This document shows positions 1 to 64,000 of a stretch of 64,000 nucleotides of DNA, piece after piece. The stretch is taken from contig JANWWL010000007.1 in NCBI GenBank assembly GCA_025056155.1, forward strand, positions 62,001 to 126,000. Direction: 5' to 3'. The DNA comes from Sphingomonadaceae bacterium. GTDB lineage: Bacteria; Pseudomonadota; Alphaproteobacteria; Sphingomonadales; Sphingomonadaceae. Made by a program: the position numbers and the translations under genes. Position 1 is the first letter of the stretch; each line of letters opens with the position of its first letter. Under the pieces are notes generated by a model. That model made no database searches. It saw only the letters and a list, made by a program, of their open reading frames with translations, and had not been told where the DNA came from.

Positions 1-888
1 GGTCCAGGCCGCGATGATCTCGTCGAGCTCGCGCTGGTGCTTGCCCCGAGCCACGTGGGTGGCGTAGCGCGGGTCGTCCTTCAGCTCCGGCCGACCCATG
101 GCCACGCACAACCGGGCGAAGACGGAGTCCTGGTTGGCCCCGATGAGATACTCGCCGTCGGCGCAGGGGTAGACGTTGGACGGTGCCACGCCGGGCAGCA
201 CCGAGCCCGACCGCTCGCGGATGTGGCCGGCCACTACATATTCGGGGACCAGGCTTTCCATTACCTGCAGCACCGCTTCATACAGCGCGCTGTCGACGAT
301 CTGGCCTTCGCCCGTGCGGTCGCGATGGCGAAGCGCGGCCAGCGCCCCCAGGCAGCCGTAGGTGGCGGCGAGCGAATCCCCGATCGAGACCCCCATGCGC
401 GCAGGCGGCCGGTCGGGTTCGCCCACGATCGCCCGCCAGCCGCCCATGGCTTCGCCGATGCCGCCGAAGCCGGCGCGCTCGGCATAGGGGCCCGTCTGGC
501 CATAGCCCGAGACGCGCACGATAATGAGGTCGGGCCGCTCGGCCAGAAGGTCGGCCGGCGCCAGGTTCCACTTTTCGAGCGTGCCGGGGCGGAAGTTCTC
601 GATCACGATGTCGGCCTTAAGCGCCAGCCGGCGGGCCAACGCCTGGCCTTCCGGCCGGCGCAGGTCGATCGACACCGACTTCTTGTTGCGCGAGACCACC
701 TCCCACCACAGCGGATAGTCGCCCCGGCCCCAGTCGCGCATGGGATCGCCCTTGCCGGGTGGCTCGATCTTGATGACGTCGGCCCCCATGTCGCCCAACA
801 GCTGCCCGCAGAAGGGCCCGGCGATGAGCTGCCCCATCTCGACCACGACGAGGCCGGCGAGCGGCCCCCGGTTGGCGACCGTGTCCAT
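1..888 (-). CDS. CaiB/BaiF-type CoA transferase (partial, runs off left edge)
   Basis: Open frame from ATG at 888 down to position 1. My translation begins MDTVANRGPLAGLVVVEMGQLIAGPFCGQLLGDMGADVIKIEPPGKGDPMRDWG, typical of the family. Absent from the ORF track because it has no stop inside the window. Confidence 0.9.
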   Translation of the reverse strand, partial: MDTVANRGPLAGLVVVEMGQLIAGPFCGQLLGDMGADVIKIEPPGKGDPMRDWGRGDYPLWWEVVSRNKKSVSIDLRRPEGQALARRLALKADIVIENFRPGTLEKWNLAPADLLAERPDLIIVRVSGYGQTGPYAERAGFGGIGEAMGGWRAIVGEPDRPPARMGVSIGDSLAATYGCLGALAALRHRDRTGEGQIVDSALYEAVLQVMESLVPEYVVAGHIRERSGSVLPGVAPSNVYPCADGEYLIGANQDSVFARLCVAMGRPELKDDPRYATHVARGKHQRELDEIIAAWT

Positions 889-891
889 GGG

Positions 892-2775
892 CTATTCGGC
901 GGCCTTAAGCAGCGGCTCGGACCAGACGGGGGGCCGGGGTGGCGGCAGGCCCGTCTCCTCGAGGCAACGCGCCCGCAGTTCCTCGATGGTGCCGCCGAAG
1001 TCGAACAGGCGGCGGCCGGCGGGGCGCTCCGCCCGCATGCGCGCCCGAAGGGCGGCGGTCGCCGTCTCGTCCAGCCGGCCTTCGTCGTCGCACACCACGC
1101 CGTAGCGGCGTGCGCCCTGGGGGGTGACTAAGCCCCGGCGCACCTCGCGAGCCACCAGCGCGGGATCGCGCTCCAAGGGATCGCCCCAACCCCCGCCCCC
1201 CCAAGTGATGAAGTGCAGCACGTCCCCTTCTTCGACGTGCAGGTCGTCGAGCTTGTTGGGCAGGACGCGCACGGTCCCGTCGGGCTTTTCCAGAAGCTTG
1301 CGGGCGCGTGCGCCGGGCAGGCCGCCGTTCACCCCCCAGGGGTAGGTGAACCAGCGGTCGTCGTGGATGGCGACCGTGCCGGCCGAGAGGAAGCGGTAGC
1401 TCATGTGGATGCCGTTGCCGCCCCGATGCAGGCCGGGCCCGCCGGAATCGGGGGCGGCTTCGTACCGCTCGATCCGCAAGGGGAAGTAGCGCTCGAGGAA
1501 CTCGTTGGGGACGTTCGTGAAGTTGGGCCAAAGCGAATGCCCATCGGGGCCGTCGCCGAACGGCCGGCCCGGGATGCCGCCGAAGCCGATCTGGAACAGC
1601 TGGAACCAGTTGCCCGCCCGGTCGCGGCCCGAGAACATGAGGTGGGGCGAGGAGGAGAAGCCCGCGGCGTTCAGGAACTCGGGCGTGCGCTGCCCCAAGA
1701 GCGCCCCCAGCACGTCGAAGATGCGCCCCAGGGCATGGGTGCGACACGACAGGGCAGCCGGATATCGGGGCTTGAGCAGCGAGCCTTCGGGGATGCGCAC
1801 CTCGATCAGGTCGTAGAACCCGTCGTTGAACAGGATGGCCGGGTCGAACACCATGATCATGTAGATGCCAAAGAACATCTTGAACATGTTTTCGTTGAGG
1901 TAGAAGTTGATCGAGGCGTCGGACTGTGGGTCGGTCCCGGCGAAGTCCAGGATCACCTTTTCGCCTTCGCGCCACATGGTGCAGCGGATGCGGTAGGGCC
2001 CATACCCCACCCCGTCGTCGCAAACATAGTCTTCGAAGGAGACCTTGTCGGTCGAGACCGAGGATTCGATGAGGGCCTTCATCGCGCGGTAGTTGCGCTC
2101 GAGAAGCGCGCGCGTGGCCGAGACGTAGACGTCCTCCCCGAAGCGGTCGCACATTTCCTGCACGCGGCGGGCAGCCACGCGGCAGGCGGCGATCAGGGCG
2201 TTGAGGTCGGCCGCGCACCAGTCGGGCTTGCGGGTCTGGTGCAGGATGAGCCGGACAAGGTCGGCGTTGTAGACCCCGCGCGCGTAGAGCTTCACGGGTG
2301 GAATGCGCACGCCTTCCTCGAAGATGGTGCGCGCGTCGATGGGCAGCGAGCCCGGCACCTTGCCGCCGATGTCGGTCTGGTGGCCGAACATGGCCGTCCA
2401 GGCCACCAGGCGGCCCGCGCGGAACACGGGAAGCAGCACCAGCCAGTCGTTGGCGTGGCTGATGGCCCCGTCGCAGCTGTAGGGGTCCGAGAGCATGATG
2501 AGGTCGCCGTCCTCGATCTCCCCGTCCCAGCTCTTCAGGAACCCGGCGATGAAGCTGCCGAACTGGCCCACGATCATGCGCCCCTCGGCGTCGGCGATCA
2601 TCGGGAAGGCGTCGCCCTGTTCGCGGATGCCGGGGCTCATGGCCGTCCGGCGCAGGGTGGCGTCCATTTCGATCCGCGCGTTGCGCAGCGCGTTCTCGAT
2701 GATGTCGAGGGTGACGGGATCGACAGGGCCGATGGCGAACGGACGGGGATCGGTCTCGACGATGCGGGCGGGCAT
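892..2775 (-). CDS. hyuB: Hydantoinase B/oxoprolinase family protein
   Basis: 627 aa; MPARIVETDPRPFAIGPVDPVTLDIIENALRNARIEMDATLRRTAMSPGIREQGDAFPMI..., HyuB-type. Adjacent to HyuA. Confidence 0.92.
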   Translation of the reverse strand: MPARIVETDPRPFAIGPVDPVTLDIIENALRNARIEMDATLRRTAMSPGIREQGDAFPMIADAEGRMIVGQFGSFIAGFLKSWDGEIEDGDLIMLSDPYSCDGAISHANDWLVLLPVFRAGRLVAWTAMFGHQTDIGGKVPGSLPIDARTIFEEGVRIPPVKLYARGVYNADLVRLILHQTRKPDWCAADLNALIAACRVAARRVQEMCDRFGEDVYVSATRALLERNYRAMKALIESSVSTDKVSFEDYVCDDGVGYGPYRIRCTMWREGEKVILDFAGTDPQSDASINFYLNENMFKMFFGIYMIMVFDPAILFNDGFYDLIEVRIPEGSLLKPRYPAALSCRTHALGRIFDVLGALLGQRTPEFLNAAGFSSSPHLMFSGRDRAGNWFQLFQIGFGGIPGRPFGDGPDGHSLWPNFTNVPNEFLERYFPLRIERYEAAPDSGGPGLHRGGNGIHMSYRFLSAGTVAIHDDRWFTYPWGVNGGLPGARARKLLEKPDGTVRVLPNKLDDLHVEEGDVLHFITWGGGGWGDPLERDPALVAREVRRGLVTPQGARRYGVVCDDEGRLDETATAALRARMRAERPAGRRLFDFGGTIEELRARCLEETGLPPPRPPVWSEPLLKAAE

Positions 2776-2864
2776 GGCTCAGCTCCTGGCCGAAGGTGCG
2801 GCGGGCGCGGGGCCGGCGACCGGGCGGTGGCGGCCCCCTCCTGGCGGGACGGCGGGGCGGCGGT

Positions 2865-4901
2865 TCATTCGGGCGTGATCCGGATGTTGCCGAACTCGTC
2901 CACGGTGGCGAGGTGCTTTGAGTGCACGAGGGTGGTCGAGTCCATCTCGCACACGATGGCGGGGCCTGGGATGCGGTCGCCAGCGCGCAGCCGCGCCCGG
3001 TCGTAGATGGCCGCGGGCTGCATCCGCCCGTCCATCCACAGCTCCTGGGTGCGCAGGCGCGCCGGGGTGGGATCGCCGTCGCCCTTGGGGATCCGTTCCG
3101 CCACCACGTGGGCCGCCTTGCCGAGTGCGACCACGCGCACGTTCACGAGCTCTTGGGGCAGGGGCAGGTTGAAGGTGAACAGGCGCAGGTGCTCGGCGTC
3201 GAAGCGCGCGGCCAGGCCCGCCAGCGTCTCGCCGGGTGGGAAGGCAAGCGGCACCTCGAAGGCCTGGCCCGCATAGCGCACGTCGATCTCGGCGCGCACC
3301 TCGATGTCGGCCCGGCGGGCCCCCTCGGCCTCGAGCTCGGCCACCACCTCGGCCTCGAGCGCGGCCAAGAGCGCGCGCACCTCGGTCTCGTCGGTGGCCG
3401 TCACCAGCCGGTTGAAGCTGCGTTGCGCATCCACCCGAAGGCGCGTGGTGGCATCGCCATAGGCGCACAGGATCCCGGGCGAGGGCGGAATCACGACCGG
3501 CCACGACCCCATCAGGATGCCGAGCGCGTTGCCGTGCAGCGGCCCCGCGCCGCCAAAGGCCATCAGCGCGAAGTCGCGCGGGTCATAGCCTTGCTGCACC
3601 GAGACGAGGCGCAGCGCCCCGAACATCGTCTCGTTGACGATGGACACGATGCCGGCCGCGGCCTCCAGGAGCGACAGGCCGAGGGCGTCGGCGATCTTCT
3701 GCACCGCGCGGCGGGCGGCCTCGCGGTCGAGGCGGAAGGCGCCTCCCAAGAGGTTCTCGGGCAGATAGCCCAGGACGACGTTGGCGTCCGTGACCGTCGG
3801 CTGGTCGCCCCCCCGGCCGTAGGCCGCCGGGCCCGGCACGGCGCCCGCCGACTGGGGCCCCACCCGCAGCGCCTTGGTGAGTTCCGGCACCGTCGCGATC
3901 GAGCCGCCACCGGCCCCTACCGTGCGCACGTCGAGCGACGAGGCCCGCACGGTGAGGTGCCCCACGCTCGTCTCGCGCCGCAGCCTGGGCTCGTAGTTCT
4001 CGATGAGCGCCACGTCCGTGGAGGTGCCGCCCATGTCGAGGGTGAGCACGTTGGGCAGGCCTGCGTTCCGGGCCACCCACCGCGCTCCGGCCACCCCTCC
4101 CGCCGGGCCCGACATCAGCAGGTTCACCGGCGCCTGCGTGCTTTTCTCGGCGGTCATCAGGCCGCCGTCCGAACGCAGGAGGTGCAGCCGGGCCGGGGTG
4201 CCCCAGGCCTTGAGCTCGCGGTCGAGGTTGGCGACGTAGCGGGCGACGGTCGGCCGCACGGCGGAGTTGGCCACGGTGGTGAGCGCGCGCTCGTACTCCT
4301 GCATCTCGGGCAGGATCTCCGAGGAGAGGCTGACCGGGACGCCCGGCAGCTCCTCGGCCAGGATCTCGCCCACGCGGCGCTCGTGGGCGGGATTCACGTA
4401 GGCGTTGATGAGGCAGACGGTCACCGCCTCGACGCGTTCCTCGCGCAGCCGGGCGATGGCCCGCCGCAACGCCGCCTCGTCGAGCGGGCGGACGATCCGG
4501 CCGTCGGCCCCGATCCGCTCGGGCACTTCGATCGTGGCTTCGAGCGGCGCCATGGGTTCGGGCTTGGGCCAGACGATCCAGGCCGCGAGCCCCCCCGGCA
4601 CCAGGCTGCGGGCGATCTGCAGGATGTGCCGGTAGCCCTCCGTCACCACCAGGCCCACGCGCGCGATCTTGGCCTCCAGCACGGCGTTGGTGGCCACCGT
4701 GGTGCCGTGCAGGAACTGGGACAACGCGTCCGGCCCGATGCCCGCCTTGGCGCAGAGCGAGCGCGCCCCTTCGATCACGGCGCGCGAGGGATCGTCGGGC
4801 GTGGAGGGGACCTTCTCGCGCCAGGTGGCCCCCGTCTCCTCGTCGATCACGAGGAGGTCGGTGAAGGTGCCGCCCACGTCCACGCCCAGCCGGTAGCTCA
4901 T
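2865..4901 (-). CDS. hyuA: Hydantoinase A/oxoprolinase family protein
   Basis: Internal start MSYRLGVDVGGTFTDLLVIDEETG of the 743-aa ORF. DVGGTFTD and GPAGGVAGA..LDMGGTSTDVAL motifs are typical of HyuA. Confidence 0.93.
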   Translation of the reverse strand: MSYRLGVDVGGTFTDLLVIDEETGATWREKVPSTPDDPSRAVIEGARSLCAKAGIGPDALSQFLHGTTVATNAVLEAKIARVGLVVTEGYRHILQIARSLVPGGLAAWIVWPKPEPMAPLEATIEVPERIGADGRIVRPLDEAALRRAIARLREERVEAVTVCLINAYVNPAHERRVGEILAEELPGVPVSLSSEILPEMQEYERALTTVANSAVRPTVARYVANLDRELKAWGTPARLHLLRSDGGLMTAEKSTQAPVNLLMSGPAGGVAGARWVARNAGLPNVLTLDMGGTSTDVALIENYEPRLRRETSVGHLTVRASSLDVRTVGAGGGSIATVPELTKALRVGPQSAGAVPGPAAYGRGGDQPTVTDANVVLGYLPENLLGGAFRLDREAARRAVQKIADALGLSLLEAAAGIVSIVNETMFGALRLVSVQQGYDPRDFALMAFGGAGPLHGNALGILMGSWPVVIPPSPGILCAYGDATTRLRVDAQRSFNRLVTATDETEVRALLAALEAEVVAELEAEGARRADIEVRAEIDVRYAGQAFEVPLAFPPGETLAGLAARFDAEHLRLFTFNLPLPQELVNVRVVALGKAAHVVAERIPKGDGDPTPARLRTQELWMDGRMQPAAIYDRARLRAGDRIPGPAIVCEMDSTTLVHSKHLATVDEFGNIRITPE

Positions 4902-5821
4902 GCCGCCTCCTCGCGCCGGAAGTCGCCCGCCCGGCCCACGCGGCTGGGCAACGCCCGCCCCAGGACGCCCGCAAGCCACGCGTTGGCCTCGAGCGCCCGT
5001 TCCAGCGACAGGCCCGTGGCGATGCCGGAGCGGTGGAACAGGTAGATGAGCTCTTCGGTAGCGACGTTGCCCGCCGCGCGGGGCGCGAAGGGGCACCCGC
5101 CAAGGCCCCCCAAGGCAGAATCGAACACGCGGACCCCCGCCTGCCAGGCCGCCCAGGCGTTGGCCGGGGCGAGGCCTCGCGTGTCGTGCAGGTGGACGCG
5201 CAAGCGCACCCCAGCGCCCAGGCGGCGCGCCACCTCGCCCACCAGATCCGTCACCTGCTGGGGCACCGCCACGCCGATCGTGTCGGCCAGCGCAATTTCC
5301 CGCGCGCCGGCCTCGGCCAGGCGCTCGGCCAAGTCCACCACCCGCGCCGGCGGGACCGGCCCTTCGAAGGGGCAGCCGAAGGCGGCCGAGATCGTCACCT
5401 GCGGGAACAGGCCGGCCTCGGCCGCCCGGCGCAGCATGGCCTGGTTGGCCGCCAGCCCCTCGGCAACGCTCTGGCCCTGGTTGCGGATGCCGAACGTGTC
5501 GGTGGCCACCAGCACGCAGCCCACCTCGTCCAGGCCATCGGTGGCGAGCGCGCGCTCCACCCCTTTGAGGTTGAGGCAGAGCCCGATGGCCGCGAAGCGG
5601 CGCTCGCCCCGCGGCGGCAGGCCGGCCACCACGGCCTCGGCGTCGGCCATCTGAGGCACGCGGCGCGGGTTCACGAAGCTCGCGACCTCGATCCGGGTGG
5701 CCCCCATCGCCGCGAGCCGCTCGATGAGCGCAAGCTTGTGGTGGGTGGCCAGGACGTCGGGCTCGTTCTGCAGGCCGTCGCGCGGGCCGACCTCGACGAT
5801 GGTGACGGCGGGGCCCTCCAT
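4898..5821 (-). CDS. Hydroxymethylglutaryl-CoA lyase-like aldolase
   Basis: MEGPAVTIVEVGPRDGLQNEPDVL...; VGPRDGLQNE and LGGLGGCPFAPRAAGNVATEEL motifs of the HMG-CoA lyase family. Confidence 0.92.
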   Translation of the reverse strand: MEGPAVTIVEVGPRDGLQNEPDVLATHHKLALIERLAAMGATRIEVASFVNPRRVPQMADAEAVVAGLPPRGERRFAAIGLCLNLKGVERALATDGLDEVGCVLVATDTFGIRNQGQSVAEGLAANQAMLRRAAEAGLFPQVTISAAFGCPFEGPVPPARVVDLAERLAEAGAREIALADTIGVAVPQQVTDLVGEVARRLGAGVRLRVHLHDTRGLAPANAWAAWQAGVRVFDSALGGLGGCPFAPRAAGNVATEELIYLFHRSGIATGLSLERALEANAWLAGVLGRALPSRVGRAGDFRREEAA

Positions 5822-5833
5822 GCCACCCTTCCC

Positions 5834-5843
5834 TGTATACAAA
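5834..5843. promoter_or_regulatory. Candidate GntR/FCD operator TGTATACAAA
   Basis: Contains the perfect palindrome TGTATACA in the divergent gap between HMGL-like (-) and the isochorismatase-family gene (+). The same 10-mer recurs at 7205-7214 beside the gntR gene. Confidence 0.65.
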
Positions 5844-5896
5844 GGTTGCGGCAGCCTATAGGATCGGGGGTGAAGGGGCAAGGAGGAAGGCCGCCC

Positions 5897-6562
5897 GTGC
5901 GCCGCCCGGACATCCGCGCCGACTACGCCGCCGCCGGCTTCGGCCGCGCCCTGCCATGGGGGCGGCGGCCGGCGCTGCTGCTCGTCGACTTCGCGGCCGC
6001 CTATTTCGTGCCGGACTCGCCCCTTTACGCGGGTGTCGAGGCGGCGCGCGCGGCCGCGGCCCGGCTGCGGGCGGCGTGCCGTGCGGCCGGCATTCCCCGG
6101 CTGTTCACGCGCGTGGAGTACGTGCCCGGCGATCCGGCGCGTTCGGGCGGGCTCTTCTACCGCAAGGTGGCGGCTCTCTCCTGTTTCAACGCCGGCAATC
6201 CGTTGGGCGACTTCACGCCCGAACTGGCCCCCGACGCGGACGAACCGGTCATCGTCAAGCAGTATCCCAGCGCCTTCTTCCGCACCGACCTCGCCCAGCG
6301 CCTGGAGGACCTGGGGGTCGACACGCTGCTCATCACGGGCCTTTCCACCTCGGGCTGCGTACGGGCCTCGGCGGTCGACGCCCTGTGCCACGGCTTCGTG
6401 CCGGTGGTGGTGCGCGACGCCGTGGGCGACCGCGACGAGCGCGTCCACGAGGCCAACCTTTTCGACCTGGAGGCCAAGACGGCCGACGTGGCGGATCTTG
6501 CGCGGGTGCTGGCCTATGTGGAGGGGATCGCCGCGGAGCGGACGGCGGCGGCGAAGACGTGA
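5897..6562 (+). CDS. Isochorismatase-family hydrolase (N-carbamoylsarcosine amidase / maleamate amidohydrolase-like)
   Basis: GTG start preceded by aaggaggaagg. RPALLLVDFAAAYF..., STSGCVRASAVDALCHGF catalytic Cys motif. Confidence 0.88.
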   Translation: MRRPDIRADYAAAGFGRALPWGRRPALLLVDFAAAYFVPDSPLYAGVEAARAAAARLRAACRAAGIPRLFTRVEYVPGDPARSGGLFYRKVAALSCFNAGNPLGDFTPELAPDADEPVIVKQYPSAFFRTDLAQRLEDLGVDTLLITGLSTSGCVRASAVDALCHGFVPVVVRDAVGDRDERVHEANLFDLEAKTADVADLARVLAYVEGIAAERTAAAKT

Positions 6563-7173
6563 TGGGCGCGGCGGATGTGGGCCGTCATCACCGCTGCCGC
6601 CCAGTCGGCGTCGTGCGCGGCGAGCGCCTGGATGATCTCGCGATGTTCGGCGGCCGACCGGGCCATGGCCTCGGCCGAGTAGCGTTCGGCCGTCCGTTCG
6701 ACGACCGGCTGCTCGACCACGAGCGCCAAGGCCGCCTTCAGGCGGGGCGAGGCCGCGGCCTCGACGATGCCGCCGTGGAAGTCGCGGTTGGCGGCCACGA
6801 ACGCCGCCACCCGGGGCGGGTGCGCGGCGATGGCCTGCTCCAGCCGGTCGCACGCTTCTTCCAGTCGGCGCAGACCCTCCGCACCAATCCGGGCGGCCGC
6901 GCGCCGGGCGGCGTGCGCTTCGAGCAGGCCGCGCAAGGCGAACAGTTCGTCGATGTCCTCGCGCGTCCAGTCGGCCACCTTCAGGCGATGGGTGGCGGTG
7001 CGCACCACCAGCAGTTCGGATTCCAGGCGCCGCAGCGCTTCGCGCACTGGCGTGCGGGAGACGCCGGTGCGCCGGGCAAGCTCCTCTTCGGTCAGCGCTT
7101 CGCCCGGCCGGACCGCGCCTGAGCGGATGAGCTGCCGGATCTGGGCGTAGGCGCGATCGCTCGCCCGGGTCAT
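6514..7173 (-). CDS. GntR-family regulator, FCD (FadR) subfamily
   Basis: MTRASDRAYAQIRQLIRSGAVRPGEALTEEELARRTGVSRTPVREALRRLESELLV winged HTH plus helical FCD domain. Confidence 0.92.
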   Translation of the reverse strand: MTRASDRAYAQIRQLIRSGAVRPGEALTEEELARRTGVSRTPVREALRRLESELLVVRTATHRLKVADWTREDIDELFALRGLLEAHAARRAAARIGAEGLRRLEEACDRLEQAIAAHPPRVAAFVAANRDFHGGIVEAAASPRLKAALALVVEQPVVERTAERYSAEAMARSAAEHREIIQALAAHDADWAAAVMTAHIRRAHHVFAAAVRSAAIPST

Positions 7174-7204
7174 GCCTCCCGCCTCCTGCGCAACCCGCTT
7201 GTCA

Positions 7205-7214
7205 TGTATACAAA
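7205..7214. promoter_or_regulatory. Candidate GntR/FCD operator TGTATACAAA
   Basis: Second copy of the palindromic 10-mer, in the divergent gap between gntR (-) and the racemase (+). Confidence 0.65.
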
Positions 7215-7244
7215 ATTAAGGCAAGCTGGGTGTGGAAGGAGCGC

Positions 7245-7997
7245 ATGAGCGAAGCGCGGCGCGTCAAGGTGATCGTCCCCATCCCGATGGGCCCCGAGGG
7301 CGTGACCGCCCGGGCCGCCCAATTGCCCCCCGACCGCATCGCCCCGGGGCTTCGGCCCGAGTTCACGGCCGTCGCCTGGGGAGCGGCCCTGGGCGACAGC
7401 TATCACGACATGCTGCTCATGGACTGGACGGTGTTCCAGGCCGGCCTCGACGCCGAGCGCGACGGCTATGCCGCCGTGCTGGTGGACACCGTGTCGGATT
7501 CGGGCGTGCGCGCACTTCGCTCGGCGCTGTCCATCCCCGTGGTGGGGCCGGGGGAAGTGGCCTTCGCCAACGCCATGATGCTGGGCAAGCGCTTTACGAT
7601 CCTGACCATGTGGAAGCCCTGGTTCCCGCTCTACGAAAAGACGCTTGCCGAATACGGCTGGGCGGGCCGGCTGGCCTCGATCCGCCACATCGACACCCGC
7701 CCGGATCTCACCGAACTTTTGGCCGGCAAGGAGGAGGTGGTCTTCGGCCGCCTCCTCGAGGCCGCCCGCACGGCCATCGCAGAGGACGGGGCCGACGTGA
7801 TCGTGCTCGGGTCGACCACGATGCACCAGTCGGCCGAATTCCTGGCTGCCCACCTGCCGGTGCCGGTCATCAACCCGGGGCTCGTGGCCTGGAAGCAGCT
7901 TGAGATGTGGCTTGCGCTGGGCCTGTCCCATTCCAAGGTCGCGTTCCCGCCGCCTGAAGTGCCGCGGGCCGACCTCGTGCGGAGGGCTTTGCCATGA
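7245..7997 (+). CDS. Asp/Glu/hydantoin racemase family protein
   Basis: MSEARRVKVIVPIPMGPEG...YAAVLVDTVSDSGVRALRSALSIPVVGPGE, hydantoin-racemase-like. RBS ggaagga upstream. Confidence 0.82.
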   Translation: MSEARRVKVIVPIPMGPEGVTARAAQLPPDRIAPGLRPEFTAVAWGAALGDSYHDMLLMDWTVFQAGLDAERDGYAAVLVDTVSDSGVRALRSALSIPVVGPGEVAFANAMMLGKRFTILTMWKPWFPLYEKTLAEYGWAGRLASIRHIDTRPDLTELLAGKEEVVFGRLLEAARTAIAEDGADVIVLGSTTMHQSAEFLAAHLPVPVINPGLVAWKQLEMWLALGLSHSKVAFPPPEVPRADLVRRALP

Positions 7998-8425
7998 CCT
8001 GGAGCGAGGCCGGGCCGGGCCAGCGCCCGCTGCCCTACCCCCACTACGTCGACATCGTCACCAAGCGCTACTTCGATGGCGTGGACAACAAGAACCTGGA
8101 GCAGGTGCTGGACTGCTTCACCGAGGACGCCGTGCTGACCGAGGTGACGTCGAACACCGTCCACCGCGGTCGCGACACCGGGATCCGGGCGATGTTCCTG
8201 CGCCTGTTCGCCGACTTCGAGCGGATCTGGCACGGCAACTTCGTGCACGTGGCCGATCCCGCCACCAACTCCGTCTGCTCGCAGTTCACCGTGCTCATCA
8301 CGCCCAATGGGGGCACCGAGCTGCGCTACGAGAACGCCAACCGCTTCTATCTGAAAGACCGCTGGTTCCACCGCGTCTACGTCTACATGAGCGGCGAGAA
8401 CCTGCTGAAGCCCGGAGAGGCGTGA
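7994..8425 (+). CDS. SnoaL/NTF2-like protein A
   Basis: 143 aa; HYVDIVTKRYFDGVDNKNLEQVLDCFTEDAVLTEV...HRVYVYMSGENLL, SnoaL-like fold pattern. Overlaps the upstream stop. Confidence 0.75.
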   Translation: MTWSEAGPGQRPLPYPHYVDIVTKRYFDGVDNKNLEQVLDCFTEDAVLTEVTSNTVHRGRDTGIRAMFLRLFADFERIWHGNFVHVADPATNSVCSQFTVLITPNGGTELRYENANRFYLKDRWFHRVYVYMSGENLLKPGEA

Positions 8426-8823
8426 TGCAGTACGACTGCGCGCTCGACCGGCAGGGCCTCATCGACCTGGCCATCCACCGCTATTTCGCCGCCGTCGACG
8501 CCAAGGACCTTGCTGGCACCTTGGCCTGTTTCCACCCCGAGGCGCTGTTCACGATCCAGACGAGCTTCACGCGGCATGCGGGCCTGCCCGCCATCGAGCG
8601 GATGTTCCGCGACTTCTTCGCGGCCTGGCAGACGATCGTGCACCGCGACTTCGTGCTGACGGTCGACGAAGCGCACGGCCGGATCGCTGCCGCCTTCGAA
8701 GCCGTGTTGACCGCACCCGACGGCCAGGTGACCCGCCTGTCCAACACCAACTTCTGGCGGGTCCGCGGCGAGAAGTTCCAGGAAGTCTACGTGTACATGA
8801 GCGGCGCGAACGTCCTCGTCTGA
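8425..8823 (+). CDS. SnoaL/NTF2-like protein B
   Basis: 132 aa; tandem paralogue of the preceding gene (IHRYFAAVDAKDLAGTLACFHPEALFTIQ...EVYVYMSGANVL). TGATG overlap. Confidence 0.75.
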   Translation: MQYDCALDRQGLIDLAIHRYFAAVDAKDLAGTLACFHPEALFTIQTSFTRHAGLPAIERMFRDFFAAWQTIVHRDFVLTVDEAHGRIAAAFEAVLTAPDGQVTRLSNTNFWRVRGEKFQEVYVYMSGANVLV

Positions 8824-8847
8824 GGGGCGGCCGCCAGGGAGGTGGCG

Positions 8848-11361
8848 ATGGGCAGGATCGCGGGGCTGTTGGCCGGGGTGGCGCTGGCGGCCGGGGGGCC
8901 GACGGTGGCGCCCGCTGCGGCGTGGGCGCAGGCGCCGGTGGGGGCGGGCGAGGAGGCGGGTGACATCATCGTGACGGCGCGCCGGCGCGACGAGCGGCTG
9001 GCCGACGTGCCCGCCTCGGTGACCGTGATCACCGAAGACGTGCTGCGCCGCACGGGTGTTGAGTCGGCCGATGCCTTCCTGCAGCTGACCCCCGGGGTCA
9101 CGATCGTGACGGGCACCGCCGAGGCGGGCGACACCCAGATCAACATTCGCGGGATGAACGGCGCGCGCGACGCCGAAAGCTCGGTGGCGCTCGTCATCGA
9201 CGGGATCCTCAAGACGAACGTGGCCCAGCTCAACCAGCGGCAGGGCACGCTGACCCAGGTGGAGGTGCTCAAAGGTCCGCAGGGCGCCTACTATGGCCGC
9301 AACGCCGCGGCGGGCGCCATCGTGATGACCACGCGCAAGCCGGGGGAGCGGCTCGAAGGGTCGGCCCGCCTGGCCTACGGCGAGCAGGACACCCTGGAGG
9401 CAGCCGCCTATCTCGCGGGTCCGGTCACCGACCGGCTGGGCGTGCTGGTGTCGGGCTACTACCGCACCACCGACGGCTGGTGGCGCAATCGCTTCCTGGA
9501 CGCGAAGGTGGTCGACGACCAGGAGTTCTGGGCGATCGACGGGCGGGCGGTGTGGCGGCCGAGCGAGGCGACCGAAGTGGACGTGAAGGCCCGATTCGCC
9601 CAGCTGCGGGGTGCCAGCATCGCCTTCAACGCCGTGTTCCACTTGCCCAACTTCGCCGCCGCCAACCCGGCCTTCTATGCCGACGTCAACCGCCACCGCT
9701 TCGACTTCTACGGCAACATCCGGCCCACCAACGACCAGGAGACGGTCGAGATCTCGGGCAAGCTCGAGCATGACCTGGGCGGGGTGCGCTTGGTGGCCTG
9801 GGCTCTCTATTCCGACGTCCGCCAGGACTTCGTGGCCGACGGCACCTCGGCCGATTTCGCCCGGTTCATCCAGGCGGTCGACCCGCGCGTGCAGCCCGTG
9901 GTGAACGCGTGCTTCGCCACCACCGCGCGCCTGACGGGCTATCCGTTGAACCCGCCCGCCTTCATCGGCCGGATCCCCGTGCCGTTCATCTTCGCGCCCG
10001 CCAACGGCTCCACCTTCGGGCCCTATTCGCCGACCACCTGCGACGGCACGCAATACCAGCGCCGCAACCAGTGGGACGCCTCGACCGAATGGCGGCTCGT
10101 CTCCGACGGCGAAGGGCCCTTGAGCTGGCAGGCGGGCTTTTACTATCTCCACATCGATCGGACGGTGGCCATCAACCTCGCCGGGGAATCGGGGCAGGGC
10201 GTCATCAAGGCGATCTACAACCCGCCGAGCTCGGTGAATCCCACCTCGCAGCTGCTGGCCGACAACTTCAAGACCAACGTCTACGCCGTCTTCGGCGGGG
10301 CGGACTATGACGTGACAGCGGAATTCACCGCGGGGCTGGCGCTGCGCTACGACGTCGAGCGGCGGAAGGCCTTCAGCCTGGTACCCGACGTGCGCGACCC
10401 CTTCACCGGCGGGCCCATCAATCCCGGCCAGGCGTTCGGACCGCTGACCGACAAGGCCGCCACCTATCGCCAGCTGCAGCCCAAGGTCACCGTCTCCTGG
10501 CGGCCGGACCCCCGCCTCAACGCGTACGCGAACTGGGGCATCGGCTTCAAGTCGGGCGGGTTCAACAACCAGGGCTCGGCCACGATCGTCGACCAGAATT
10601 TCCGCCAGTTCATCGGCGCCCAAGTTTTCGTGCGCGACGACTATGACAAGGAGAGAAGCTTGGCCTTCGAGGCGGGCCTAAAGGGGGCCCTGCTGGGCGG
10701 GCGGCTGCGCTATGACGTGGCGGGTTACCTGACCGACGTGACCGACATGCAGTTCTTCGAATTCTTCGTCGGGCCCTTCGGCCTGCTGCGCGTCGTCTCG
10801 AACATCGACAAGGTGCGCCTGTCGGGCGCCGAGGTGAACCTGGCGGGCGACGTCCTGCCGGGCGTCACCCTCTATGGTGCGGTGAACGTGACCGACAGCC
10901 GGATCCGCGCCAACTCCTCCCGGCCCGACACGGTGGGGAACAAAAGCCCCTACACGGCCGACTACACGGTCAACTTGGGCGGGCAGGCGAGCCTGCCGCT
11001 CGACGACGGCCTGCGGCTGACCGGGCGGGTCGACTGGCGCTACACCGGGCCCACCTGGTTCCACACGGTCCAAGCGCAGGAGAAGCCCACGCTGTTCTCC
11101 GGTCTCCTGCCCGGATCGGCCCTGCAACTGCCGGGCTTCGTGGGCAACGCCGAATATTCCGTGTCGCGCCGCGAAGCCTTCGGCGTCCTCAACCTCAGGG
11201 TCGGCCTCGAGACCGATCGCTGGTCGCTGGCCGCCTTCGCCGAGAACCTGCTCGACCGGCGCTACCTGGCCGAGGTCATCCCGGCGGTGGAGTTCGGGGG
11301 GTCGTTCGTGTCTCCGGGCGCGCGGCGCCTGGTGGGGGTCGAGGCGGGCTTGCGGTTCTGA
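8848..11361 (+). CDS. TonB-dependent outer-membrane receptor
   Basis: Signal peptide, TonB box-like DIIVTARRRDERLADVPASVTVIT, plug domain, C-terminal ...ARRLVGVEAGLRF. Confidence 0.94.
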   Translation: MGRIAGLLAGVALAAGGPTVAPAAAWAQAPVGAGEEAGDIIVTARRRDERLADVPASVTVITEDVLRRTGVESADAFLQLTPGVTIVTGTAEAGDTQINIRGMNGARDAESSVALVIDGILKTNVAQLNQRQGTLTQVEVLKGPQGAYYGRNAAAGAIVMTTRKPGERLEGSARLAYGEQDTLEAAAYLAGPVTDRLGVLVSGYYRTTDGWWRNRFLDAKVVDDQEFWAIDGRAVWRPSEATEVDVKARFAQLRGASIAFNAVFHLPNFAAANPAFYADVNRHRFDFYGNIRPTNDQETVEISGKLEHDLGGVRLVAWALYSDVRQDFVADGTSADFARFIQAVDPRVQPVVNACFATTARLTGYPLNPPAFIGRIPVPFIFAPANGSTFGPYSPTTCDGTQYQRRNQWDASTEWRLVSDGEGPLSWQAGFYYLHIDRTVAINLAGESGQGVIKAIYNPPSSVNPTSQLLADNFKTNVYAVFGGADYDVTAEFTAGLALRYDVERRKAFSLVPDVRDPFTGGPINPGQAFGPLTDKAATYRQLQPKVTVSWRPDPRLNAYANWGIGFKSGGFNNQGSATIVDQNFRQFIGAQVFVRDDYDKERSLAFEAGLKGALLGGRLRYDVAGYLTDVTDMQFFEFFVGPFGLLRVVSNIDKVRLSGAEVNLAGDVLPGVTLYGAVNVTDSRIRANSSRPDTVGNKSPYTADYTVNLGGQASLPLDDGLRLTGRVDWRYTGPTWFHTVQAQEKPTLFSGLLPGSALQLPGFVGNAEYSVSRREAFGVLNLRVGLETDRWSLAAFAENLLDRRYLAEVIPAVEFGGSFVSPGARRLVGVEAGLRF

Positions 11362-11472
11362 CCGCCGGGTCACCCCGCCCGAGGATCCCGGCGTCGCGGG
11401 GCGAGGCTTGCCACCCGAGGTTGCACCCCTATCCCCCGCCGCGTGATTGCAGCGTCCATAGGCGGTGGCGGG

Positions 11473-11491
11473 TTGTCCGCTGGGTGGACAA
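11473..11491. promoter_or_regulatory. Palindromic operator candidate, site 1: TTGTCCGCTGGGTGGACAA
   Basis: Inverted repeat 50 bp upstream of the GPH transporter start. Core TCCGCTGGGTGGA recurs elsewhere in the window. Confidence 0.75.
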
Positions 11492-11540
11492 TCCCGCAAC
11501 CGGCGGCCGCCCGAACGAGTCCTCGTGCTGAGGAGATGGG

Positions 11541-12914
11541 ATGACGGCCGCACCGGTCGCCCCACCGCTCCCCACGACGGGCCTGCCGCCCGCGGCGGGA
11601 GCGGCCATTCCGCTCAGCGTTCGGCTGGGCTGGGCCACCGGCTCGCTGGGGACGGTCACCGTCCTCACCACCACGTCGATGATCTTCCTGTTCTACATGA
11701 CGACGGTGCTGGGGATGGCGGCCGCCCTGGCCGGGGCGCTGCTGTTCGCCGCCAAGGCGTTCGACGCTGCCATCGCCCCCGCCATGGGCCGATGGTCGGA
11801 CCGGGCGGCCACCCGCTGGGGCCGCCGGCGCCCCTTCCTGCTCGCGGGTGCGCTCGTGTCGGGGCTGGCCTTCCTGCTGCTGTTCACCCCGCCCGTGCTC
11901 TCCGGGCCGGCGCTCGTGGCGTGGATGCTGGCGGGCCTGATGCTGCTGGCCTTGGGCTACACGCTGTTCAACGTGCCCTACCTCGCCATGCCGGCCGAGA
12001 TGACCGAGTCGCCCCAGGAACGCACGGCGCTGCTGTCGTTCCGCGTGGCGTTCGTGGCGGTGGGCGGGGCGGTGGTGGGCTTCGCCCCGCGGATTGCGGC
12101 CGGCCTGGGCGGCGACCGCGCCGCCTGGGCCGCGACGGGCGCGCTGTTGGGAGCCTTCGCGGCGGTGGCCATGGGGGTCGCGTTCCTGGCCACGGCGGGC
12201 GCCCGGGCGACCGCCGGCCCGCCGACGCGTTCGGCCGAGCGGCTTTCCGCCGTGCTCGCCAACCGGCCGTTCCTGCGGCTGCTCCTGGCCAAGATCCTCC
12301 AGCTCGTGGGGCTCGCCTCGCTCCAGGCCTCGGTGCTGTTCCTCGTCGTCCAGGTGCTGGGCCTGTCGGAAGGGGTGGTGGGCGTCTACGTCGCCCTGTC
12401 GACCGTGGCGATGCTGGCCTCGATGCCGCTCTGGGTGGCGCTCGGGCGGCGGCTGCCCAAGGCCCGCCTATTGGTGCTGGCCTGTCTGGGTTACGCGGCG
12501 GTCAAGCTGTCGTTCCTGCTTGCCGGGCCGGGCGAACCGGAGGGGCTCGTCCTCGTGCGGGGGGCCTTGGGAGGGCTCTTCTCGGGCGGGGTGCTCCTCA
12601 TGGGCCAGTCGTTGCTGCCCGATGCCATCGACTGGGACTGTCGCCGCACCGGCATCCGGCGCGAGGGCCTTTATGCCGGGGCCTACAGCCTCGTGGAGAA
12701 GGCCTCGATGGCGCTCGGACCGCTCGTCGTCGGGTCGCTCTTGCAGGCCTCGGGCTTCGATCCGGCCGCCGCCCGAGCGGGCGAGGTGCCGGCCGGCACG
12801 ATGGGGGTCTACCTCGGGGCGGCGGTGCTGCCGGCGCTGCTCTATGGCCTGAGCGCCTTGCCGCTGCTCCGCTTCCGGCTGGACGAGCCCGCAACCCCCG
12901 CACGAGGAGGCTGA
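11541..12914 (+). CDS. MFS/GPH-type (glycoside-pentoside-hexuronide) transporter
   Basis: 457 aa, many hydrophobic segments; AKAFDAAIAPAMGRWSDRAATRWGRRRPFLLAGALVSG motif of GPH cation symporters. Confidence 0.88.
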   Translation: MTAAPVAPPLPTTGLPPAAGAAIPLSVRLGWATGSLGTVTVLTTTSMIFLFYMTTVLGMAAALAGALLFAAKAFDAAIAPAMGRWSDRAATRWGRRRPFLLAGALVSGLAFLLLFTPPVLSGPALVAWMLAGLMLLALGYTLFNVPYLAMPAEMTESPQERTALLSFRVAFVAVGGAVVGFAPRIAAGLGGDRAAWAATGALLGAFAAVAMGVAFLATAGARATAGPPTRSAERLSAVLANRPFLRLLLAKILQLVGLASLQASVLFLVVQVLGLSEGVVGVYVALSTVAMLASMPLWVALGRRLPKARLLVLACLGYAAVKLSFLLAGPGEPEGLVLVRGALGGLFSGGVLLMGQSLLPDAIDWDCRRTGIRREGLYAGAYSLVEKASMALGPLVVGSLLQASGFDPAAARAGEVPAGTMGVYLGAAVLPALLYGLSALPLLRFRLDEPATPARGG

Positions 12915-12916
12915 GG

Positions 12917-13972
12917 ATGGAATTTCGGCTGCGTCAGCGCGGTCGTGCCGAGATGGAGTTCCTGGTGGATCTGGCGCTGGCCGCCCGGCCGCTCGAGGCG
13001 CGCTGGCGGGCCGAAATCGAAGACGCAGGGCTCACGGCCGACGCGCTGCCCGAGGACCTCGACGCCCGGCACGCCGTGGTGGAGCGGGCGCTTGCCCGCT
13101 CGGATGCGTTTGCCACGGCCGCGCTCGTAGGCGATTTCGCAAGCGTCGAACACGGCCGCGCGGCGCAGGCGGCCTTCGACGAGGTAGCCGACGCGCTTCG
13201 GCCGCGGCTGGCCGAACTCGAAGCGCAGGGCCCGGCCACCCTCGAGGCCAATCCCCAGCTGGTGCCCCCCGCTTACTGGGACGGCGTGTGGTTCCACCGC
13301 ACCACCGGCGGCTGGAACGGCCACCCAGAGATGGGGTTCATCCACGGCGAGCTCATCCACCGCCACTATGTGGCGCGCACCTTCCCCGGCGACATCTTCG
13401 CCCAGCGGGCGCGGGTGCTGTCGCGGTTGCCCCAGGCCGCCCGCGCCAAGGTGCGCACGGTCTGCGAGCTCGGCACCTCCTCGGGCCACTACACGGTTGC
13501 CCTGCAGCGCACCCTGCCCGATGCGCACATCACTGGGGTGGAACTGTCGCTGCCCATGCTGCGCCAGGCGCAGCGGGTGGCCAACGCCCATGGCTGGCCG
13601 TGGCGCCTGGTGCAGGGCCCGGCGGAGGCGACCGGCCTGCCCGGCAACAGCTTCGACCTCGTGACGTCGTACATCCTGCTGCACGAACTGCCGGCCGAAG
13701 CGGCCAACGCGGTGTGGCGCGAAGCCTATCGCCTGTGCCGGCCGGGGGGCTGGGTGTTGATGGCCGACGTAACCCCCTATCGCGCCCTGGACCGGTTGGC
13801 CGCGTGGCGCGCGGACTGGCTGGCCCGGCGCGGGGGAGAGCCGTGGTGGCGGGAGTCGGCCAGTATGGATCACGCCGAGGCGGCGCGGCAGGCGGGCTTC
13901 GTCGACGTGACGGAGGGCGGCCTCGACGGGGCGCCTTATCCCTGGGTGACCCTGGGGCGGAAGCCGCGCTAG
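12917..13972 (+). CDS. Class I SAM-dependent methyltransferase, copy 1 of module
   Basis: Internal ATG of the longer ORF; VRTVCELGTSSGHYTVALQRTLPDAHITGVELSLPML SAM site, LPGNSFDLVTSYILLHELPAE. Confidence 0.87.
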   Translation: MEFRLRQRGRAEMEFLVDLALAARPLEARWRAEIEDAGLTADALPEDLDARHAVVERALARSDAFATAALVGDFASVEHGRAAQAAFDEVADALRPRLAELEAQGPATLEANPQLVPPAYWDGVWFHRTTGGWNGHPEMGFIHGELIHRHYVARTFPGDIFAQRARVLSRLPQAARAKVRTVCELGTSSGHYTVALQRTLPDAHITGVELSLPMLRQAQRVANAHGWPWRLVQGPAEATGLPGNSFDLVTSYILLHELPAEAANAVWREAYRLCRPGGWVLMADVTPYRALDRLAAWRADWLARRGGEPWWRESASMDHAEAARQAGFVDVTEGGLDGAPYPWVTLGRKPR

Positions 13973-13975
13973 GCG

Positions 13976-14281
13976 ATGGCTGCGCCTTCCGAGCCGGATC
14001 CGAGGGCCGCCTCGCGGGCGGCGTCGGCCGGCCCGTCCCTCCACCCGGGCCAGCTCGACCATCTGGGCAAGGCCCTGCTGCATCTGGCCCGCGAACTGTG
14101 GGTGGTGCGCGACCGGCTGGCGGTGCTGGAGGCGGTGCTGGAGGAACGCGGCATCCCAGTGACTCAGGCGATCCAGGACTTCCAGCCGTCGGGCGAGATT
14201 GGCGAGCGGCTGGCCCGGGAACGCGCGCGCTTCACTCGCGCGCTCGTCGCCATCCTGGCGCCGGAGGATCCCGCGGCGTGA
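13976..14281 (+). CDS. Small helical partner protein, copy 1 of module
   Basis: 101 aa; LDHLGKALLHLARELWVVRDRLAVLEAVLEERGIPVTQ. Homologous by eye to 20474-20824 and 33385-33735. Starts 3 bp after the methyltransferase stop. Confidence 0.75.
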   Translation: MAAPSEPDPRAASRAASAGPSLHPGQLDHLGKALLHLARELWVVRDRLAVLEAVLEERGIPVTQAIQDFQPSGEIGERLARERARFTRALVAILAPEDPAA

Positions 14282-15486
14282 GGGGAGCGCTCCGCGGGGC
14301 GGCCGTCGCGCTTGGCGTCGCGTGGGGGGCAACGACCGTCGCGCAGCCGACGCCTGAGGAAGCGGCCATCGTGCAGGCCCGGGCGGCCGCACTGCCGCTC
14401 GAGCGCGGAGTCGAGGCCGTCGAGCTCTACCAGCCGGCCGAGACGGTGCGCGGGGCGGGCCCCACGGTCACCCCGCTGCCCACCGCCGAACCCCGGCGCG
14501 CCGGCATCGACCCTGAGGCGCTGGCCGAGGCCGTCCGTCTGGCCGAGCGCCATCGCAGCCACGCGCTGTTGGTGGCCCGCCACGGCCGGCTGGTGCTGGA
14601 ACGCTACTGGAACGGCTTCGATCGCCAGTCGCGCTTTTCGACCGCCTCGATGCACAAGGGCGTGCTGTCGTTGCTCGTCGGCGTGGCGGTCGGCGAAGGA
14701 CGGCTGGCCGAGGACGATCCCCTGGCCCGCTACCTGCCCGAATGGCGAAGGGACCCCAGGGGCCGCGTGCGCATCGCGCACCTGCTCGACATGGCGTCCG
14801 GGTTGGCCTGGCCGCCCGACGCGCCCAGGCCGCCGTCGCCCACCTCTCCCAACCTCCGCCTGATGTTCGCCCCCGACATCCGCAAGGTGGCCCTGGAGGT
14901 GCCGAAGGCGGCCGAGCCGGGGACGGTCTTCGCCTATTCGAACACCGATTCGCAGTTGCTGGCCGAAGCGCTGCAGTCGGCACTTGCCGTCCGTTACGCC
15001 CGCTTCCTGTCCGAGCGGATCTGGCGACCCATCGGGGCGGCCGACGCCACGCTGTTCCTCGACCGGCCGGGCGGTTCGGTGCACGGCTTATGTTGCCTGC
15101 AGGCCGCCCCCATGGACTGGGTGCGCCTGGGGGAACTGGTGCGGCGGAAGGGCCGCTGGGCCGGCCGGCAGCTGGTGCCGGCGTCGTGGATCGACAGGCT
15201 CGCGCGTCCGTCGGCGCTCAACCCCAATTTCTCGCGCCAGTGGTGGCGGGGCCACCCCCATGCGCCGCAGCGTCGTTACGGGCCCGCCATCGCGCTGACG
15301 GTGCCGGCCGCCGAGCCGTTCCTGGCCGCCGACGTCCTGTTCCTCGACGGTTCGGGCGGACAGCGGCTGTACGTCATCCCCTCGGCCGGCCTTGTCATCG
15401 TGCGGATCGGTGCCGTGGCGCTCGATTGGGACGACAGCCAATTACCCAACATCCTGCTCCGCGGCCTGCAGCCCGCCCGCGGCTGA
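14278..15486 (+). CDS. Serine hydrolase, beta-lactamase class C-like
   Basis: GTG start overlapping the upstream stop; signal peptide; SMHK (SxxK) and YSN motifs. Confidence 0.87.
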   Translation: MRGALRGAAVALGVAWGATTVAQPTPEEAAIVQARAAALPLERGVEAVELYQPAETVRGAGPTVTPLPTAEPRRAGIDPEALAEAVRLAERHRSHALLVARHGRLVLERYWNGFDRQSRFSTASMHKGVLSLLVGVAVGEGRLAEDDPLARYLPEWRRDPRGRVRIAHLLDMASGLAWPPDAPRPPSPTSPNLRLMFAPDIRKVALEVPKAAEPGTVFAYSNTDSQLLAEALQSALAVRYARFLSERIWRPIGAADATLFLDRPGGSVHGLCCLQAAPMDWVRLGELVRRKGRWAGRQLVPASWIDRLARPSALNPNFSRQWWRGHPHAPQRRYGPAIALTVPAAEPFLAADVLFLDGSGGQRLYVIPSAGLVIVRIGAVALDWDDSQLPNILLRGLQPARG

Positions 15487-16644
15487 GGCAAGCCGTTCCA
15501 ACGGCACGCGCACGACGTCGCGGTCGAACAGGCCGAGCTCCTCCTCGTTGCGCAGCGGCCCTCGGCGGAGCGCCGCCGGATCCTCGCCCTGGAACGTGCG
15601 GCCCAGAAGGCGCGCGTGCCGCTGCACCAGCGCCGAATGCGGCCGGCAGGCGCGTTCATAGAGGGCGAGCGCCCGGTCCATCGGGTGGGCGGCCAGGGCC
15701 CGGGCCAGCACCATCGCATCCTCGATGGCCGTGGCCGCCCCTTGGCCAAGGAACGGCAGCATCGGATGGGCGGCATCCCCCAGGAGCGTCACCCGACCCA
15801 CGACCCAGCCCGACAGCGGCTCGCGCGCGAAGAGCGCCCACTTGAAGAGCGCGCCTTGAGGCGTGGCCTCGATGAGGGCGCGCACGGCCGGGCACGCGTC
15901 GCCCAGGTGGGCGAGGAGCTCGTCGGCATCCGACGGGATCGACCAGCTCTCCTCGCGCCAGGCGTCGGTCGCCACGAACACGGCGTAGTTCTGCACCACC
16001 CCGCCCCGCAGCGGATAGCGCAGCACCAGGCGGCCGGTCCCCACCCAGATGCCGGGCGGCTCGGCCGCCACCGCGGCCGGCAGGCGGGCCGTGGGCACGA
16101 GCCCGCGCCAGGCGACCTGCCCCGTGAACTGCGGCGGCTCGGCGGCGAACAGCCGCTGCCGCACGACCGACCGCACGCCATCCGCCCCCACCACCAGGTC
16201 GGCGCCTGCGTGGGTGCCGTCGGCGAAGGTCATCCGGCCGTCGGGTGTCACGTCGACCAGCCGATGGCCGAGCTGCAGGGCGCCCGGCGCGGCCCGGGCC
16301 AGCGCCTCGACCAGCAGGCCGTGCAGGTCGGCCCGATGCAGGTGGCGATAGGGGGCGCCGTGGCGTTCCTCGAGGTCGGCGTCGCGGGCGAGCGTGCGGA
16401 TCGTCGCCCCGGTGGCGAGGTCGCGGATGTGCTGGGTGCCCGGGCGCACGCCCAAGGCGCGCAGAGCCGCGCCCAGCCCCAGATGGTCGAGCACGCGCCC
16501 GGCGTTGGGCGGAACCGTCAGGCCCGCCCCCACCTCGGCCAGGCGCTCGGCCTGCTCGAACAGCCGAACCGGGATCCCCTGCCGCGCCAGCGCCAGCGCG
16601 GCGGTGAGCCCGCCGATCCCGGCGCCGACGACGGCGACCGTCAT
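15442..16644 (-). CDS. FAD-dependent monooxygenase (salicylate hydroxylase-like)
   Basis: MTVAVVGAGIGGLTAALALARQGIPVRLFEQ...; LVVGADGVRSVVR; VTLLGDAAHPMLPFLGQGAATAIEDA. Confidence 0.92.
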   Translation of the reverse strand: MTVAVVGAGIGGLTAALALARQGIPVRLFEQAERLAEVGAGLTVPPNAGRVLDHLGLGAALRALGVRPGTQHIRDLATGATIRTLARDADLEERHGAPYRHLHRADLHGLLVEALARAAPGALQLGHRLVDVTPDGRMTFADGTHAGADLVVGADGVRSVVRQRLFAAEPPQFTGQVAWRGLVPTARLPAAVAAEPPGIWVGTGRLVLRYPLRGGVVQNYAVFVATDAWREESWSIPSDADELLAHLGDACPAVRALIEATPQGALFKWALFAREPLSGWVVGRVTLLGDAAHPMLPFLGQGAATAIEDAMVLARALAAHPMDRALALYERACRPHSALVQRHARLLGRTFQGEDPAALRRGPLRNEEELGLFDRDVVRVPLERLASAAGGLQAAEQDVG

Positions 16645-17861
16645 GCCGCACCGGCCTGCGCACGCGGTGCCGGATACCGGCCCAGCCGGAGGAGCGGCAG
16701 GGGTGCCAGCGCGAAGATCGCGGCCGCCGCGAACAGGGCAGGGGCGTAGCTGCCGGTTAGGTCGAAGACCCGACCGAAGACCGGAGGACCGAAGCCACCC
16801 CCCACCAGCATGCCCACCATCAACTGCGAATAGACGACCCCATACTGGGCGAGGGGGAAGTAGCGGCTGACCATGTAGGCGACCAGGTCGAACTCGGCTC
16901 CGGCTGCGAGCCCCACCAGGACGACGGCAAGCCCCACGAGCGGCAGCGACGCCCCGCCCCACAGGAGGAGCGCGCAGGCGCCGGCCGGCAGCCAGAGGAA
17001 GAGCGCCGCCACCGCCGGCGCCCACACGCGATCGAGCAGGACGCCCGCCCCAATCCGGCCCAACACCACGGCGGCACCGAGGAGGCTGGCGAACAGCGCC
17101 GCCCGGTTGGGGGCAAGCCCCCGGTCGACCAGCATCGGCACGATCGAGGGAATGAGCCCTGAGACGGCGAAGGTGACGAGGAAGAACACGCCCAGCATCA
17201 AGAGGAAGGGGCGCGACCGCAGCGCTGCGCCGACGCCGGCGGTCGCGCCCTGCCGCACGGGCGGTGGGGCGGGGGGATCGCGGAACAGCAGGGCCGCCAG
17301 GGGCCAGGCGATCAGCACCACACCCGCGGCCAGCGCCGCGTAGCCCGCCGCCCAACCCTGATCCGCCACGATGCGGGTGACGAGCGGCGGCGCCAGGATG
17401 GCCGTGAGCCCCGTGCCCGCCAGCATCAACCCCAGCGCCGTGCCGCGCGCGGCATCGAACCAGCCGGTGACTCCCCGCGTCCAGGTGATGGGGCTGGTAC
17501 CGGCGCCCAGCAGGGCCACGAGGAACCAGGCGGCATACCAGTGGGGCAGGCTGCCCGTCGTGGCCACCACCGCCAGGCCCAGGGCCAGGCCCGCCTGCGA
17601 CCACAAGGCAACGCGCCGCGGCCCCCAGCGGTCGGTGGCCATCCCCCACGCCCAGGCCACCGCCAGCATGCCCAGCATCTGGACGGTGAAGCCCGCCTGG
17701 ATCGCCGCGCGGCTCCAGCCGAACTCGCGCTCGAGCAGGGGCACGAACACCCCCAGCGTGTAGAAAGGCAGGGCCGAGATGCCGAACATCACGCCCACGA
17801 GCCCTGCGAGCAGGATCGGCCAGCCGCGGCGAAACTCGGCCATCCGCCCGCGCACCAGCAT
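16641..17861 (-). CDS. MFS transporter
   Basis: MAEFRRGWPILLAGLVGVMFGISALPFYTLGVFVPLLEREFGWSRAAIQAGFT; 12-TM pattern. Start is 17861 or 17843. Confidence 0.9.
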   Translation of the reverse strand: MLVRGRMAEFRRGWPILLAGLVGVMFGISALPFYTLGVFVPLLEREFGWSRAAIQAGFTVQMLGMLAVAWAWGMATDRWGPRRVALWSQAGLALGLAVVATTGSLPHWYAAWFLVALLGAGTSPITWTRGVTGWFDAARGTALGLMLAGTGLTAILAPPLVTRIVADQGWAAGYAALAAGVVLIAWPLAALLFRDPPAPPPVRQGATAGVGAALRSRPFLLMLGVFFLVTFAVSGLIPSIVPMLVDRGLAPNRAALFASLLGAAVVLGRIGAGVLLDRVWAPAVAALFLWLPAGACALLLWGGASLPLVGLAVVLVGLAAGAEFDLVAYMVSRYFPLAQYGVVYSQLMVGMLVGGGFGPPVFGRVFDLTGSYAPALFAAAAIFALAPLPLLRLGRYPAPRAQAGAA

Positions 17862-17913
17862 TGTGCCGTTGTGGGCGGCCAGGGCGAGGGACAGACCTTC
17901 CGATGCCGCTTCA

Positions 17914-17926
17914 TCCGCAGGGTGGA
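17914..17926. promoter_or_regulatory. Palindromic operator candidate, site 2: TCCGCAGGGTGGA
   Basis: Midway between divergent starts at 17861 (-) and 17981 (+). Confidence 0.7.
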
Positions 17927-17980
17927 GAGTGCGGGGCGCAAGCCCCGAAGTGCGCCGCGGCGACTCCAAGGGCGGGGGCC

Positions 17981-19342
17981 GTGGCGCAGGTGGACGTGCT
18001 GGTGGCGGGAGCGGGGGCGGCCGGCCTGGTGGCCGCCCTGGCCGCGGCCGAGGCGGGTGCCACGGTGCTGGTGGCCGAACGCGACGCCCGCGTGGCGGGC
18101 ACCACCGCCATGTCGACCGGCCTCATCCCCGCAGCCGGCACGCCCGAGCAGGCGCGGGCGGGAATCGCCGATTGCCCCGAACGGCTGGCGCACGACATCC
18201 TGGCCAAGCACGGCGGGCGAACCGACGCGCGGATGGTGGAAGAGCTCGCCCGCCGTTCGGCAGGCGTCGTGGCCTGGCTCCAGCGGCACGGCGTGCCGCT
18301 GTCGCTGGTGGCGGGCTTCACCTATCCCGGCCACTCGGTGCGCCGGATGATGGGCACCCCCCATCGCACGGGGGCCGAGCTCGTGGCGGCGCTGCTGGCC
18401 GCGGTCGAGGCGGCGGGCGCACTGCTCCTGACCCGCGCCCGGGTGGCCGAGCTCCTGCCTGCGGGGCCGGCGCGCATTGGCGCGGTCGTCCTGGAACGGC
18501 CGGACGGCGCGTTGGAGCGGGTCGAGGCCCGGGCCGTGGTGCTGGCCATGGGCGGCTTTGCGGGCGATCCCGGGCGGGTGGCGCGCTTCATCCCGGCCAT
18601 GGCGGGCGCGGTGGCGCACACGCATCCCGGCTGCCGGGGTGACTGGATCGACTGGGCCGTCGAACTCGGCCTCGAGATGGCCGACATGGACAGCCACCAG
18701 GGCCACGGCGGGCTTGCGCTGGGCCACGCCGTGCCCATCCTGTGGGCGTCGATGACCGAGGGCGGCATCCAGGTGAACCGGGCCGGCGTGCGCTTTCACG
18801 ACGAAAGCCGCGGCTATTCCGAGGCGGCGGCCGCCGTGAACGCGCAGGGCGGGGCGGTGAGCATCTGGGACGCCCGCATCCAGAAAGTGCTGGACCAGTT
18901 CGACGACACGGCCGAGGCGCGCCGCGCCGGCGCCATCGTCGCGGCAGCGAGCGTGACCGACCTCGCCCGCCGGCTCGATCTGCCCCAGGGGCCGCTCGCC
19001 GCCACGCTGGCCGAGGTGGAAACGCTCGCGCGTTCGGGCCGGCCCTGCCGCTTCGGCCGGCGCTTCACCCATCCCCCGCTCGCCCCGCCCTATCACGCCG
19101 CGCGGGTGACGGGGGCCCTGTTCCACACGCAGGGCGGACTGGTGGTGGACACCCAGGCGCGCGTGCGGCACGTGTCGGGCCAGCCGTTTGCGAACCTGTT
19201 CGCGGCCGGCGGCACGGCGCGCGGCCTGTCGGGCCCGGGTGCGGCGGGCTACATCGCGGGCAACGGCCTGCTGGCCGCCACGGGCCTGGGGCGGATCGCG
19301 GGCGAGCGCGCGGCCGCCGTCGCCCGGGAAGGAAGGGCATGA
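17981..19342 (+). CDS. FAD-binding dehydrogenase (fumarate reductase/3-ketosteroid dehydrogenase-like)
   Basis: VAQVDVLVAGAGAAGLVAALAAAEAGATVLVAERD...; C-terminal NLFAAGGTARGLSGPGAAGYIAGNGLLAATGLGRIAGERAA. GTG start inferred. Confidence 0.87.
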   Translation: MAQVDVLVAGAGAAGLVAALAAAEAGATVLVAERDARVAGTTAMSTGLIPAAGTPEQARAGIADCPERLAHDILAKHGGRTDARMVEELARRSAGVVAWLQRHGVPLSLVAGFTYPGHSVRRMMGTPHRTGAELVAALLAAVEAAGALLLTRARVAELLPAGPARIGAVVLERPDGALERVEARAVVLAMGGFAGDPGRVARFIPAMAGAVAHTHPGCRGDWIDWAVELGLEMADMDSHQGHGGLALGHAVPILWASMTEGGIQVNRAGVRFHDESRGYSEAAAAVNAQGGAVSIWDARIQKVLDQFDDTAEARRAGAIVAAASVTDLARRLDLPQGPLAATLAEVETLARSGRPCRFGRRFTHPPLAPPYHAARVTGALFHTQGGLVVDTQARVRHVSGQPFANLFAAGGTARGLSGPGAAGYIAGNGLLAATGLGRIAGERAAAVAREGRA

Positions 19343-20481
19343 AACGGATCGAGGAGCAGGAAGCGCACGCCGCGCTGGCCTTCGGCGACCACGACGATCG
19401 CGCGCGGGCGGACTTCGCCTTCACCCTGCGCCACCACGTGACACAGCATTGGATGCCTGGCACCCGGCTGGTGTTCGACGCGCGGGCCCGCCACGCCTTC
19501 CGGGCCGCGCGAGGCCGCGATCCTCAGTCGCCCGACGAGATCCGGCAGGCGATGGATGCCGATCCCTGGTACCGCTTCTACCTGTCCGCCCGCCGTGCGA
19601 GCCAAGAGGCGATCTGGGCGGCCGTCGTCCCGCCGGCCGAACGGCTGGGCCCGATGCCCATGCCCCAGCGCCCGCGCGGGTCGCTCAAGCTCGATCCCTC
19701 TGTCCGGGCGCCCGCCTACATGGCGGCGATCGACATCCACTGCATGCCGGGTGGCTACCTCCTCGACCGGGGCGAGGGCGATACCGCCGCGGGTGCCGTC
19801 TACGACCGGGGCGTCTACCTCTACATGTCGGGGCTGATGGGGCCCCGCAACGACGCGGTGGGCCGGCTGGCCGTGGCCCACCTGCAGGCTCGCCTGCCCC
19901 ACTTCCGGCCCACCCGCATCCTGGACGTGGGCTGCGGCGTGGGCCATGCCACCCTGCCCTGGGCCGAGGCCTTTCCTGAAGCACAGGTAACGGGCATCGA
20001 CGTGGGAGCCGCCCTGCTGCGCCACGCCCATCTGCGGGCCGAAGCCTTCGGCCTGGGCGTGGAGTTCGTGCAGGCGGACGCCGAGGCCACCCCGTTTCCG
20101 GACGGCGCGTTCGACCTCGTGACCTCGGCCATCGTGCTGCACGAGACCTCGATCCGAGGCCTGCGCCGGATCCTCGGGGAATGCCACCGGCTGCTGGCCC
20201 CCGGCGGGGTGATGCTGCACGTGGATCAGCCGCCCTTCGACCCGGACGATCCGTGGGCCACCTTCCTGCAGGAGAACGAGACCCACTACAACAACGAGCC
20301 CTTCTGGCGCCGCTTCCGGCACCTGGACCTGGCGGCGGAAGCCCGTGCCGCGGGGTTCGGCCGGGTGGAACTGGGCACGCTGGCGGCCGAGGTGGTGCGC
20401 CAGAGCCAGAACAACGCGCCGGACGACCCGCGGGCCCGAAGCCGCGGCTTCCTGGCCTTGCTCGCCTTCCGCGATGGCTGA
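19339..20481 (+). CDS. Class I SAM-dependent methyltransferase, copy 2 of module
   Basis: Internal ATG; AIDIHCMPGGY..., RILDVGCGVGHATLPWAEAFPEAQVTGIDVG, FDLVTSAIVLHETS. Confidence 0.92.
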   Translation: MKRIEEQEAHAALAFGDHDDRARADFAFTLRHHVTQHWMPGTRLVFDARARHAFRAARGRDPQSPDEIRQAMDADPWYRFYLSARRASQEAIWAAVVPPAERLGPMPMPQRPRGSLKLDPSVRAPAYMAAIDIHCMPGGYLLDRGEGDTAAGAVYDRGVYLYMSGLMGPRNDAVGRLAVAHLQARLPHFRPTRILDVGCGVGHATLPWAEAFPEAQVTGIDVGAALLRHAHLRAEAFGLGVEFVQADAEATPFPDGAFDLVTSAIVLHETSIRGLRRILGECHRLLAPGGVMLHVDQPPFDPDDPWATFLQENETHYNNEPFWRRFRHLDLAAEARAAGFGRVELGTLAAEVVRQSQNNAPDDPRARSRGFLALLAFRDG

Positions 20482-20824
20482 CCCGTTTCCCCCCATGCCG
20501 CGTCGGGCCAAGGGAGCGCGCCCGCGCTTCCATGACGAGCCTGCCATCGATCGGCTGGTCCGGATCTGCGTGGGGCTCGCGTCCGAGGTCTCGGTGCTGG
20601 CCGACCGACTGGCCACGCTGGAACTCTTGTCGGGCGTGGGGCCCGACGCCGTGGACCGCTTCGTGCCCGACGCCGCCGAGCGGGCCCGGCGCGAGGCGCG
20701 CCGAGAAGCGTTGGTGGCCCGCGTGTTCGCCGCCCTCGACGACGAGCTCGACGGCCTGCGGCGGGGGGCCGAAGACGGCGACTATTGGGCCACCGTCCGC
20801 CGGATCGAGGAGGGCGAGGTCTGA
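20474..20824 (+). CDS. Small helical partner protein, copy 2 of module
   Basis: MADPFPPMPRRAKGARPRFHDEPAIDRLVRICVGLASEVSVLADRLATLELL...; 116 aa, overlaps the methyltransferase stop. Confidence 0.78.
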   Translation: MADPFPPMPRRAKGARPRFHDEPAIDRLVRICVGLASEVSVLADRLATLELLSGVGPDAVDRFVPDAAERARREARREALVARVFAALDDELDGLRRGAEDGDYWATVRRIEEGEV

Positions 20825-22053
20825 GCCCCGGCCTCGGGCGGCTGCGTCTCGCGCTTGAGGATGTTGAGGATGGCGCGCTGGACGCGCACGTCGGTGATGG
20901 GCCCTGAGGAGACGATCATCGTCGTGCCCGGCAGGAACTTCTGAGGGTCGGCCACGTAGGCCGCGATCGCCTCCTCGGTCCACACGAGCCCGCGCGCCCG
21001 CGCCTGCCGCATCGCATCCGAATAGGCGAAGCCGGGCACGGTGCCCGCGCGTTGGCCCATGATGTTGTAGAGATTGGGCCCCACCTTGTGCGCGCCCCGG
21101 CCGGGCTTCAGCTCGTGGCAGAACCGGCACCACTTGAACACCTCGGCATCGACCCGGCGCTCGAAGGCGTCGGGGGGCGACACCGGCAGGCGCGGCACCG
21201 CCGGGCGGACGTGCCACGTCACGCCATCCCGCGCGGCCACGTCGGCCGGGCCCGACACCGGGCTCACCCGGAACAGCGCCCAAGGGCCCGCCGCGCCCAA
21301 GGCCACCAGGGCCGCCACGCCTGCCCCCGCCGCCCAGCGGACGGATGGGCTCGCGACTCGAGCCATAGAGGGAGCCGGCCGGCCCCGATGCCACCGCCAT
21401 GCGAGGCCCCCCACCGCCAGCACGAGCGCCCACAACGCCGCCACCGCCCACGGGCCCGGCTCGGGCGAGCGGAAGGTGGCGAAGGCATGCACCGTGGACG
21501 ACAGGCCCAGCAGGGCGAAGGCGCCGTGGCCTGGCGGGAAGGCCGACCGCAGCCCGACGCCGAATCGCAACGCGATCACCGCCGCGCTGAGAAGCGTGGC
21601 GAGGTTCAGCACCAGGAGCATGAAGGCCAGGCCCGAATGGAAGTAGCCGGCGGCCTGCCACAGCGCTCGGTCGCGACCGATGGGGGCGGGCACCTGAAGT
21701 CCCCCCAGGTGCACGACGAGCCCGTCGGCCCAGGCGAACAAGAGGCCCGGCAGCGGGGCCAGGAAGAGAAGGACGAGCGTGGCGAGCGCCAGCGCCCGCC
21801 CCCACACGAAGGCCCCCGCGGGCAGGCCGGGGGGCGGCGTGGGCCGCTCGCGCCACCACGCCCACAGACGCACGGCGGCCACCGCGAACAGCAGCGCGCC
21901 CAGAAGATAGTGCCAGCCCCTTAGCTCCTCGCGGAGCGGGAGCAGGCGGTCGGTGCGGGCGAGCCGCGTGGTGACGAGGGCGTGGACGAGGTAGAGGCCG
22001 GCCAGCGACCAACCCGAGACGACCCCCAGGCGCGACCAACCCTGCGTGGCCAT
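20782..22053 (-). CDS. Membrane cytochrome b561-like domain fused to class I cytochrome c
   Basis: N-terminal multi-TM region; C-terminal VFKWCRFCHELKPGRGAHKVGPNLYNIMG (CxxCH) and PGTTMIV. Confidence 0.8.
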   Translation of the reverse strand: MATQGWSRLGVVSGWSLAGLYLVHALVTTRLARTDRLLPLREELRGWHYLLGALLFAVAAVRLWAWWRERPTPPPGLPAGAFVWGRALALATLVLLFLAPLPGLLFAWADGLVVHLGGLQVPAPIGRDRALWQAAGYFHSGLAFMLLVLNLATLLSAAVIALRFGVGLRSAFPPGHGAFALLGLSSTVHAFATFRSPEPGPWAVAALWALVLAVGGLAWRWHRGRPAPSMARVASPSVRWAAGAGVAALVALGAAGPWALFRVSPVSGPADVAARDGVTWHVRPAVPRLPVSPPDAFERRVDAEVFKWCRFCHELKPGRGAHKVGPNLYNIMGQRAGTVPGFAYSDAMRQARARGLVWTEEAIAAYVADPQKFLPGTTMIVSSGPITDVRVQRAILNILKRETQPPEAGAQTSPSSIRRTVAQ

Positions 22054-22107
22054 GCCCCGGCCCTAGGCCGGCGGCTGCCACAGAGACGCGGCGGGTTGGC
22101 GGGCCTT

Positions 22108-22120
22108 TCCGCAGGGCGGA
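22108..22120. promoter_or_regulatory. Palindromic operator candidate, site 3: TCCGCAGGGCGGA
   Basis: Perfect TCCGC-AGG-GCGGA inverted repeat midway between divergent starts at 22053 (-) and 22174 (+). Confidence 0.78.
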
Positions 22121-22173
22121 CAGTCGACGTGCGGCGCGCGGTGCGGGGTGGGACGGTCTCTAGGCCCCTCGCC

Positions 22174-23445
22174 ATGGCCGTGGCGCGCGTCAGGGTTCTG
22201 CCGATGGCCCTGCTCGCGGCCCTGCTGGCCGGGGCCGGGCCTTCCGCCCCCCCGGGCCCGCCGCGCCGCTCCACCCTCGACCCGGCCGAGGCCGAGCGCC
22301 TGTACCGCGCGCGCTTCGCGGCCCTGCGCGCCAGCCCGGCGGCCGATGTGGCGGCCTACGACCCCCTGGAGCCCGTGCCGGGGGCCAGGCCGCCGGGCCG
22401 GCTGCCCACGGCCCGGCCCGAAGAGCGCGGCCTCGACCCGGCCGCGATCGCCGCCGCCGCCCAAGTGGCGGAGGCTGCCAATTCCTCGGCCTTTCTCGTC
22501 TGGCGCAAGGGGGCGCTTGTGGCCGAACGTTACTTCCACGGCACGACGGCTGAGACCCCCGTCGTCTCCCGCTCGCTGGCCAAGCCCCTGGCGGCCATCG
22601 CCGTGGGCCGAGCGATCGCCCTAGGGGCCATCCGGTCGCTCGATCAGCCCGTGGCCGACTTCATTCCAGAATGGCGCGGCGGGCCCAAGGCCGCCATCCG
22701 GGTGCGGCACCTGCTCGACATGCGCTCGGGGCTCCTGGCCCAGGGCTTCAGCGCCGACCCGGCCAATGTCTGGTCGCGGGCGTATCTGCACCCGGTGCAC
22801 GAGCGCATCCTGATCGAGGACTATCCACTGACCGATCCGCCGGGGGAGGTGTTCGAATATTCCAACGCGGCGGCCGACCTGGTGGCGCTGGTGGTGGAAG
22901 CGGCGACCGGGCGCCGCTATGCGGACTTCGTGGGCCGGGAGGTCCTCGCCCCCCTGGGGGCGGCGGGCGGGGCCGTATGGGTCAACCGGCCGGGTGGCGT
23001 GGCCCATTCGGGCTGCTGCATCCTGCTGCCCGCCCGCACCTGGCTACGGCTGGCGCTTCTCGTAAAGGACGATGGCGTGGCCCAAGGCCGGCGCCTTTTG
23101 CCCCCTGGCTTCGTGGCCGAGATGCGGACGGCCACGCCGCAGAACCCCCACCATGGGCTGGGGGTGTGGGTGGCCGGGCCCTACGTCGAACGGCGGGGCT
23201 TCGCCAACCCGGCCCGCGGCGGGCCCAAGGTGCTCCATTCCGAGCCCTACCTGGCCCGCGACGTCGTGCTGTTCGACGGCAACGCCAACCAGGTGATCTA
23301 CATCGTGCCGTCGGCCGACCTGGTGGTGATGCGGCTGGGCGCGCCGCCACCGCGCGATCCCGAATGGGACAACGCGACGTTCCTCAACCGGATCCTGCGG
23401 GGGCTCCGGCCGGGCGAGGCCCGACTGGAGCCTCAACCGCGCTGA
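22174..23445 (+). CDS. Serine hydrolase, beta-lactamase class C-like (paralogue of 14278-15486)
   Basis: SLAK (SxxK) and FEYSNAAADL (YxN). Same layout as the first copy: PRLPTARPEERGLDPAAIA..., RPGGVAHSGCCILLPARTWLRLALLV. Confidence 0.88.
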   Translation: MAVARVRVLPMALLAALLAGAGPSAPPGPPRRSTLDPAEAERLYRARFAALRASPAADVAAYDPLEPVPGARPPGRLPTARPEERGLDPAAIAAAAQVAEAANSSAFLVWRKGALVAERYFHGTTAETPVVSRSLAKPLAAIAVGRAIALGAIRSLDQPVADFIPEWRGGPKAAIRVRHLLDMRSGLLAQGFSADPANVWSRAYLHPVHERILIEDYPLTDPPGEVFEYSNAAADLVALVVEAATGRRYADFVGREVLAPLGAAGGAVWVNRPGGVAHSGCCILLPARTWLRLALLVKDDGVAQGRRLLPPGFVAEMRTATPQNPHHGLGVWVAGPYVERRGFANPARGGPKVLHSEPYLARDVVLFDGNANQVIYIVPSADLVVMRLGAPPPRDPEWDNATFLNRILRGLRPGEARLEPQPR

Positions 23446-23461
23446 CCGAGGGCCGCAGGGT

Positions 23462-24496
23462 TCAGCCCTGGGCCTGGCGGAACCAGGCCGGCAGTTCCGG
23501 GTCGGGCGCGCGGGGGATGGGCGCGCCTGCCGGCACGGGCGCAGGTCGTTGCGTGCGCGCGTACCACTCGAGGCTTGACAGGCTGGGCTCCTCCCAACGG
23601 TCGGGCGCCTCGAGGAACTTGGGCGCGTGGCGGGCCACCCAGTCGACCGTGCGGCGGTCGATCTGGTCGAGCGAATCCACCGCCCCCATGAAGGTGTGAT
23701 ACTGGCAATGGCCGGGCGTGGGGCCCATCAGCATCCAGGGCAGCCAGGGCGTGGTCCGGCTCCAGGTGCCGTGATACGTCACGCTTGTGCGTCGGCGGTC
23801 CTGCATTTCGGGCCACTCGATCTGGTAGAGGAACACTTCCGTCACCTGGACGAAGGGATGCGCGCTTTCCCGCGGCCACTTCGCGGGCGGCAGGGCCGAG
23901 GGATAGAACAGGTTGATGTGCGTCATCAGGTGCAGGCGGTCGCCGTGTCGCGTCCAGTCGAGGAGCAGCGGCCGGGGGGGAGGCACCGCCCGGTTGAGCC
24001 CGCCGTAGGAAGGCGGCGGAGGGCGGAATTCCGTGATGGTGTGGTTGAAGGGATCGTTCATGATGTGGACCACCTTCACCCGTTCCCCCAGGTAGGGATT
24101 GGTCCACTCCTCAAGCACCTCGCCCGATTCGAGGTCGGTGTAGAGGCCGATTTCGCGCAGCACCTTGCGATAGCCCACCCCGCTTTCGTGCGGCAACAGC
24201 CGCGCGCACGAGAGCATGGTGAAACCCACCAGATCCCGTACCGCCTCGCCCGGGCGCACGCCTTGCACGATGCCGCGCGCCCAGCCGTACTTGGTGCTCT
24301 TCATGTCGGTGTTGCCCAGAAGGCGCGCCCACGCCTCCATGTTGCCCCGCGGCGTCGTGAGGTCGAGGAACGGCCCCTTGAGCGCCGCGGGCGACCGGTC
24401 GGGCCGGCCCACGGCGCCGGCCGCCCCGGCCCGCACCAGGCCGACCCCGGCCGCCAGCGCGGCCGAGGCCATCAGCAGCTCGCGTCGTTCGAACAT
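23462..24496 (-). CDS. DUF1838 family protein with Tat-like signal
   Basis: MFERRELLMASAALAAGVGLV signal; GNTDMKSTKYGWARGIVQGVRPGEAVRDLVGFTMLSCARLLP and LYQIEWPEM resemble DUF1838 proteins. Confidence 0.75.
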   Translation of the reverse strand: MFERRELLMASAALAAGVGLVRAGAAGAVGRPDRSPAALKGPFLDLTTPRGNMEAWARLLGNTDMKSTKYGWARGIVQGVRPGEAVRDLVGFTMLSCARLLPHESGVGYRKVLREIGLYTDLESGEVLEEWTNPYLGERVKVVHIMNDPFNHTITEFRPPPPSYGGLNRAVPPPRPLLLDWTRHGDRLHLMTHINLFYPSALPPAKWPRESAHPFVQVTEVFLYQIEWPEMQDRRRTSVTYHGTWSRTTPWLPWMLMGPTPGHCQYHTFMGAVDSLDQIDRRTVDWVARHAPKFLEAPDRWEEPSLSSLEWYARTQRPAPVPAGAPIPRAPDPELPAWFRQAQG

Positions 24497-24601
24497 CGGG
24501 CCCCTCTCCCCGCCAGGCGCGCGCATCGACCGAGCGCGCACCGGGTCGCTCCGTCGGGTGCCGGACTTTGACACGCCGCACGGGATGGCCAGAATGCCCG
24601 C

Positions 24602-25462
24602 ATGGCGGATAGCGAGGTGGCCCCGCCCGCGCGGCCGGTGGGGGAGGAACGCGACGGCAACGTTCGCGCGCTGGCCCGAGGGTTGGCCGTGCTCCAGGTC
24701 ATCAACCGCAAGGGCTCCGTCAGCATGATGGAGATCGCCCGCGGGGCGGCCATTCCCTACCCCACGGCCTGCCGGATCGTGCAGACGCTCATCGAGCTGG
24801 GGATGGTCGAGCGCGAGCCCGGCCGCAAGCGCTACCGGCCGACACCCATGGTGCTCACCCTGTCGCGCGGCTACAGTGCCGAGGACGAGTTGGTGCGCGT
24901 GGCGCGCCCGTACCTGGTGGAGCTCACGCGACGCTTCTTGTGGCCCGTGTCGCTGTCCACCCGAGTGGGCAGCTACATGATGGTGCGCGACAGCACGCAC
25001 CGGCTGACGACTCTCACGCTGCACAACTACGCTCCGGGCTTCACTTTGCCCATCGTCGAATGCGCATCGGGCAAGGCATACTTGGCCTTCTGCGACCCGG
25101 AGGAGCGAGCCCTCATCCTGCAGGGGCTGTTCGCCCTCGACGGGCCGGCCGAACGCATGGGCCGCCTGCTCCTGGCCGAGCCGACTCTTCTCGAGCGCAT
25201 CCGCGCCCAGGGGCACGCCACCCAGGCCCGCAACGTCTACACCGCGCACCCGGGCAAGACGTCGTCGCTCGCCGTGCCCGTGTTCCGCGACGACCGGGTG
25301 GTGGGCGCCTTGGCCCTCATCTTCTTCGCATCCGCCATGCGGATGCGCGAGGCCGAGGAACGCTTCGCCCCGGCGCTGAAGGCCACGGCGCACGACATTA
25401 CCCAGGCGCTCGCAGCCACGTCCCGGCACGGGGCCGGCCCCGAAGCTCCGCAGGGCGGATAA
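24602..25462 (+). CDS. IclR-family transcriptional regulator
   Basis: RALARGLAVLQVINRKGSVSMMEIARGAAIPYPTACRIVQTLIELGMVEREPG wHTH, then effector domain PIVECASGKAYLAF. Confidence 0.94.
   Translation: MADSEVAPPARPVGEERDGNVRALARGLAVLQVINRKGSVSMMEIARGAAIPYPTACRIVQTLIELGMVEREPGRKRYRPTPMVLTLSRGYSAEDELVRVARPYLVELTRRFLWPVSLSTRVGSYMMVRDSTHRLTTLTLHNYAPGFTLPIVECASGKAYLAFCDPEERALILQGLFALDGPAERMGRLLLAEPTLLERIRAQGHATQARNVYTAHPGKTSSLAVPVFRDDRVVGALALIFFASAMRMREAEERFAPALKATAHDITQALAATSRHGAGPEAPQGG
25447..25459. promoter_or_regulatory. Palindromic operator candidate, site 4: TCCGCAGGGCGGA
   Basis: Same core as site 3, overlapping the 3' end of iclR, 116 bp upstream of the TonB receptor start. Confidence 0.6.
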
Positions 25463-25574
25463 ACCCGTCGCAAGCGCAGGGCCGCCCGTACGCGCCCCGC
25501 ATGGGGTGGCCTGCGAGCACGACACGACGGACCGGGCCAGGTCCGCACGCCAGGGTTCACGGAGGGAATCGCGT

Positions 25575-28034
25575 ATGACGTATCGCGCCTTGCTGCTTGC
25601 CTCGGCCGTGGCGCTGGCCGCCCCGGCTGCGGCCCAGGTGATCCTCGACGCTTCGGCCGACCGGCAGGAGGAGATCATCGTCACCGCCCGCCAGAGCGAG
25701 GAACGCCTGCAGGACGTGCCCATCGCCATCTCGGTGGTGCGGCCCGAGGACATCCGCCGGCAGGGCATGTTCTCGTTGCGCGACGTGGCGTCGGTCGTGC
25801 CGGGCTACGCCTTCGAGACGCTGCAGCCCCTTGTGCCGCAGACGGTGATCCGGGGCCAGACGAACCTGAGGGTCGACAGCCCCGTCACCAACGTCGCCTA
25901 CTTTGTCGACGGGGTGTATCTGCAGCGGCCCTTCCTCGTGGACCAGCGGCTGCTCGAGATCGCGCGCTTCGAGGTGGTGAAGGGGCCCCAGTCTGCCCTC
26001 TACGGCCGCAACGCCTTCGCCGGCGCCGTGAGCATCGCCACGGTGGCCCCGGACCTTGCGGAGATCCAGGGCCGGGTGGGGGGCACGATCGGCAACCACG
26101 GCCGGCACGAGGGGCGAGGCTTCGTCTCGGTGCCCATCCTCCGCGACCGGCTGGCGGTGCTGGTGGCCGGCGCCTGGTCGGACTTCGACGGCACCTGGCC
26201 CAACGCGCACCCGCTGGCCGACGCCGAAGGGGCCAACAGCCGGGGCAAGCTGGGCGGCTTCCGCAACTGGATGGTGCAGGGCCGGATCACTGCCCGGCTG
26301 GCCGAGACGCTGCGGCTGGAAGCGAGCTACATCCGCACCGAGCGCGACGAGGAAGCGCTGCCCTCCTACACCGTGGGCACGCAGACCCTGCTCTATCCCT
26401 TCAACACCTTGAACGCGAGCCCGCGGCCGGGCCTCACGCCGCCGTTCACGGTCCAGAACCGCCTGTGGGTGGGCCCTTTCCCCTCGACCCCCGTGGTCGC
26501 CCCGCAGGACACGCTGCGCCCACCCGGCGTCGTCATCGACCCTCGCGCCTTCGGCCTGCGCGGCCCCACGGAATTCGCCACCGCCAAGCTGGCGTGGAGC
26601 CCGGACGCGCCCGTGTCGGTCGACTATCTGTTCGGCTACGCCTGGGGCGAGGTGCTGGGCCGGGGCTCACCCAGCCCCAACCCGTTGCGGCCCGTGCTGG
26701 TGCCCTTCCCGCCCTTCAACCTGGGCACCATCTTCGACGAATCGGGCACCGATTCCGCGTTCCGCGGCACGAGCCACGACCTGCGGTTCGTCTTCCGCGG
26801 CAACGAGCGGTGGAACGGTTTCATCGGGTTCCACCATTCGCGCACGAAGGACATCGCCTCGAACGCGACGTCGAACGCGCCCGTCAACTCGCTGGTCGAG
26901 CCCGACCCGGCCGTCTACCTCTTCCCCATCGGCCCCGGGCTGCCCTTCCCCAACAACCTGTTCCAGCGCAACACTTACCTCGAGCGGCGCGAGCGCATCC
27001 ACGCCCTCTACTATTTCGCCGAGGTGCGCCCGCTGGAGCGCCTGGCCGTCACCTTCGAGGGCCGCCTCAGCATTGAGGACCAGGACGCCACCGACTTCCT
27101 AACGCGCGAGCCCACCAATCCGGCCGTGCAGGCCTTCCGGCCCCCCACCTTCCGACAGTCGATCACCTATTTCGCCCCCCGCGTCACGGCCACCTATCGC
27201 CTAAGCCCCGACCACATGGTCTACGCTTCGGCCGCGCGCGGGGTGAAGGCCGGGGGCATCAACGGCAACCTGCCGTTCGTGCCGCAGCGGACCTACGACA
27301 GCGAAACCAACTGGACCTACGAAATCGGCACCAAGAACCGCTTCGGCCCCTTCACCGCCAATCTTGCGGCCTATTACACCGATTGGCGCGACCTGCAGAC
27401 CACGGTGGTGCGCCTGAACGCCGACGGCACGGCGCCGTCGTTCTTCGCCATCGTGCCTTCCACGATCGGCAACGTCGATGGCGGGGCGCGGATCTGGGGC
27501 CTCGAGGCCGAGCTGGCCTGGGCGCCCACCGACGCCCTCCGTTTCTACGCCAACGCGGCCTACAGCAATTCGCGCTACAAGGACGGCACCACCTCCCAGC
27601 GCTTCGGAGCGTCGGGCAACTGCGACGGGGTGGTGTGCCGCACGATCCCCGGCACCCCCACCCCGGTTCTGCCCATCGGAGGCAACCGGCTGGAGCGGGT
27701 GCCCCTCTACGACGCCGCCGTGGGCGGACGCTACGACCTCAAGCTCGCCAACGGCCTCGGGCTGTTCGCCTCCCTCGAAGGCACGTTCAAGTCGAGCCAA
27801 TTCATGGACGAAGCCAACCTGTCCTCGGTGCCGTTCCGGGCGCTGATGAACGGCACCATCGGGGCTGACTTCCGCGGCTTCGAGCTCACCTTCTGGGCGC
27901 GCAACATCCTCGACAAGGAATACGTGACCTCGGCCCTCTTCCTGATCGGCACGAACGGGGCCCTGTCAGCCTCGTACGTGCCCACCTTCGGCGAACGGCG
28001 CACGCTGGGACTGACCGGGGCCTTCCGCTTCTGA
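25575..28034 (+). CDS. TonB-dependent outer-membrane receptor
   Basis: MTYRALLLASAVALAAPAAAQ signal; EEIIVTARQSEERLQDVPIAISVV; C-terminal GERRTLGLTGAFRF. Confidence 0.94.
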   Translation: MTYRALLLASAVALAAPAAAQVILDASADRQEEIIVTARQSEERLQDVPIAISVVRPEDIRRQGMFSLRDVASVVPGYAFETLQPLVPQTVIRGQTNLRVDSPVTNVAYFVDGVYLQRPFLVDQRLLEIARFEVVKGPQSALYGRNAFAGAVSIATVAPDLAEIQGRVGGTIGNHGRHEGRGFVSVPILRDRLAVLVAGAWSDFDGTWPNAHPLADAEGANSRGKLGGFRNWMVQGRITARLAETLRLEASYIRTERDEEALPSYTVGTQTLLYPFNTLNASPRPGLTPPFTVQNRLWVGPFPSTPVVAPQDTLRPPGVVIDPRAFGLRGPTEFATAKLAWSPDAPVSVDYLFGYAWGEVLGRGSPSPNPLRPVLVPFPPFNLGTIFDESGTDSAFRGTSHDLRFVFRGNERWNGFIGFHHSRTKDIASNATSNAPVNSLVEPDPAVYLFPIGPGLPFPNNLFQRNTYLERRERIHALYYFAEVRPLERLAVTFEGRLSIEDQDATDFLTREPTNPAVQAFRPPTFRQSITYFAPRVTATYRLSPDHMVYASAARGVKAGGINGNLPFVPQRTYDSETNWTYEIGTKNRFGPFTANLAAYYTDWRDLQTTVVRLNADGTAPSFFAIVPSTIGNVDGGARIWGLEAELAWAPTDALRFYANAAYSNSRYKDGTTSQRFGASGNCDGVVCRTIPGTPTPVLPIGGNRLERVPLYDAAVGGRYDLKLANGLGLFASLEGTFKSSQFMDEANLSSVPFRALMNGTIGADFRGFELTFWARNILDKEYVTSALFLIGTNGALSASYVPTFGERRTLGLTGAFRF

Positions 28035-28036
28035 GC

Positions 28037-28627
28037 ATGGGCGATCCCCAGGCGCTGAAGGCCGAGCTGGCGGCCCTGGCGGCCGCGTCGGAGGGGTTCT
28101 CCGACCGGGACCCCCGCGCCCCGCAGCTCGATGCGCTGGCCAAGGCGCTGGAGGCCCACAACCCCACCGCCGAGCCCGCCCGCGCCCACCATCTGCTGGG
28201 AGGGCGCTGGGCCTTGTTGTGGTCGTCGTTCGGGCTGCCCCGCCACACTACGCTCGCCCGCCTGACGTTCAACGTCCTGCCCAAGGCGCCGGTGGAGGTG
28301 GAGGCGCTGTTCCAAGAGGTGGATCCGACCACCGGCCTCTACGACAACGTCGTGACCTACCGATGCCAGGAGACCGGCCGGGCTGGAACCTGCGTGACCT
28401 TGGGTCGCTACGGGCCGCACGACGGCACCCGGCTCGACGTGACCTTCACCCATGCGCAAGCCACGGGACATCCCCGCCAACCGATCCGGACCGACCGGCT
28501 CCCGCCCCTCTGGTCGGACGTGACCTACCTCGACGCCGACTTCCGCCTCAATCGGGGCAGCTTCGGCAGCCTGTACGTGCTGCGGCTGGTCGAGCGGCGA
28601 CCGGCCGCCTGGGCGCGGGACGGTTGA
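28037..28627 (+). CDS. PAP/fibrillin (plastid lipid-associated protein)-like protein
   Basis: LEAHNPTAEPARAHHLLGGRWALLWSSF and DVTYLDADFRLNRGSFGSLYVLRL match the family pattern (LEA.NPT.P...L.G.W.L.YTS / TYLD..LRI.RG..G.LFVL). Confidence 0.78.
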   Translation: MGDPQALKAELAALAAASEGFSDRDPRAPQLDALAKALEAHNPTAEPARAHHLLGGRWALLWSSFGLPRHTTLARLTFNVLPKAPVEVEALFQEVDPTTGLYDNVVTYRCQETGRAGTCVTLGRYGPHDGTRLDVTFTHAQATGHPRQPIRTDRLPPLWSDVTYLDADFRLNRGSFGSLYVLRLVERRPAAWARDG

Positions 28628-29496
28628 GGCCGCCCCGCCGGGCGCTGCTGGCAGCGCTGGTCGCCGGCCTGGCCGCACGGGCGCTCGGCTTGGGCCGCAA
28701 GGGCGGGGCGCTTCCCCCGCCCGACGGCCCGTCGGCCCAGGACCTCGAGCATCGGGGCACGCTCGTGCGGCTGTGGACTCCGGCCGCCCCCCACGAACGC
28801 ACGCGGGCCGTCGCCTTCTCGCACGGGGCCAACGCCAGCGCCCGGCGCTACGACGAACTGTGCCATGGCTTGGCCGAGGCCGGCCACGCCGTGGCGGCCG
28901 TGACCCATCCCGACAGCCCCGAACATCCGGCGAGCCGGCGGCCGACCAGCCCGGCCGACGGCTGGCGCCAGCGCCTGGCCGACCTACGCGCCGCACTCGA
29001 CCTGTTGGCCACCCGGTTTCCCGGCCGCCCGCTGGCCGTTGCAGGCCACAGCTATGGCGCACTGGTGGCCCAGGCGCTGGGCGGCGCGCGTGTAGCTTGG
29101 GCGGGGGATGGCGGCCCGCTGCCCGACCCCCGGGTGCGCCGGGTGGTGGCGTTCTCGCCGCCGGGCCCGTTGCCGAGCGTGATCGGGGCGGAGGGCTTCG
29201 CCGCGATCGCCGTTCCCCTGTTCGTGGCCACGGGAACGGCCGACGTGGTGCCGCCCGTGGCGACGACCTGGGAGGCGCACCTTGCAAGCTTCGAGGCCGC
29301 GACGATCTCGCCCCGGTGGGCGTGGGTCGGTGATCGGGTGGACCATTATTTCGGCAATCGCATCGGCCGGCCCGAGCGCGCCTTCGACGAGCGCCAGGCC
29401 CGCCTGTTCGGGCACGCGCTGGCGGCTGCGGTCGCCTTCCTCGAGGAGCTCGGGCCCCCGCCCGCGGCCGACGGCGTGCGCCTTCTGGTGCGTTAG
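28624..29496 (+). CDS. Alpha/beta hydrolase
   Basis: Probable TTG start overlapping the upstream stop; AVAFSHGANASARRYDELCHGLAEAGHAVAAV; AVAGHSYGALVAQ nucleophile elbow (GHSYG). Confidence 0.82.
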   Translation: MRPPRRALLAALVAGLAARALGLGRKGGALPPPDGPSAQDLEHRGTLVRLWTPAAPHERTRAVAFSHGANASARRYDELCHGLAEAGHAVAAVTHPDSPEHPASRRPTSPADGWRQRLADLRAALDLLATRFPGRPLAVAGHSYGALVAQALGGARVAWAGDGGPLPDPRVRRVVAFSPPGPLPSVIGAEGFAAIAVPLFVATGTADVVPPVATTWEAHLASFEAATISPRWAWVGDRVDHYFGNRIGRPERAFDERQARLFGHALAAAVAFLEELGPPPAADGVRLLVR

Positions 29497-30335
29497 GCCT
29501 GCCACAACACGGGGAACAGCGCGTCCGGCGGCGGGGCTCCGGGCACCATGGCGGGATGGTCGGAAAGACCGGCCACGTGCACGGACAGGGCGTCGGGCGC
29601 CCACACCACGTCCGAGCCCAGCCAGCGCGTGGTGAAGGCCACCCGCCGGCGCCCGCGGCCGGCCGCCCGGCTGGCGTGGATGGTGCGCGGATGAATGAGC
29701 AGCGCATCGCCCGCCCGCGCCGTCCACACGCGGATGTCGGCGTCGGGGGCCGTGGCCCGCGCCAGCAACTCGTCCCACGGGCGATAGCCCGGCAGGCGGA
29801 CGTCCTGCCGCGACAGGGGCGAATGGTAGCGCCAGCGGTCGTGGTTCGAGCCGGCCAGGGTGAGCAGCGGAGCGTCCTCGGGGCCCACGTCGGTCAGGGC
29901 CACCCACAAGCTCGGCTGCTGCTCGCCCTGGAAGGGAAAGGTGCACACGTCGTTGTGCCACGGGGTGGCGGTGCCGGGATCGGCGGCCTCCTTGATGAAG
30001 GTGGCGTCCATCCAGAAGCGCACGCTGCGCGCACCGGTGATCCGGCCCACGAGCTCCGCGGCCGGGCTGGACCTCAGCCAGTCGAGGAAGGTGGTGTCGG
30101 TCGACATGCAGTTGCGCAGCTGGATGCCGCCCTCGCCCGTGCGGTGAATCGACGGGGGATTGCGCGGCCCGACGCTTCCCACCAGCCGTGGCGGGCAGCC
30201 CGTGGCGAAGGCGGCCCGGCACCGCTCGATGGCCGCAAGCAGCCGCTCGACCCAACGGGCGTCGAACGCGCCCTCGATCCGGGTGCAGCCTTCGGCAGCG
30301 TACTGCGCGACGTGCTCAGGGCCAATCCGCATCAC
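29493..30335 (-). CDS. Phytanoyl-CoA dioxygenase (PhyH)-family Fe(II)/2OG oxygenase
   Basis: TPWHNDVCTFPFQGEQQPSLWVALTDVGPEDAPLLTLAGSNHD...LLIHPRTIHAS; HxD..H layout. Confidence 0.86.
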   Translation of the reverse strand: MMRIGPEHVAQYAAEGCTRIEGAFDARWVERLLAAIERCRAAFATGCPPRLVGSVGPRNPPSIHRTGEGGIQLRNCMSTDTTFLDWLRSSPAAELVGRITGARSVRFWMDATFIKEAADPGTATPWHNDVCTFPFQGEQQPSLWVALTDVGPEDAPLLTLAGSNHDRWRYHSPLSRQDVRLPGYRPWDELLARATAPDADIRVWTARAGDALLIHPRTIHASRAAGRGRRRVAFTTRWLGSDVVWAPDALSVHVAGLSDHPAMVPGAPPPDALFPVLWQA

Positions 30336-30880
30336 GACCCCTGCGCGAAGGGTAAGGCGCGAGTCCTGGCGGCAAAGCGCGCATCAGGCGGATGGTGATC
30401 CCAGCGCAGCGAGTTGGGGATGTTGGAATAGTGCACGCCCACGTTGATTACCCACAACCCGACGAGCGCGGCGAACGTGCCCACGGAGAGGGTGGAACCG
30501 TCCACCAGCCACAGCCCCAGGCCCGCCTGGAACAGCCGCCAGGGAAGGAACAGGCAGGGCACGATCACCCACACGGGCGAGCGCCACCGCTTCCAGGCCA
30601 GAAGCTCGAAGCCGATCTGCACGGCGAAGAACAGGAGATACCAGCCGAGGAGTGCCCGCACGACGGCCTTTCCCCCCAGGATCCCGTCCACCACCAGGGT
30701 GAACGCCGGCATCAGGAAGCCCACGGCCCAGATCACCATGAGCCACGCGCGGAACACCGCACCCGTGGGCCGCGGGCCTGGGAAGGGCGGCCCCGGCCGG
30801 GTGCGCACCTTCGCCCACCACAACACCCCCGCCGCGACCGCGAGGAAGGCCAGGTTAAGGGCCGCGATCGTGCCGGTCAT
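30332..30880 (-). CDS. Small integral membrane protein, unknown function
   Basis: MTGTIAALNLAFLAVAAGVLWWAKVR...; about 5 hydrophobic segments. Overlaps the PhyH start by 4 bp. Confidence 0.72.
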   Translation of the reverse strand: MTGTIAALNLAFLAVAAGVLWWAKVRTRPGPPFPGPRPTGAVFRAWLMVIWAVGFLMPAFTLVVDGILGGKAVVRALLGWYLLFFAVQIGFELLAWKRWRSPVWVIVPCLFLPWRLFQAGLGLWLVDGSTLSVGTFAALVGLWVINVGVHYSNIPNSLRWDHHPPDARFAARTRALPFAQGS

Positions 30881-30935
30881 GGGCCACGCCGTTCCCCGCC
30901 CGCCCCGAGCCCGCAAGCGTCAGGAGGCCGGCCTC

Positions 30936-30948
30936 TCCGCCCTGCGAT
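30936..30948. promoter_or_regulatory. Operator candidate, site 5a (reverse complement ATCGCAGGGCGGA)
   Basis: 56 bp from the minus-strand start at 30880. Confidence 0.65.
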
Positions 30949-30954
30949 GATTTC

Positions 30955-30967
30955 TCCACCCTGCGAC
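30955..30967. promoter_or_regulatory. Operator candidate, site 5b (reverse complement GTCGCAGGGTGGA)
   Basis: Tandem second copy, 19 bp phase from 5a, 53 bp from the plus-strand ATG at 31020. Confidence 0.65.
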
Positions 30968-31019
30968 GAAGCGGCCGGTGCCCATGGCCCGAGCGGACGC
31001 CCCGCCCTGTGGCCCGGCC

Positions 31020-31784
31020 ATGCGCAAGGCCTACGTCGACACGCCCCATGGCCAGCTGCACCTGCGCGACACGGGGGGTGGGGGGCCCGTGCTCCTTCTC
31101 CTTCACATGACCCCGCTGTCGGGCGCCATGTTCGCCCACCTGGGGCCGGCCTTCCCGGGCGTTCGCCTTCTCTGCCCCGATCTTCTGGGCTACGGCCGCT
31201 CGGACCCGAGGCCCGCCGCGTGGAGCCTCGGCCAGTGGGCCGACGGGCTTGCCGCCCTGCTCGACGGGCTCGGGCTTCCCACGGCGGCCGTCTACGGTGC
31301 GCACCTGGGCGCGGCCGTGGCCCTTGAGCTTGCCGTGCGGCATCCGGGACGGGTCCGGCGGCTCGTGCTCGACGGGCTGCCCTTCCCCACCCCGCAGCTC
31401 AAGGCGGCGCTTGCCGCGATGGGCGGCGCGCCGCCGCCCGGCGGGCTTGCCGAAGTGGTGGCGCGGGTGGAGCGGCTGCTCGAGGAGTTTGGTGGGCTCG
31501 ACCCCTTCGCCGCCTGCCGCGACTATCTGGAAACGGGCTTCGTGTCCTCGGCCGCCGTCCTTCAGGACTATGCGCCCGAGGATCGGCTGCGCGCCGTCAC
31601 CGTCCCCCTTCTGGTCGTGGGGGCCGACGGCGACAGCCAGTGGCCAAGTTTCGCGGCCACGCTGGCGGTCCGTCCGGATGCGGCGCGGCACGCGTGGCCA
31701 GGCCCGCATCCCGTCCACGACCCCGCGCGCGCCGCCGCGTTCGCCGGGCCCTTGCGCGCGTTCCTGGCGGAACCTCCGCCCTAG
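31020..31784 (+). CDS. Alpha/beta hydrolase
   Basis: MRKAYVDTPHGQLHLRDTGGGGPVLLLLHMTPLSGAMFAHLGPAFPGVRLLCPDLLGYGRSD; lid/core pattern; alternative start 30984. Confidence 0.87.
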   Translation: MRKAYVDTPHGQLHLRDTGGGGPVLLLLHMTPLSGAMFAHLGPAFPGVRLLCPDLLGYGRSDPRPAAWSLGQWADGLAALLDGLGLPTAAVYGAHLGAAVALELAVRHPGRVRRLVLDGLPFPTPQLKAALAAMGGAPPPGGLAEVVARVERLLEEFGGLDPFAACRDYLETGFVSSAAVLQDYAPEDRLRAVTVPLLVVGADGDSQWPSFAATLAVRPDAARHAWPGPHPVHDPARAAAFAGPLRAFLAEPPP

Positions 31785-33352
31785 TCGAGCCCCAGCGCGC
31801 CGGGGTTCAGGATGCCGTGGGGATCCAGGGCGGCCTTGATGGCCTGGACGAGCGCTCGGCTGGGAGCGTCCCGCGAGGCGAGCCAGGGATAGACCCGACC
31901 CACCTGGAGGTGGGCGCCGCCATGCCGGGCCATCAGCGCGATGATCTCGGCCTTCATCCGCAGCGCTTCGGCCCGGGCGGCCGGATTGTCGGGATACTGG
32001 GGCAGCCCGGCCAGATGGTCAGGGGGAACCGTGCGCTCGTGGTAGATGGAGCGCGCATCGGGCCAATAGAAAGTGGGCTCGTAGACGAAGGCGTTGGGCC
32101 CCACGCTCATGAACATCCGGCCCGAGGTGATGCCGAAGCGCTCCATCACCGGGGCCTGCTCGGCGAAATAGGCCTCGAGCTCGGCGTGGAAGGCCGCCAC
32201 CCGATCGTGGGGCAGCAGCGTGTGGAACGGCACCCACCGTTCGCCCTTAGGCCCCAGGACGTTGGTGAGCGGCGCGAAGGGCATGGACCGCACCACGGTG
32301 GGCACGGAATTGGGGATTTCGACCGCGCCCTGCCCCACCGCCAGCTCGCGAATGCGGGCGGCCCGGTCGCGCGCCTCGGCAGGAGTCACCCCTTCGGCGA
32401 TGTAGTGGACGGCGTAGGTGGCCCGCTTCAGGTCCTTTTCGCCCGCCACCGCCATGCGGGCCAGGGTGCGGACCCCCCGGGTGAGCGAGCCTTCGCCCTT
32501 CCACACCCGGGCGGCGATGTCGGCCTTGGCGGCCACCCCCTTCTGCCGGCCGATCTGGCCTTGCTGCAGCGTGGCATCCAGGCCGAAGTTCTCGTCGTCG
32601 AGCGCTTCGACGGCGATCCGACGCATCGCCTCGTGCAGGGCCTCGAACCGGGCGAAGTCGAACGACAGCGCCTCGTAGTGCGGGCGGCGCCGGATCAGCT
32701 TCAGGCGCACGCGGGCCTTGATGCCGAAGGCCCCGCAATCGCCGGTGAACAGGCCGGCTAGGTCGGGGCCATAGAAGCGGAAGAAGGGGGTGCCGGTCGA
32801 CAACAGTTCCCCCGTGCCCGTCACGACGTCAAAGCCCACGAGCGATTCGGCCGAGACTCCCCATATTCCCGTCCCGTGCGAAATCGAATGCTGGCTCATC
32901 GAGCCCGCAACCGTGGCCGCCAGGCCCGAGAAGGGGCCGAAGAAAGGCGTCCGCAGCTCGTGGGGAAGGAGCGCGTCCCGGAGTTCCGCCCAGGTGACTC
33001 CGGCCTCGACGGTCACGACGGCGTTCGTCGCATCGACCGTGATGGCCTTGAGCCGCGATGGGTCGACGGTGACACCCCCCGGCCGAGCGTGCGTGTAGCC
33101 GTCGGTGTAGGATGCCCCCCCGCCCCGCACGACGACGGGCGCGCGCGCCTCGGCCGCCACGCGCACCACGGCCGCAAGCTCGTCCACCGAGCCTGGGCGC
33201 ACCACCGCCAGCGGCACCTCCACCGCCCGAAGCACGTCGGTTGCATAGAAGCGGCGTTCGACCTCCTCGGTCAGCACATGGGCCGGCCCCACGATTGCCG
33301 CCAGCCGCTCCACCAGCCCCGGTGCGTCCGCCGGGCGTGCCGCCGTCGCCAT
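31781..33352 (-). CDS. FAD-linked oxidase (FAD_binding_4, vanillyl-alcohol oxidase/D-lactate dehydrogenase type)
   Basis: EVPLAVVRPGSVDELAAVVRVAAEARAPVVVRGGGASYTDGYTHARPGGVTVDPSRL; ...NPGALGLD C-terminus. Confidence 0.9.
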   Translation of the reverse strand: MATAARPADAPGLVERLAAIVGPAHVLTEEVERRFYATDVLRAVEVPLAVVRPGSVDELAAVVRVAAEARAPVVVRGGGASYTDGYTHARPGGVTVDPSRLKAITVDATNAVVTVEAGVTWAELRDALLPHELRTPFFGPFSGLAATVAGSMSQHSISHGTGIWGVSAESLVGFDVVTGTGELLSTGTPFFRFYGPDLAGLFTGDCGAFGIKARVRLKLIRRRPHYEALSFDFARFEALHEAMRRIAVEALDDENFGLDATLQQGQIGRQKGVAAKADIAARVWKGEGSLTRGVRTLARMAVAGEKDLKRATYAVHYIAEGVTPAEARDRAARIRELAVGQGAVEIPNSVPTVVRSMPFAPLTNVLGPKGERWVPFHTLLPHDRVAAFHAELEAYFAEQAPVMERFGITSGRMFMSVGPNAFVYEPTFYWPDARSIYHERTVPPDHLAGLPQYPDNPAARAEALRMKAEIIALMARHGGAHLQVGRVYPWLASRDAPSRALVQAIKAALDPHGILNPGALGLD

Positions 33353-33384
33353 GTCCGTCCTCCCGTTCACCCGTTCCGCCCGCC

Positions 33385-33735
33385 TCAGGCCTGTGCGATG
33401 TCCTCGATTGTCCGCCGGAAGGCCTGCTCGGTCTCGCCGCGCGCGGCATCCGCGGCGTCCTTCCGTGCGAGATAGTAGAGCCGCGCCAGAAACGCCTGGC
33501 GCCACGCCTCGCGGCGGGCCAGGGTCTCGGGCGACGGCTCGTGCGCTTCGATCGCCGCGGTGGCGTCGATGCCGTGGGCGGCCAGCACCCCCTCCAGCGT
33601 GTCCATCCGCTCGCGCATCACCGAAAGTTCCGCGGCCAGCACCAGGATCATGCTCATGGCCTGGTCCAGGCCCTGGGCCGCGTAGAATTGCGGGCGCCGA
33701 CCCCGGGCGTCGCGCGGCAGCCGGGCTGCGGTCAT
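33385..33735 (-). CDS. Small helical partner protein, copy 3 of module
   Basis: MTAARLPRDARGRRPQFYAAQGLDQAMSMILVLAAELSVMRERMDTLEGVLAAHGIDATAAIEAHEPS...; 116 aa, ATGA overlap with the methyltransferase stop. Confidence 0.78.
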   Translation of the reverse strand: MTAARLPRDARGRRPQFYAAQGLDQAMSMILVLAAELSVMRERMDTLEGVLAAHGIDATAAIEAHEPSPETLARREAWRQAFLARLYYLARKDAADAARGETEQAFRRTIEDIAQA

Positions 33736-34922
33736 TCGGGTTTCCTTCCCACCAGGATCTCCCAGCCGCCGCCGGGGGCGAACTCGCCCGCCACGAACTC
33801 GCGCTCGGCCCCTCCGGCCGCGCCGGCCGCCTCCAGGATCGCCATGGGGGCCGTGTCGAAGCGGACGTCGACGAACCCGGCCGCCCGGGCCAGGGCCGGC
33901 TGATCCACGTCGCGCATGGCCCCCCAGAAGGGCTCGTTGTTGTACCAGGTCTCGTTGTCGAGGATGAACTGGGCGAAGGGATCCATCAGGTCGAAGGGCG
34001 GCAGGTCGGCGTGGATCATCAGGCCCCCGGGCTTCAGGATGCGGAAGCATTCGTGGAAGATCCGGGGCATGGCCTTCCCGCTCGTCTCGTGCAGCAGGAT
34101 GTGGCTCACCACCAAGTCGAAATGATCGTCGGGAAAGCCGGTCGCTTCGGCGTTGCGCTGGCGGAACGCCACCTCGAGGCCCAGGCCCGCCGCCCGCGCA
34201 TGGGCATAGCGCAGCTGCGGCGCGGCCACGTCGATGCCCGTCACCTCCGCCTCGGGGAAGCCTTCCTTGTAGGGTAGGGTGGAGTGGCCCACGGTGCAGC
34301 CCAGGTCCAGGATGCGCTGCGGCCGGAAATCGGGCAGGTGCCGCTTGAGCCAGTTCACCACCGAGCGGCCCATGTCGTCGTTGAAGGGCCCCATGAACCC
34401 CATGGCGTAGAGGAACACGCCGCGGTCGTAGAGCGCGCCGGCGGCCACGTCGTCGGGGCCCGCCTCGGCGGCGTAGCCGCCCGGCATGCAGTGGATGTCG
34501 ATGGCGGTCACGTAGCGGGGCACGTCGAAGCCGGCGGCGATCTCGAGCGGGGCGGTGGCTCGGGCCGAGAGTTGCGCCGCGCGGGCATTGAGCGCGCTCC
34601 ACTGTCGCTCGATCGAATCGAGCACGCTTTCCCACAGCAATTCCTGGGCGATGCGGTTCGTGGCGGCGTAGTGCTGGAAGTAGGGATCCTCAACCATGCC
34701 GCGGCGGATGTCGTGTCGGTCGGCCGGGGGCCGGCCGTGGGCGCGCGCGAACGCCGGGCCGACCCGGCCCTGGAATACGGGGCCCAGGCCGGGCAGCAGG
34801 CCCTGCTGCACGAACCCCTTGAGCGATCTGGCGAACTCCTGGCGCGCCCGCTCGTCGTGCGTGGGCTTGGGCAGCACCGGGTGTTCGGCTTGCCGGACGA
34901 TGCCGAGGGTTCCTGCCGTCAT
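33732..34922 (-). CDS. Class I SAM-dependent methyltransferase, copy 3 of module
   Basis: AIDIHCMPGGY (identical in copy 2); RILDLGCTVGHSTLPYKEGFPEAEVTGIDVA; FDLVVSHILLHETSGKAM. Confidence 0.92.
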   Translation of the reverse strand: MTAGTLGIVRQAEHPVLPKPTHDERARQEFARSLKGFVQQGLLPGLGPVFQGRVGPAFARAHGRPPADRHDIRRGMVEDPYFQHYAATNRIAQELLWESVLDSIERQWSALNARAAQLSARATAPLEIAAGFDVPRYVTAIDIHCMPGGYAAEAGPDDVAAGALYDRGVFLYAMGFMGPFNDDMGRSVVNWLKRHLPDFRPQRILDLGCTVGHSTLPYKEGFPEAEVTGIDVAAPQLRYAHARAAGLGLEVAFRQRNAEATGFPDDHFDLVVSHILLHETSGKAMPRIFHECFRILKPGGLMIHADLPPFDLMDPFAQFILDNETWYNNEPFWGAMRDVDQPALARAAGFVDVRFDTAPMAILEAAGAAGGAEREFVAGEFAPGGGWEILVGRKPE

Positions 34923-35866
34923 GCCGCCTCCTTCCGCTCCGGAGCCGCCTGCCGCAGGGCCGCGCGGTGGGCGGCGGCCTCGTCCGACTCCATGTACCAG
35001 CGCGCCAGTTCCTCGCGCGTGGGCCACCACACGCCGGGCAGGGATTTCGCAAAGGCCAGGAATTCCCGCAAGGCCTGGATGCGGTAGGCCCGACCCGAGA
35101 CATGAGGATGCAACCCCACGTTCATGATCCGGGCGTGCACGGCCCCTTCGGCGTACAGGGCCTCGAGTTCGCCCAGCAGGATGTCGCGCATTTCGGCAGG
35201 CCCATGACCGCGCCGGACGACCAGGGTGAAGTCGTTGATCTCGTTGGAGTAGGGGACGATGCACAGCGGCCCGGCCGGCGTGTCGAGGGGCCAGGGCTGG
35301 TCGTCGTTCATGAGGTCGCACCAGAAGCGCACGCCCGCTTCGGCCAGGATCCGCCCCGTCTCGAGCGTGCTCCGAAGCGACGACGACAGCCAGCCCGCCG
35401 CCGGCCGCCCGACGTGGCGCTCGTAGGTGGCGAGCGTTGCGCGAATGACGGCCCGTTCGCGCTCGGGCTCGCCATGGAAGTCGGTGAGGAGTTCGCCCTG
35501 CTCGCGGTTGTGGGCCAGGATCTCCCAGCCGCGGGCGAGGGCCGCCTGCGTCATCTGCGGCCGATGCTCGAACGTGGCGGCGTTGGCCGTGCAGCTGGCC
35601 CTCACGCCCATCTCGTCGAACAGCCGGAATAGGCGCCACACCCCCACCCGCTGGCCGTATTCGCGCCAGGTGTAGTTGGGGTAATCGGGCACGCGCCCCG
35701 GCAAGGGGTCGGGCAGGATGGGCGGGCCGCCGGCGTAGTAGGGCCGGTCGGTGTCCTTCACGAGATCCCAGGTCTCGAGGTTGAGCGTGAGGATGAGGGC
35801 CACCCGCGCCCCGCCCGGCCATTGCAGCCGCGGCCGATCCGGCAGGGGCACATAGGGCCACGACAT
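34919..35866 (-). CDS. Polysaccharide deacetylase/PuuE-like family protein
   Basis: ARVALILTLNLETWD..., YGQRVGVWRLFRLFDEMGVRASCTANAATFEHRPQMTQAALARGWEILAHNREQGELL; NodB-like layout. Confidence 0.82.
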   Translation of the reverse strand: MSWPYVPLPDRPRLQWPGGARVALILTLNLETWDLVKDTDRPYYAGGPPILPDPLPGRVPDYPNYTWREYGQRVGVWRLFRLFDEMGVRASCTANAATFEHRPQMTQAALARGWEILAHNREQGELLTDFHGEPERERAVIRATLATYERHVGRPAAGWLSSSLRSTLETGRILAEAGVRFWCDLMNDDQPWPLDTPAGPLCIVPYSNEINDFTLVVRRGHGPAEMRDILLGELEALYAEGAVHARIMNVGLHPHVSGRAYRIQALREFLAFAKSLPGVWWPTREELARWYMESDEAAAHRAALRQAAPERKEAA

Positions 35867-36654
35867 CAGAATTCAGCCAGCAGGCGCCCGAAGCCGCGCA
35901 TCCGGTCAGGGATGCCGTTCGAGCGCAGCGCCCACCAGTAGGTGGCGGTGTTGATGGCGATCACGGGTTTCTCGAGCCAGAACTCGGCGATCGCCGCCAC
36001 GCGGGCGAACGCCAGGTTGGTGCCGCACTGCACGATGGCGTCCACGTCGGGCCCGTTCACGCGTTCCACCGCGCGCTTGAGGTCCGCCTCGGACACGTGC
36101 GCGATCAGGCGCGGGGAAGCGCACTTGAGCCCCTCGACGGCGACCACGTCGTAGCCGCAATCCTCGAAGAAGCGGCGCACCTGGGCATCGCCCACGGGCA
36201 TGTACGGGGTGATGACCGCGATCCGCCGGATGCCGCCATAGGCCTTGAGCGCTTCGTGGACGGCCTGGCTGCCCATCACCACCGCCCGGCCCGTGCGCTC
36301 CCGCAGCGCGCGGTGCATGCGCTCAGCCCCTTCCGCCCCGTCCCAGAAGGTCTCGGCCGACATGCCCATGATGAGGTCGTCGGGCGCCATCGACATGGCC
36401 TGGGCCACGGCCTCGAGCGTGGCGCGGCGGATGTTGTTCAGCATCACCATGAAGCTGTCGTCGTCGGTCACGCGCGTGTCCGGGATGGTGATGCGCGCGA
36501 TGTGGTTGGTGACCCCGTGGGGCCGCATCGCGTCGTATTCCGGTTGCACGCTGGTGTTGGTGGACGGCACGACCACGGCGAACAGCCGGCGCCAGCCCAG
36601 CGAATCGCGCGTGGTGGCCGCCACCGCCGGCCGGTCGAGCGTGTCGATCGCCAT
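35866..36654 (-). CDS. Maleate isomerase/arylmalonate decarboxylase-like (Asp/Glu racemase superfamily)
   Basis: RLFAVVVPSTNTSVQPEYDAMRPHGVTNHIARITIPD...IAVITPYMPVGDAQVRRFFEDCGYDVV...AIVQCGTNLAFARV. Confidence 0.87.
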   Translation of the reverse strand: MAIDTLDRPAVAATTRDSLGWRRLFAVVVPSTNTSVQPEYDAMRPHGVTNHIARITIPDTRVTDDDSFMVMLNNIRRATLEAVAQAMSMAPDDLIMGMSAETFWDGAEGAERMHRALRERTGRAVVMGSQAVHEALKAYGGIRRIAVITPYMPVGDAQVRRFFEDCGYDVVAVEGLKCASPRLIAHVSEADLKRAVERVNGPDVDAIVQCGTNLAFARVAAIAEFWLEKPVIAINTATYWWALRSNGIPDRMRGFGRLLAEF

Positions 36655-36731
36655 CCTTCACCTCCGCGCCACTGCCCTGGATGGTCCTAGCGCGCTCGGC
36701 CTGTCACCTGCCGGAGGTCTGGCCGTGGCTC

Positions 36732-36744
36732 TCCGCTGGGTGGA
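36732..36744. promoter_or_regulatory. Palindromic operator candidate, site 6: TCCGCTGGGTGGA
   Basis: Midway between divergent starts at 36654 (-) and 36821 (+). Flank CTCCGCTGGGTGGACAGTC shared with site 3 right flank (GGACAGTC). Confidence 0.72.
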
Positions 36745-36820
36745 CAGTCGCCACCCCTCATCCCCGCAGGACCCGCGCCTGGGCCACCGGCGGCGCGGAC
36801 GGGCACGGGCGAGCGGGCGG

Positions 36821-38056
36821 ATGGCAGCGCAAGGAAAGGCGGCAAACGGGGGGTCCTTCCGCCGGGCGGTCCCGGGGGGCGACGTCGAGGTGCTGGTGGC
36901 GGGCGCCGGGCCCGTGGGCGCCGTGGCCGCCACGGCCCTGGCCCAGGCGGGGGTGGACGTGCTCTTGGTCGAGGCGGCTGCCGCGTGCCCCGAGGACCTT
37001 CGCGCCAGCACCTTCCATCCGCCCACCCTCGAGATGCTGGACAGGCTCGGCCTTCTGGCCCCGCTGGTCGCCCAGGGCCTCAAGGCCCCCGTCTATCAGT
37101 ACCGCGTCCGCTCGACGGGCGAAGTGCTGGCCTTCGACCTGGGGGAACTTGCGGACCTGACCCCCTTTCCCTTCCGCCTGCAGTGCGAACAGTGGAAGCT
37201 GTCGCGGCTTGCCACCGAGCGGCTGGGCGAGCGCGTGCGCTTCCAGCGCCGGGTGGTGCACTTCGCGCAGGACCGCGACGGTGTCACCGTGCACCTCGAG
37301 GCGCCGACCGCGATCGAGGAGGTGCGCGCTCGGTACCTGGTGGCGGCCGACGGGGCGAACAGCCTGATCCGCAAGTGGCTGGGCGTGGCGTTCGAGGGCT
37401 TCACCTATCCCGAGAAGTTCCTGACCCTGTCCACCGACTGCCCGCTGGAAGCGCATTTCCACGACCTGGCCTACGTGAACTACGTGTCGGATCCCGAATG
37501 GTGGCACGTGATGCTGCGCACGCCGTCGTTGTGGCGGGTGCTGGTGACCGCGCCCAACGACACGCCCGACGAGGTCCTCCTGTCGGATGCGACCACCGCC
37601 ACCGTGTTCCGGCGTCTCATCGGCGATCCGTCGGTGGTGACACGGCATCGCACCATCTACCGCGTGCACCAGCGCGTGGCCGCCCGCTTCGATCACGGGC
37701 GCGTGCATCTGGTGGGCGATGCCGCCCACCTCAACAATCCGCTGGGCGGCCTGGGGATGAACTCGGGCATCCACGACGCCATGAACCTGGCGGACAAGCT
37801 CGTGCGGGTGCTGCGCGACGGCGCCGACCCCGACGAACTTCTGCCCCGCTTCGGCCGGCAGCGCCGCGCCGTGACGCTGAGCTTCATCCAGGAGCAGACG
37901 CAGCGCAACAAGGCGATGATGGAAGCGAGCGAGGCGGCCCGCCGCCCGGTGTTCGCCGAACTGGCGCGTGTCGTGAAGGATCGCGACCGCCGCCGCGCGT
38001 GGATGCGCCGGCAGGCGATGTTCACGAGCCTCGAGGAGGCCGCGGCCGTCCCCTGA
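36821..38056 (+). CDS. FAD-dependent aromatic monooxygenase (MhpA/PHBH-like)
   Basis: DVEVLVAGAGPVGAVAATALAQAGVDVLLVEA; YLVAADGANSLIRKWLGV; GRVHLVGDAAHLNNPLGGLGMNSGIHDAMNLADKL. Confidence 0.92.
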   Translation: MAAQGKAANGGSFRRAVPGGDVEVLVAGAGPVGAVAATALAQAGVDVLLVEAAAACPEDLRASTFHPPTLEMLDRLGLLAPLVAQGLKAPVYQYRVRSTGEVLAFDLGELADLTPFPFRLQCEQWKLSRLATERLGERVRFQRRVVHFAQDRDGVTVHLEAPTAIEEVRARYLVAADGANSLIRKWLGVAFEGFTYPEKFLTLSTDCPLEAHFHDLAYVNYVSDPEWWHVMLRTPSLWRVLVTAPNDTPDEVLLSDATTATVFRRLIGDPSVVTRHRTIYRVHQRVAARFDHGRVHLVGDAAHLNNPLGGLGMNSGIHDAMNLADKLVRVLRDGADPDELLPRFGRQRRAVTLSFIQEQTQRNKAMMEASEAARRPVFAELARVVKDRDRRRAWMRRQAMFTSLEEAAAVP

Positions 38057-38191
38057 ACTGGGGGCCTCGCCGGCTGGACGTAGCACCGCCGGAGCGCGGC
38101 ACCCGCTCGCCCCTGGGGCGTCCCGACGGCCCGCGGCCCGGGCGACTGGCCCCTTGCGGACTGCCACCCGTCGCGCGGCCGGGCGCGCGCG

Positions 38192-38518
38192 TCAGGCCGC
38201 GGCGGGGGCCTTTTCCTCGAGGACGGCGGTGAAGCCCTCGAACTCGGGGTGGCCGAGGTAGAGGCCCCTCACCGCCCCCGCCTGGGCGTGGGCGGCCCGG
38301 AACTGCTCGGACCGCGTCCAGGCGAGAAAATGCTCCTCGCTCTCCCACAGCGTGTGCGAGGCGTAGAGGCGATGGTCCTCGCGTTCGGGCCCTCTCAGTA
38401 GGTGAAAGCCTCGGAAGCCCGGCACTTCGGCCAGCCGGCTCTCGCGGTTGCGCCAGACCGTCTCGAACTCGGCCTCCCGGCCCTTGACGATGCGGAAGCG
38501 GTTCATGGCCACGAACAT
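38192..38518 (-). CDS. ABM-fold monooxygenase (IsdG/antibiotic biosynthesis monooxygenase-like)
   Basis: MFVAMNRFRIVKGREAEFETVWRNRESRLAEVPGFRGFHLLRGPEREDHRLYASHTLWESEEHFLAWTRSEQFRAAH. Confidence 0.86.
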   Translation of the reverse strand: MFVAMNRFRIVKGREAEFETVWRNRESRLAEVPGFRGFHLLRGPEREDHRLYASHTLWESEEHFLAWTRSEQFRAAHAQAGAVRGLYLGHPEFEGFTAVLEEKAPAAA

Positions 38519-38537
38519 GTCGGTCCTCCTCCTGGAC

Positions 38538-38942
38538 TCAGCGTCGGGGGGCGCGCACCACGGCCGTCAGCCGCCCGGCCTCGACGAAATCGAGCGACAG
38601 CCGCACGGTCCGGCCGGGTGCGAGCGGTTGGGCGAGGCCTTCGAGCCGCAAGTGGGGCCCACCGGCCACCAGCTCAAGGTCGGACCGGGCGGGAATGGGC
38701 AGATCGGGCCGGGGCCGGCCATCGGGCCCCACGATCACGACGGCGCGGGCCGCGTCGGTGCTGGCGGCGCGCAGCACGTCGGCCGCCCGGCCGGCGTGGA
38801 TTTCGAATACGGCGATGGCCGCATCGGGCCGGTCGGCCGGGAGCAGCCGGCCCGGATAGACGTGGAGCCTGCCGGTGCCGTGGGCATGGGCCGGCGTCGC
38901 CATCACCGCAAGCGGGATGGCGGCCAGAAGCCCACGACGCAT
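38538..38942 (-). CDS. PCuAC (copper chaperone)-like periplasmic protein with divergent metal motif
   Basis: Signal peptide; AVFEIHAGRAADVLRAASTDAARAV...GGPHLRLEGLAQPLAPGRTVRLSLDFVEAG fits the PCuAC fold pattern. Confidence 0.68.
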   Translation of the reverse strand: MRRGLLAAIPLAVMATPAHAHGTGRLHVYPGRLLPADRPDAAIAVFEIHAGRAADVLRAASTDAARAVVIVGPDGRPRPDLPIPARSDLELVAGGPHLRLEGLAQPLAPGRTVRLSLDFVEAGRLTAVVRAPRR

Positions 38943-39034
38943 GACCAGGGGCCCGATCAAGCTGCGACTCATTCGCGTGTGCAGTCTCTAGCCGACCCGC
39001 TCCCACCCGACAACTCGTCGGCCGGATGGGCACT

Positions 39035-40276
39035 TCAGGGCCCGGGCACAAGCTCGAGCGCAAGCACCGTGGCGTGCGGGTCGCGCCCCTCCCAGGGCAC
39101 CGCAATCCACACCTCGCCGGGCCCGTCCACACCCAGGATCCGGTCCACCACGGGCCGGCGCACCTCGAACGAAAGCGCCTGCCCCGTCGGCAGGTGGCGC
39201 ACGGCGCGCAGTCGCGCCACGGGCACCCCGCGCACGGGCACCAGGTCCACGGGCTGCATGGTGAGGAACAGGAACAGGGTCTCGCCGCGGCGCGTGCTGG
39301 GGCCACGGAACTGCCAGGCGGCAAGTCCCGGTCGCGTGCCGAACAGGGCTTCGCCATGCGCGTGGACCCAAGCGCCCATCGCCTCCAGCCGCGCGCGTTG
39401 TGGCGGCGGGATCTCCCCCGCCCCGTCGGGGCTGACGTTCAGAAGGAGGTTGCCGCCGGATCCCGCCGTCTCGGCCAAAAGGTGCACGAGGTGGGTGGCC
39501 GACTTGTAGTCCTGGTCGTGCGGGTTGAACCCCCAGGAGCGGTTCATGGTAAGGCAGACCTCCCACGGACCGTCGGGCGGCTCGGGCGGAATGAACTGTT
39601 CCGGGGTGGCGAAGTCACCCTGGCCAGGCAGGCGGTCGTTGAGGAGGATCCCGGGGTGAAGGCTGCGGATGCGCCGCGCGAGGTCGGCGGCACGCCACTG
39701 CTCAGCCGTGCGTTCCCAGCCGCCGTCGAACCACAACAGGTCGGGCCGGTAGCGGTCGACGAGCTCGACGACCTGCCGTTCGAGGTAGGTGAGGTAGCGT
39801 GCCCAAACGTCCCCGCCAGGCCACGGATAGGCCCCGAAGCGATAGGGCCTGAGCGAATCGGTGAACGCCGGGTAATCGGGATGCCGCCAGTCGGGCAGCG
39901 AATAGTAGAGGCCGACCTTGAGCCCGCGGGCCCGGCAGGCCGCCACGAAGGCGCCCACCACGTCGGGCCCGTTCGGACCCACGCCCGCCCCCCCGGCGGC
40001 ACTTGGCCACAGCGCGTAGCCGTCGTGGTGGCGCGCCGTGAGCACGGCATAGCGCATCCCCGCGCGCACCGCTGCCTCCACCCAGCGGGCGGGCGCTTCC
40101 GGATCGGGACGCCAGCGGTCGGCCGCCGCGTGATAGGCCTCGGCCGGCACCGACTGGGTGAGGCCGAGATCGGGAAGGCCGCCGACGAGCGGCCAGCTCG
40201 CCTCGAGCCCCATCGCCGCCCACGGGCCCCAATGGACGAACAGGCCGAAGCGGGCGTCTTCAAACCGGCCCGACAT
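39035..40276 (-). CDS. Alpha-L-fucosidase (GH29)
   Basis: MSGRFEDARFGLFVHWGPWAAMG...YAVLTARHHDGYALWPS...VVELVDRYRPDLLWFDGGWE...GNLLLNVSPDGAGEIP; GH29 hallmarks; no obvious signal peptide. Confidence 0.92.
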   Translation of the reverse strand: MSGRFEDARFGLFVHWGPWAAMGLEASWPLVGGLPDLGLTQSVPAEAYHAAADRWRPDPEAPARWVEAAVRAGMRYAVLTARHHDGYALWPSAAGGAGVGPNGPDVVGAFVAACRARGLKVGLYYSLPDWRHPDYPAFTDSLRPYRFGAYPWPGGDVWARYLTYLERQVVELVDRYRPDLLWFDGGWERTAEQWRAADLARRIRSLHPGILLNDRLPGQGDFATPEQFIPPEPPDGPWEVCLTMNRSWGFNPHDQDYKSATHLVHLLAETAGSGGNLLLNVSPDGAGEIPPPQRARLEAMGAWVHAHGEALFGTRPGLAAWQFRGPSTRRGETLFLFLTMQPVDLVPVRGVPVARLRAVRHLPTGQALSFEVRRPVVDRILGVDGPGEVWIAVPWEGRDPHATVLALELVPGP

Positions 40277-40293
40277 CGCGCCGGCCGGCGGCC

Positions 40294-41253
40294 TCAGGCG
40301 GCCTGCGGGGCGGCCGCCGGGGTGGCGTCGAACAGGCCCGCCACGCGGCTCGTGAACAGGCGGACGCCAAGGTCGGCGCGCAGCTCCGCGATGGGACGCG
40401 CGAGAAGCGTGTGCCAAGGCAAGGCCAGCAACGGCGGCGTGGTGCGCCCGTGCCGCCAGCCTTCGAGCATCAGGGTGAGGAGGGGAAAGGCCAAGGGGGT
40501 CATGTGGACGGCCGCCAGAGCCGCCACCACGGCCAGGAACCGGGCAGCGTAGTTCTGGCCGAATTGCGCGAGCTGAAAGCCCGAGATCGCGATCTCGCCG
40601 GCCGGCGTGAAGCCGTAGCCCGCCACCAGGTGCCAGATGTCGTGCAGTTGGAGGATGCGGCGGTTCGTGCGATTCTGGGCGGGCCAGGGCCCGTCCAGGA
40701 CCACGGTGTCGGCATCGATCACCTCGAGGTCGTAGCCTTGGGCCGCCAGCATGCGGGCGAGCTCAGCGCCCAGGCTGCCCGCGGGCAAGCCGTCGAGGTC
40801 GGCGTTCCGCAAGCGCACTTCGGGCGTGGCGAGGAGTTGGGCCACCGACGGCACGCCGCCGAGCGCGGCCTCGCAGCGGGCGAGAAGCTCGGCGTCGTAA
40901 AGGGCCCCCAGCGCCACGACCGAGGTCGTGAAGGCCAGGGGATCCACCGGCCCGGCGGGGGGCCGGGCGACGAGGGCCCAGAAGCCGTCCCACAGGGCTT
41001 CGGGCACGGGCCGGGCGGCCGCGGAGCCGGTGGCCGTCCACGGCAGGCCCTCGAGAAGCGTGTCCCGCGCTTGGTCCGGAGAGCCATCGAGCACGGCGGC
41101 GGCCAAGGCGTCGAACACGGGGAAGGTGGAACCCGGGTCGACGAAGGCCGCGTGCGCCATCAGCGCTGCGGCCGCACGCGGGAGCGGCGAGTCGGGGGCC
41201 AACCGGCCCGTCTCGATTTCGGTGCGGAACGGGCGGCCGTCCTCGGGCGTCAT
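40294..41253 (-). CDS. COQ4-family ubiquinone biosynthesis protein
   Basis: HDIWHLVAGYGFTPAGE matches HDxxHx11E; QNRTNRRILQLHD context. Confidence 0.83.
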   Translation of the reverse strand: MTPEDGRPFRTEIETGRLAPDSPLPRAAAALMAHAAFVDPGSTFPVFDALAAAVLDGSPDQARDTLLEGLPWTATGSAAARPVPEALWDGFWALVARPPAGPVDPLAFTTSVVALGALYDAELLARCEAALGGVPSVAQLLATPEVRLRNADLDGLPAGSLGAELARMLAAQGYDLEVIDADTVVLDGPWPAQNRTNRRILQLHDIWHLVAGYGFTPAGEIAISGFQLAQFGQNYAARFLAVVAALAAVHMTPLAFPLLTLMLEGWRHGRTTPPLLALPWHTLLARPIAELRADLGVRLFTSRVAGLFDATPAAAPQAA

Positions 41254-41337
41254 CGACCCCTCCCTCGTCGAGCGGTGGGCGGCACGCTGGTGCGCGAACG
41301 GCGGCGGCGCAAGGGCTTGGGCCGTCGCGGGTCGCGG

Positions 41338-41413
41338 TGGCGACCCCTACGGGACTCGAACCCGTGTTTCCGCCGTGAAAGGGCGGCGTCCTAGACCGCT
41401 AGACGAAGGGGCC
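41338..41413 (-). tRNA. tRNA-Glu (TTC)
   Basis: Reverse complement GGCCCCTTCGTCTAGCGGTCTAGGACGCCGCCCTTTCACGGCGGAAACACGGGTTCGAGTCCCGTAGGGGTCGCCA; cloverleaf with TTC anticodon and encoded CCA. Confidence 0.96.
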
Positions 41414-41429
41414 ACGAGGATGCCGCGGC

Positions 41430-43208
41430 CTAGTCGGCGGGGGCCAGATCGTCAAGGCGAAGCTCGACGCGGGGCAGGCCCTGCCAGTCGTCGCGCCCGA
41501 GGGACCCCGCCAGGTGAAACGACCGGCCACGCCCCGAGAGCAACGCCTGGCCAGCCGGCGTGCCCGCCCCGCGGAACAGCACGGCCCGCACGCGCCCGCC
41601 GTCGGGTCCCGCCGCCAGCGCCTGGACGTGGGCCCCGTCGGCGCCGACGGCCCGGGCGTGGATCACCCGCACGGGCCCCGCCGCCACCCGGGGCTCGGGC
41701 CACCCCGGGCCGTACGGGCCGGCCTTGCCCAGGGCTTCCGCAAGGTCGGGCGACAGGCCTGCCGGCGCCACCGCCAGGTCGATGGGCAGCGCTCGCTGCG
41801 ACGGGCGCTGGGCCACGGCCGGGCCCAGCCGGTCGACGAGGAACCGGGTGAGCTCGTCGATCCGATCGGGCGCGATGGTGAGGCCCGCCGCCATCGCATG
41901 CCCGCCGCCCGCCAGCAGCAACCCCTGGTCGCGGGCGGCCAGCATCGCCGCGCCGATGTCGATGCCGGGAACCGAACGGGCGGAACCCCGGGCCGGCCGC
42001 GTGCCCTCCAGCGCGATGACGACGGCCGGGCGGTCGAGGCGCTGGCACAGCCGGCTCGCCACGATCCCCACCACGCCCGGATGCCACGGGCCGGCCGCCA
42101 CCGCCACGGGGGCCTCGGGATCGAGGGCGGCCAGGGCCGCCTCTGTCACCTCGGCCTCGATCCGGCGCCGCTCGCGGTTCAGCCGGTCGAGCTCGGCCGC
42201 CAGCGCCCGCGCCTCGGCCGGATCGTCGGTGGCGAGCAGCCGGACGCCGAGCGACGAATCCCCGATGCGGCCGCCCGCGTTGATGCGAGGCCCCAGGTGG
42301 AAGCCGAGGTCGGCCGCTTCGGCGCGGGCCAGCTTGGCAACTTCGAGAAGCGCGGCAAGGCCCACGTTGCCGCCCCGCGCCAGGCGTCTGAGGCCCAGGG
42401 CCACGAAACAGCGGTTGAGGCCTGACAGGGGCATCACGTCGGCCACCGTGCCCAGCGCCACCAGGTCGAGGAGGGTGCCAAGATCGGGGGCCGGATCGGG
42501 CAGACGGCCACGGCGGCGCAACTCGCGTAGGCAGGCCACCGCCAGCAGGAAGGCGAGCCCCGCCGTGCACAGGGTGCCGTGGGCGGCGGCGATTCCCCGG
42601 TCGGCCTGCTCGTCGAAGCGATTGGGGTTCACCACGGCCAGGGCAGGCGGCAGCTCGGTCGGGGCCTGGTGATGGTCGACTACGATGGCCTCGAGCCCCA
42701 GGGCTCTGGCCTCGGCGAGTTCGCGGTGGGCGTGGCTGCCGCAGTCGAGAAGCACCACAAGGCGCGCTCCCGCCCGGGCGATGGCCCGGATGGCCGCCTC
42801 CGACGGGCCGTAGCCTTCGAGCAGGCGGTCGGGCACCCAGACGGTGGGCTCAAGGCCCAAGGCGCGCAGGGTGCGCAGCAGGAGGGCGGCGGACGTGGCG
42901 CCGTCCACGTCGTAGTCGGTGAACAGGCACAGCCGTTCGCCGCGCTCCACGGCGTCGGCCAGGCGGGCGGCGGCGCGGTCCATGTCGCGAAACGCCGAAG
43001 GATCGGGCAGCCAATCGACGAGCCGCGGCCGGATCAGCCGAGGGACGTCGCGGCGGTCGGCCCCGCGGGCCAGAAGGAGAGCGGCCGTCACGTCGTCCAC
43101 GCCCAGCCGGGCTGCCTCGCCCAGCGGCAGAGGCGCGGCCCGCCACACCCATTCCTGGCCCGACACCGACCGGCGCACGCCAAGGGGTGGGCCGGAAGGT
43201 GCGGTCAC
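41430..43208 (-). CDS. recJ: Single-stranded-DNA exonuclease RecJ
   Basis: GTG start; LCLFTDYDVDGATSAALL, VVDHHQAP, GFHLGPRINAGGRIGDSSLGVRLL, GGHAMAAGLTI. Confidence 0.94.
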   Translation of the reverse strand: MTAPSGPPLGVRRSVSGQEWVWRAAPLPLGEAARLGVDDVTAALLLARGADRRDVPRLIRPRLVDWLPDPSAFRDMDRAAARLADAVERGERLCLFTDYDVDGATSAALLLRTLRALGLEPTVWVPDRLLEGYGPSEAAIRAIARAGARLVVLLDCGSHAHRELAEARALGLEAIVVDHHQAPTELPPALAVVNPNRFDEQADRGIAAAHGTLCTAGLAFLLAVACLRELRRRGRLPDPAPDLGTLLDLVALGTVADVMPLSGLNRCFVALGLRRLARGGNVGLAALLEVAKLARAEAADLGFHLGPRINAGGRIGDSSLGVRLLATDDPAEARALAAELDRLNRERRRIEAEVTEAALAALDPEAPVAVAAGPWHPGVVGIVASRLCQRLDRPAVVIALEGTRPARGSARSVPGIDIGAAMLAARDQGLLLAGGGHAMAAGLTIAPDRIDELTRFLVDRLGPAVAQRPSQRALPIDLAVAPAGLSPDLAEALGKAGPYGPGWPEPRVAAGPVRVIHARAVGADGAHVQALAAGPDGGRVRAVLFRGAGTPAGQALLSGRGRSFHLAGSLGRDDWQGLPRVELRLDDLAPAD

Positions 43209-43984
43209 TCCATGCACCAGCCGTGGCTCACCAGCACCGATTGGCCCGTGAGGGCGAGCGTGGGAAAGGCCGCCAGGAACACCGCCACCTCCGCCACCTC
43301 CTCGAGTGTCGTGAAGGCGCCGTCCACCGTGTCCCGAAGCATCACTTGGCGCACCACCTCGTCCTCGCTCAGGCCCAAGGTCCGCGCCTGTTCGGGGATC
43401 TGCTTCTCGACGAGCGGCGTCCGCACGAAGCCCGGGCAGATCACGTGGGTGCGCACGCCCTTGTCCGCTCCTTCCTTGGCCACCACGCGGGCCAGGCCCA
43501 GCAGGCCGTGCTTGGCCGTCACGTAAGGGGCCTTCAGGCGCGAGGCGAGCTTGGAATGCACCGACCCCATGTAGAGGATGCACCCGCCGCCCGTCCCATA
43601 CATGTGGCGCAGGGCCGCGCGCGTGGTGAGGAACGCCCCATCGAGATGGACGGCCAGCATCCGCCGCCATTGGTCGAGGCTGAGCTCCTCGACCCGGGCC
43701 ACGATCTGGACGCCGGCGTTGGCCACCAGCACGTCCAGGCCGCCCAGCTCGTCTAGCGTGCGCCGGGTGCCGGCTTCGACCTGGGCCTCTTGGGTGACGT
43801 CCATGGCCAGGCCGATCGCCTGGCCGCCCGTGGGATCGGCCGCACGGGCCGCCGCCTCGGCCCCCTGGCCATCGAGGTCGGCGAAGGCCACGCGCGCTCC
43901 TTCCCGGACGAACGCCTGGGCGATCGCCCGGCCGATGCCGCTCGCCGCCCCAGTCACCAGGGCCGTCTTGCCCCGAAGCCTCAT
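43205..43984 (-). CDS. 3-hydroxybutyrate dehydrogenase (SDR)
   Basis: MRLRGKTALVTGAASGIGRAIAQAF...LDVLVANAGVQIVARVEEL...YVTAKHGLLGLARVVAKEGADKGVRTHVICPGFVRTPLVEKQIPEQA. Confidence 0.9.
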   Translation of the reverse strand: MRLRGKTALVTGAASGIGRAIAQAFVREGARVAFADLDGQGAEAAARAADPTGGQAIGLAMDVTQEAQVEAGTRRTLDELGGLDVLVANAGVQIVARVEELSLDQWRRMLAVHLDGAFLTTRAALRHMYGTGGGCILYMGSVHSKLASRLKAPYVTAKHGLLGLARVVAKEGADKGVRTHVICPGFVRTPLVEKQIPEQARTLGLSEDEVVRQVMLRDTVDGAFTTLEEVAEVAVFLAAFPTLALTGQSVLVSHGWCME

Positions 43985-44044
43985 GCCGTCGTGCCCCGCC
44001 TCCGCCCTATCCCCTCCCGACGAGCGGTGTCCACGGGGGATGCG

Positions 44045-44785
44045 TCACGGCAGCTCGGCCGGTGGGTCGGGCGGGGCGGCCACGGCGCGCAGGGCCGCCC
44101 GGTAGCGGGCGGCCGCCGCGCGCGCGATGGGAGCCCCCGCCGGCGTGGCACAGCCCAACAACACCAGCGCCCAGCCCAGGCCGGCCGAGGGGGCCAGCCG
44201 CTCGGTGGCGAGCGCTCCCGTGACCCAGAAGAGGAGCGTGCCGGCCGAGAGCTGGGCGAGCGTGCGCTCGAGCGCGGCGCGCGACACCGGCGGAGCGAGC
44301 CAGCCGTCGGCCTCGGCGCGTTCAAGAAGGCCAAGCCAGATGGCCCGTGTCTCGCGGATCCGCTCGGGGCTGGCCAGGCCGGTCTCGTCGGCGCCCGAGG
44401 AGGAAAGCAGGGTGCGCCAGAGGGCCCGGTAGAAGTCGGGGTCGGCGGCATAGTAGCTGAAGGCAAGGTCGTGCGCGGCGAAGAGGCGCGACAGGCTGTC
44501 GGGCGCTTCCAGCCGGGCCAGGCGCCGGGCGAAGTCGCGCTCGTCCTCGAGGACGGCCAACACGACGGCCCGCTTGGACCCGAACAGATTGTAGGTGGTG
44601 GCAAGGCTCACGCCCGCGCGTTCGGCCAGGCGGCGCATGGGCAGGTCGGTCTCGCCCGTCTCGCGGATCAGGTCGCGCGCGGCCTTGAGGATCCGGGCGC
44701 GGCGGTCGGCCTTGGCGGCCTCGCGCCGACCGGGAGGCGACGGCGAGAGGGCGGCGTGGGCGGCGATCGGGGCGGGCCGGCTCAT
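44045..44785 (-). CDS. TetR-family transcriptional regulator
   Basis: RRARILKAARDLIRETGETDLPMRRLAERAGVSLATTYNLFGSKRAVVLAVLED HTH. Confidence 0.92.
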   Translation of the reverse strand: MSRPAPIAAHAALSPSPPGRREAAKADRRARILKAARDLIRETGETDLPMRRLAERAGVSLATTYNLFGSKRAVVLAVLEDERDFARRLARLEAPDSLSRLFAAHDLAFSYYAADPDFYRALWRTLLSSSGADETGLASPERIRETRAIWLGLLERAEADGWLAPPVSRAALERTLAQLSAGTLLFWVTGALATERLAPSAGLGWALVLLGCATPAGAPIARAAAARYRAALRAVAAPPDPPAELP

Positions 44786-46320
44786 GCCGGCTCGAGCACG
44801 GCCGCCCGACGGACCGCCGCCATGCCGTCCACGCCGATGGCGGCCAGCAGCGCGTCGCGAGGCGGGCCCGGCTCGGGCGGGTAATGGGCGCGGTTGCGCC
44901 GCGGCCCCAGGGCCCAGTGCCACAGCACCCGAGCCAAGTTTCCGGGGCGCTTGAGCCACGCCCGCGGATCCTCCAGCATATGGAAGCCGCGCATGGCCTG
45001 GCGCAGCAAGTCGACGTCCTTCCTGAGCGCGATGCGCACGCCGTCGTCGAAGAAGCTGCGCAGCAGGCGGGCGCGCCAGCGCGGCCGATGGCCCGGGATC
45101 AGGGCCGCCCGGGCGCGCTTGATGGCGACACGGTCCTGCGCGCGCATGTCGTCGAAATAGGGCCTGAGCTCCGCGCGCAATCGCCGGTGATAGGCGAGCT
45201 GGCGGGCCATGGGGTCGGTCGAGGAATCGAGGGCCCAACGCAGCGCCTCGGCCGCGACGGCGGCGAAGGAGCACCCGCGCCCATAGAGCGGGTTCGTGCG
45301 CACGACCGCATCCCCCAAGGGGAAGTAGCCCCGCGCCACCGGGCGCCCGCCGGGCAACAGGTCGCGCCAATGGCCCGCCAGGTCGCCCATGCCCTGCACC
45401 TTGCCGCGCGGCTCGGCGCGGTCCGGGTCGGTCCAGGGCTTGAGGCCCGGCAGGCGCTGCGTGATCGCCTGGAAGACGTCCGGGTCGAGGACGGCCCGGC
45501 GCAGCTCGGCCTCGATTTCGGGCACGGCCAGGGTGATCGAGAAGCAGCCATTGTCGCCGGGGAACACCCCGAACTTGAGATAGCCCAGATCCCCCGTGCC
45601 GGGCGGATGGTCGTGGCGCGACGGCTCGACCTGGCCGGGGCGAAGCCGGTAGTGCCGGGTGAAGTAGAGGATGCCGGCCGGCTCGCTTTCGTCGGGGATG
45701 CGCGCGCCGATGGCTTCGAGCTGCGCCAGGAAGGTGCCCCGCCGCCCGCTCGCGTCCACCACCACGTCGGCGAACCAGTGCCGGCCACCGGCCTCCACGC
45801 CGGCCACGTCGACGATGCCGTCGGGCGCCATGGCCGCCACCAGACGCTCCACGCGCACGCCGCTTTCGATCGTCGCGTCCGGCAAGCGCTCGACGTAGCG
45901 GCGGATGAGCAGTTCGAGCGAGGTCCGCCGACTGGTGAGGATGGTGAGCTCTTCGTCTTCGGGCCGGGGACGATAGCGCGGCCGCTGATAGGGCGTGAGC
46001 ATCGCCTCGAGCGTGATCTCGCGCACGCCCGCAGCGCGCATCTCCTCAAGCAGCGCCGGATGCCGACCGCGGATGATGGTGCGCAACCGCGCCAGGAACG
46101 CATGCGACTGGCGCATCTGGGTGCAGCCGGGCCGGCGCCACCCTTCGAACACGGCGTCGGGATCCTCGGCGGGGGGCGGCGGGTCGCGCTCCAGCAGGCG
46201 GATGCGCCGGCCGGTGCCTGACAGGGCCAGGGCCGTCATCAGGCCGCCGATCCCGGCGCCGATCACGAGCACCTCTTCCGGCCCGGCCGAGCGCGGCAGG
46301 GGGCGGGCGAGCGCGTTCAC
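44782..46320 (-). CDS. FAD-dependent oxidoreductase/monooxygenase
   Basis: EEVLVIGAGIGGLMTALALSGTGRRIRLLERDPPPP...; WFADVVVDASGRRGTF; YFPLGDAVVRTNPLYGRGCSFAAVAAEAL. Confidence 0.88.
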   Translation of the reverse strand: MNALARPLPRSAGPEEVLVIGAGIGGLMTALALSGTGRRIRLLERDPPPPAEDPDAVFEGWRRPGCTQMRQSHAFLARLRTIIRGRHPALLEEMRAAGVREITLEAMLTPYQRPRYRPRPEDEELTILTSRRTSLELLIRRYVERLPDATIESGVRVERLVAAMAPDGIVDVAGVEAGGRHWFADVVVDASGRRGTFLAQLEAIGARIPDESEPAGILYFTRHYRLRPGQVEPSRHDHPPGTGDLGYLKFGVFPGDNGCFSITLAVPEIEAELRRAVLDPDVFQAITQRLPGLKPWTDPDRAEPRGKVQGMGDLAGHWRDLLPGGRPVARGYFPLGDAVVRTNPLYGRGCSFAAVAAEALRWALDSSTDPMARQLAYHRRLRAELRPYFDDMRAQDRVAIKRARAALIPGHRPRWRARLLRSFFDDGVRIALRKDVDLLRQAMRGFHMLEDPRAWLKRPGNLARVLWHWALGPRRNRAHYPPEPGPPRDALLAAIGVDGMAAVRRAAVLEPA

Positions 46321-46338
46321 GCCCGGCGTTCCATCCGG

Positions 46339-48051
46339 CTACTCGGCCGCGAGCGCCCAGGTGGCCGCCCCGGGTTGTGGGCCGGGCAGGATCGCCCCCC
46401 GGGCTTCGGCATAGCCGCCTTCCGCCGACCAGGCGACGGTGCCGTTCACGATCGTGCACGCCACGCCGCGCGACCCGCGGACGTAGCGCCAGCCATCGCC
46501 CGGCACGTCGTGGACATAGACTTCCTCGCCGCGGTCGATCCGGTCTGGGTCGAACACCACGAGGTCGGCCGCCAGCCCGGGGGCGATCCGGCCGCGGTCG
46601 AACAGGCCCCAGATGGCGGCGGTGTCGGCCGTGAGCTTCTTGACCGCGCCTTCGAGCGAGAGCGCCCCCGTGCCGCGCACGAAGCGCGAGAACAGATACC
46701 CCGTGTCGCCGTAGGTGGCGAAGGAGAGGATGTGCGCCCCGCCGTCGCTCGCCCCCACGTGCACGCGCGGGTGGGCCAGCAGGGCGCCCACGCGGGCATC
46801 GTCGTTGTGGCCCATGTCGGCGGCCAGGAAATGGGCGTCGAGGTCTTCCTCAAGCGACAGGTCGATCATCGCCTCGACCGGAGTGGTCCCGCGGCGCTCG
46901 GCGATCTGGGCCAAGGTCAGGCCCACCAGCGGGCGATTGTCGGGCTGGAGCGCACGACGCAGCACCACCTTGAGCCAAAGAGGCTCCAGGATCTGGGCCT
47001 CGGCCACCAGCGCCCGGCGCCGCTCGGGATCGGTGAAGGCGGCCTTCACGTCCTCCGGCGTGCCGAAGCGGATCAGGCGGTACCACGACGGCATCCGGAA
47101 GAAGAGCAGGCTGGGCACCGCGAAGGAGAAGCTGATGTCGATGGGCCGGGTCTGCACCTGTGGCCACACCCGCGCGCCCCGGGCGAACTGTTCGTCGACC
47201 CGCGCCATCACGCGCTCCGGCCCGGTGCGGTCGTCGGGCGCGACAAAGAGGGGGGAGAAGGTGGTGGGGATGGCATGGCGCAGGGACAGTTCGGCCAGCT
47301 GGTCGACCCGCGCGATCATCAGGTCCGCGTCGTAGAATTCGGGCACGATCTGCAGCATCCGACCGAACTCGCCCAACACGGCGGCCAGCGCGTCGACCTC
47401 GGCCGGGTCGGCGAGCCGGCTGGGCACGGGTTGCAGCCGCTCGTCCATGTCGACGTAGCTCGTCGACAGGCCGACGGCTCCGGCCGCCAGGCAGTCGCGC
47501 AGCAGGGCCTGCATCGCGGCCACCTCGGCCGGCGTGGCGGTGCGCTCCATCGCCGCGTCACCCATCACCCACAGGCGGAGGAGGCTGTGGCCCACCAGCG
47601 GGGCCACGTTGATCGACAGGTGGCGGCGCAGGCGGGCGAGATAGTCGGGGAAACTCTCCCAGGTCCAGTCGATGCCCCGCTCGAAGGCCAAAAGTGGCAT
47701 CTCCTCGATCTGGTTGAACATGCCGACCAGCTTCGCCCGATGCTCCGCGCGCAGCGGCGCGAGGGACAGCGAGCAGTTACCGGGCACGACCGTGGTCACG
47801 CCATGTTCCACGGCAGGCTTGGCCCACGGGTCCCACACCAGCTGGGCGTCGAAGTGGGTGTGAGGATCGATGAAGCCTGGGGCTACCACCTGGCCCGTGG
47901 CGTCGATTTCCGTGCGCCCGCGGCCCCGCACGGCGCCCACGGCCGCGATCCGGCCGCCGTCGACGGCCACGTCGGCGCGAAACGCCGGCAGCCCGGTGCC
48001 GTCGACGACGAGTCCGCCGCGGACGACGAGGTCGTGGGCTGGTGCGGTCAT
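46339..48051 (-). CDS. N-acyl-D-amino-acid deacylase-like amidohydrolase
   Basis: HDLVVRGGLVVDGTGLPAFRADVAVDGGRIAAVGAVRGRGRTEIDATGQVVAPGFIDPHTHFDAQLVWDP; C-terminal GLAADLVVFDPD. Confidence 0.9.
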   Translation of the reverse strand: MTAPAHDLVVRGGLVVDGTGLPAFRADVAVDGGRIAAVGAVRGRGRTEIDATGQVVAPGFIDPHTHFDAQLVWDPWAKPAVEHGVTTVVPGNCSLSLAPLRAEHRAKLVGMFNQIEEMPLLAFERGIDWTWESFPDYLARLRRHLSINVAPLVGHSLLRLWVMGDAAMERTATPAEVAAMQALLRDCLAAGAVGLSTSYVDMDERLQPVPSRLADPAEVDALAAVLGEFGRMLQIVPEFYDADLMIARVDQLAELSLRHAIPTTFSPLFVAPDDRTGPERVMARVDEQFARGARVWPQVQTRPIDISFSFAVPSLLFFRMPSWYRLIRFGTPEDVKAAFTDPERRRALVAEAQILEPLWLKVVLRRALQPDNRPLVGLTLAQIAERRGTTPVEAMIDLSLEEDLDAHFLAADMGHNDDARVGALLAHPRVHVGASDGGAHILSFATYGDTGYLFSRFVRGTGALSLEGAVKKLTADTAAIWGLFDRGRIAPGLAADLVVFDPDRIDRGEEVYVHDVPGDGWRYVRGSRGVACTIVNGTVAWSAEGGYAEARGAILPGPQPGAATWALAAE

Positions 48052-48344
48052 GGGACGTCTCCCGGATTCGAGGAAAGGAAGCGGGCCGAGGCAGCCGCCA
48101 ACGCATCGCGCACGGGCTCCCAGCTTCGGCCCAGCAGCGCGTCGGGTTCGCTGGCACCGCAGGCGTCGAACAGATGGCGCGCCGCCACGTCATCGAGGGG
48201 GACGCGGGCGCGGCCGCCGTTGGGGAAGCGCAACATCACCACGAGCTCGGCCTCGCCGTCGTGGGCGGCCGCCAGGCGCACCTCGTCGATCACGGCATCA
48301 TCGGGCGCGTCTGCCGGACCTGCGGGGTGCGGCGCCTGGGACAT
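48048..48344 (-). CDS. Small hypothetical protein
   Basis: MSQAPHPAGPADAPDDAVIDEVRLAAAHDGEAELVVMLRFPNGGRARVPLDDVAARHLFDACGASEPDALLGRSWEPVRDAL; ATGA overlap with the downstream gene. Confidence 0.7.
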   Translation of the reverse strand: MSQAPHPAGPADAPDDAVIDEVRLAAAHDGEAELVVMLRFPNGGRARVPLDDVAARHLFDACGASEPDALLGRSWEPVRDALAAASARFLSSNPGDVP

Positions 48345-48346
48345 GC

Positions 48347-48580
48347 TCAGGCCGGCAGCGGCGGTTCGACGAAGATGACGTCGGAAGGCAGGACGGGGTT
48401 GCCCGCCCGGGGGGAGCCCGGCGGAGCCGGAGCGCGCAGGAACACGTGCAGGTTCCAGCTTTGCAGGCGGCCCACCGCCTCGGCCTCGGGCAGGTCGGGG
48501 AGCGCGCGGCGGGCGATGTCGGCGAAGCCTTCCCCGGGCCCCGGCGAGACCCAACGGCGCACGGGTCGCAGGTCGGCCAC
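48347..48580 (-). CDS. Small hypothetical protein, weakly LysM-like
   Basis: GTG start preceded by agggaggg; VSPGPGEGFADIARRALPDLPEAEAVGRLQSWNLHV...VLPSDVIFVEPP. Confidence 0.6.
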   Translation of the reverse strand: MADLRPVRRWVSPGPGEGFADIARRALPDLPEAEAVGRLQSWNLHVFLRAPAPPGSPRAGNPVLPSDVIFVEPPLPA

Positions 48581-48606
48581 GGCACCCTCCCTCTGGCCTC
48601 TGAAAA

Positions 48607-48622
48607 CTGGAACACGTTCTAG
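48607..48622. promoter_or_regulatory. TetR-type operator candidate CTGGAACACGTTCTAG
   Basis: Near-perfect palindrome directly upstream of the 48580->44045 operon that ends in a tetR gene. Confidence 0.65.
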
Positions 48623-48803
48623 ACTTGGGCCCGCCATCCGTCAAGGGCCGGCTCCCTGAGGACGTTCGTCGGGGCTGTCCGTTTCGGGCCGAAAACGCCC
48701 GCAGGCCGGAAACTCCGCAGGCCAAGGCGTGGGCAAGGCGCCGCAGGTCGCCCGCCGGCGTCGGCGGCCCTGAATGGCCGGCCCGGCATCTCGGGAGGAC
48801 CGC

Positions 48804-48879
<76 letters not shown>

Positions 48880-48927
48880 GCCGCCCGGCTTGAGTTAGCG
48901 GGCGGGGCCGGGGCTGTCCAGACCGGC

Positions 48928-50058
48928 CTAGGACCCCAGGCCGCCCCGTGGCCATCGGCTTTCCCGGTCGATCCCCAGCAGGATCCCCACCGCCAGCATC
49001 ACGGTCAACATCGCGCTCCCGCCATAGCTCATGAGCGGCAGCGGCAAGCCCACCACCGGGGCAAGCCCCATCACCATCATGAGGTTGATGGCCACGTAGA
49101 GGAAGATCGTGACGACCAGGCCCCCGGCCGCAAGCCGCGCGAAGGAATCGGCCGCGCGGCGCGCCACCCCCCAACCCCAGGCGAGCAACAGGGCGTAGGC
49201 CGCCATCAGCAGGAGCCCGCCCGCCAGTCCCCACTCCTCGGCCATGGTGGCGAACACGAAGTCGGTGTGCGGCTCGGGCAGGAAGAGGAGGTGGCTCTGC
49301 GAGCCTTCGAGGAAGCCCTTGCCGAACGCCCCGCCGGACCCGATCGCGATGCGCGCCTGAGTGATGTGGTAGCCCGCTCCCAGCGGATCGAGGCTGGGGT
49401 CGAGGAAGATGTCGATCCTGCGCTGCTGGTAGTCGTGGAGCAGGCGGTAGACGAGCGGCAGCGAAACCAGGCCGAGCGCCGTCGGCACCAGGAACACGAC
49501 GGGCGGCACGCCGGCAAGGAACATGACCCCGGCCCCTCCGGCGAGCAGGGTGAGCGCCGTGCCGAGGTCGGGCTGCAGGAGCACCAGGGCCACGGGCACC
49601 AGGGTGGCCGCGACCGGCCGCCAGAGGCCCACGGCCCTGTCGAGATACCCGAGGGGCAGGAAGTGGAATAGGCGCGCCAGGAACAACACCAGGACGAGCT
49701 TCATGAGCTCTGAGGGCTGGAGACGCACGGGGCCCAAGTCGAGCCAGCGCTGGGCCCCCCCGCCGAAGGCCCCCACCGCCTCGACGGCCAGCAGCGCCAT
49801 CAGCACCAGGGCGTAGCCGGGGGCGGCAAGGGCGGCCCAGGTGCGCGACGGCACTAACGCCATCATGACCATGAGAGGCGTGAAGGCCAAGAGCCGCAGC
49901 GCATGGGGCAGGGCCCAGGGCTGAAGCCGCCCGCCGGCTGCGGAATAGAGGACGACGCAGCCGAACAGGCCGATGGCCAGCACCAGGGCCACGATCCGCC
50001 AGTCCTGCGCCAGGAGCCGCTGGGGCCAGCGGGCCGACAGGTGGAAGGGCCCGATCAT
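48928..50058 (-). CDS. rodA: Rod shape-determining protein RodA
   Basis: SEDS pattern: QPSELMKLVLVLFLARLFH, LLQPDLGTALTLLAGG, GFLEGSQSHLLFLPEPHTDFVFATMAEEWGL, GLPLPLMSYGGSAML. Confidence 0.95.
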   Translation of the reverse strand: MIGPFHLSARWPQRLLAQDWRIVALVLAIGLFGCVVLYSAAGGRLQPWALPHALRLLAFTPLMVMMALVPSRTWAALAAPGYALVLMALLAVEAVGAFGGGAQRWLDLGPVRLQPSELMKLVLVLFLARLFHFLPLGYLDRAVGLWRPVAATLVPVALVLLQPDLGTALTLLAGGAGVMFLAGVPPVVFLVPTALGLVSLPLVYRLLHDYQQRRIDIFLDPSLDPLGAGYHITQARIAIGSGGAFGKGFLEGSQSHLLFLPEPHTDFVFATMAEEWGLAGGLLLMAAYALLLAWGWGVARRAADSFARLAAGGLVVTIFLYVAINLMMVMGLAPVVGLPLPLMSYGGSAMLTVMLAVGILLGIDRESRWPRGGLGS

Positions 50059-52007
50059 GGCCGCGGCCCCGGTCCGGCCCGGCCGCCCGCCCCGGCCGCC
50101 TCCGCCGCTTGGCGGGCTGCTTCCGCAGCGGCGCGGCGGGCCGCCGCTTCGGCAGCGCGGCGGCGGCGTTCCCGCTCGGCCTCGAGGCGCGCCAGTTCCG
50201 CCTCGGCCCGCGGGCGGTCGTGGATGAAGGTGAAGGCGGCCTGGGCCAGCGGGGCGGCCGCCCGCGCGCCCGATGCGCCATGCTCCACCACCACGGCCAC
50301 GGCATGCCGCGGCGCGTCGTCGGGGGCGAAGCCCACGAACAGCGCATGGTCGCGCAGGTGCCAGGGGAGGCTTTCGTTGCGGCGCACGCCCCGGCGCCGT
50401 TCGGCCGCCGTGATGCGCCGCACCTGGGCGGTGCCCGTCTTGCCCGCCATGCGCACGCCGGGCACGCGCAAGGCCGCCCGCCGGGCCGTGCCCCCGGGCC
50501 CGTTCACCACGTCGCTCATGCCCGCCCGCACCACGGCCAGCATGTCGGCCGGCACGGGCAGGGGGGGGAAGGACGGCGCGGGCCCGTCGGCCAGCAGGCG
50601 GGGGACCACCATCCGGCCGCTCGCGATCCGGGCCGCCATGACCGCCAGCGCCAGGGGCGAGACGAACAGCGCGCCCTGGCCGATCGCCGTGTTGAGCGTG
50701 TCACCCACGTTCCACGGCCGGCCGAAGCGGTCCTGAAGCCAGGCCGGATCCGGCACGATGCCGGCCTTGAGCGAAGGGATGGGCAGGTCGAACCGCTGGC
50801 CCAGGCCCAGCGTGCGGGCCATGGCCGCCACCGCGTCGGGCCCCGCCCGCCGCGCCATGGCGTAGAAGTAGACGTTGCAGCTGGCCGCGATCGCCCGCCT
50901 GAGCGCCACTGGCCCGTGGCCGCGCCGCCGATGGCAGTGCCAGACGTTCCCGCCGACGGGATAGCGACTGCGGCAGGTGACGACGTCATCCGGCGTGGCG
51001 GCGCCCGAAGCCAGGGCGGCAAGAGCCGTCACCAGCTTGAAGGTGGAGCCGGGCACGTAAAGCCCCTGGGTGGCCTTGGGCAGCAGGGGCCGGTGGTCGT
51101 CGGCCTGCAGCGCTCGCCACAGCTCGGCCGGGATCCGCCGCGAGAAGACGTCGGGATCGTAGGCCGGCAGGGAGAGAAGGCAGCGGAGGTCCCCCGTCGC
51201 GCAGTCGATGACCACGACGCTCGCGCTCGCGTCGCCGACGCGGCGGGCCAGATGATCCTGCAGGTCGCGGTCGAGCGACAGGCGCACCGTCTCGCCCGGC
51301 TGGTCGGCCTGGGTCTCGAGCTCGCGCAGGATCCGACCGCGCGCGTTCACCTCCACCCGGCGGGCCCCGGGGGCGCCGCGCAGGCGTTCATCGAGCGCGC
51401 GCTCGACCCCGTCCTTCCCCACGCGGAAGCCCGGCACCAGGAACAGCCGGTCGCGCCGCTCGAGATACTGTTCGCGGCTGGGCGGCCCCACGTAGCCCAG
51501 CGCATGGGCGAAGGCCTCGCCGCCCGGATAATGGCGGACGTAGGTCTTGACCGGCACCACGCCCGCCAGGTCGGCCAGCTCCACGTTGAGGGCGGCATAG
51601 GCCGCCCAGCCGATGTCGTCGGCCACCCTGAGACTGCCCGACGGCGGCAGGGTGCGGGCCTCGGCCAGGATCTCGGCCCGGGCCTCGAGGCTCAACGGCA
51701 CGAGCCGCCCGATGCGCTCCAGCGTCGCCTCAAGATCGCCCGCAAGAGAGGGCACGACCTCGACCCCATAGGCCGGGCGGTTCTCGGCCAGCGGGCGGCC
51801 CCGATGGTCGAGGAGAAGGCCGCGCCGCGGGGGCACCAGGCGGGTCGACACGCGGTTGCTTTCGGCCGCATCGCGCAGCCGCTCGCCTTCCACGAGCGCA
51901 AGCCAGGCCATCCGGACCGCAAGCCCCACCCCGAGCGCCGCCTGCGCCCCGCCCAACAGCAGGGCGCGCCGCCGGAACACGAGTTCGCGAAGGCCGGCCC
52001 CGCTCAT
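50055..52007 (-). CDS. mrdA: Penicillin-binding protein 2
   Basis: STFK, SCN and KTGTAQ transpeptidase motifs; between rodA and mreD. Confidence 0.94.
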   Translation of the reverse strand: MSGAGLRELVFRRRALLLGGAQAALGVGLAVRMAWLALVEGERLRDAAESNRVSTRLVPPRRGLLLDHRGRPLAENRPAYGVEVVPSLAGDLEATLERIGRLVPLSLEARAEILAEARTLPPSGSLRVADDIGWAAYAALNVELADLAGVVPVKTYVRHYPGGEAFAHALGYVGPPSREQYLERRDRLFLVPGFRVGKDGVERALDERLRGAPGARRVEVNARGRILRELETQADQPGETVRLSLDRDLQDHLARRVGDASASVVVIDCATGDLRCLLSLPAYDPDVFSRRIPAELWRALQADDHRPLLPKATQGLYVPGSTFKLVTALAALASGAATPDDVVTCRSRYPVGGNVWHCHRRRGHGPVALRRAIAASCNVYFYAMARRAGPDAVAAMARTLGLGQRFDLPIPSLKAGIVPDPAWLQDRFGRPWNVGDTLNTAIGQGALFVSPLALAVMAARIASGRMVVPRLLADGPAPSFPPLPVPADMLAVVRAGMSDVVNGPGGTARRAALRVPGVRMAGKTGTAQVRRITAAERRRGVRRNESLPWHLRDHALFVGFAPDDAPRHAVAVVVEHGASGARAAAPLAQAAFTFIHDRPRAEAELARLEAERERRRRAAEAAARRAAAEAARQAAEAAGAGGRAGPGPRP

Positions 52008-52519
52008 GTCCGAAGGCTCGAGGCCATGCGCCGGCCGAGCGCTCCGGCCGCGGCGAACACCGCCGGGTAGCTCAAGGCCGAGAGCCCCCATTGAACCAGA
52101 AGCGGGCCCAGTGCCGGCGCACGGCCGGCCAGCGCCAGGCCGCCCGCCTCGAGGACCGTCGCCCCCCAAAGGAGGAGGCCCGCGATGAGCCACTCCTCGG
52201 TCAGCGTGCGCGTGGCCGCCCGTTCGGCCGTGGCCCCCGCCACCAAGCGCACAAGAAGGAAGGTGAGCGCTTGGACGCCCAGGGGCAGACCCGCCACGGC
52301 ATCGGCCAGGAGGCCCAGGGGGAAGGCGGCCAAGGGCGGGACGAGCCGCGGTTGCAGGCCCGCCCAGGCAATCAGCGCCGCCAGCGGCAGGTTGGGCAGC
52401 GCGCCCGCCGCCAGCGGCACGGGAAGGGCCACGACGCACGTGGCGGCCACGACGCTCAAGGCCGGCACGAACGGCACGAGCCCGGCGGGCAGCGGGGCGG
52501 GCCCGAGCGGCGGTCTCAT
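52004..52519 (-). CDS. mreD: Rod shape-determining protein MreD
   Basis: Small multi-TM protein between mreC and mrdA; LPNLPLAALIAWAGLQPRLVPPLAAFPLGLLADAVAGLPLGVQAL. Confidence 0.85.
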   Translation of the reverse strand: MRPPLGPAPLPAGLVPFVPALSVVAATCVVALPVPLAAGALPNLPLAALIAWAGLQPRLVPPLAAFPLGLLADAVAGLPLGVQALTFLLVRLVAGATAERAATRTLTEEWLIAGLLLWGATVLEAGGLALAGRAPALGPLLVQWGLSALSYPAVFAAAGALGRRMASSLRT

Positions 52520-53538
52520 CCGGCCGCGCCGGCAGGGTTGGGGGCACCGGCCGCTCCGGCCGCGCCGGCAGGGTTGGGGGCGCCGGCCGCTCCGGCCGCG
52601 CCGGGAGCCCGCGCGGGCGGTGCCTGGTCGGGCTCGTCGGGGGCCGGCGGCACGGCGAGCGGCGGCGCAGGGGGTAGCCACGGCGCCTCGATGGCGAGCA
52701 CGCCGAGCGCGGCCGGGCGCACGAACGGCCGCACGCGGGGCGGATGGACCCCAGCGTCGACCACCACGCCCACCGGCAGGCCCGGAGGGAAGAGGCCGCC
52801 GTCGCCTGACGTGACGAGGCGATCGCCCACCCGCGGCGGGTCGAGGTCGGCCACGGGGTCGTAGAGAAAGCGAAGGTCTGCCCCCCCCGTACCGGCCGCG
52901 ATGCCGGGCAGCCCCGTGCGCTCCACCCGCACGGGCACGCGGCTGTTGGGGTCCGACAGGAGGAGGACGCGAGAGGCGACGAGGCCCACGTCGGTCACTC
53001 GGCCGGCCAGGCCCTGGGGGGCGATCGCGGGCATGCGCGGCCGCACGCCGTCGCGCCAGCCGGCCGCCAGCACGGCCTGCCGGGTGCCGCCATGGGCGGC
53101 CAGGGCGGCCGCTTCGGCAGTCACCACCAGCCGCCGTTCGGCCCGGCGGACGTGGAGGAGCGCTTCGAGTTCGGCCAGCCGTTCGCGCTGGATGCGGGCG
53201 GCGCCGGCGGCCTGGCGCAGGCGGGCCAGTTCCGCTTCGGCCGCGCGCAGCCGTTCGACCGTGCGGATGTGCCGGTCCAACGCGTCGCGCACCCGCTCCA
53301 GCGCCCGGACGGGCGCCACCACGGCCTGCACCAGGGGCGAGAGCAGGTCGGCGGTGGCCCCCCGCAGCCGCGCGCCCGTCTCGGGCGCGACCCGAGCCAA
53401 GAGCAGGAGCACGAGCCCCACCCCGAGCAGCGCGCCTGCGGCCAGCCCGCGCACCAGAGCCAAGTTGCGCTCGCGCCGGGCAAAGCTCGTGCGCCGGGCG
53501 ACCCCCCAGCCGCTGCCGATCGGTGGCCGGTCCTTCAT
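52516..53538 (-). CDS. mreC: Rod shape-determining protein MreC
   Basis: MKDRPPIGSGWGVARRTSFARRERNLALVRG...; GLAGRVTDVGLVASRVLLLSDPNSRVPVRVERTGLPGIAAGTGG; GDRLVTSGDGGLFPPGLPVGVV. Confidence 0.92.
   Translation of the reverse strand: MKDRPPIGSGWGVARRTSFARRERNLALVRGLAAGALLGVGLVLLLLARVAPETGARLRGATADLLSPLVQAVVAPVRALERVRDALDRHIRTVERLRAAEAELARLRQAAGAARIQRERLAELEALLHVRRAERRLVVTAEAAALAAHGGTRQAVLAAGWRDGVRPRMPAIAPQGLAGRVTDVGLVASRVLLLSDPNSRVPVRVERTGLPGIAAGTGGADLRFLYDPVADLDPPRVGDRLVTSGDGGLFPPGLPVGVVVDAGVHPPRVRPFVRPAALGVLAIEAPWLPPAPPLAVPPAPDEPDQAPPARAPGAAGAAGAPNPAGAAGAAGAPNPAGAAG
52521..52605. repeat. 36-bp tandem repeat, ~2.3 copies, inside the 3' end of mreC
   Basis: CGGCCGCGCCGGCAGGGTTGGGGGC(A/G)CCGGCCGCTC at 52521-52556 and 52557-52592 plus a partial third copy. 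Encodes GAPNPAGAAGAA repeats. Confidence 0.85.
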
Positions 53539-53584
53539 CGGCCGTCGCCGTCCCCACCCCTCGCCGCCGGGGTCGCGGCCGGGG

Positions 53585-54766
<1,182 letters not shown>

Positions 54767-54868
54767 TTAGGCGCGCCCGCCTTCGCGCGCAAGGGCGGGC
54801 CCAGGGCGGGCACGCTTGCCCGCCGCGGCGCTCTTGCGATGGGGCGAGCGTTCGTGCGAGCGGATCCC

Positions 54869-56635
54869 ATGGCCATTCGCCGCCTGCCGCCGCACCTCAT
54901 CGACCGGATCGCTGCCGGCGAAGTCGTCGAGCGGCCGGCAAGCGCGGTCAAGGAACTTCTTGAGAACGCCCTCGATGCGGGCGCCCGCCACGTGCGCGTG
55001 GCCCTGTGGGACGGCGGCCTCGAGCGCCTGGTGGTGGAGGACGACGGGGTGGGCATTCCCCCTGACGATCTGCCCTTGGCGCTCGAGCGGCACGCCACCT
55101 CGAAGCTTCCGGGCGAGGATCTCGTCCACATCACGAGCTTCGGATTCCGGGGCGAAGCCCTGGCCGCGCTGGCCGCCGTGGCCCGCCTCACGCTGGCCAG
55201 CCGGCCCGCAGACTTGCCCCACGGCCACGCCCTAACCTGCGACCACGGCGCCCTGGGCCCCGTGCGCCCCGCCGGGCTGGCCCCCGGCACGCGGGTGGTG
55301 GTGGAAGGCCTCTTCGCCCGCCTGCCCGCGCGCCGGAAATTCCTGAAGACCCCGCGCGCCGAGCTCGCAGCCGTCGTCGACGTCGTCCGTCGCCTGGCCC
55401 TGGCCCACCCCGAGGTAGGCTTCACGCTGGAGCACGACGGCCGCTTGCTCCTCGCCCTGGAACGAGACGCGCACGGCCCGGGCCCGACCGCCTGGGTGGC
55501 CCGCATCGACCGCCTGCTGCCGGGCGGGGCCCAGGCCCTGGTGCCCGTGGACCTCCTCCGCCACGGCGTGCGGTTGGGCGGGCTGGTCGGCCTGCCCCAC
55601 GAATCGCGGGCGAGCCCCGACCAGCAATATCTGTTCGTGAACGGCCGGCCCGTGCGCGACCGGCTGCTCGCAGGCGCGCTCAAGGGCGCCTATGCCGACC
55701 GCCTGCCCGCCGGCCGCCATCCCGTGGCCGTGCTGTTCCTCGACCTGCCGCCCGAGGCGGTGGACGTGAACGTCCACCCCATGAAGCTCGAAGTGCGCTT
55801 CGCCCAACCCGAGGCGGTCCGCGCGCTCGTGGTGGCGGGCGTGCGCAGCGCGCTCGATGAGGCCGGTATCCGGCCCGTGGCCGTCTCGGCCGAGGTCTTC
55901 GCCCGCCCGACCGCCGCCAGGGCCGAAGCGGTCCGCGCGGCCGCTGGCGTGGCCGATGGGGTCGGCGCGGCCGCTGGCGTGGCCGAGCCGGTGGCCTGGC
56001 CGCTCGCCCTCCCTGGCGGGGGCCCCGCCCCGGCTGCGCCTGCGGCCGACCCCCCCCGGCCCCTGGGCCACGCCCGAGCGCAGATCGCCCGCACCTACAT
56101 CGTGGCCGAGGCCGAGGACGGCCTCGTGCTGGTCGACCAGCACGCAGCCCACGAGCGGCTCGTGCTCGAGGAGCTGAAGGCCGCCCGCCGGGGCCAGCGC
56201 GTGGCGGCCCAGGCCCTTCTCAACCCCGAGGTCGTCGCCCTGCCGCCCGATGCCCTGGACGCGCTCGAGGCCCTTGGCCCGGAGCTTGCGACGCTCGGCC
56301 TCGAGCTCGACCGGCTGGACGATTCCCACCTGGTGGTGCGCGCCACGCCGGCGCCCTTGGGGCCGTGCGATGCCGCCGCGCTCGTGCGCGACCTCGCGGA
56401 GACCGCGCTGGCCGAGCGCGACCCCCAGGCGCTCGAAGAGCGGCTGGGCCGCCTGTTGGCCACCATGGCCTGTCACGGCAGCGTGCGGGCGGGCCGTGCG
56501 CTGAGCCTTCCTGAAATGGAGGCCCTGTTGCGGCGAATGGAGGAGGTGCCCGCCAGCCTCACCTGCAACCACGGCCGGCCGACCGTCGTGCGCTTGTCGC
56601 GCGCCGAGCTCGAGCGCTTGTTCCATCGCCGTTGA
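54869..56635 (+). CDS. mutL: DNA mismatch repair protein MutL
   Basis: MAIRRLPPHLIDRIAAGEVVERPASAVKELLENALDAGA...GFRGEALAALAAVARLTL; C-terminal MACHGSVRAGRALS..TCNHGRPT. Confidence 0.96.
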   Translation: MAIRRLPPHLIDRIAAGEVVERPASAVKELLENALDAGARHVRVALWDGGLERLVVEDDGVGIPPDDLPLALERHATSKLPGEDLVHITSFGFRGEALAALAAVARLTLASRPADLPHGHALTCDHGALGPVRPAGLAPGTRVVVEGLFARLPARRKFLKTPRAELAAVVDVVRRLALAHPEVGFTLEHDGRLLLALERDAHGPGPTAWVARIDRLLPGGAQALVPVDLLRHGVRLGGLVGLPHESRASPDQQYLFVNGRPVRDRLLAGALKGAYADRLPAGRHPVAVLFLDLPPEAVDVNVHPMKLEVRFAQPEAVRALVVAGVRSALDEAGIRPVAVSAEVFARPTAARAEAVRAAAGVADGVGAAAGVAEPVAWPLALPGGGPAPAAPAADPPRPLGHARAQIARTYIVAEAEDGLVLVDQHAAHERLVLEELKAARRGQRVAAQALLNPEVVALPPDALDALEALGPELATLGLELDRLDDSHLVVRATPAPLGPCDAAALVRDLAETALAERDPQALEERLGRLLATMACHGSVRAGRALSLPEMEALLRRMEEVPASLTCNHGRPTVVRLSRAELERLFHRR

Positions 56636-56692
56636 CTTTTCCGGCCGGGCCACCAGAGAGTGCCGGACCGGCAACCTTGGGGGGGTCGGGCG

Positions 56693-57112
56693 ATGGATTT
56701 CCGCGTGATGGCGACGGTGGCGCTGGCGCTTGCCGCCTGCGGCCCGACGAAGTTCGAGGCTCGGGAACGCTATGCCGCGCAAGAGGCCGCGCTGGCCGCC
56801 GGGGCCCAGGCGGCTGCCGCCCGCCAGGCGGCCGCGGCCGTGCCGGCCGGCCCGCCACCCGGCATGCGGCCCACCCCGATGGCGCTCACCTCCCTTGCGT
56901 GCGAGGATGGACAGGCCCGCACCTTGCGCACCTTCCCCGAACAGGGGATCGCCATCCTGCTGCCCGACGGCGAGGGCCAGGAGCTGCAGTGGGAGCGGGG
57001 GGCGGCGGGCCTGCGCTATGCGGGGCCGGACCTCGTCGTGACGGCCCAGGGCACCCGCTACACGATCGCCCGGGCGGGTGCGGCACCCATCGGCTGCACG
57101 GCGACGGGCTGA
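56693..57112 (+). CDS. Hypothetical lipoprotein-like protein
   Basis: MDFRVMATVALALAACGPTKFEARERYAAQEA...; lipobox-like LAAC. Confidence 0.65.
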   Translation: MDFRVMATVALALAACGPTKFEARERYAAQEAALAAGAQAAAARQAAAAVPAGPPPGMRPTPMALTSLACEDGQARTLRTFPEQGIAILLPDGEGQELQWERGAAGLRYAGPDLVVTAQGTRYTIARAGAAPIGCTATG

Positions 57113-57303
57113 GCGGCCGGGCTCGGCCGCGGGCCGGATCCCCTCGGGCCCCGGGCGCCGCGGCGGTCCGCCGCCATACCCGTGGCACGCGCGCCCGCCG
57201 GCCGCGGGGCGGTCGCTGAGGGCCTTGCGGTGGCGGCTTGACGGCCCCGTCCGTCGGCCGGGGCCGGCTGCGGTTGCGACCGAGGGGCCCGGAGGTGCCG
57301 GCC

Positions 57304-58836
57304 TCAGGCGGCGAGAGCGGCGCGGCCGCGCTTCAGGAGGAGCTTGTTGAGCGCGTTCACATAAGCCCGCGCCGAGGCCACCAGCGTGTCGGTGTGCGCG
57401 CCCACCCCGCGGGCAGTGCGCCCCGCTTCGCCCAAGACCACCGAGACTTCGGCCTGGGCGTCCGTGCCGGCCGTCACGGCCGCCACTTCATAGCGCAAAA
57501 GCGTCGCCTCCTCGTGGGGGACGATCTGCCGGACCGCCCGGAACAGCGCGTCCACCGGCCCCGAGCCCTTGGTGGCGGCCATGCGCTCCTCGCCGTCGAC
57601 CCTCAGCGTCACGATCGCGCGGGCCTTGCCGCCCGTGCCGCAGTACACTTCGACTTCCGCGACCTCAATCCGATCGTGCCCTCGCATCACCTCATCGTCG
57701 ACCAAGGCCACGATATCCTCGTCGTAGACGTGCTTCTTGGCATCGGCCAGCGCCTTGAAGCGCTGGAAGGCGTCCTGGAACTCGTTGTCCGACAAGCGGT
57801 AGCCCAGGCTCTCCAGCTTGTCGCGGAAGGCCGCCCGACCCGAGTGCTTCCCCAGCACTAGGGTCGACTGGCTCTGGCCCACCGATTCGGGCGTCATGAT
57901 CTCGTAGGTCTGGGAGTCCTTCAGCATCCCGTCCTGGTGGATGCCCGATTCATGGGCGAAGGCGTTGGCGCCCACGATGGCCTTGTTGGGCTGGACGTGC
58001 ATCCCCGTCACGGCCGACACGAGGCGCGAGGTGCGCATGATCTCGGTCGAGACGATGCCGGTCGTGAAGGGCAGCACGTCGTGGCGCACGCGCAGCGCCA
58101 TCGCGATCTCCTCCACCGCCGCGTTGCCCGCGCGCTCGCCGATGCCGTTCACGGTCGATTCCACCTGCCGCGCTCCGGCCATCACGGCGGCCAGCGTGTT
58201 CGCCACCGCCAGGCCCAGGTCGTTGTGGCAATGTGTGGAGAACACGGCGAGGTCGGCGTTCGGCACGCGGTTCATCATGTCGCGGAACAGCGCACCATAG
58301 GTCTCGGGCGTGGCATAGCCCACCGTGTCGGGCAGGTTGATGGTGCGCGCCCCGGCCCGGATCGCGGTTTCGACGGCCCGGGCCAGGAAGTCGCGGTCGG
58401 AACGCGTGGCGTCCTCGGCCGACCATTCGACATCATCGCACAGGTTGCGCGCGAGCGTCACCGATTCCCGGATGGCCTCCAGCACCTCCTCCGGCGATTT
58501 GCCGAGCTTCACCCGCATGTGGAGGGGCGAGGTGGCGATGAACGTGTGGATGCGCGGCCGCCGGGCCGGTTTGAGCGCCTGGGCCGCGCGCTCGATGTCG
58601 GCCCGGTTGGCTCGGGCCAGGCTCGCCACGATGACGCGCTGGGCCTGGCGGGCGACGGCCTGGACGGCCTCGAAGTCGCCTTCGGAAGCGATCGCGAAGC
58701 CCGCCTCGATGATGTCCACCCCCAGCGCCTCGAGCTGCGCGGCCACCTTGAGCTTCTCCTCGAGGTTCATGGAGCAGCCGGGCGACTGCTCGCCATCGCG
58801 CAGGGTGGTGTCGAAGATGAGGATCCGTTCCGCCAT
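57304..58836 (-). CDS. leuA: 2-isopropylmalate synthase
   Basis: MAERILIFDTTLRDGEQSPGCSMNLEEKLKVAAQLEALGVDIIEAGFAIASEGDFEAV...; full-length with C-terminal regulatory domain. Confidence 0.96.
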   Translation of the reverse strand: MAERILIFDTTLRDGEQSPGCSMNLEEKLKVAAQLEALGVDIIEAGFAIASEGDFEAVQAVARQAQRVIVASLARANRADIERAAQALKPARRPRIHTFIATSPLHMRVKLGKSPEEVLEAIRESVTLARNLCDDVEWSAEDATRSDRDFLARAVETAIRAGARTINLPDTVGYATPETYGALFRDMMNRVPNADLAVFSTHCHNDLGLAVANTLAAVMAGARQVESTVNGIGERAGNAAVEEIAMALRVRHDVLPFTTGIVSTEIMRTSRLVSAVTGMHVQPNKAIVGANAFAHESGIHQDGMLKDSQTYEIMTPESVGQSQSTLVLGKHSGRAAFRDKLESLGYRLSDNEFQDAFQRFKALADAKKHVYDEDIVALVDDEVMRGHDRIEVAEVEVYCGTGGKARAIVTLRVDGEERMAATKGSGPVDALFRAVRQIVPHEEATLLRYEVAAVTAGTDAQAEVSVVLGEAGRTARGVGAHTDTLVASARAYVNALNKLLLKRGRAALAA

Positions 58837-59159
58837 GATCGCCTTCGCCCGAACCTGGGCCCCCGGAACCTGGGCCCCCGAGGGACCCCGCCTTCACCTT
58901 GCCGGCGGGCCGCGCCGGCCGCTCCTTCCCCCCGGTTTCTCCCCCCGGTCCGTCCCCCCCCCGGGCGCGGCCGCGGGCGAGACCCCGGCCGGTCACCGCG
59001 CCTGGGGGCGGGTAAGTCGACGGCGGAAACGGCACGCGTGCACCGCCCGGGTCCTAGCAGAGGCGGCCGGATCGGGCAACCGGGCGGCGGTTGAAAGCCG
59101 CCCCGCCGCTCCGTAAGGCCCGCCCAGCCCAAGGCCCTGCGAACGGCACTCCATCCGGC

Positions 59160-60383
59160 ATGTCCACCCTCGTCATGAAGTTCGGCGGCACCTCGATGGC
59201 CGGGATCGAGCGCATCCGGGCCGTGGCCCAGCGCGTGGCCCGGGCGCGGGCGGAAGGCCATGCCGTAGCCGTCGTCGTCTCGGCCATGGCGGGGGAGACC
59301 GACCGGCTGGTCGGCCTGTGCCGCGAGGCCTCGCCGCTCGCCGAGCCGGCCGAATACGACGTCGTCGTCTCCTCGGGCGAACAAGTGACGACCGGCCTGC
59401 TCGCCATCGCGCTCAACGCCATGGGCGTGCCGGCGCGCTCGTTCCTGGGCTGGCAGCTGCCCATCCGCACGTCAGACACCCATGGCACGGCCCGCATCCG
59501 CGCCATCGGCACCGACGCGCTGCGACACGCCATGGCCTCCGGCACCGTGGCCGTGGTGCCGGGCTTCCAGGGTGTGACGGCTAAGGGCCGGGTGACGACG
59601 CTGGGCCGGGGCGGCTCCGACACGTCGGCGGTGGCCCTCGCCGCCGCGCTCCGGGCCCAGCGCTGCGACATCTATACCGACGTCGAGGGCGTGTTCACCA
59701 CCGACCCCCGCATCGTGCCTCGGGCGCGCCGCCTGGCCCGCATCACCTACGAGGAGATGCTGGAGCTCGCGAGCGTGGGGGCCAAGGTGCTGCAGACCCG
59801 GTCGGTCGAGCTGGCCATGAAGGAACGCGTGCCCGTGCGCGTGCTCTCGAGCTTCACTGACGGCCCCGGCACGCTGGTGACAGGCGAGGACGAGATCGTG
59901 GAGCAGGAACTGATCGCGGGCGTAGCCTACGACCGCAACGAGGCGAAGGTGACGGTGGTGGGCGTGCCCGACCGGCCGGGCGTGGTGGCCGCGATCTTCG
60001 CCCCGCTGGCCGAGGCCCACATCAATGTCGACATGATCGTGCAGAACGTGGCCCACGACCGGCCGATCACCGACGTCACCTTCACCGTGCCGCGCACCGA
60101 ACTGGCCCGGGCCCGCACGGCGCTCGAGGCGCACCAGGCCGCGATTGGCTTCGAGCGGCTGTTGACCGATGAGAAAGTCGTCAAGGTCTCGGTGGTGGGG
60201 GTGGGCATGCGCAGCCATTCGGGCGTGGCCGTCACCATGTTCCGGGCCCTGGCCGAACGCGGCATCAACATCCAGGCCATCACCACGTCGGAAATCCGGA
60301 TCTCGGTGCTGATCGCCGAGGAGTATCTGGAGCTTGCCGTGCGCGTGTTGCACTCGGCCTACGGGCTCGACGCCCCGCAATGA
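59160..60383 (+). CDS. lysC: Aspartate kinase
   Basis: MSTLVMKFGGTSMAGIERIRAVAQRV...; LGRGGSDTSAVALAAALRAQRCDIYTDVEGVFTTDPRIVP; two ACT domains. Confidence 0.96.
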   Translation: MSTLVMKFGGTSMAGIERIRAVAQRVARARAEGHAVAVVVSAMAGETDRLVGLCREASPLAEPAEYDVVVSSGEQVTTGLLAIALNAMGVPARSFLGWQLPIRTSDTHGTARIRAIGTDALRHAMASGTVAVVPGFQGVTAKGRVTTLGRGGSDTSAVALAAALRAQRCDIYTDVEGVFTTDPRIVPRARRLARITYEEMLELASVGAKVLQTRSVELAMKERVPVRVLSSFTDGPGTLVTGEDEIVEQELIAGVAYDRNEAKVTVVGVPDRPGVVAAIFAPLAEAHINVDMIVQNVAHDRPITDVTFTVPRTELARARTALEAHQAAIGFERLLTDEKVVKVSVVGVGMRSHSGVAVTMFRALAERGINIQAITTSEIRISVLIAEEYLELAVRVLHSAYGLDAPQ

Positions 60384-61408
60384 CGGTCACCCCGCTTCTC
60401 GATTCGCTGACCGCCCGCGGGCGGGCGTTCCTGGGTTCGCGCCATGCGATCCTGGGCGGGGCGATGACCTGGGTGTCCGAGCGGCACCTGGTGGCGGCCA
60501 TCTCGAACGCGGGGGGCTTCGGGATCATCGCGGCGGGGGCCATGGCGCCCGAGGCGCTGGCGGCCGAGATCGAAGGCACTCGGGCGCTCACCCCCCATCC
60601 CTTCGGTGTGAACCTCATCACGCTTCACCCGAAGCTGATGGAGCTGATTGCCACCTGCCGCACCCTGGGGGTGAGCCACGTGGTGCTGGCGGGCGGCCTG
60701 CCCCCCGCCCCCGCCATCGCTGCGGTGAAGGACTTCGCCCACCTCCTGGCCTTCGCGCCCAACCTGGCGGTGGCCCGGAAGCTGCTGCGCTCAGGGGTCG
60801 ACGCGCTCGTCATCGAGGGGTCGGAGGCCGGCGGCCACATCGGGCCCGTGAGCCTCGCCGTGCTGGCGCAGGAGATCCTGCCCGCCCTGCCGCACGCCAT
60901 CGTCTTCGCCGCCGGCGGCATCGGCAACGGCCACGGCATCGCCGCGCTCGTGGGCATGGGGGCGAGCGGCGTCCAGCTCGGCACCCGCTTCGCCGCCGCG
61001 GCCGAGTCCGTGGCCCATCCGGCCTTCAAGCAGGCGTTCGTCCGAGCGCAGGCCCGCGATGCGGTCCCCTCGGTCCAGCTCGACCCGCGGCTGCCGGTCA
61101 TTCCCGTGCGCGCGCTCAAGAATGCCGGCACCGAAGCGTTCCTCGCCAAGCAGCGGGAGGTGATCGCGCGGCTTGACCGCGGCGAGCTCGAGCCCCGGCT
61201 GGCCCAGCTCGAGATCGAGCAGTTCTGGGCCGGAGCGCTCCGGCGCGCGGTGGTCGAAGGCGACGTCGAGACGGGCTCGCTGATGGCCGGCCAATCGGTG
61301 GGCATGGTGACGGCCGTCGAGCCCGTGGCCGAGATCATCGACCGCCTGGTCACCGAGGCCGAGGCTGCCCTGACGCTCAAGGCCGCGCGCCCGGCCGTGC
61401 CCGCCTGA
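60380..61408 (+). CDS. Nitronate monooxygenase / 2-nitropropane dioxygenase family
   Basis: HAILGGAMTWVSERHLVAAISNAGGFGIIAAGAMAPEAL; VIEGSEAGGHIGPVS; VFAAGGIGNGHGIAALVGMGASGVQLGTRF. Confidence 0.92.
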   Translation: MTVTPLLDSLTARGRAFLGSRHAILGGAMTWVSERHLVAAISNAGGFGIIAAGAMAPEALAAEIEGTRALTPHPFGVNLITLHPKLMELIATCRTLGVSHVVLAGGLPPAPAIAAVKDFAHLLAFAPNLAVARKLLRSGVDALVIEGSEAGGHIGPVSLAVLAQEILPALPHAIVFAAGGIGNGHGIAALVGMGASGVQLGTRFAAAAESVAHPAFKQAFVRAQARDAVPSVQLDPRLPVIPVRALKNAGTEAFLAKQREVIARLDRGELEPRLAQLEIEQFWAGALRRAVVEGDVETGSLMAGQSVGMVTAVEPVAEIIDRLVTEAEAALTLKAARPAVPA

Positions 61409-63666
61409 TGCCGGTCGGCAGCGCCCGCGAGATCCTCAGGCGCCTTCACGACGTGATGGCCGCGCGCAGCCCCGCGCAGGCCAAGCTCGACGAAGTGGTC
61501 CGCGTGATCGCCGAAGGCCTGGGTTCGGACGTGGCCTCGATCTACCTTCGGCGCGACGGCGTTCTTGAACTCCGGGCCACGCGCGGGCTGAAGCAAGAGG
61601 CCGTCCACGTGACCCGGCTGGCCGTGGGCGAGGGCCTGGTGGGCACGATCGCCGAGACCAAGGCGCCCCTGAGCCTGGCGGAAGCCCGCGAACATCCCCG
61701 CTTCGCCTATCGGCCGGAAACCGGAGAGGAGCGCTTCCACAGCTTCGCCGGCGTGCCCATCGTGCACCGTGAGGCCGCCATCGGGGTGCTGTGCGTGCAG
61801 CACGTCCGCCCCCGCACCTACGACGACGTCGAGATCGAGGTGCTGCAGACCGTGGCCATGGTGCTGGCCGAGCTGATCGCGGCCGCCGGCCTGGTCGACC
61901 AGTCGGCCGCCCCGCCGCGGCCGGTCGAGACGGGGCCCGTCCGCCTGGACGGCCTGCGCCTGGTGGACGGCATCGCGCGCGGTGTCGCCGTCTTCCACCA
62001 GCCGCGCTTGCCCATCGAGCGCCGCGTGGCCGACGACGTCGCCATCGAACACGCCCGCATCGAACGCGCCCTGGCCACCCTGCGCGCCCAGATCGACCAG
62101 ATGGTCTCGCGGGCCGAGTTCGCGGGACCTGGCGACCACGACGAGATCCTCGAGACCTACCGGATGTTCGCGCTCGACGAGGGCTGGGTGCGGCGCATCC
62201 ACACCGCGATCGAGGGCGGGCTGACGGCCGAGGCGGCGATCGACAGCGTGGCCCAGGCCCAGCGCATCCGCCTGGAGGCCAGCCGCGATCCCTACTTGCG
62301 CGAGCGCATCCACGACCTTGAGGATCTTTCGAACCGGCTGATCCGCATCCTGGCCGGCCGCGCCGACACGGCGGCGGCCCTGGGGCTGAGCCAGGAGAGC
62401 ATCCTCATCGCCCGCAACCTGGGGCCGGCCGAGCTTCTGGAATACGACCGCCGGTACCTGAAGGGCGTCGCCCTCGAGGAGGGCTCGCTCACGGCGCACG
62501 TCACCATCATCGCGCGGGCGATGGGCGTGCCGATGCTGGGCCGCATCCGCAACTTGCGCGAGCGCGTGAGCGAAGGCGATCCCCTGATCCTGGACGCCAC
62601 GGCCGGGGCGCTTCACGTCCGGCCTTCGCCGGCCCTTCTCAAGGCCTTCGCGGCCCAGAAGGCCGCCCTGGCCCGGCGGGAGGCCGAGTTCCGCGCCCTG
62701 CGCGGCCTGCCGGCCGAAACGCGGGACGGCGTGCGCATCGCCCTCTACGTCAACGCGGGCCTGCGCAGCGACCTGGACGCGCTGGAGGCCACGGGGGCGG
62801 AAGGGATCGGCCTGTTCCGCACCGAATTCCAGTTCCTCGTCTCGGCCACGCTCCCCCGGCTTGGCCGCCAGGTCGAGCTCTACCGTTCGGTGCTCGAGGC
62901 CGCCGGCGAGCGGCCCGTCGTGTTCCGCACCGTCGACATCGGCGGCGACAAGGCGGTGCCCTATCTGGGCGATCGCGACGGGGGCGAAGAGAATCCGGCC
63001 ATGGGCTGGCGGGCGCTGCGCCTGTCGCTCGAGCGGCGGGGCCTGCTCGCCGCCCAGGCGCGGGCCCTCCTGTTGGCGGCGGCCGGGCGCGAGCTGCGCC
63101 TGATGTTCCCCATGATCACCGAACCCTGGGAGTTCCTGGAGGCCCGGGCGGTGGTGGAGGAGGCCCGCCGCCGGCTCGAAGCCCGGGGCCGCCCGCTGCC
63201 GCAGAAGATCCTCTATGGCGCCATGCTCGAGGTGCCGGCTCTGGCCGACCTCCTCGACGAGCTCCTGCCCCGCATCGACTTTCTGTCGATCGGCACCAAC
63301 GACCTGACGCAATTCCTGATGGCGGCCGATCGAGGCAACCCCAAGGTGGCCGCGCGCTACGACTGGCTGTCGCGCGGCGTGCTGCGCTATTTGGCCCGGG
63401 TCGTGGCGGCGGCCGACCAGGCGGGGGTGCCGGTGACGGTCTGTGGCGAGATGGGCGGCCGGACGCTGGAAGCCCTGGCGCTGGCGGCCATCGGAGTGCG
63501 TCGGCTGTCGATCACGCCGGCCGCCGTGGGCCCGGTCAAGGCCATGCTGCGGTCGGTGACCCTGGCCCCGATCGCCGAGCGCGTGGCCCAATGGCTCGAC
63601 ACGCCGGGCTGCCAGCTGCGCGAAGCGCTGAGGGCCGAGGCCGAGCGCCAGGGGGCGCGCTTGTGA
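61408..63666 (+). CDS. ptsP: Phosphoenolpyruvate-protein phosphotransferase PtsP (EI-Ntr, GAF + EI)
   Basis: N-terminal GAF domain; SLTAHVTIIARAMGVPMLG active-site His; GIGLFRTEFQFL; FLSIGTNDLTQFLMAADRGNPKVA. Confidence 0.94.
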   Translation: MPVGSAREILRRLHDVMAARSPAQAKLDEVVRVIAEGLGSDVASIYLRRDGVLELRATRGLKQEAVHVTRLAVGEGLVGTIAETKAPLSLAEAREHPRFAYRPETGEERFHSFAGVPIVHREAAIGVLCVQHVRPRTYDDVEIEVLQTVAMVLAELIAAAGLVDQSAAPPRPVETGPVRLDGLRLVDGIARGVAVFHQPRLPIERRVADDVAIEHARIERALATLRAQIDQMVSRAEFAGPGDHDEILETYRMFALDEGWVRRIHTAIEGGLTAEAAIDSVAQAQRIRLEASRDPYLRERIHDLEDLSNRLIRILAGRADTAAALGLSQESILIARNLGPAELLEYDRRYLKGVALEEGSLTAHVTIIARAMGVPMLGRIRNLRERVSEGDPLILDATAGALHVRPSPALLKAFAAQKAALARREAEFRALRGLPAETRDGVRIALYVNAGLRSDLDALEATGAEGIGLFRTEFQFLVSATLPRLGRQVELYRSVLEAAGERPVVFRTVDIGGDKAVPYLGDRDGGEENPAMGWRALRLSLERRGLLAAQARALLLAAAGRELRLMFPMITEPWEFLEARAVVEEARRRLEARGRPLPQKILYGAMLEVPALADLLDELLPRIDFLSIGTNDLTQFLMAADRGNPKVAARYDWLSRGVLRYLARVVAAADQAGVPVTVCGEMGGRTLEALALAAIGVRRLSITPAAVGPVKAMLRSVTLAPIAERVAQWLDTPGCQLREALRAEAERQGARL

Positions 63667-63784
63667 CCGCCCTCAGGGCGGCCCGCTTGCACCCCCAGGG
63701 CCCACCCCCTAGGTCGGTGCGGTGAACCTTGGCCGGCGGGTGCACGCCCCCACCCGACCGACGCCCGGCCTTGAGGAGGCGCCC

Positions 63785-64000
63785 ATGGCATCCACGAGCC
63801 AGCCCCTGCCCCTGATGCCGCACGCGACGGCCACCTGGCTGGTCGAGAACACGTCGCTCACCTTCCAACAGATCGCCGATTTCTGCGGCCTCCACGTCCT
63901 CGAGGTGCAGGCGATCGCCGACGAGACGACCGCCACGCGGCTGACACCGCGCGATCCCGTCCGTGCGGGCGAACTCACCATGGAGGAGATCGAGAAAGCC
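63785..64000 (+). CDS. DUF1013 family protein (partial, runs off right edge)
   Basis: MASTSQPLPLMPHATATWLVENTSLTFQQIADFCGLHVLEVQAIADE...; typical start of the alphaproteobacterial DUF1013 family. Confidence 0.85.
   Translation, partial: MASTSQPLPLMPHATATWLVENTSLTFQQIADFCGLHVLEVQAIADETTATRLTPRDPVRAGELTMEEIEKA

Follow-up and report, generated by a model that had tools for sequence, protein, structure and literature searches.

Operon structure links a bacterial fibrillin to a TonB-dependent receptor (TBDR) and a discrete pathway, and this has come about twice independently. One such gene is encoded in the window (the whole stretch of DNA that was analyzed, 64,000 nucleotides), where it lies between the genes for a TBDR and an alpha/beta-hydrolase (Table 1). 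Fibrillins have been described as plant, algal, and cyanobacterial proteins (PMC11580037) and from oxygenic phototrophs (PMC2716323). We found no report of a fibrillin outside oxygenic phototrophs among the open-access papers searched. As a tentative assignment, we consider the window fibrillin to be a cytoplasmic lipocalin-like carrier which may bind a hydrophobic compound imported by the receptor, or an early intermediate.

Table 1. Features of the window around the fibrillin gene and in the catabolic island
Feature	Coordinates	Strand	Evidence
Isochorismatase-family amidohydrolase, far end of catabolic island	5897..6562	+	PF00857 E=1.6e-34, PDB 26st N-carbamoylsarcosine amidohydrolase
Serine hydrolase, beta-lactamase/esterase fold, exported, recurs in clusters	22174..23445	+	PF00144 E=3.4e-29
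DUF1838 protein, Tat-like N-terminus, conserved next to IclR gene	23462..24496	-	PF08894 E=4.5e-41
IclR-family regulator, 5' of receptor, conserved in relatives	24602..25462	+	profile match, neighbour table
TonB-dependent receptor, plug and barrel, Sec-type signal peptide	25575..28034	+	PF00593 E=2.1e-30, PF07715 E=3.5e-16
PAP/fibrillin (PF04755) protein, 196 aa, no signal peptide	28037..28627	+	Pfam, AlphaFold2, Foldseek
Alpha/beta-hydrolase, Tat-like N-terminus	28624..29496	+	PF12146 E=1.3e-13, junction and N-terminus
PhyH-family dioxygenase	29493..30332	-	PF05721 E=1.8e-19
FAD_binding_4 oxidase, conserved catabolic cluster	31781..33352	-	PF01565 E=3.2e-29
Small protein paired with SAM methyltransferase	33385..33735	-	recurring cluster family, weak PF23186
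SAM-dependent methyltransferase, conserved in cluster	33732..34922	-	profile match, recurring cluster family
PuuE-allantoinase-like cyclic amide hydrolase, cluster marker	34919..35866	-	TIGR03212 E=9.6e-38 (below cut-off), PDB 3cl6 E=2.9e-31
AMDase/maleate-isomerase-family protein	35866..36654	-	PF17645 E=4e-18, PDB 2xed putative maleate isomerase E=2.3e-9
FAD-dependent aromatic hydroxylase of cluster	36794..38056	+	PF01494 E=6.1e-59

Identification of the fibrillin

The PF04755 profile matches the open reading frame with E = 4.7e-15 (56.5 bits, cut-off 22) and covers residues 7-182 of the protein and positions 3-197 of the 198 in the profile, which is a full-length match above the curated cut-off. 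A sequence-only reading had proposed the PAP/fibrillin identity and had called for this search; the assignment is confirmed by the profile match and by the fold comparison described below. PF04755 did not match the opposite strand of this region, and no NCBIfam match to the window fibrillin was obtained at E 0.001. Homologues from congeneric genomes are 65-68% identical, and the homologue from Thermaurantiacus tibetensis (L015) differs at 38, 44, and 92 sites of codon positions 1, 2, and 3, respectively. This is as expected under protein constraint, and we thus consider 28037-28627 to be a real gene. The fibrillin-pattern motifs noticed at both ends of the protein are present in the open reading frame. 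The C-terminal strand motif YLD..(F/L)R..RG..G..YVL occurs as YLDADFRLNRGSFGSLYVLRL, and residues Y164, D166, R170, G174, G177, and Y180 are invariant across 16 aligned fibrillin rows.

An AlphaFold2 model, built from 16 sequences, has a mean pLDDT of 91.5 and a pTM of 0.87, with two N-terminal helices followed by a series of beta-strands. According to Foldseek, the top PDB match is rice fibrillin 5 (9jwr; E 7e-12, TM 0.65-0.69), followed by lipocalins (nitrophorins, RBP4, ApoD, E. coli Blc; TM about 0.3-0.4, E 1e-3 or worse). The window fibrillin is thus predicted to be a lipocalin-like beta-barrel as in FBN5, which is what the sequence-only reading had expected from a structure prediction. 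That reading would have given up the assignment if PF04755 had not matched and the fold had not been lipocalin-like; neither is the case, because the match is significant and the predicted fold is lipocalin-like.

Rice/Arabidopsis fibrillin 5 and the window fibrillin share the PF04755 fold over the whole chain and a C-terminal YLD..R..RG-type motif. In contrast to fibrillin 5, to which it is about 20% identical, the window protein lacks a transit peptide, has no prenyl synthase nearby, and is found in a bacterial catabolic setting. Lipocalins such as Blc, nitrophorin, and RBP4 have the antiparallel barrel in common with it, and the subfamily-1 fibrillins (see below) carry an N-terminal GRW strand motif; however, the fold similarity is weak (TM about 0.4, E 1e-3 or worse), there is no sequence match, and the lipocalin Pfam families do not match the window fibrillin. 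Kernel lipocalins are defined by a sequence match together with GxW and TDY, of which subfamily 1 has GRW alone, and the protein therefore falls outside that group. It is likewise not a plastid/cyanobacterial fibrillin in the strict sense, as its host belongs to the Sphingomonadales, has purple-type pufLM, and is no oxygenic phototroph.

No signal peptide was detected in the window fibrillin: its N-terminus is MGDPQALKAEL, the first ATG is at 28037, and there is no in-frame start codon upstream of it. The remaining fibrillin copies likewise have no clear hydrophobic signal segment, whereas the receptors have one.

Distribution and subfamilies

Fibrillins are rare in the Proteobacteria sampled. 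PF04755 was detected in 7/301 genomes of the order, 11/401 of the family, 2/337 of the class, and 1/349 of the phylum sample, the window genome being included in every count and being the sole positive of the phylum sample. Alignment and tree resolve two subfamilies. Subfamily 1 comprises the proteins from the window, Thermaurantiacus, the Sandarakinorhabdus group, and genome G238; subfamily 2, to which the window protein is 25-32% identical, comprises those from other Sphingomonadales, Eilatimonas, and one gammaproteobacterial MAG (G651).

A cyanobacterial fibrillin from Nostoc sp. C057 (plasmid p057_H, WP_256874751) is 36-37% identical to the window fibrillin at a coverage from 83% to almost full length. 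It differs in that no TBDR or catabolic genes adjoin it and that its host is an oxygenic phototroph. The Nostoc protein groups with subfamily 1 (support 100/99). Since the tree includes no other cyanobacterial sequence and the Nostoc branch is long, it gives no direction for a transfer between cyanobacteria and Alphaproteobacteria. A phage origin of the fibrillin was considered and rejected, there being no phage match, and so was a plasmid origin, since the sole plasmid match is the Nostoc one, with unrelated neighbours.

The receptor-fibrillin-hydrolase unit

In the window, the receptor and fibrillin genes are joined as TGA-GC-ATG, and the fibrillin stop codon overlaps the hydrolase start by 4 bp (TTGA), so that the 2 bp gap and the overlap seen in the sequence-only reading are both correct. 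In four congeneric genomes, receptor and fibrillin genes themselves overlap as TGATG, and the fibrillin-hydrolase junction is again a 4-bp overlap (GTGA or ATGA); gene boundaries in the relatives are from a simple gene caller, and at two loci (L015 and L022), where the hydrolase start was called further downstream, the overlap is that of the junction sequence alone. The hydrolase N-terminus in L019, SRRAALFGLAGLALPARA, is Tat-like, and the hydrolase is therefore probably exported. The coupled unit would thus join an outer-membrane protein (TBDR), a cytoplasmic one (fibrillin), and a probably periplasmic one (hydrolase).

The DUF1838 gene is kept divergently beside the unit formed by the IclR, receptor, and fibrillin genes.

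Recurrent pairing with TonB-dependent receptors

Thermaurantiacus (5 genomes), G238, Eilatimonas, an Altererythrobacter MAG, and Sphingomonadaceae 3-68-G all have a TBDR gene as the next gene 5' of the fibrillin gene, in the same orientation. The adjacency thus spans five genus-level lineages and two receptor clades and is conserved beyond close relatives. In a receptor tree, with the remaining receptors of the window genome (G000) taken as background, receptors paired with subfamily-1 and with subfamily-2 fibrillins fall into separate, well-supported groups. As the two linked sets lie in separate clades, we conclude that the pairing arose at least twice.

Among 201 genomes of the family, orthologues of the window receptor with at least 61% identity were found only in four Thermaurantiacus genomes and G238, and all have a fibrillin directly downstream. 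A relative with 49% identity (G314) lies where its contig ends; another, with 35% identity (G208), is without fibrillin. The window genome has 26 TBDR barrel matches, which translates into a rough chance adjacency near 1% per locus, with the gene number estimated from the 2.2 Mb genome. The probability of pairing in five of about 14 lineages is then about 5e-7, an approximate value from a test that was chosen after seeing the data.

The catabolic cluster

In sphingomonads, aromatic catabolic islands fed by a TBDR hold the receptor, an IclR regulator, flavin monooxygenases, hydrolases, and transporters together. The island in the window shares all of these, but differs by having a fibrillin in the coupled unit of the receptor and by its amidase/maleate-isomerase chemistry.

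Several families recur around the fibrillins of both subfamilies: the flavin hydroxylase, the AMDase/maleate-isomerase-like protein, the PuuE-like hydrolase, the SAM methyltransferase with its small partner, the FAD_binding_4 oxidase, a flavocytochrome-c-like FAD protein, the isochorismatase-type amidase, the IclR regulator, and the serine hydrolase. At least seven cluster families recur around subfamily-2 fibrillins, and the clusters of that subfamily additionally hold a PEP-mutase/isocitrate-lyase-like lyase. These families suggest a chemistry of cyclic amides/imides and substituted maleates.

With the PuuE-like protein (at least 62% identity) as cluster marker, the cluster was found in 10/14 genomes with and 3/66 without fibrillin (p = 1.5e-7, kinship ignored). 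Because the fibrillin-bearing genomes are related, the p-values given in this text overstate independence and are descriptive. In the four fibrillin-bearing genomes devoid of the marker, the only fibrillin present is the one linked to a quinone oxidoreductase (see below); in G238 and G351, the marker is far from the fibrillin. As 4 of the 14 fibrillin genomes are without the marker and three cluster-bearing genomes are without fibrillin, neither strictly needs the other.

Phototrophy and the second fibrillin locus

The host genome (2.2 Mb) is from the Sphingomonadales, close to Thermaurantiacus, and falls in one genus with Thermaurantiacus tibetensis. It carries pufL and pufM (G000:C1:130248-131916), and the host is therefore an anoxygenic phototroph. 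The description of the setting as non-photosynthetic-looking thus applies to the operon but not to the organism. In the order sample, reaction-centre genes are present in 7/7 fibrillin-bearing genomes and in 47/294 others (p = 4e-6). A strict dependence of fibrillin on phototrophy is nevertheless rejected, as several genomes with fibrillin have no pufLM match (Eilatimonas, Sandaracinobacter neustonicus [G393], L038, and several MAGs, some of them incomplete). No photosynthesis gene cluster surrounds the fibrillin at any locus examined.

At four loci in pufLM-bearing MAGs (L033-L036), subfamily-2 fibrillins adjoin a pyridoxamine-oxidase-type flavoprotein, with no receptor alongside; this flavoprotein weakly matches the cyanobacterial family TIGR04026 (tested in L036).

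The host has a second fibrillin (C3:179210) beside a PIG3-type quinone oxidoreductase, adjoining cytochrome c maturation (ccm) genes. In most genomes of the Sandarakinorhabdus group, the sole fibrillin copy is at this locus, which lies outside the catabolic cluster and in most cases has no receptor gene next to it. That the quinone oxidoreductase specifically serves the second fibrillin was considered, but this reading is weakened: the oxidoreductase-DUF1192 pair also occurs in each of the four fibrillin-less genomes checked, and the neighbour is thus not fibrillin-specific.

In three genomes (L014/L023, L048, and L050; e.g., L048:10127-11533), an RPE65/carotenoid-oxygenase-family gene directly follows the second-type fibrillin on its 3' side. 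Its product falls between the lignostilbene and apocarotenoid dioxygenase families, below all cut-offs.

Proposed function and alternatives

The ligands and the biochemical role of fibrillins are still debated. We favour the carrier assignment because a cytoplasmic barrel protein is coupled to a receptor gene amid exported hydrolases and cytoplasmic enzymes of the flavin and amidohydrolase types. Against it speak the fibrillin copies at the quinone-oxidoreductase locus and the genomes in which fibrillin and cluster marker occur one without the other or far apart. The TBDR would import a large or poorly soluble compound, too large or too scarce for porins, which would be trimmed by exported hydrolases (the alpha/beta-hydrolase and possibly the serine hydrolase and the DUF1838 protein) and moved inward by a transporter of the cluster. 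In the cytoplasm, the fibrillin may then take up this hydrophobic compound, or an intermediate formed early from it, in its barrel and pass it to the conserved cluster's flavin hydroxylases and amidohydrolases. The sequence-only reading had suggested that the protein may bind a hydrophobic substrate (lipid, isoprenoid, or quinone) delivered by the receptor. The tight link to the TBDR stands and is repeated in distant lineages; uptake from the receptor in the periplasm does not, because the fibrillin has no signal peptide. A direct periplasmic hand-off, to which the receptor as immediate operon neighbour might have pointed, is therefore rejected as most improbable: the window fibrillin has neither a signal peptide nor an upstream in-frame start, and the remaining copies have no clear signal segment.

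The main rival to the carrier assignment is a role of the plant/cyanobacterial type, with fibrillin serving lipid particles rich in pigment, carotenoid, or quinone, or else photosynthetic membranes, as a structural component or carrier, and the receptor linkage being a by-product of the landing site of a duplicate. We regard this as rather unlikely, although it has some support. Reaction-centre genes accompany the fibrillin throughout the order sample, but 47 genomes have pufLM without fibrillin, and fibrillin also occurs where pufLM was not found (Eilatimonas, G393, L038) and outside photosynthesis gene clusters at every locus examined. The quinone oxidoreductase upstream at the second locus would fit a quinone-related role, yet with DUF1192 it is found in 4/4 fibrillin-less genomes checked. 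Similarity to the Nostoc fibrillin (36% over 83%) and the RPE65/carotenoid-oxygenase-family gene in three genomes also agree with such a role, while the receptor pairing that arose at least twice argues against a by-product. Still less probable, in our view, is a non-enzymatic partner or scaffold of a cluster enzyme, with the barrel being more a protein-interaction surface than a ligand pocket. Plant fibrillin 5 binds solanesyl diphosphate synthase in plastoquinone synthesis in this way, and rice fibrillin 5 is the nearest solved structure; however, FBN5 and the window protein are about 20% identical, none of the fibrillin copies was found next to a polyprenyl synthase, and the neighbouring enzymes vary between loci.

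If the carrier assignment holds, the substrate of the receptor would show what a fibrillin barrel binds, and TonB-dependent catabolism would gain a dedicated cytoplasmic carrier. Receptor-linked fibrillins occur in the cultured bacteria Thermaurantiacus tibetensis and Eilatimonas milleporae.

Candidate substrates

One conceivable but quite improbable substrate class are tetrapyrroles (chlorophylls, bacteriochlorophylls, or bilins). The receptor would import the pigment, the fibrillin would carry it in the cytoplasm, and flavin monooxygenases would open it; the resulting dialkylmaleimides would be degraded by the PuuE-like hydrolase, the isochorismatase-type amidase, the maleate-isomerase-like protein, and the lyase of the PEP-mutase/isocitrate-lyase type. 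The imide/maleate-type chemistry of the cluster permits tetrapyrrole breakdown without demonstrating it. Compatible with it, though none is specific, are the esterases, the PhyH protein, and a full-length methylaspartate ammonia-lyase encoded next to a subfamily-2 fibrillin cluster (L017:14234-15469, genome G212); no tetrapyrrole-specific enzyme was found. Breakdown of pyridines, pyrimidines, or other N-heterocycles fits about as well.

Additional observations on the catabolic islands

A LeuCD-like pair in Eilatimonas was considered as a dimethylmaleate hydratase, which is not supported since both proteins score above the ordinary LeuC/LeuD cut-offs. The window has three related SAM methyltransferases (12917-13972, 19339-20481, and 33732-34922), two of which are followed by a partner gene for about 100 aa (13976-14281 and 33385-33735). 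This pair recurs in many related clusters, in genomes with and without fibrillin alike. At the edge of the catabolic island, an alpha-L-fucosidase-family gene adjoins a Coq4-like gene (39035-41253).
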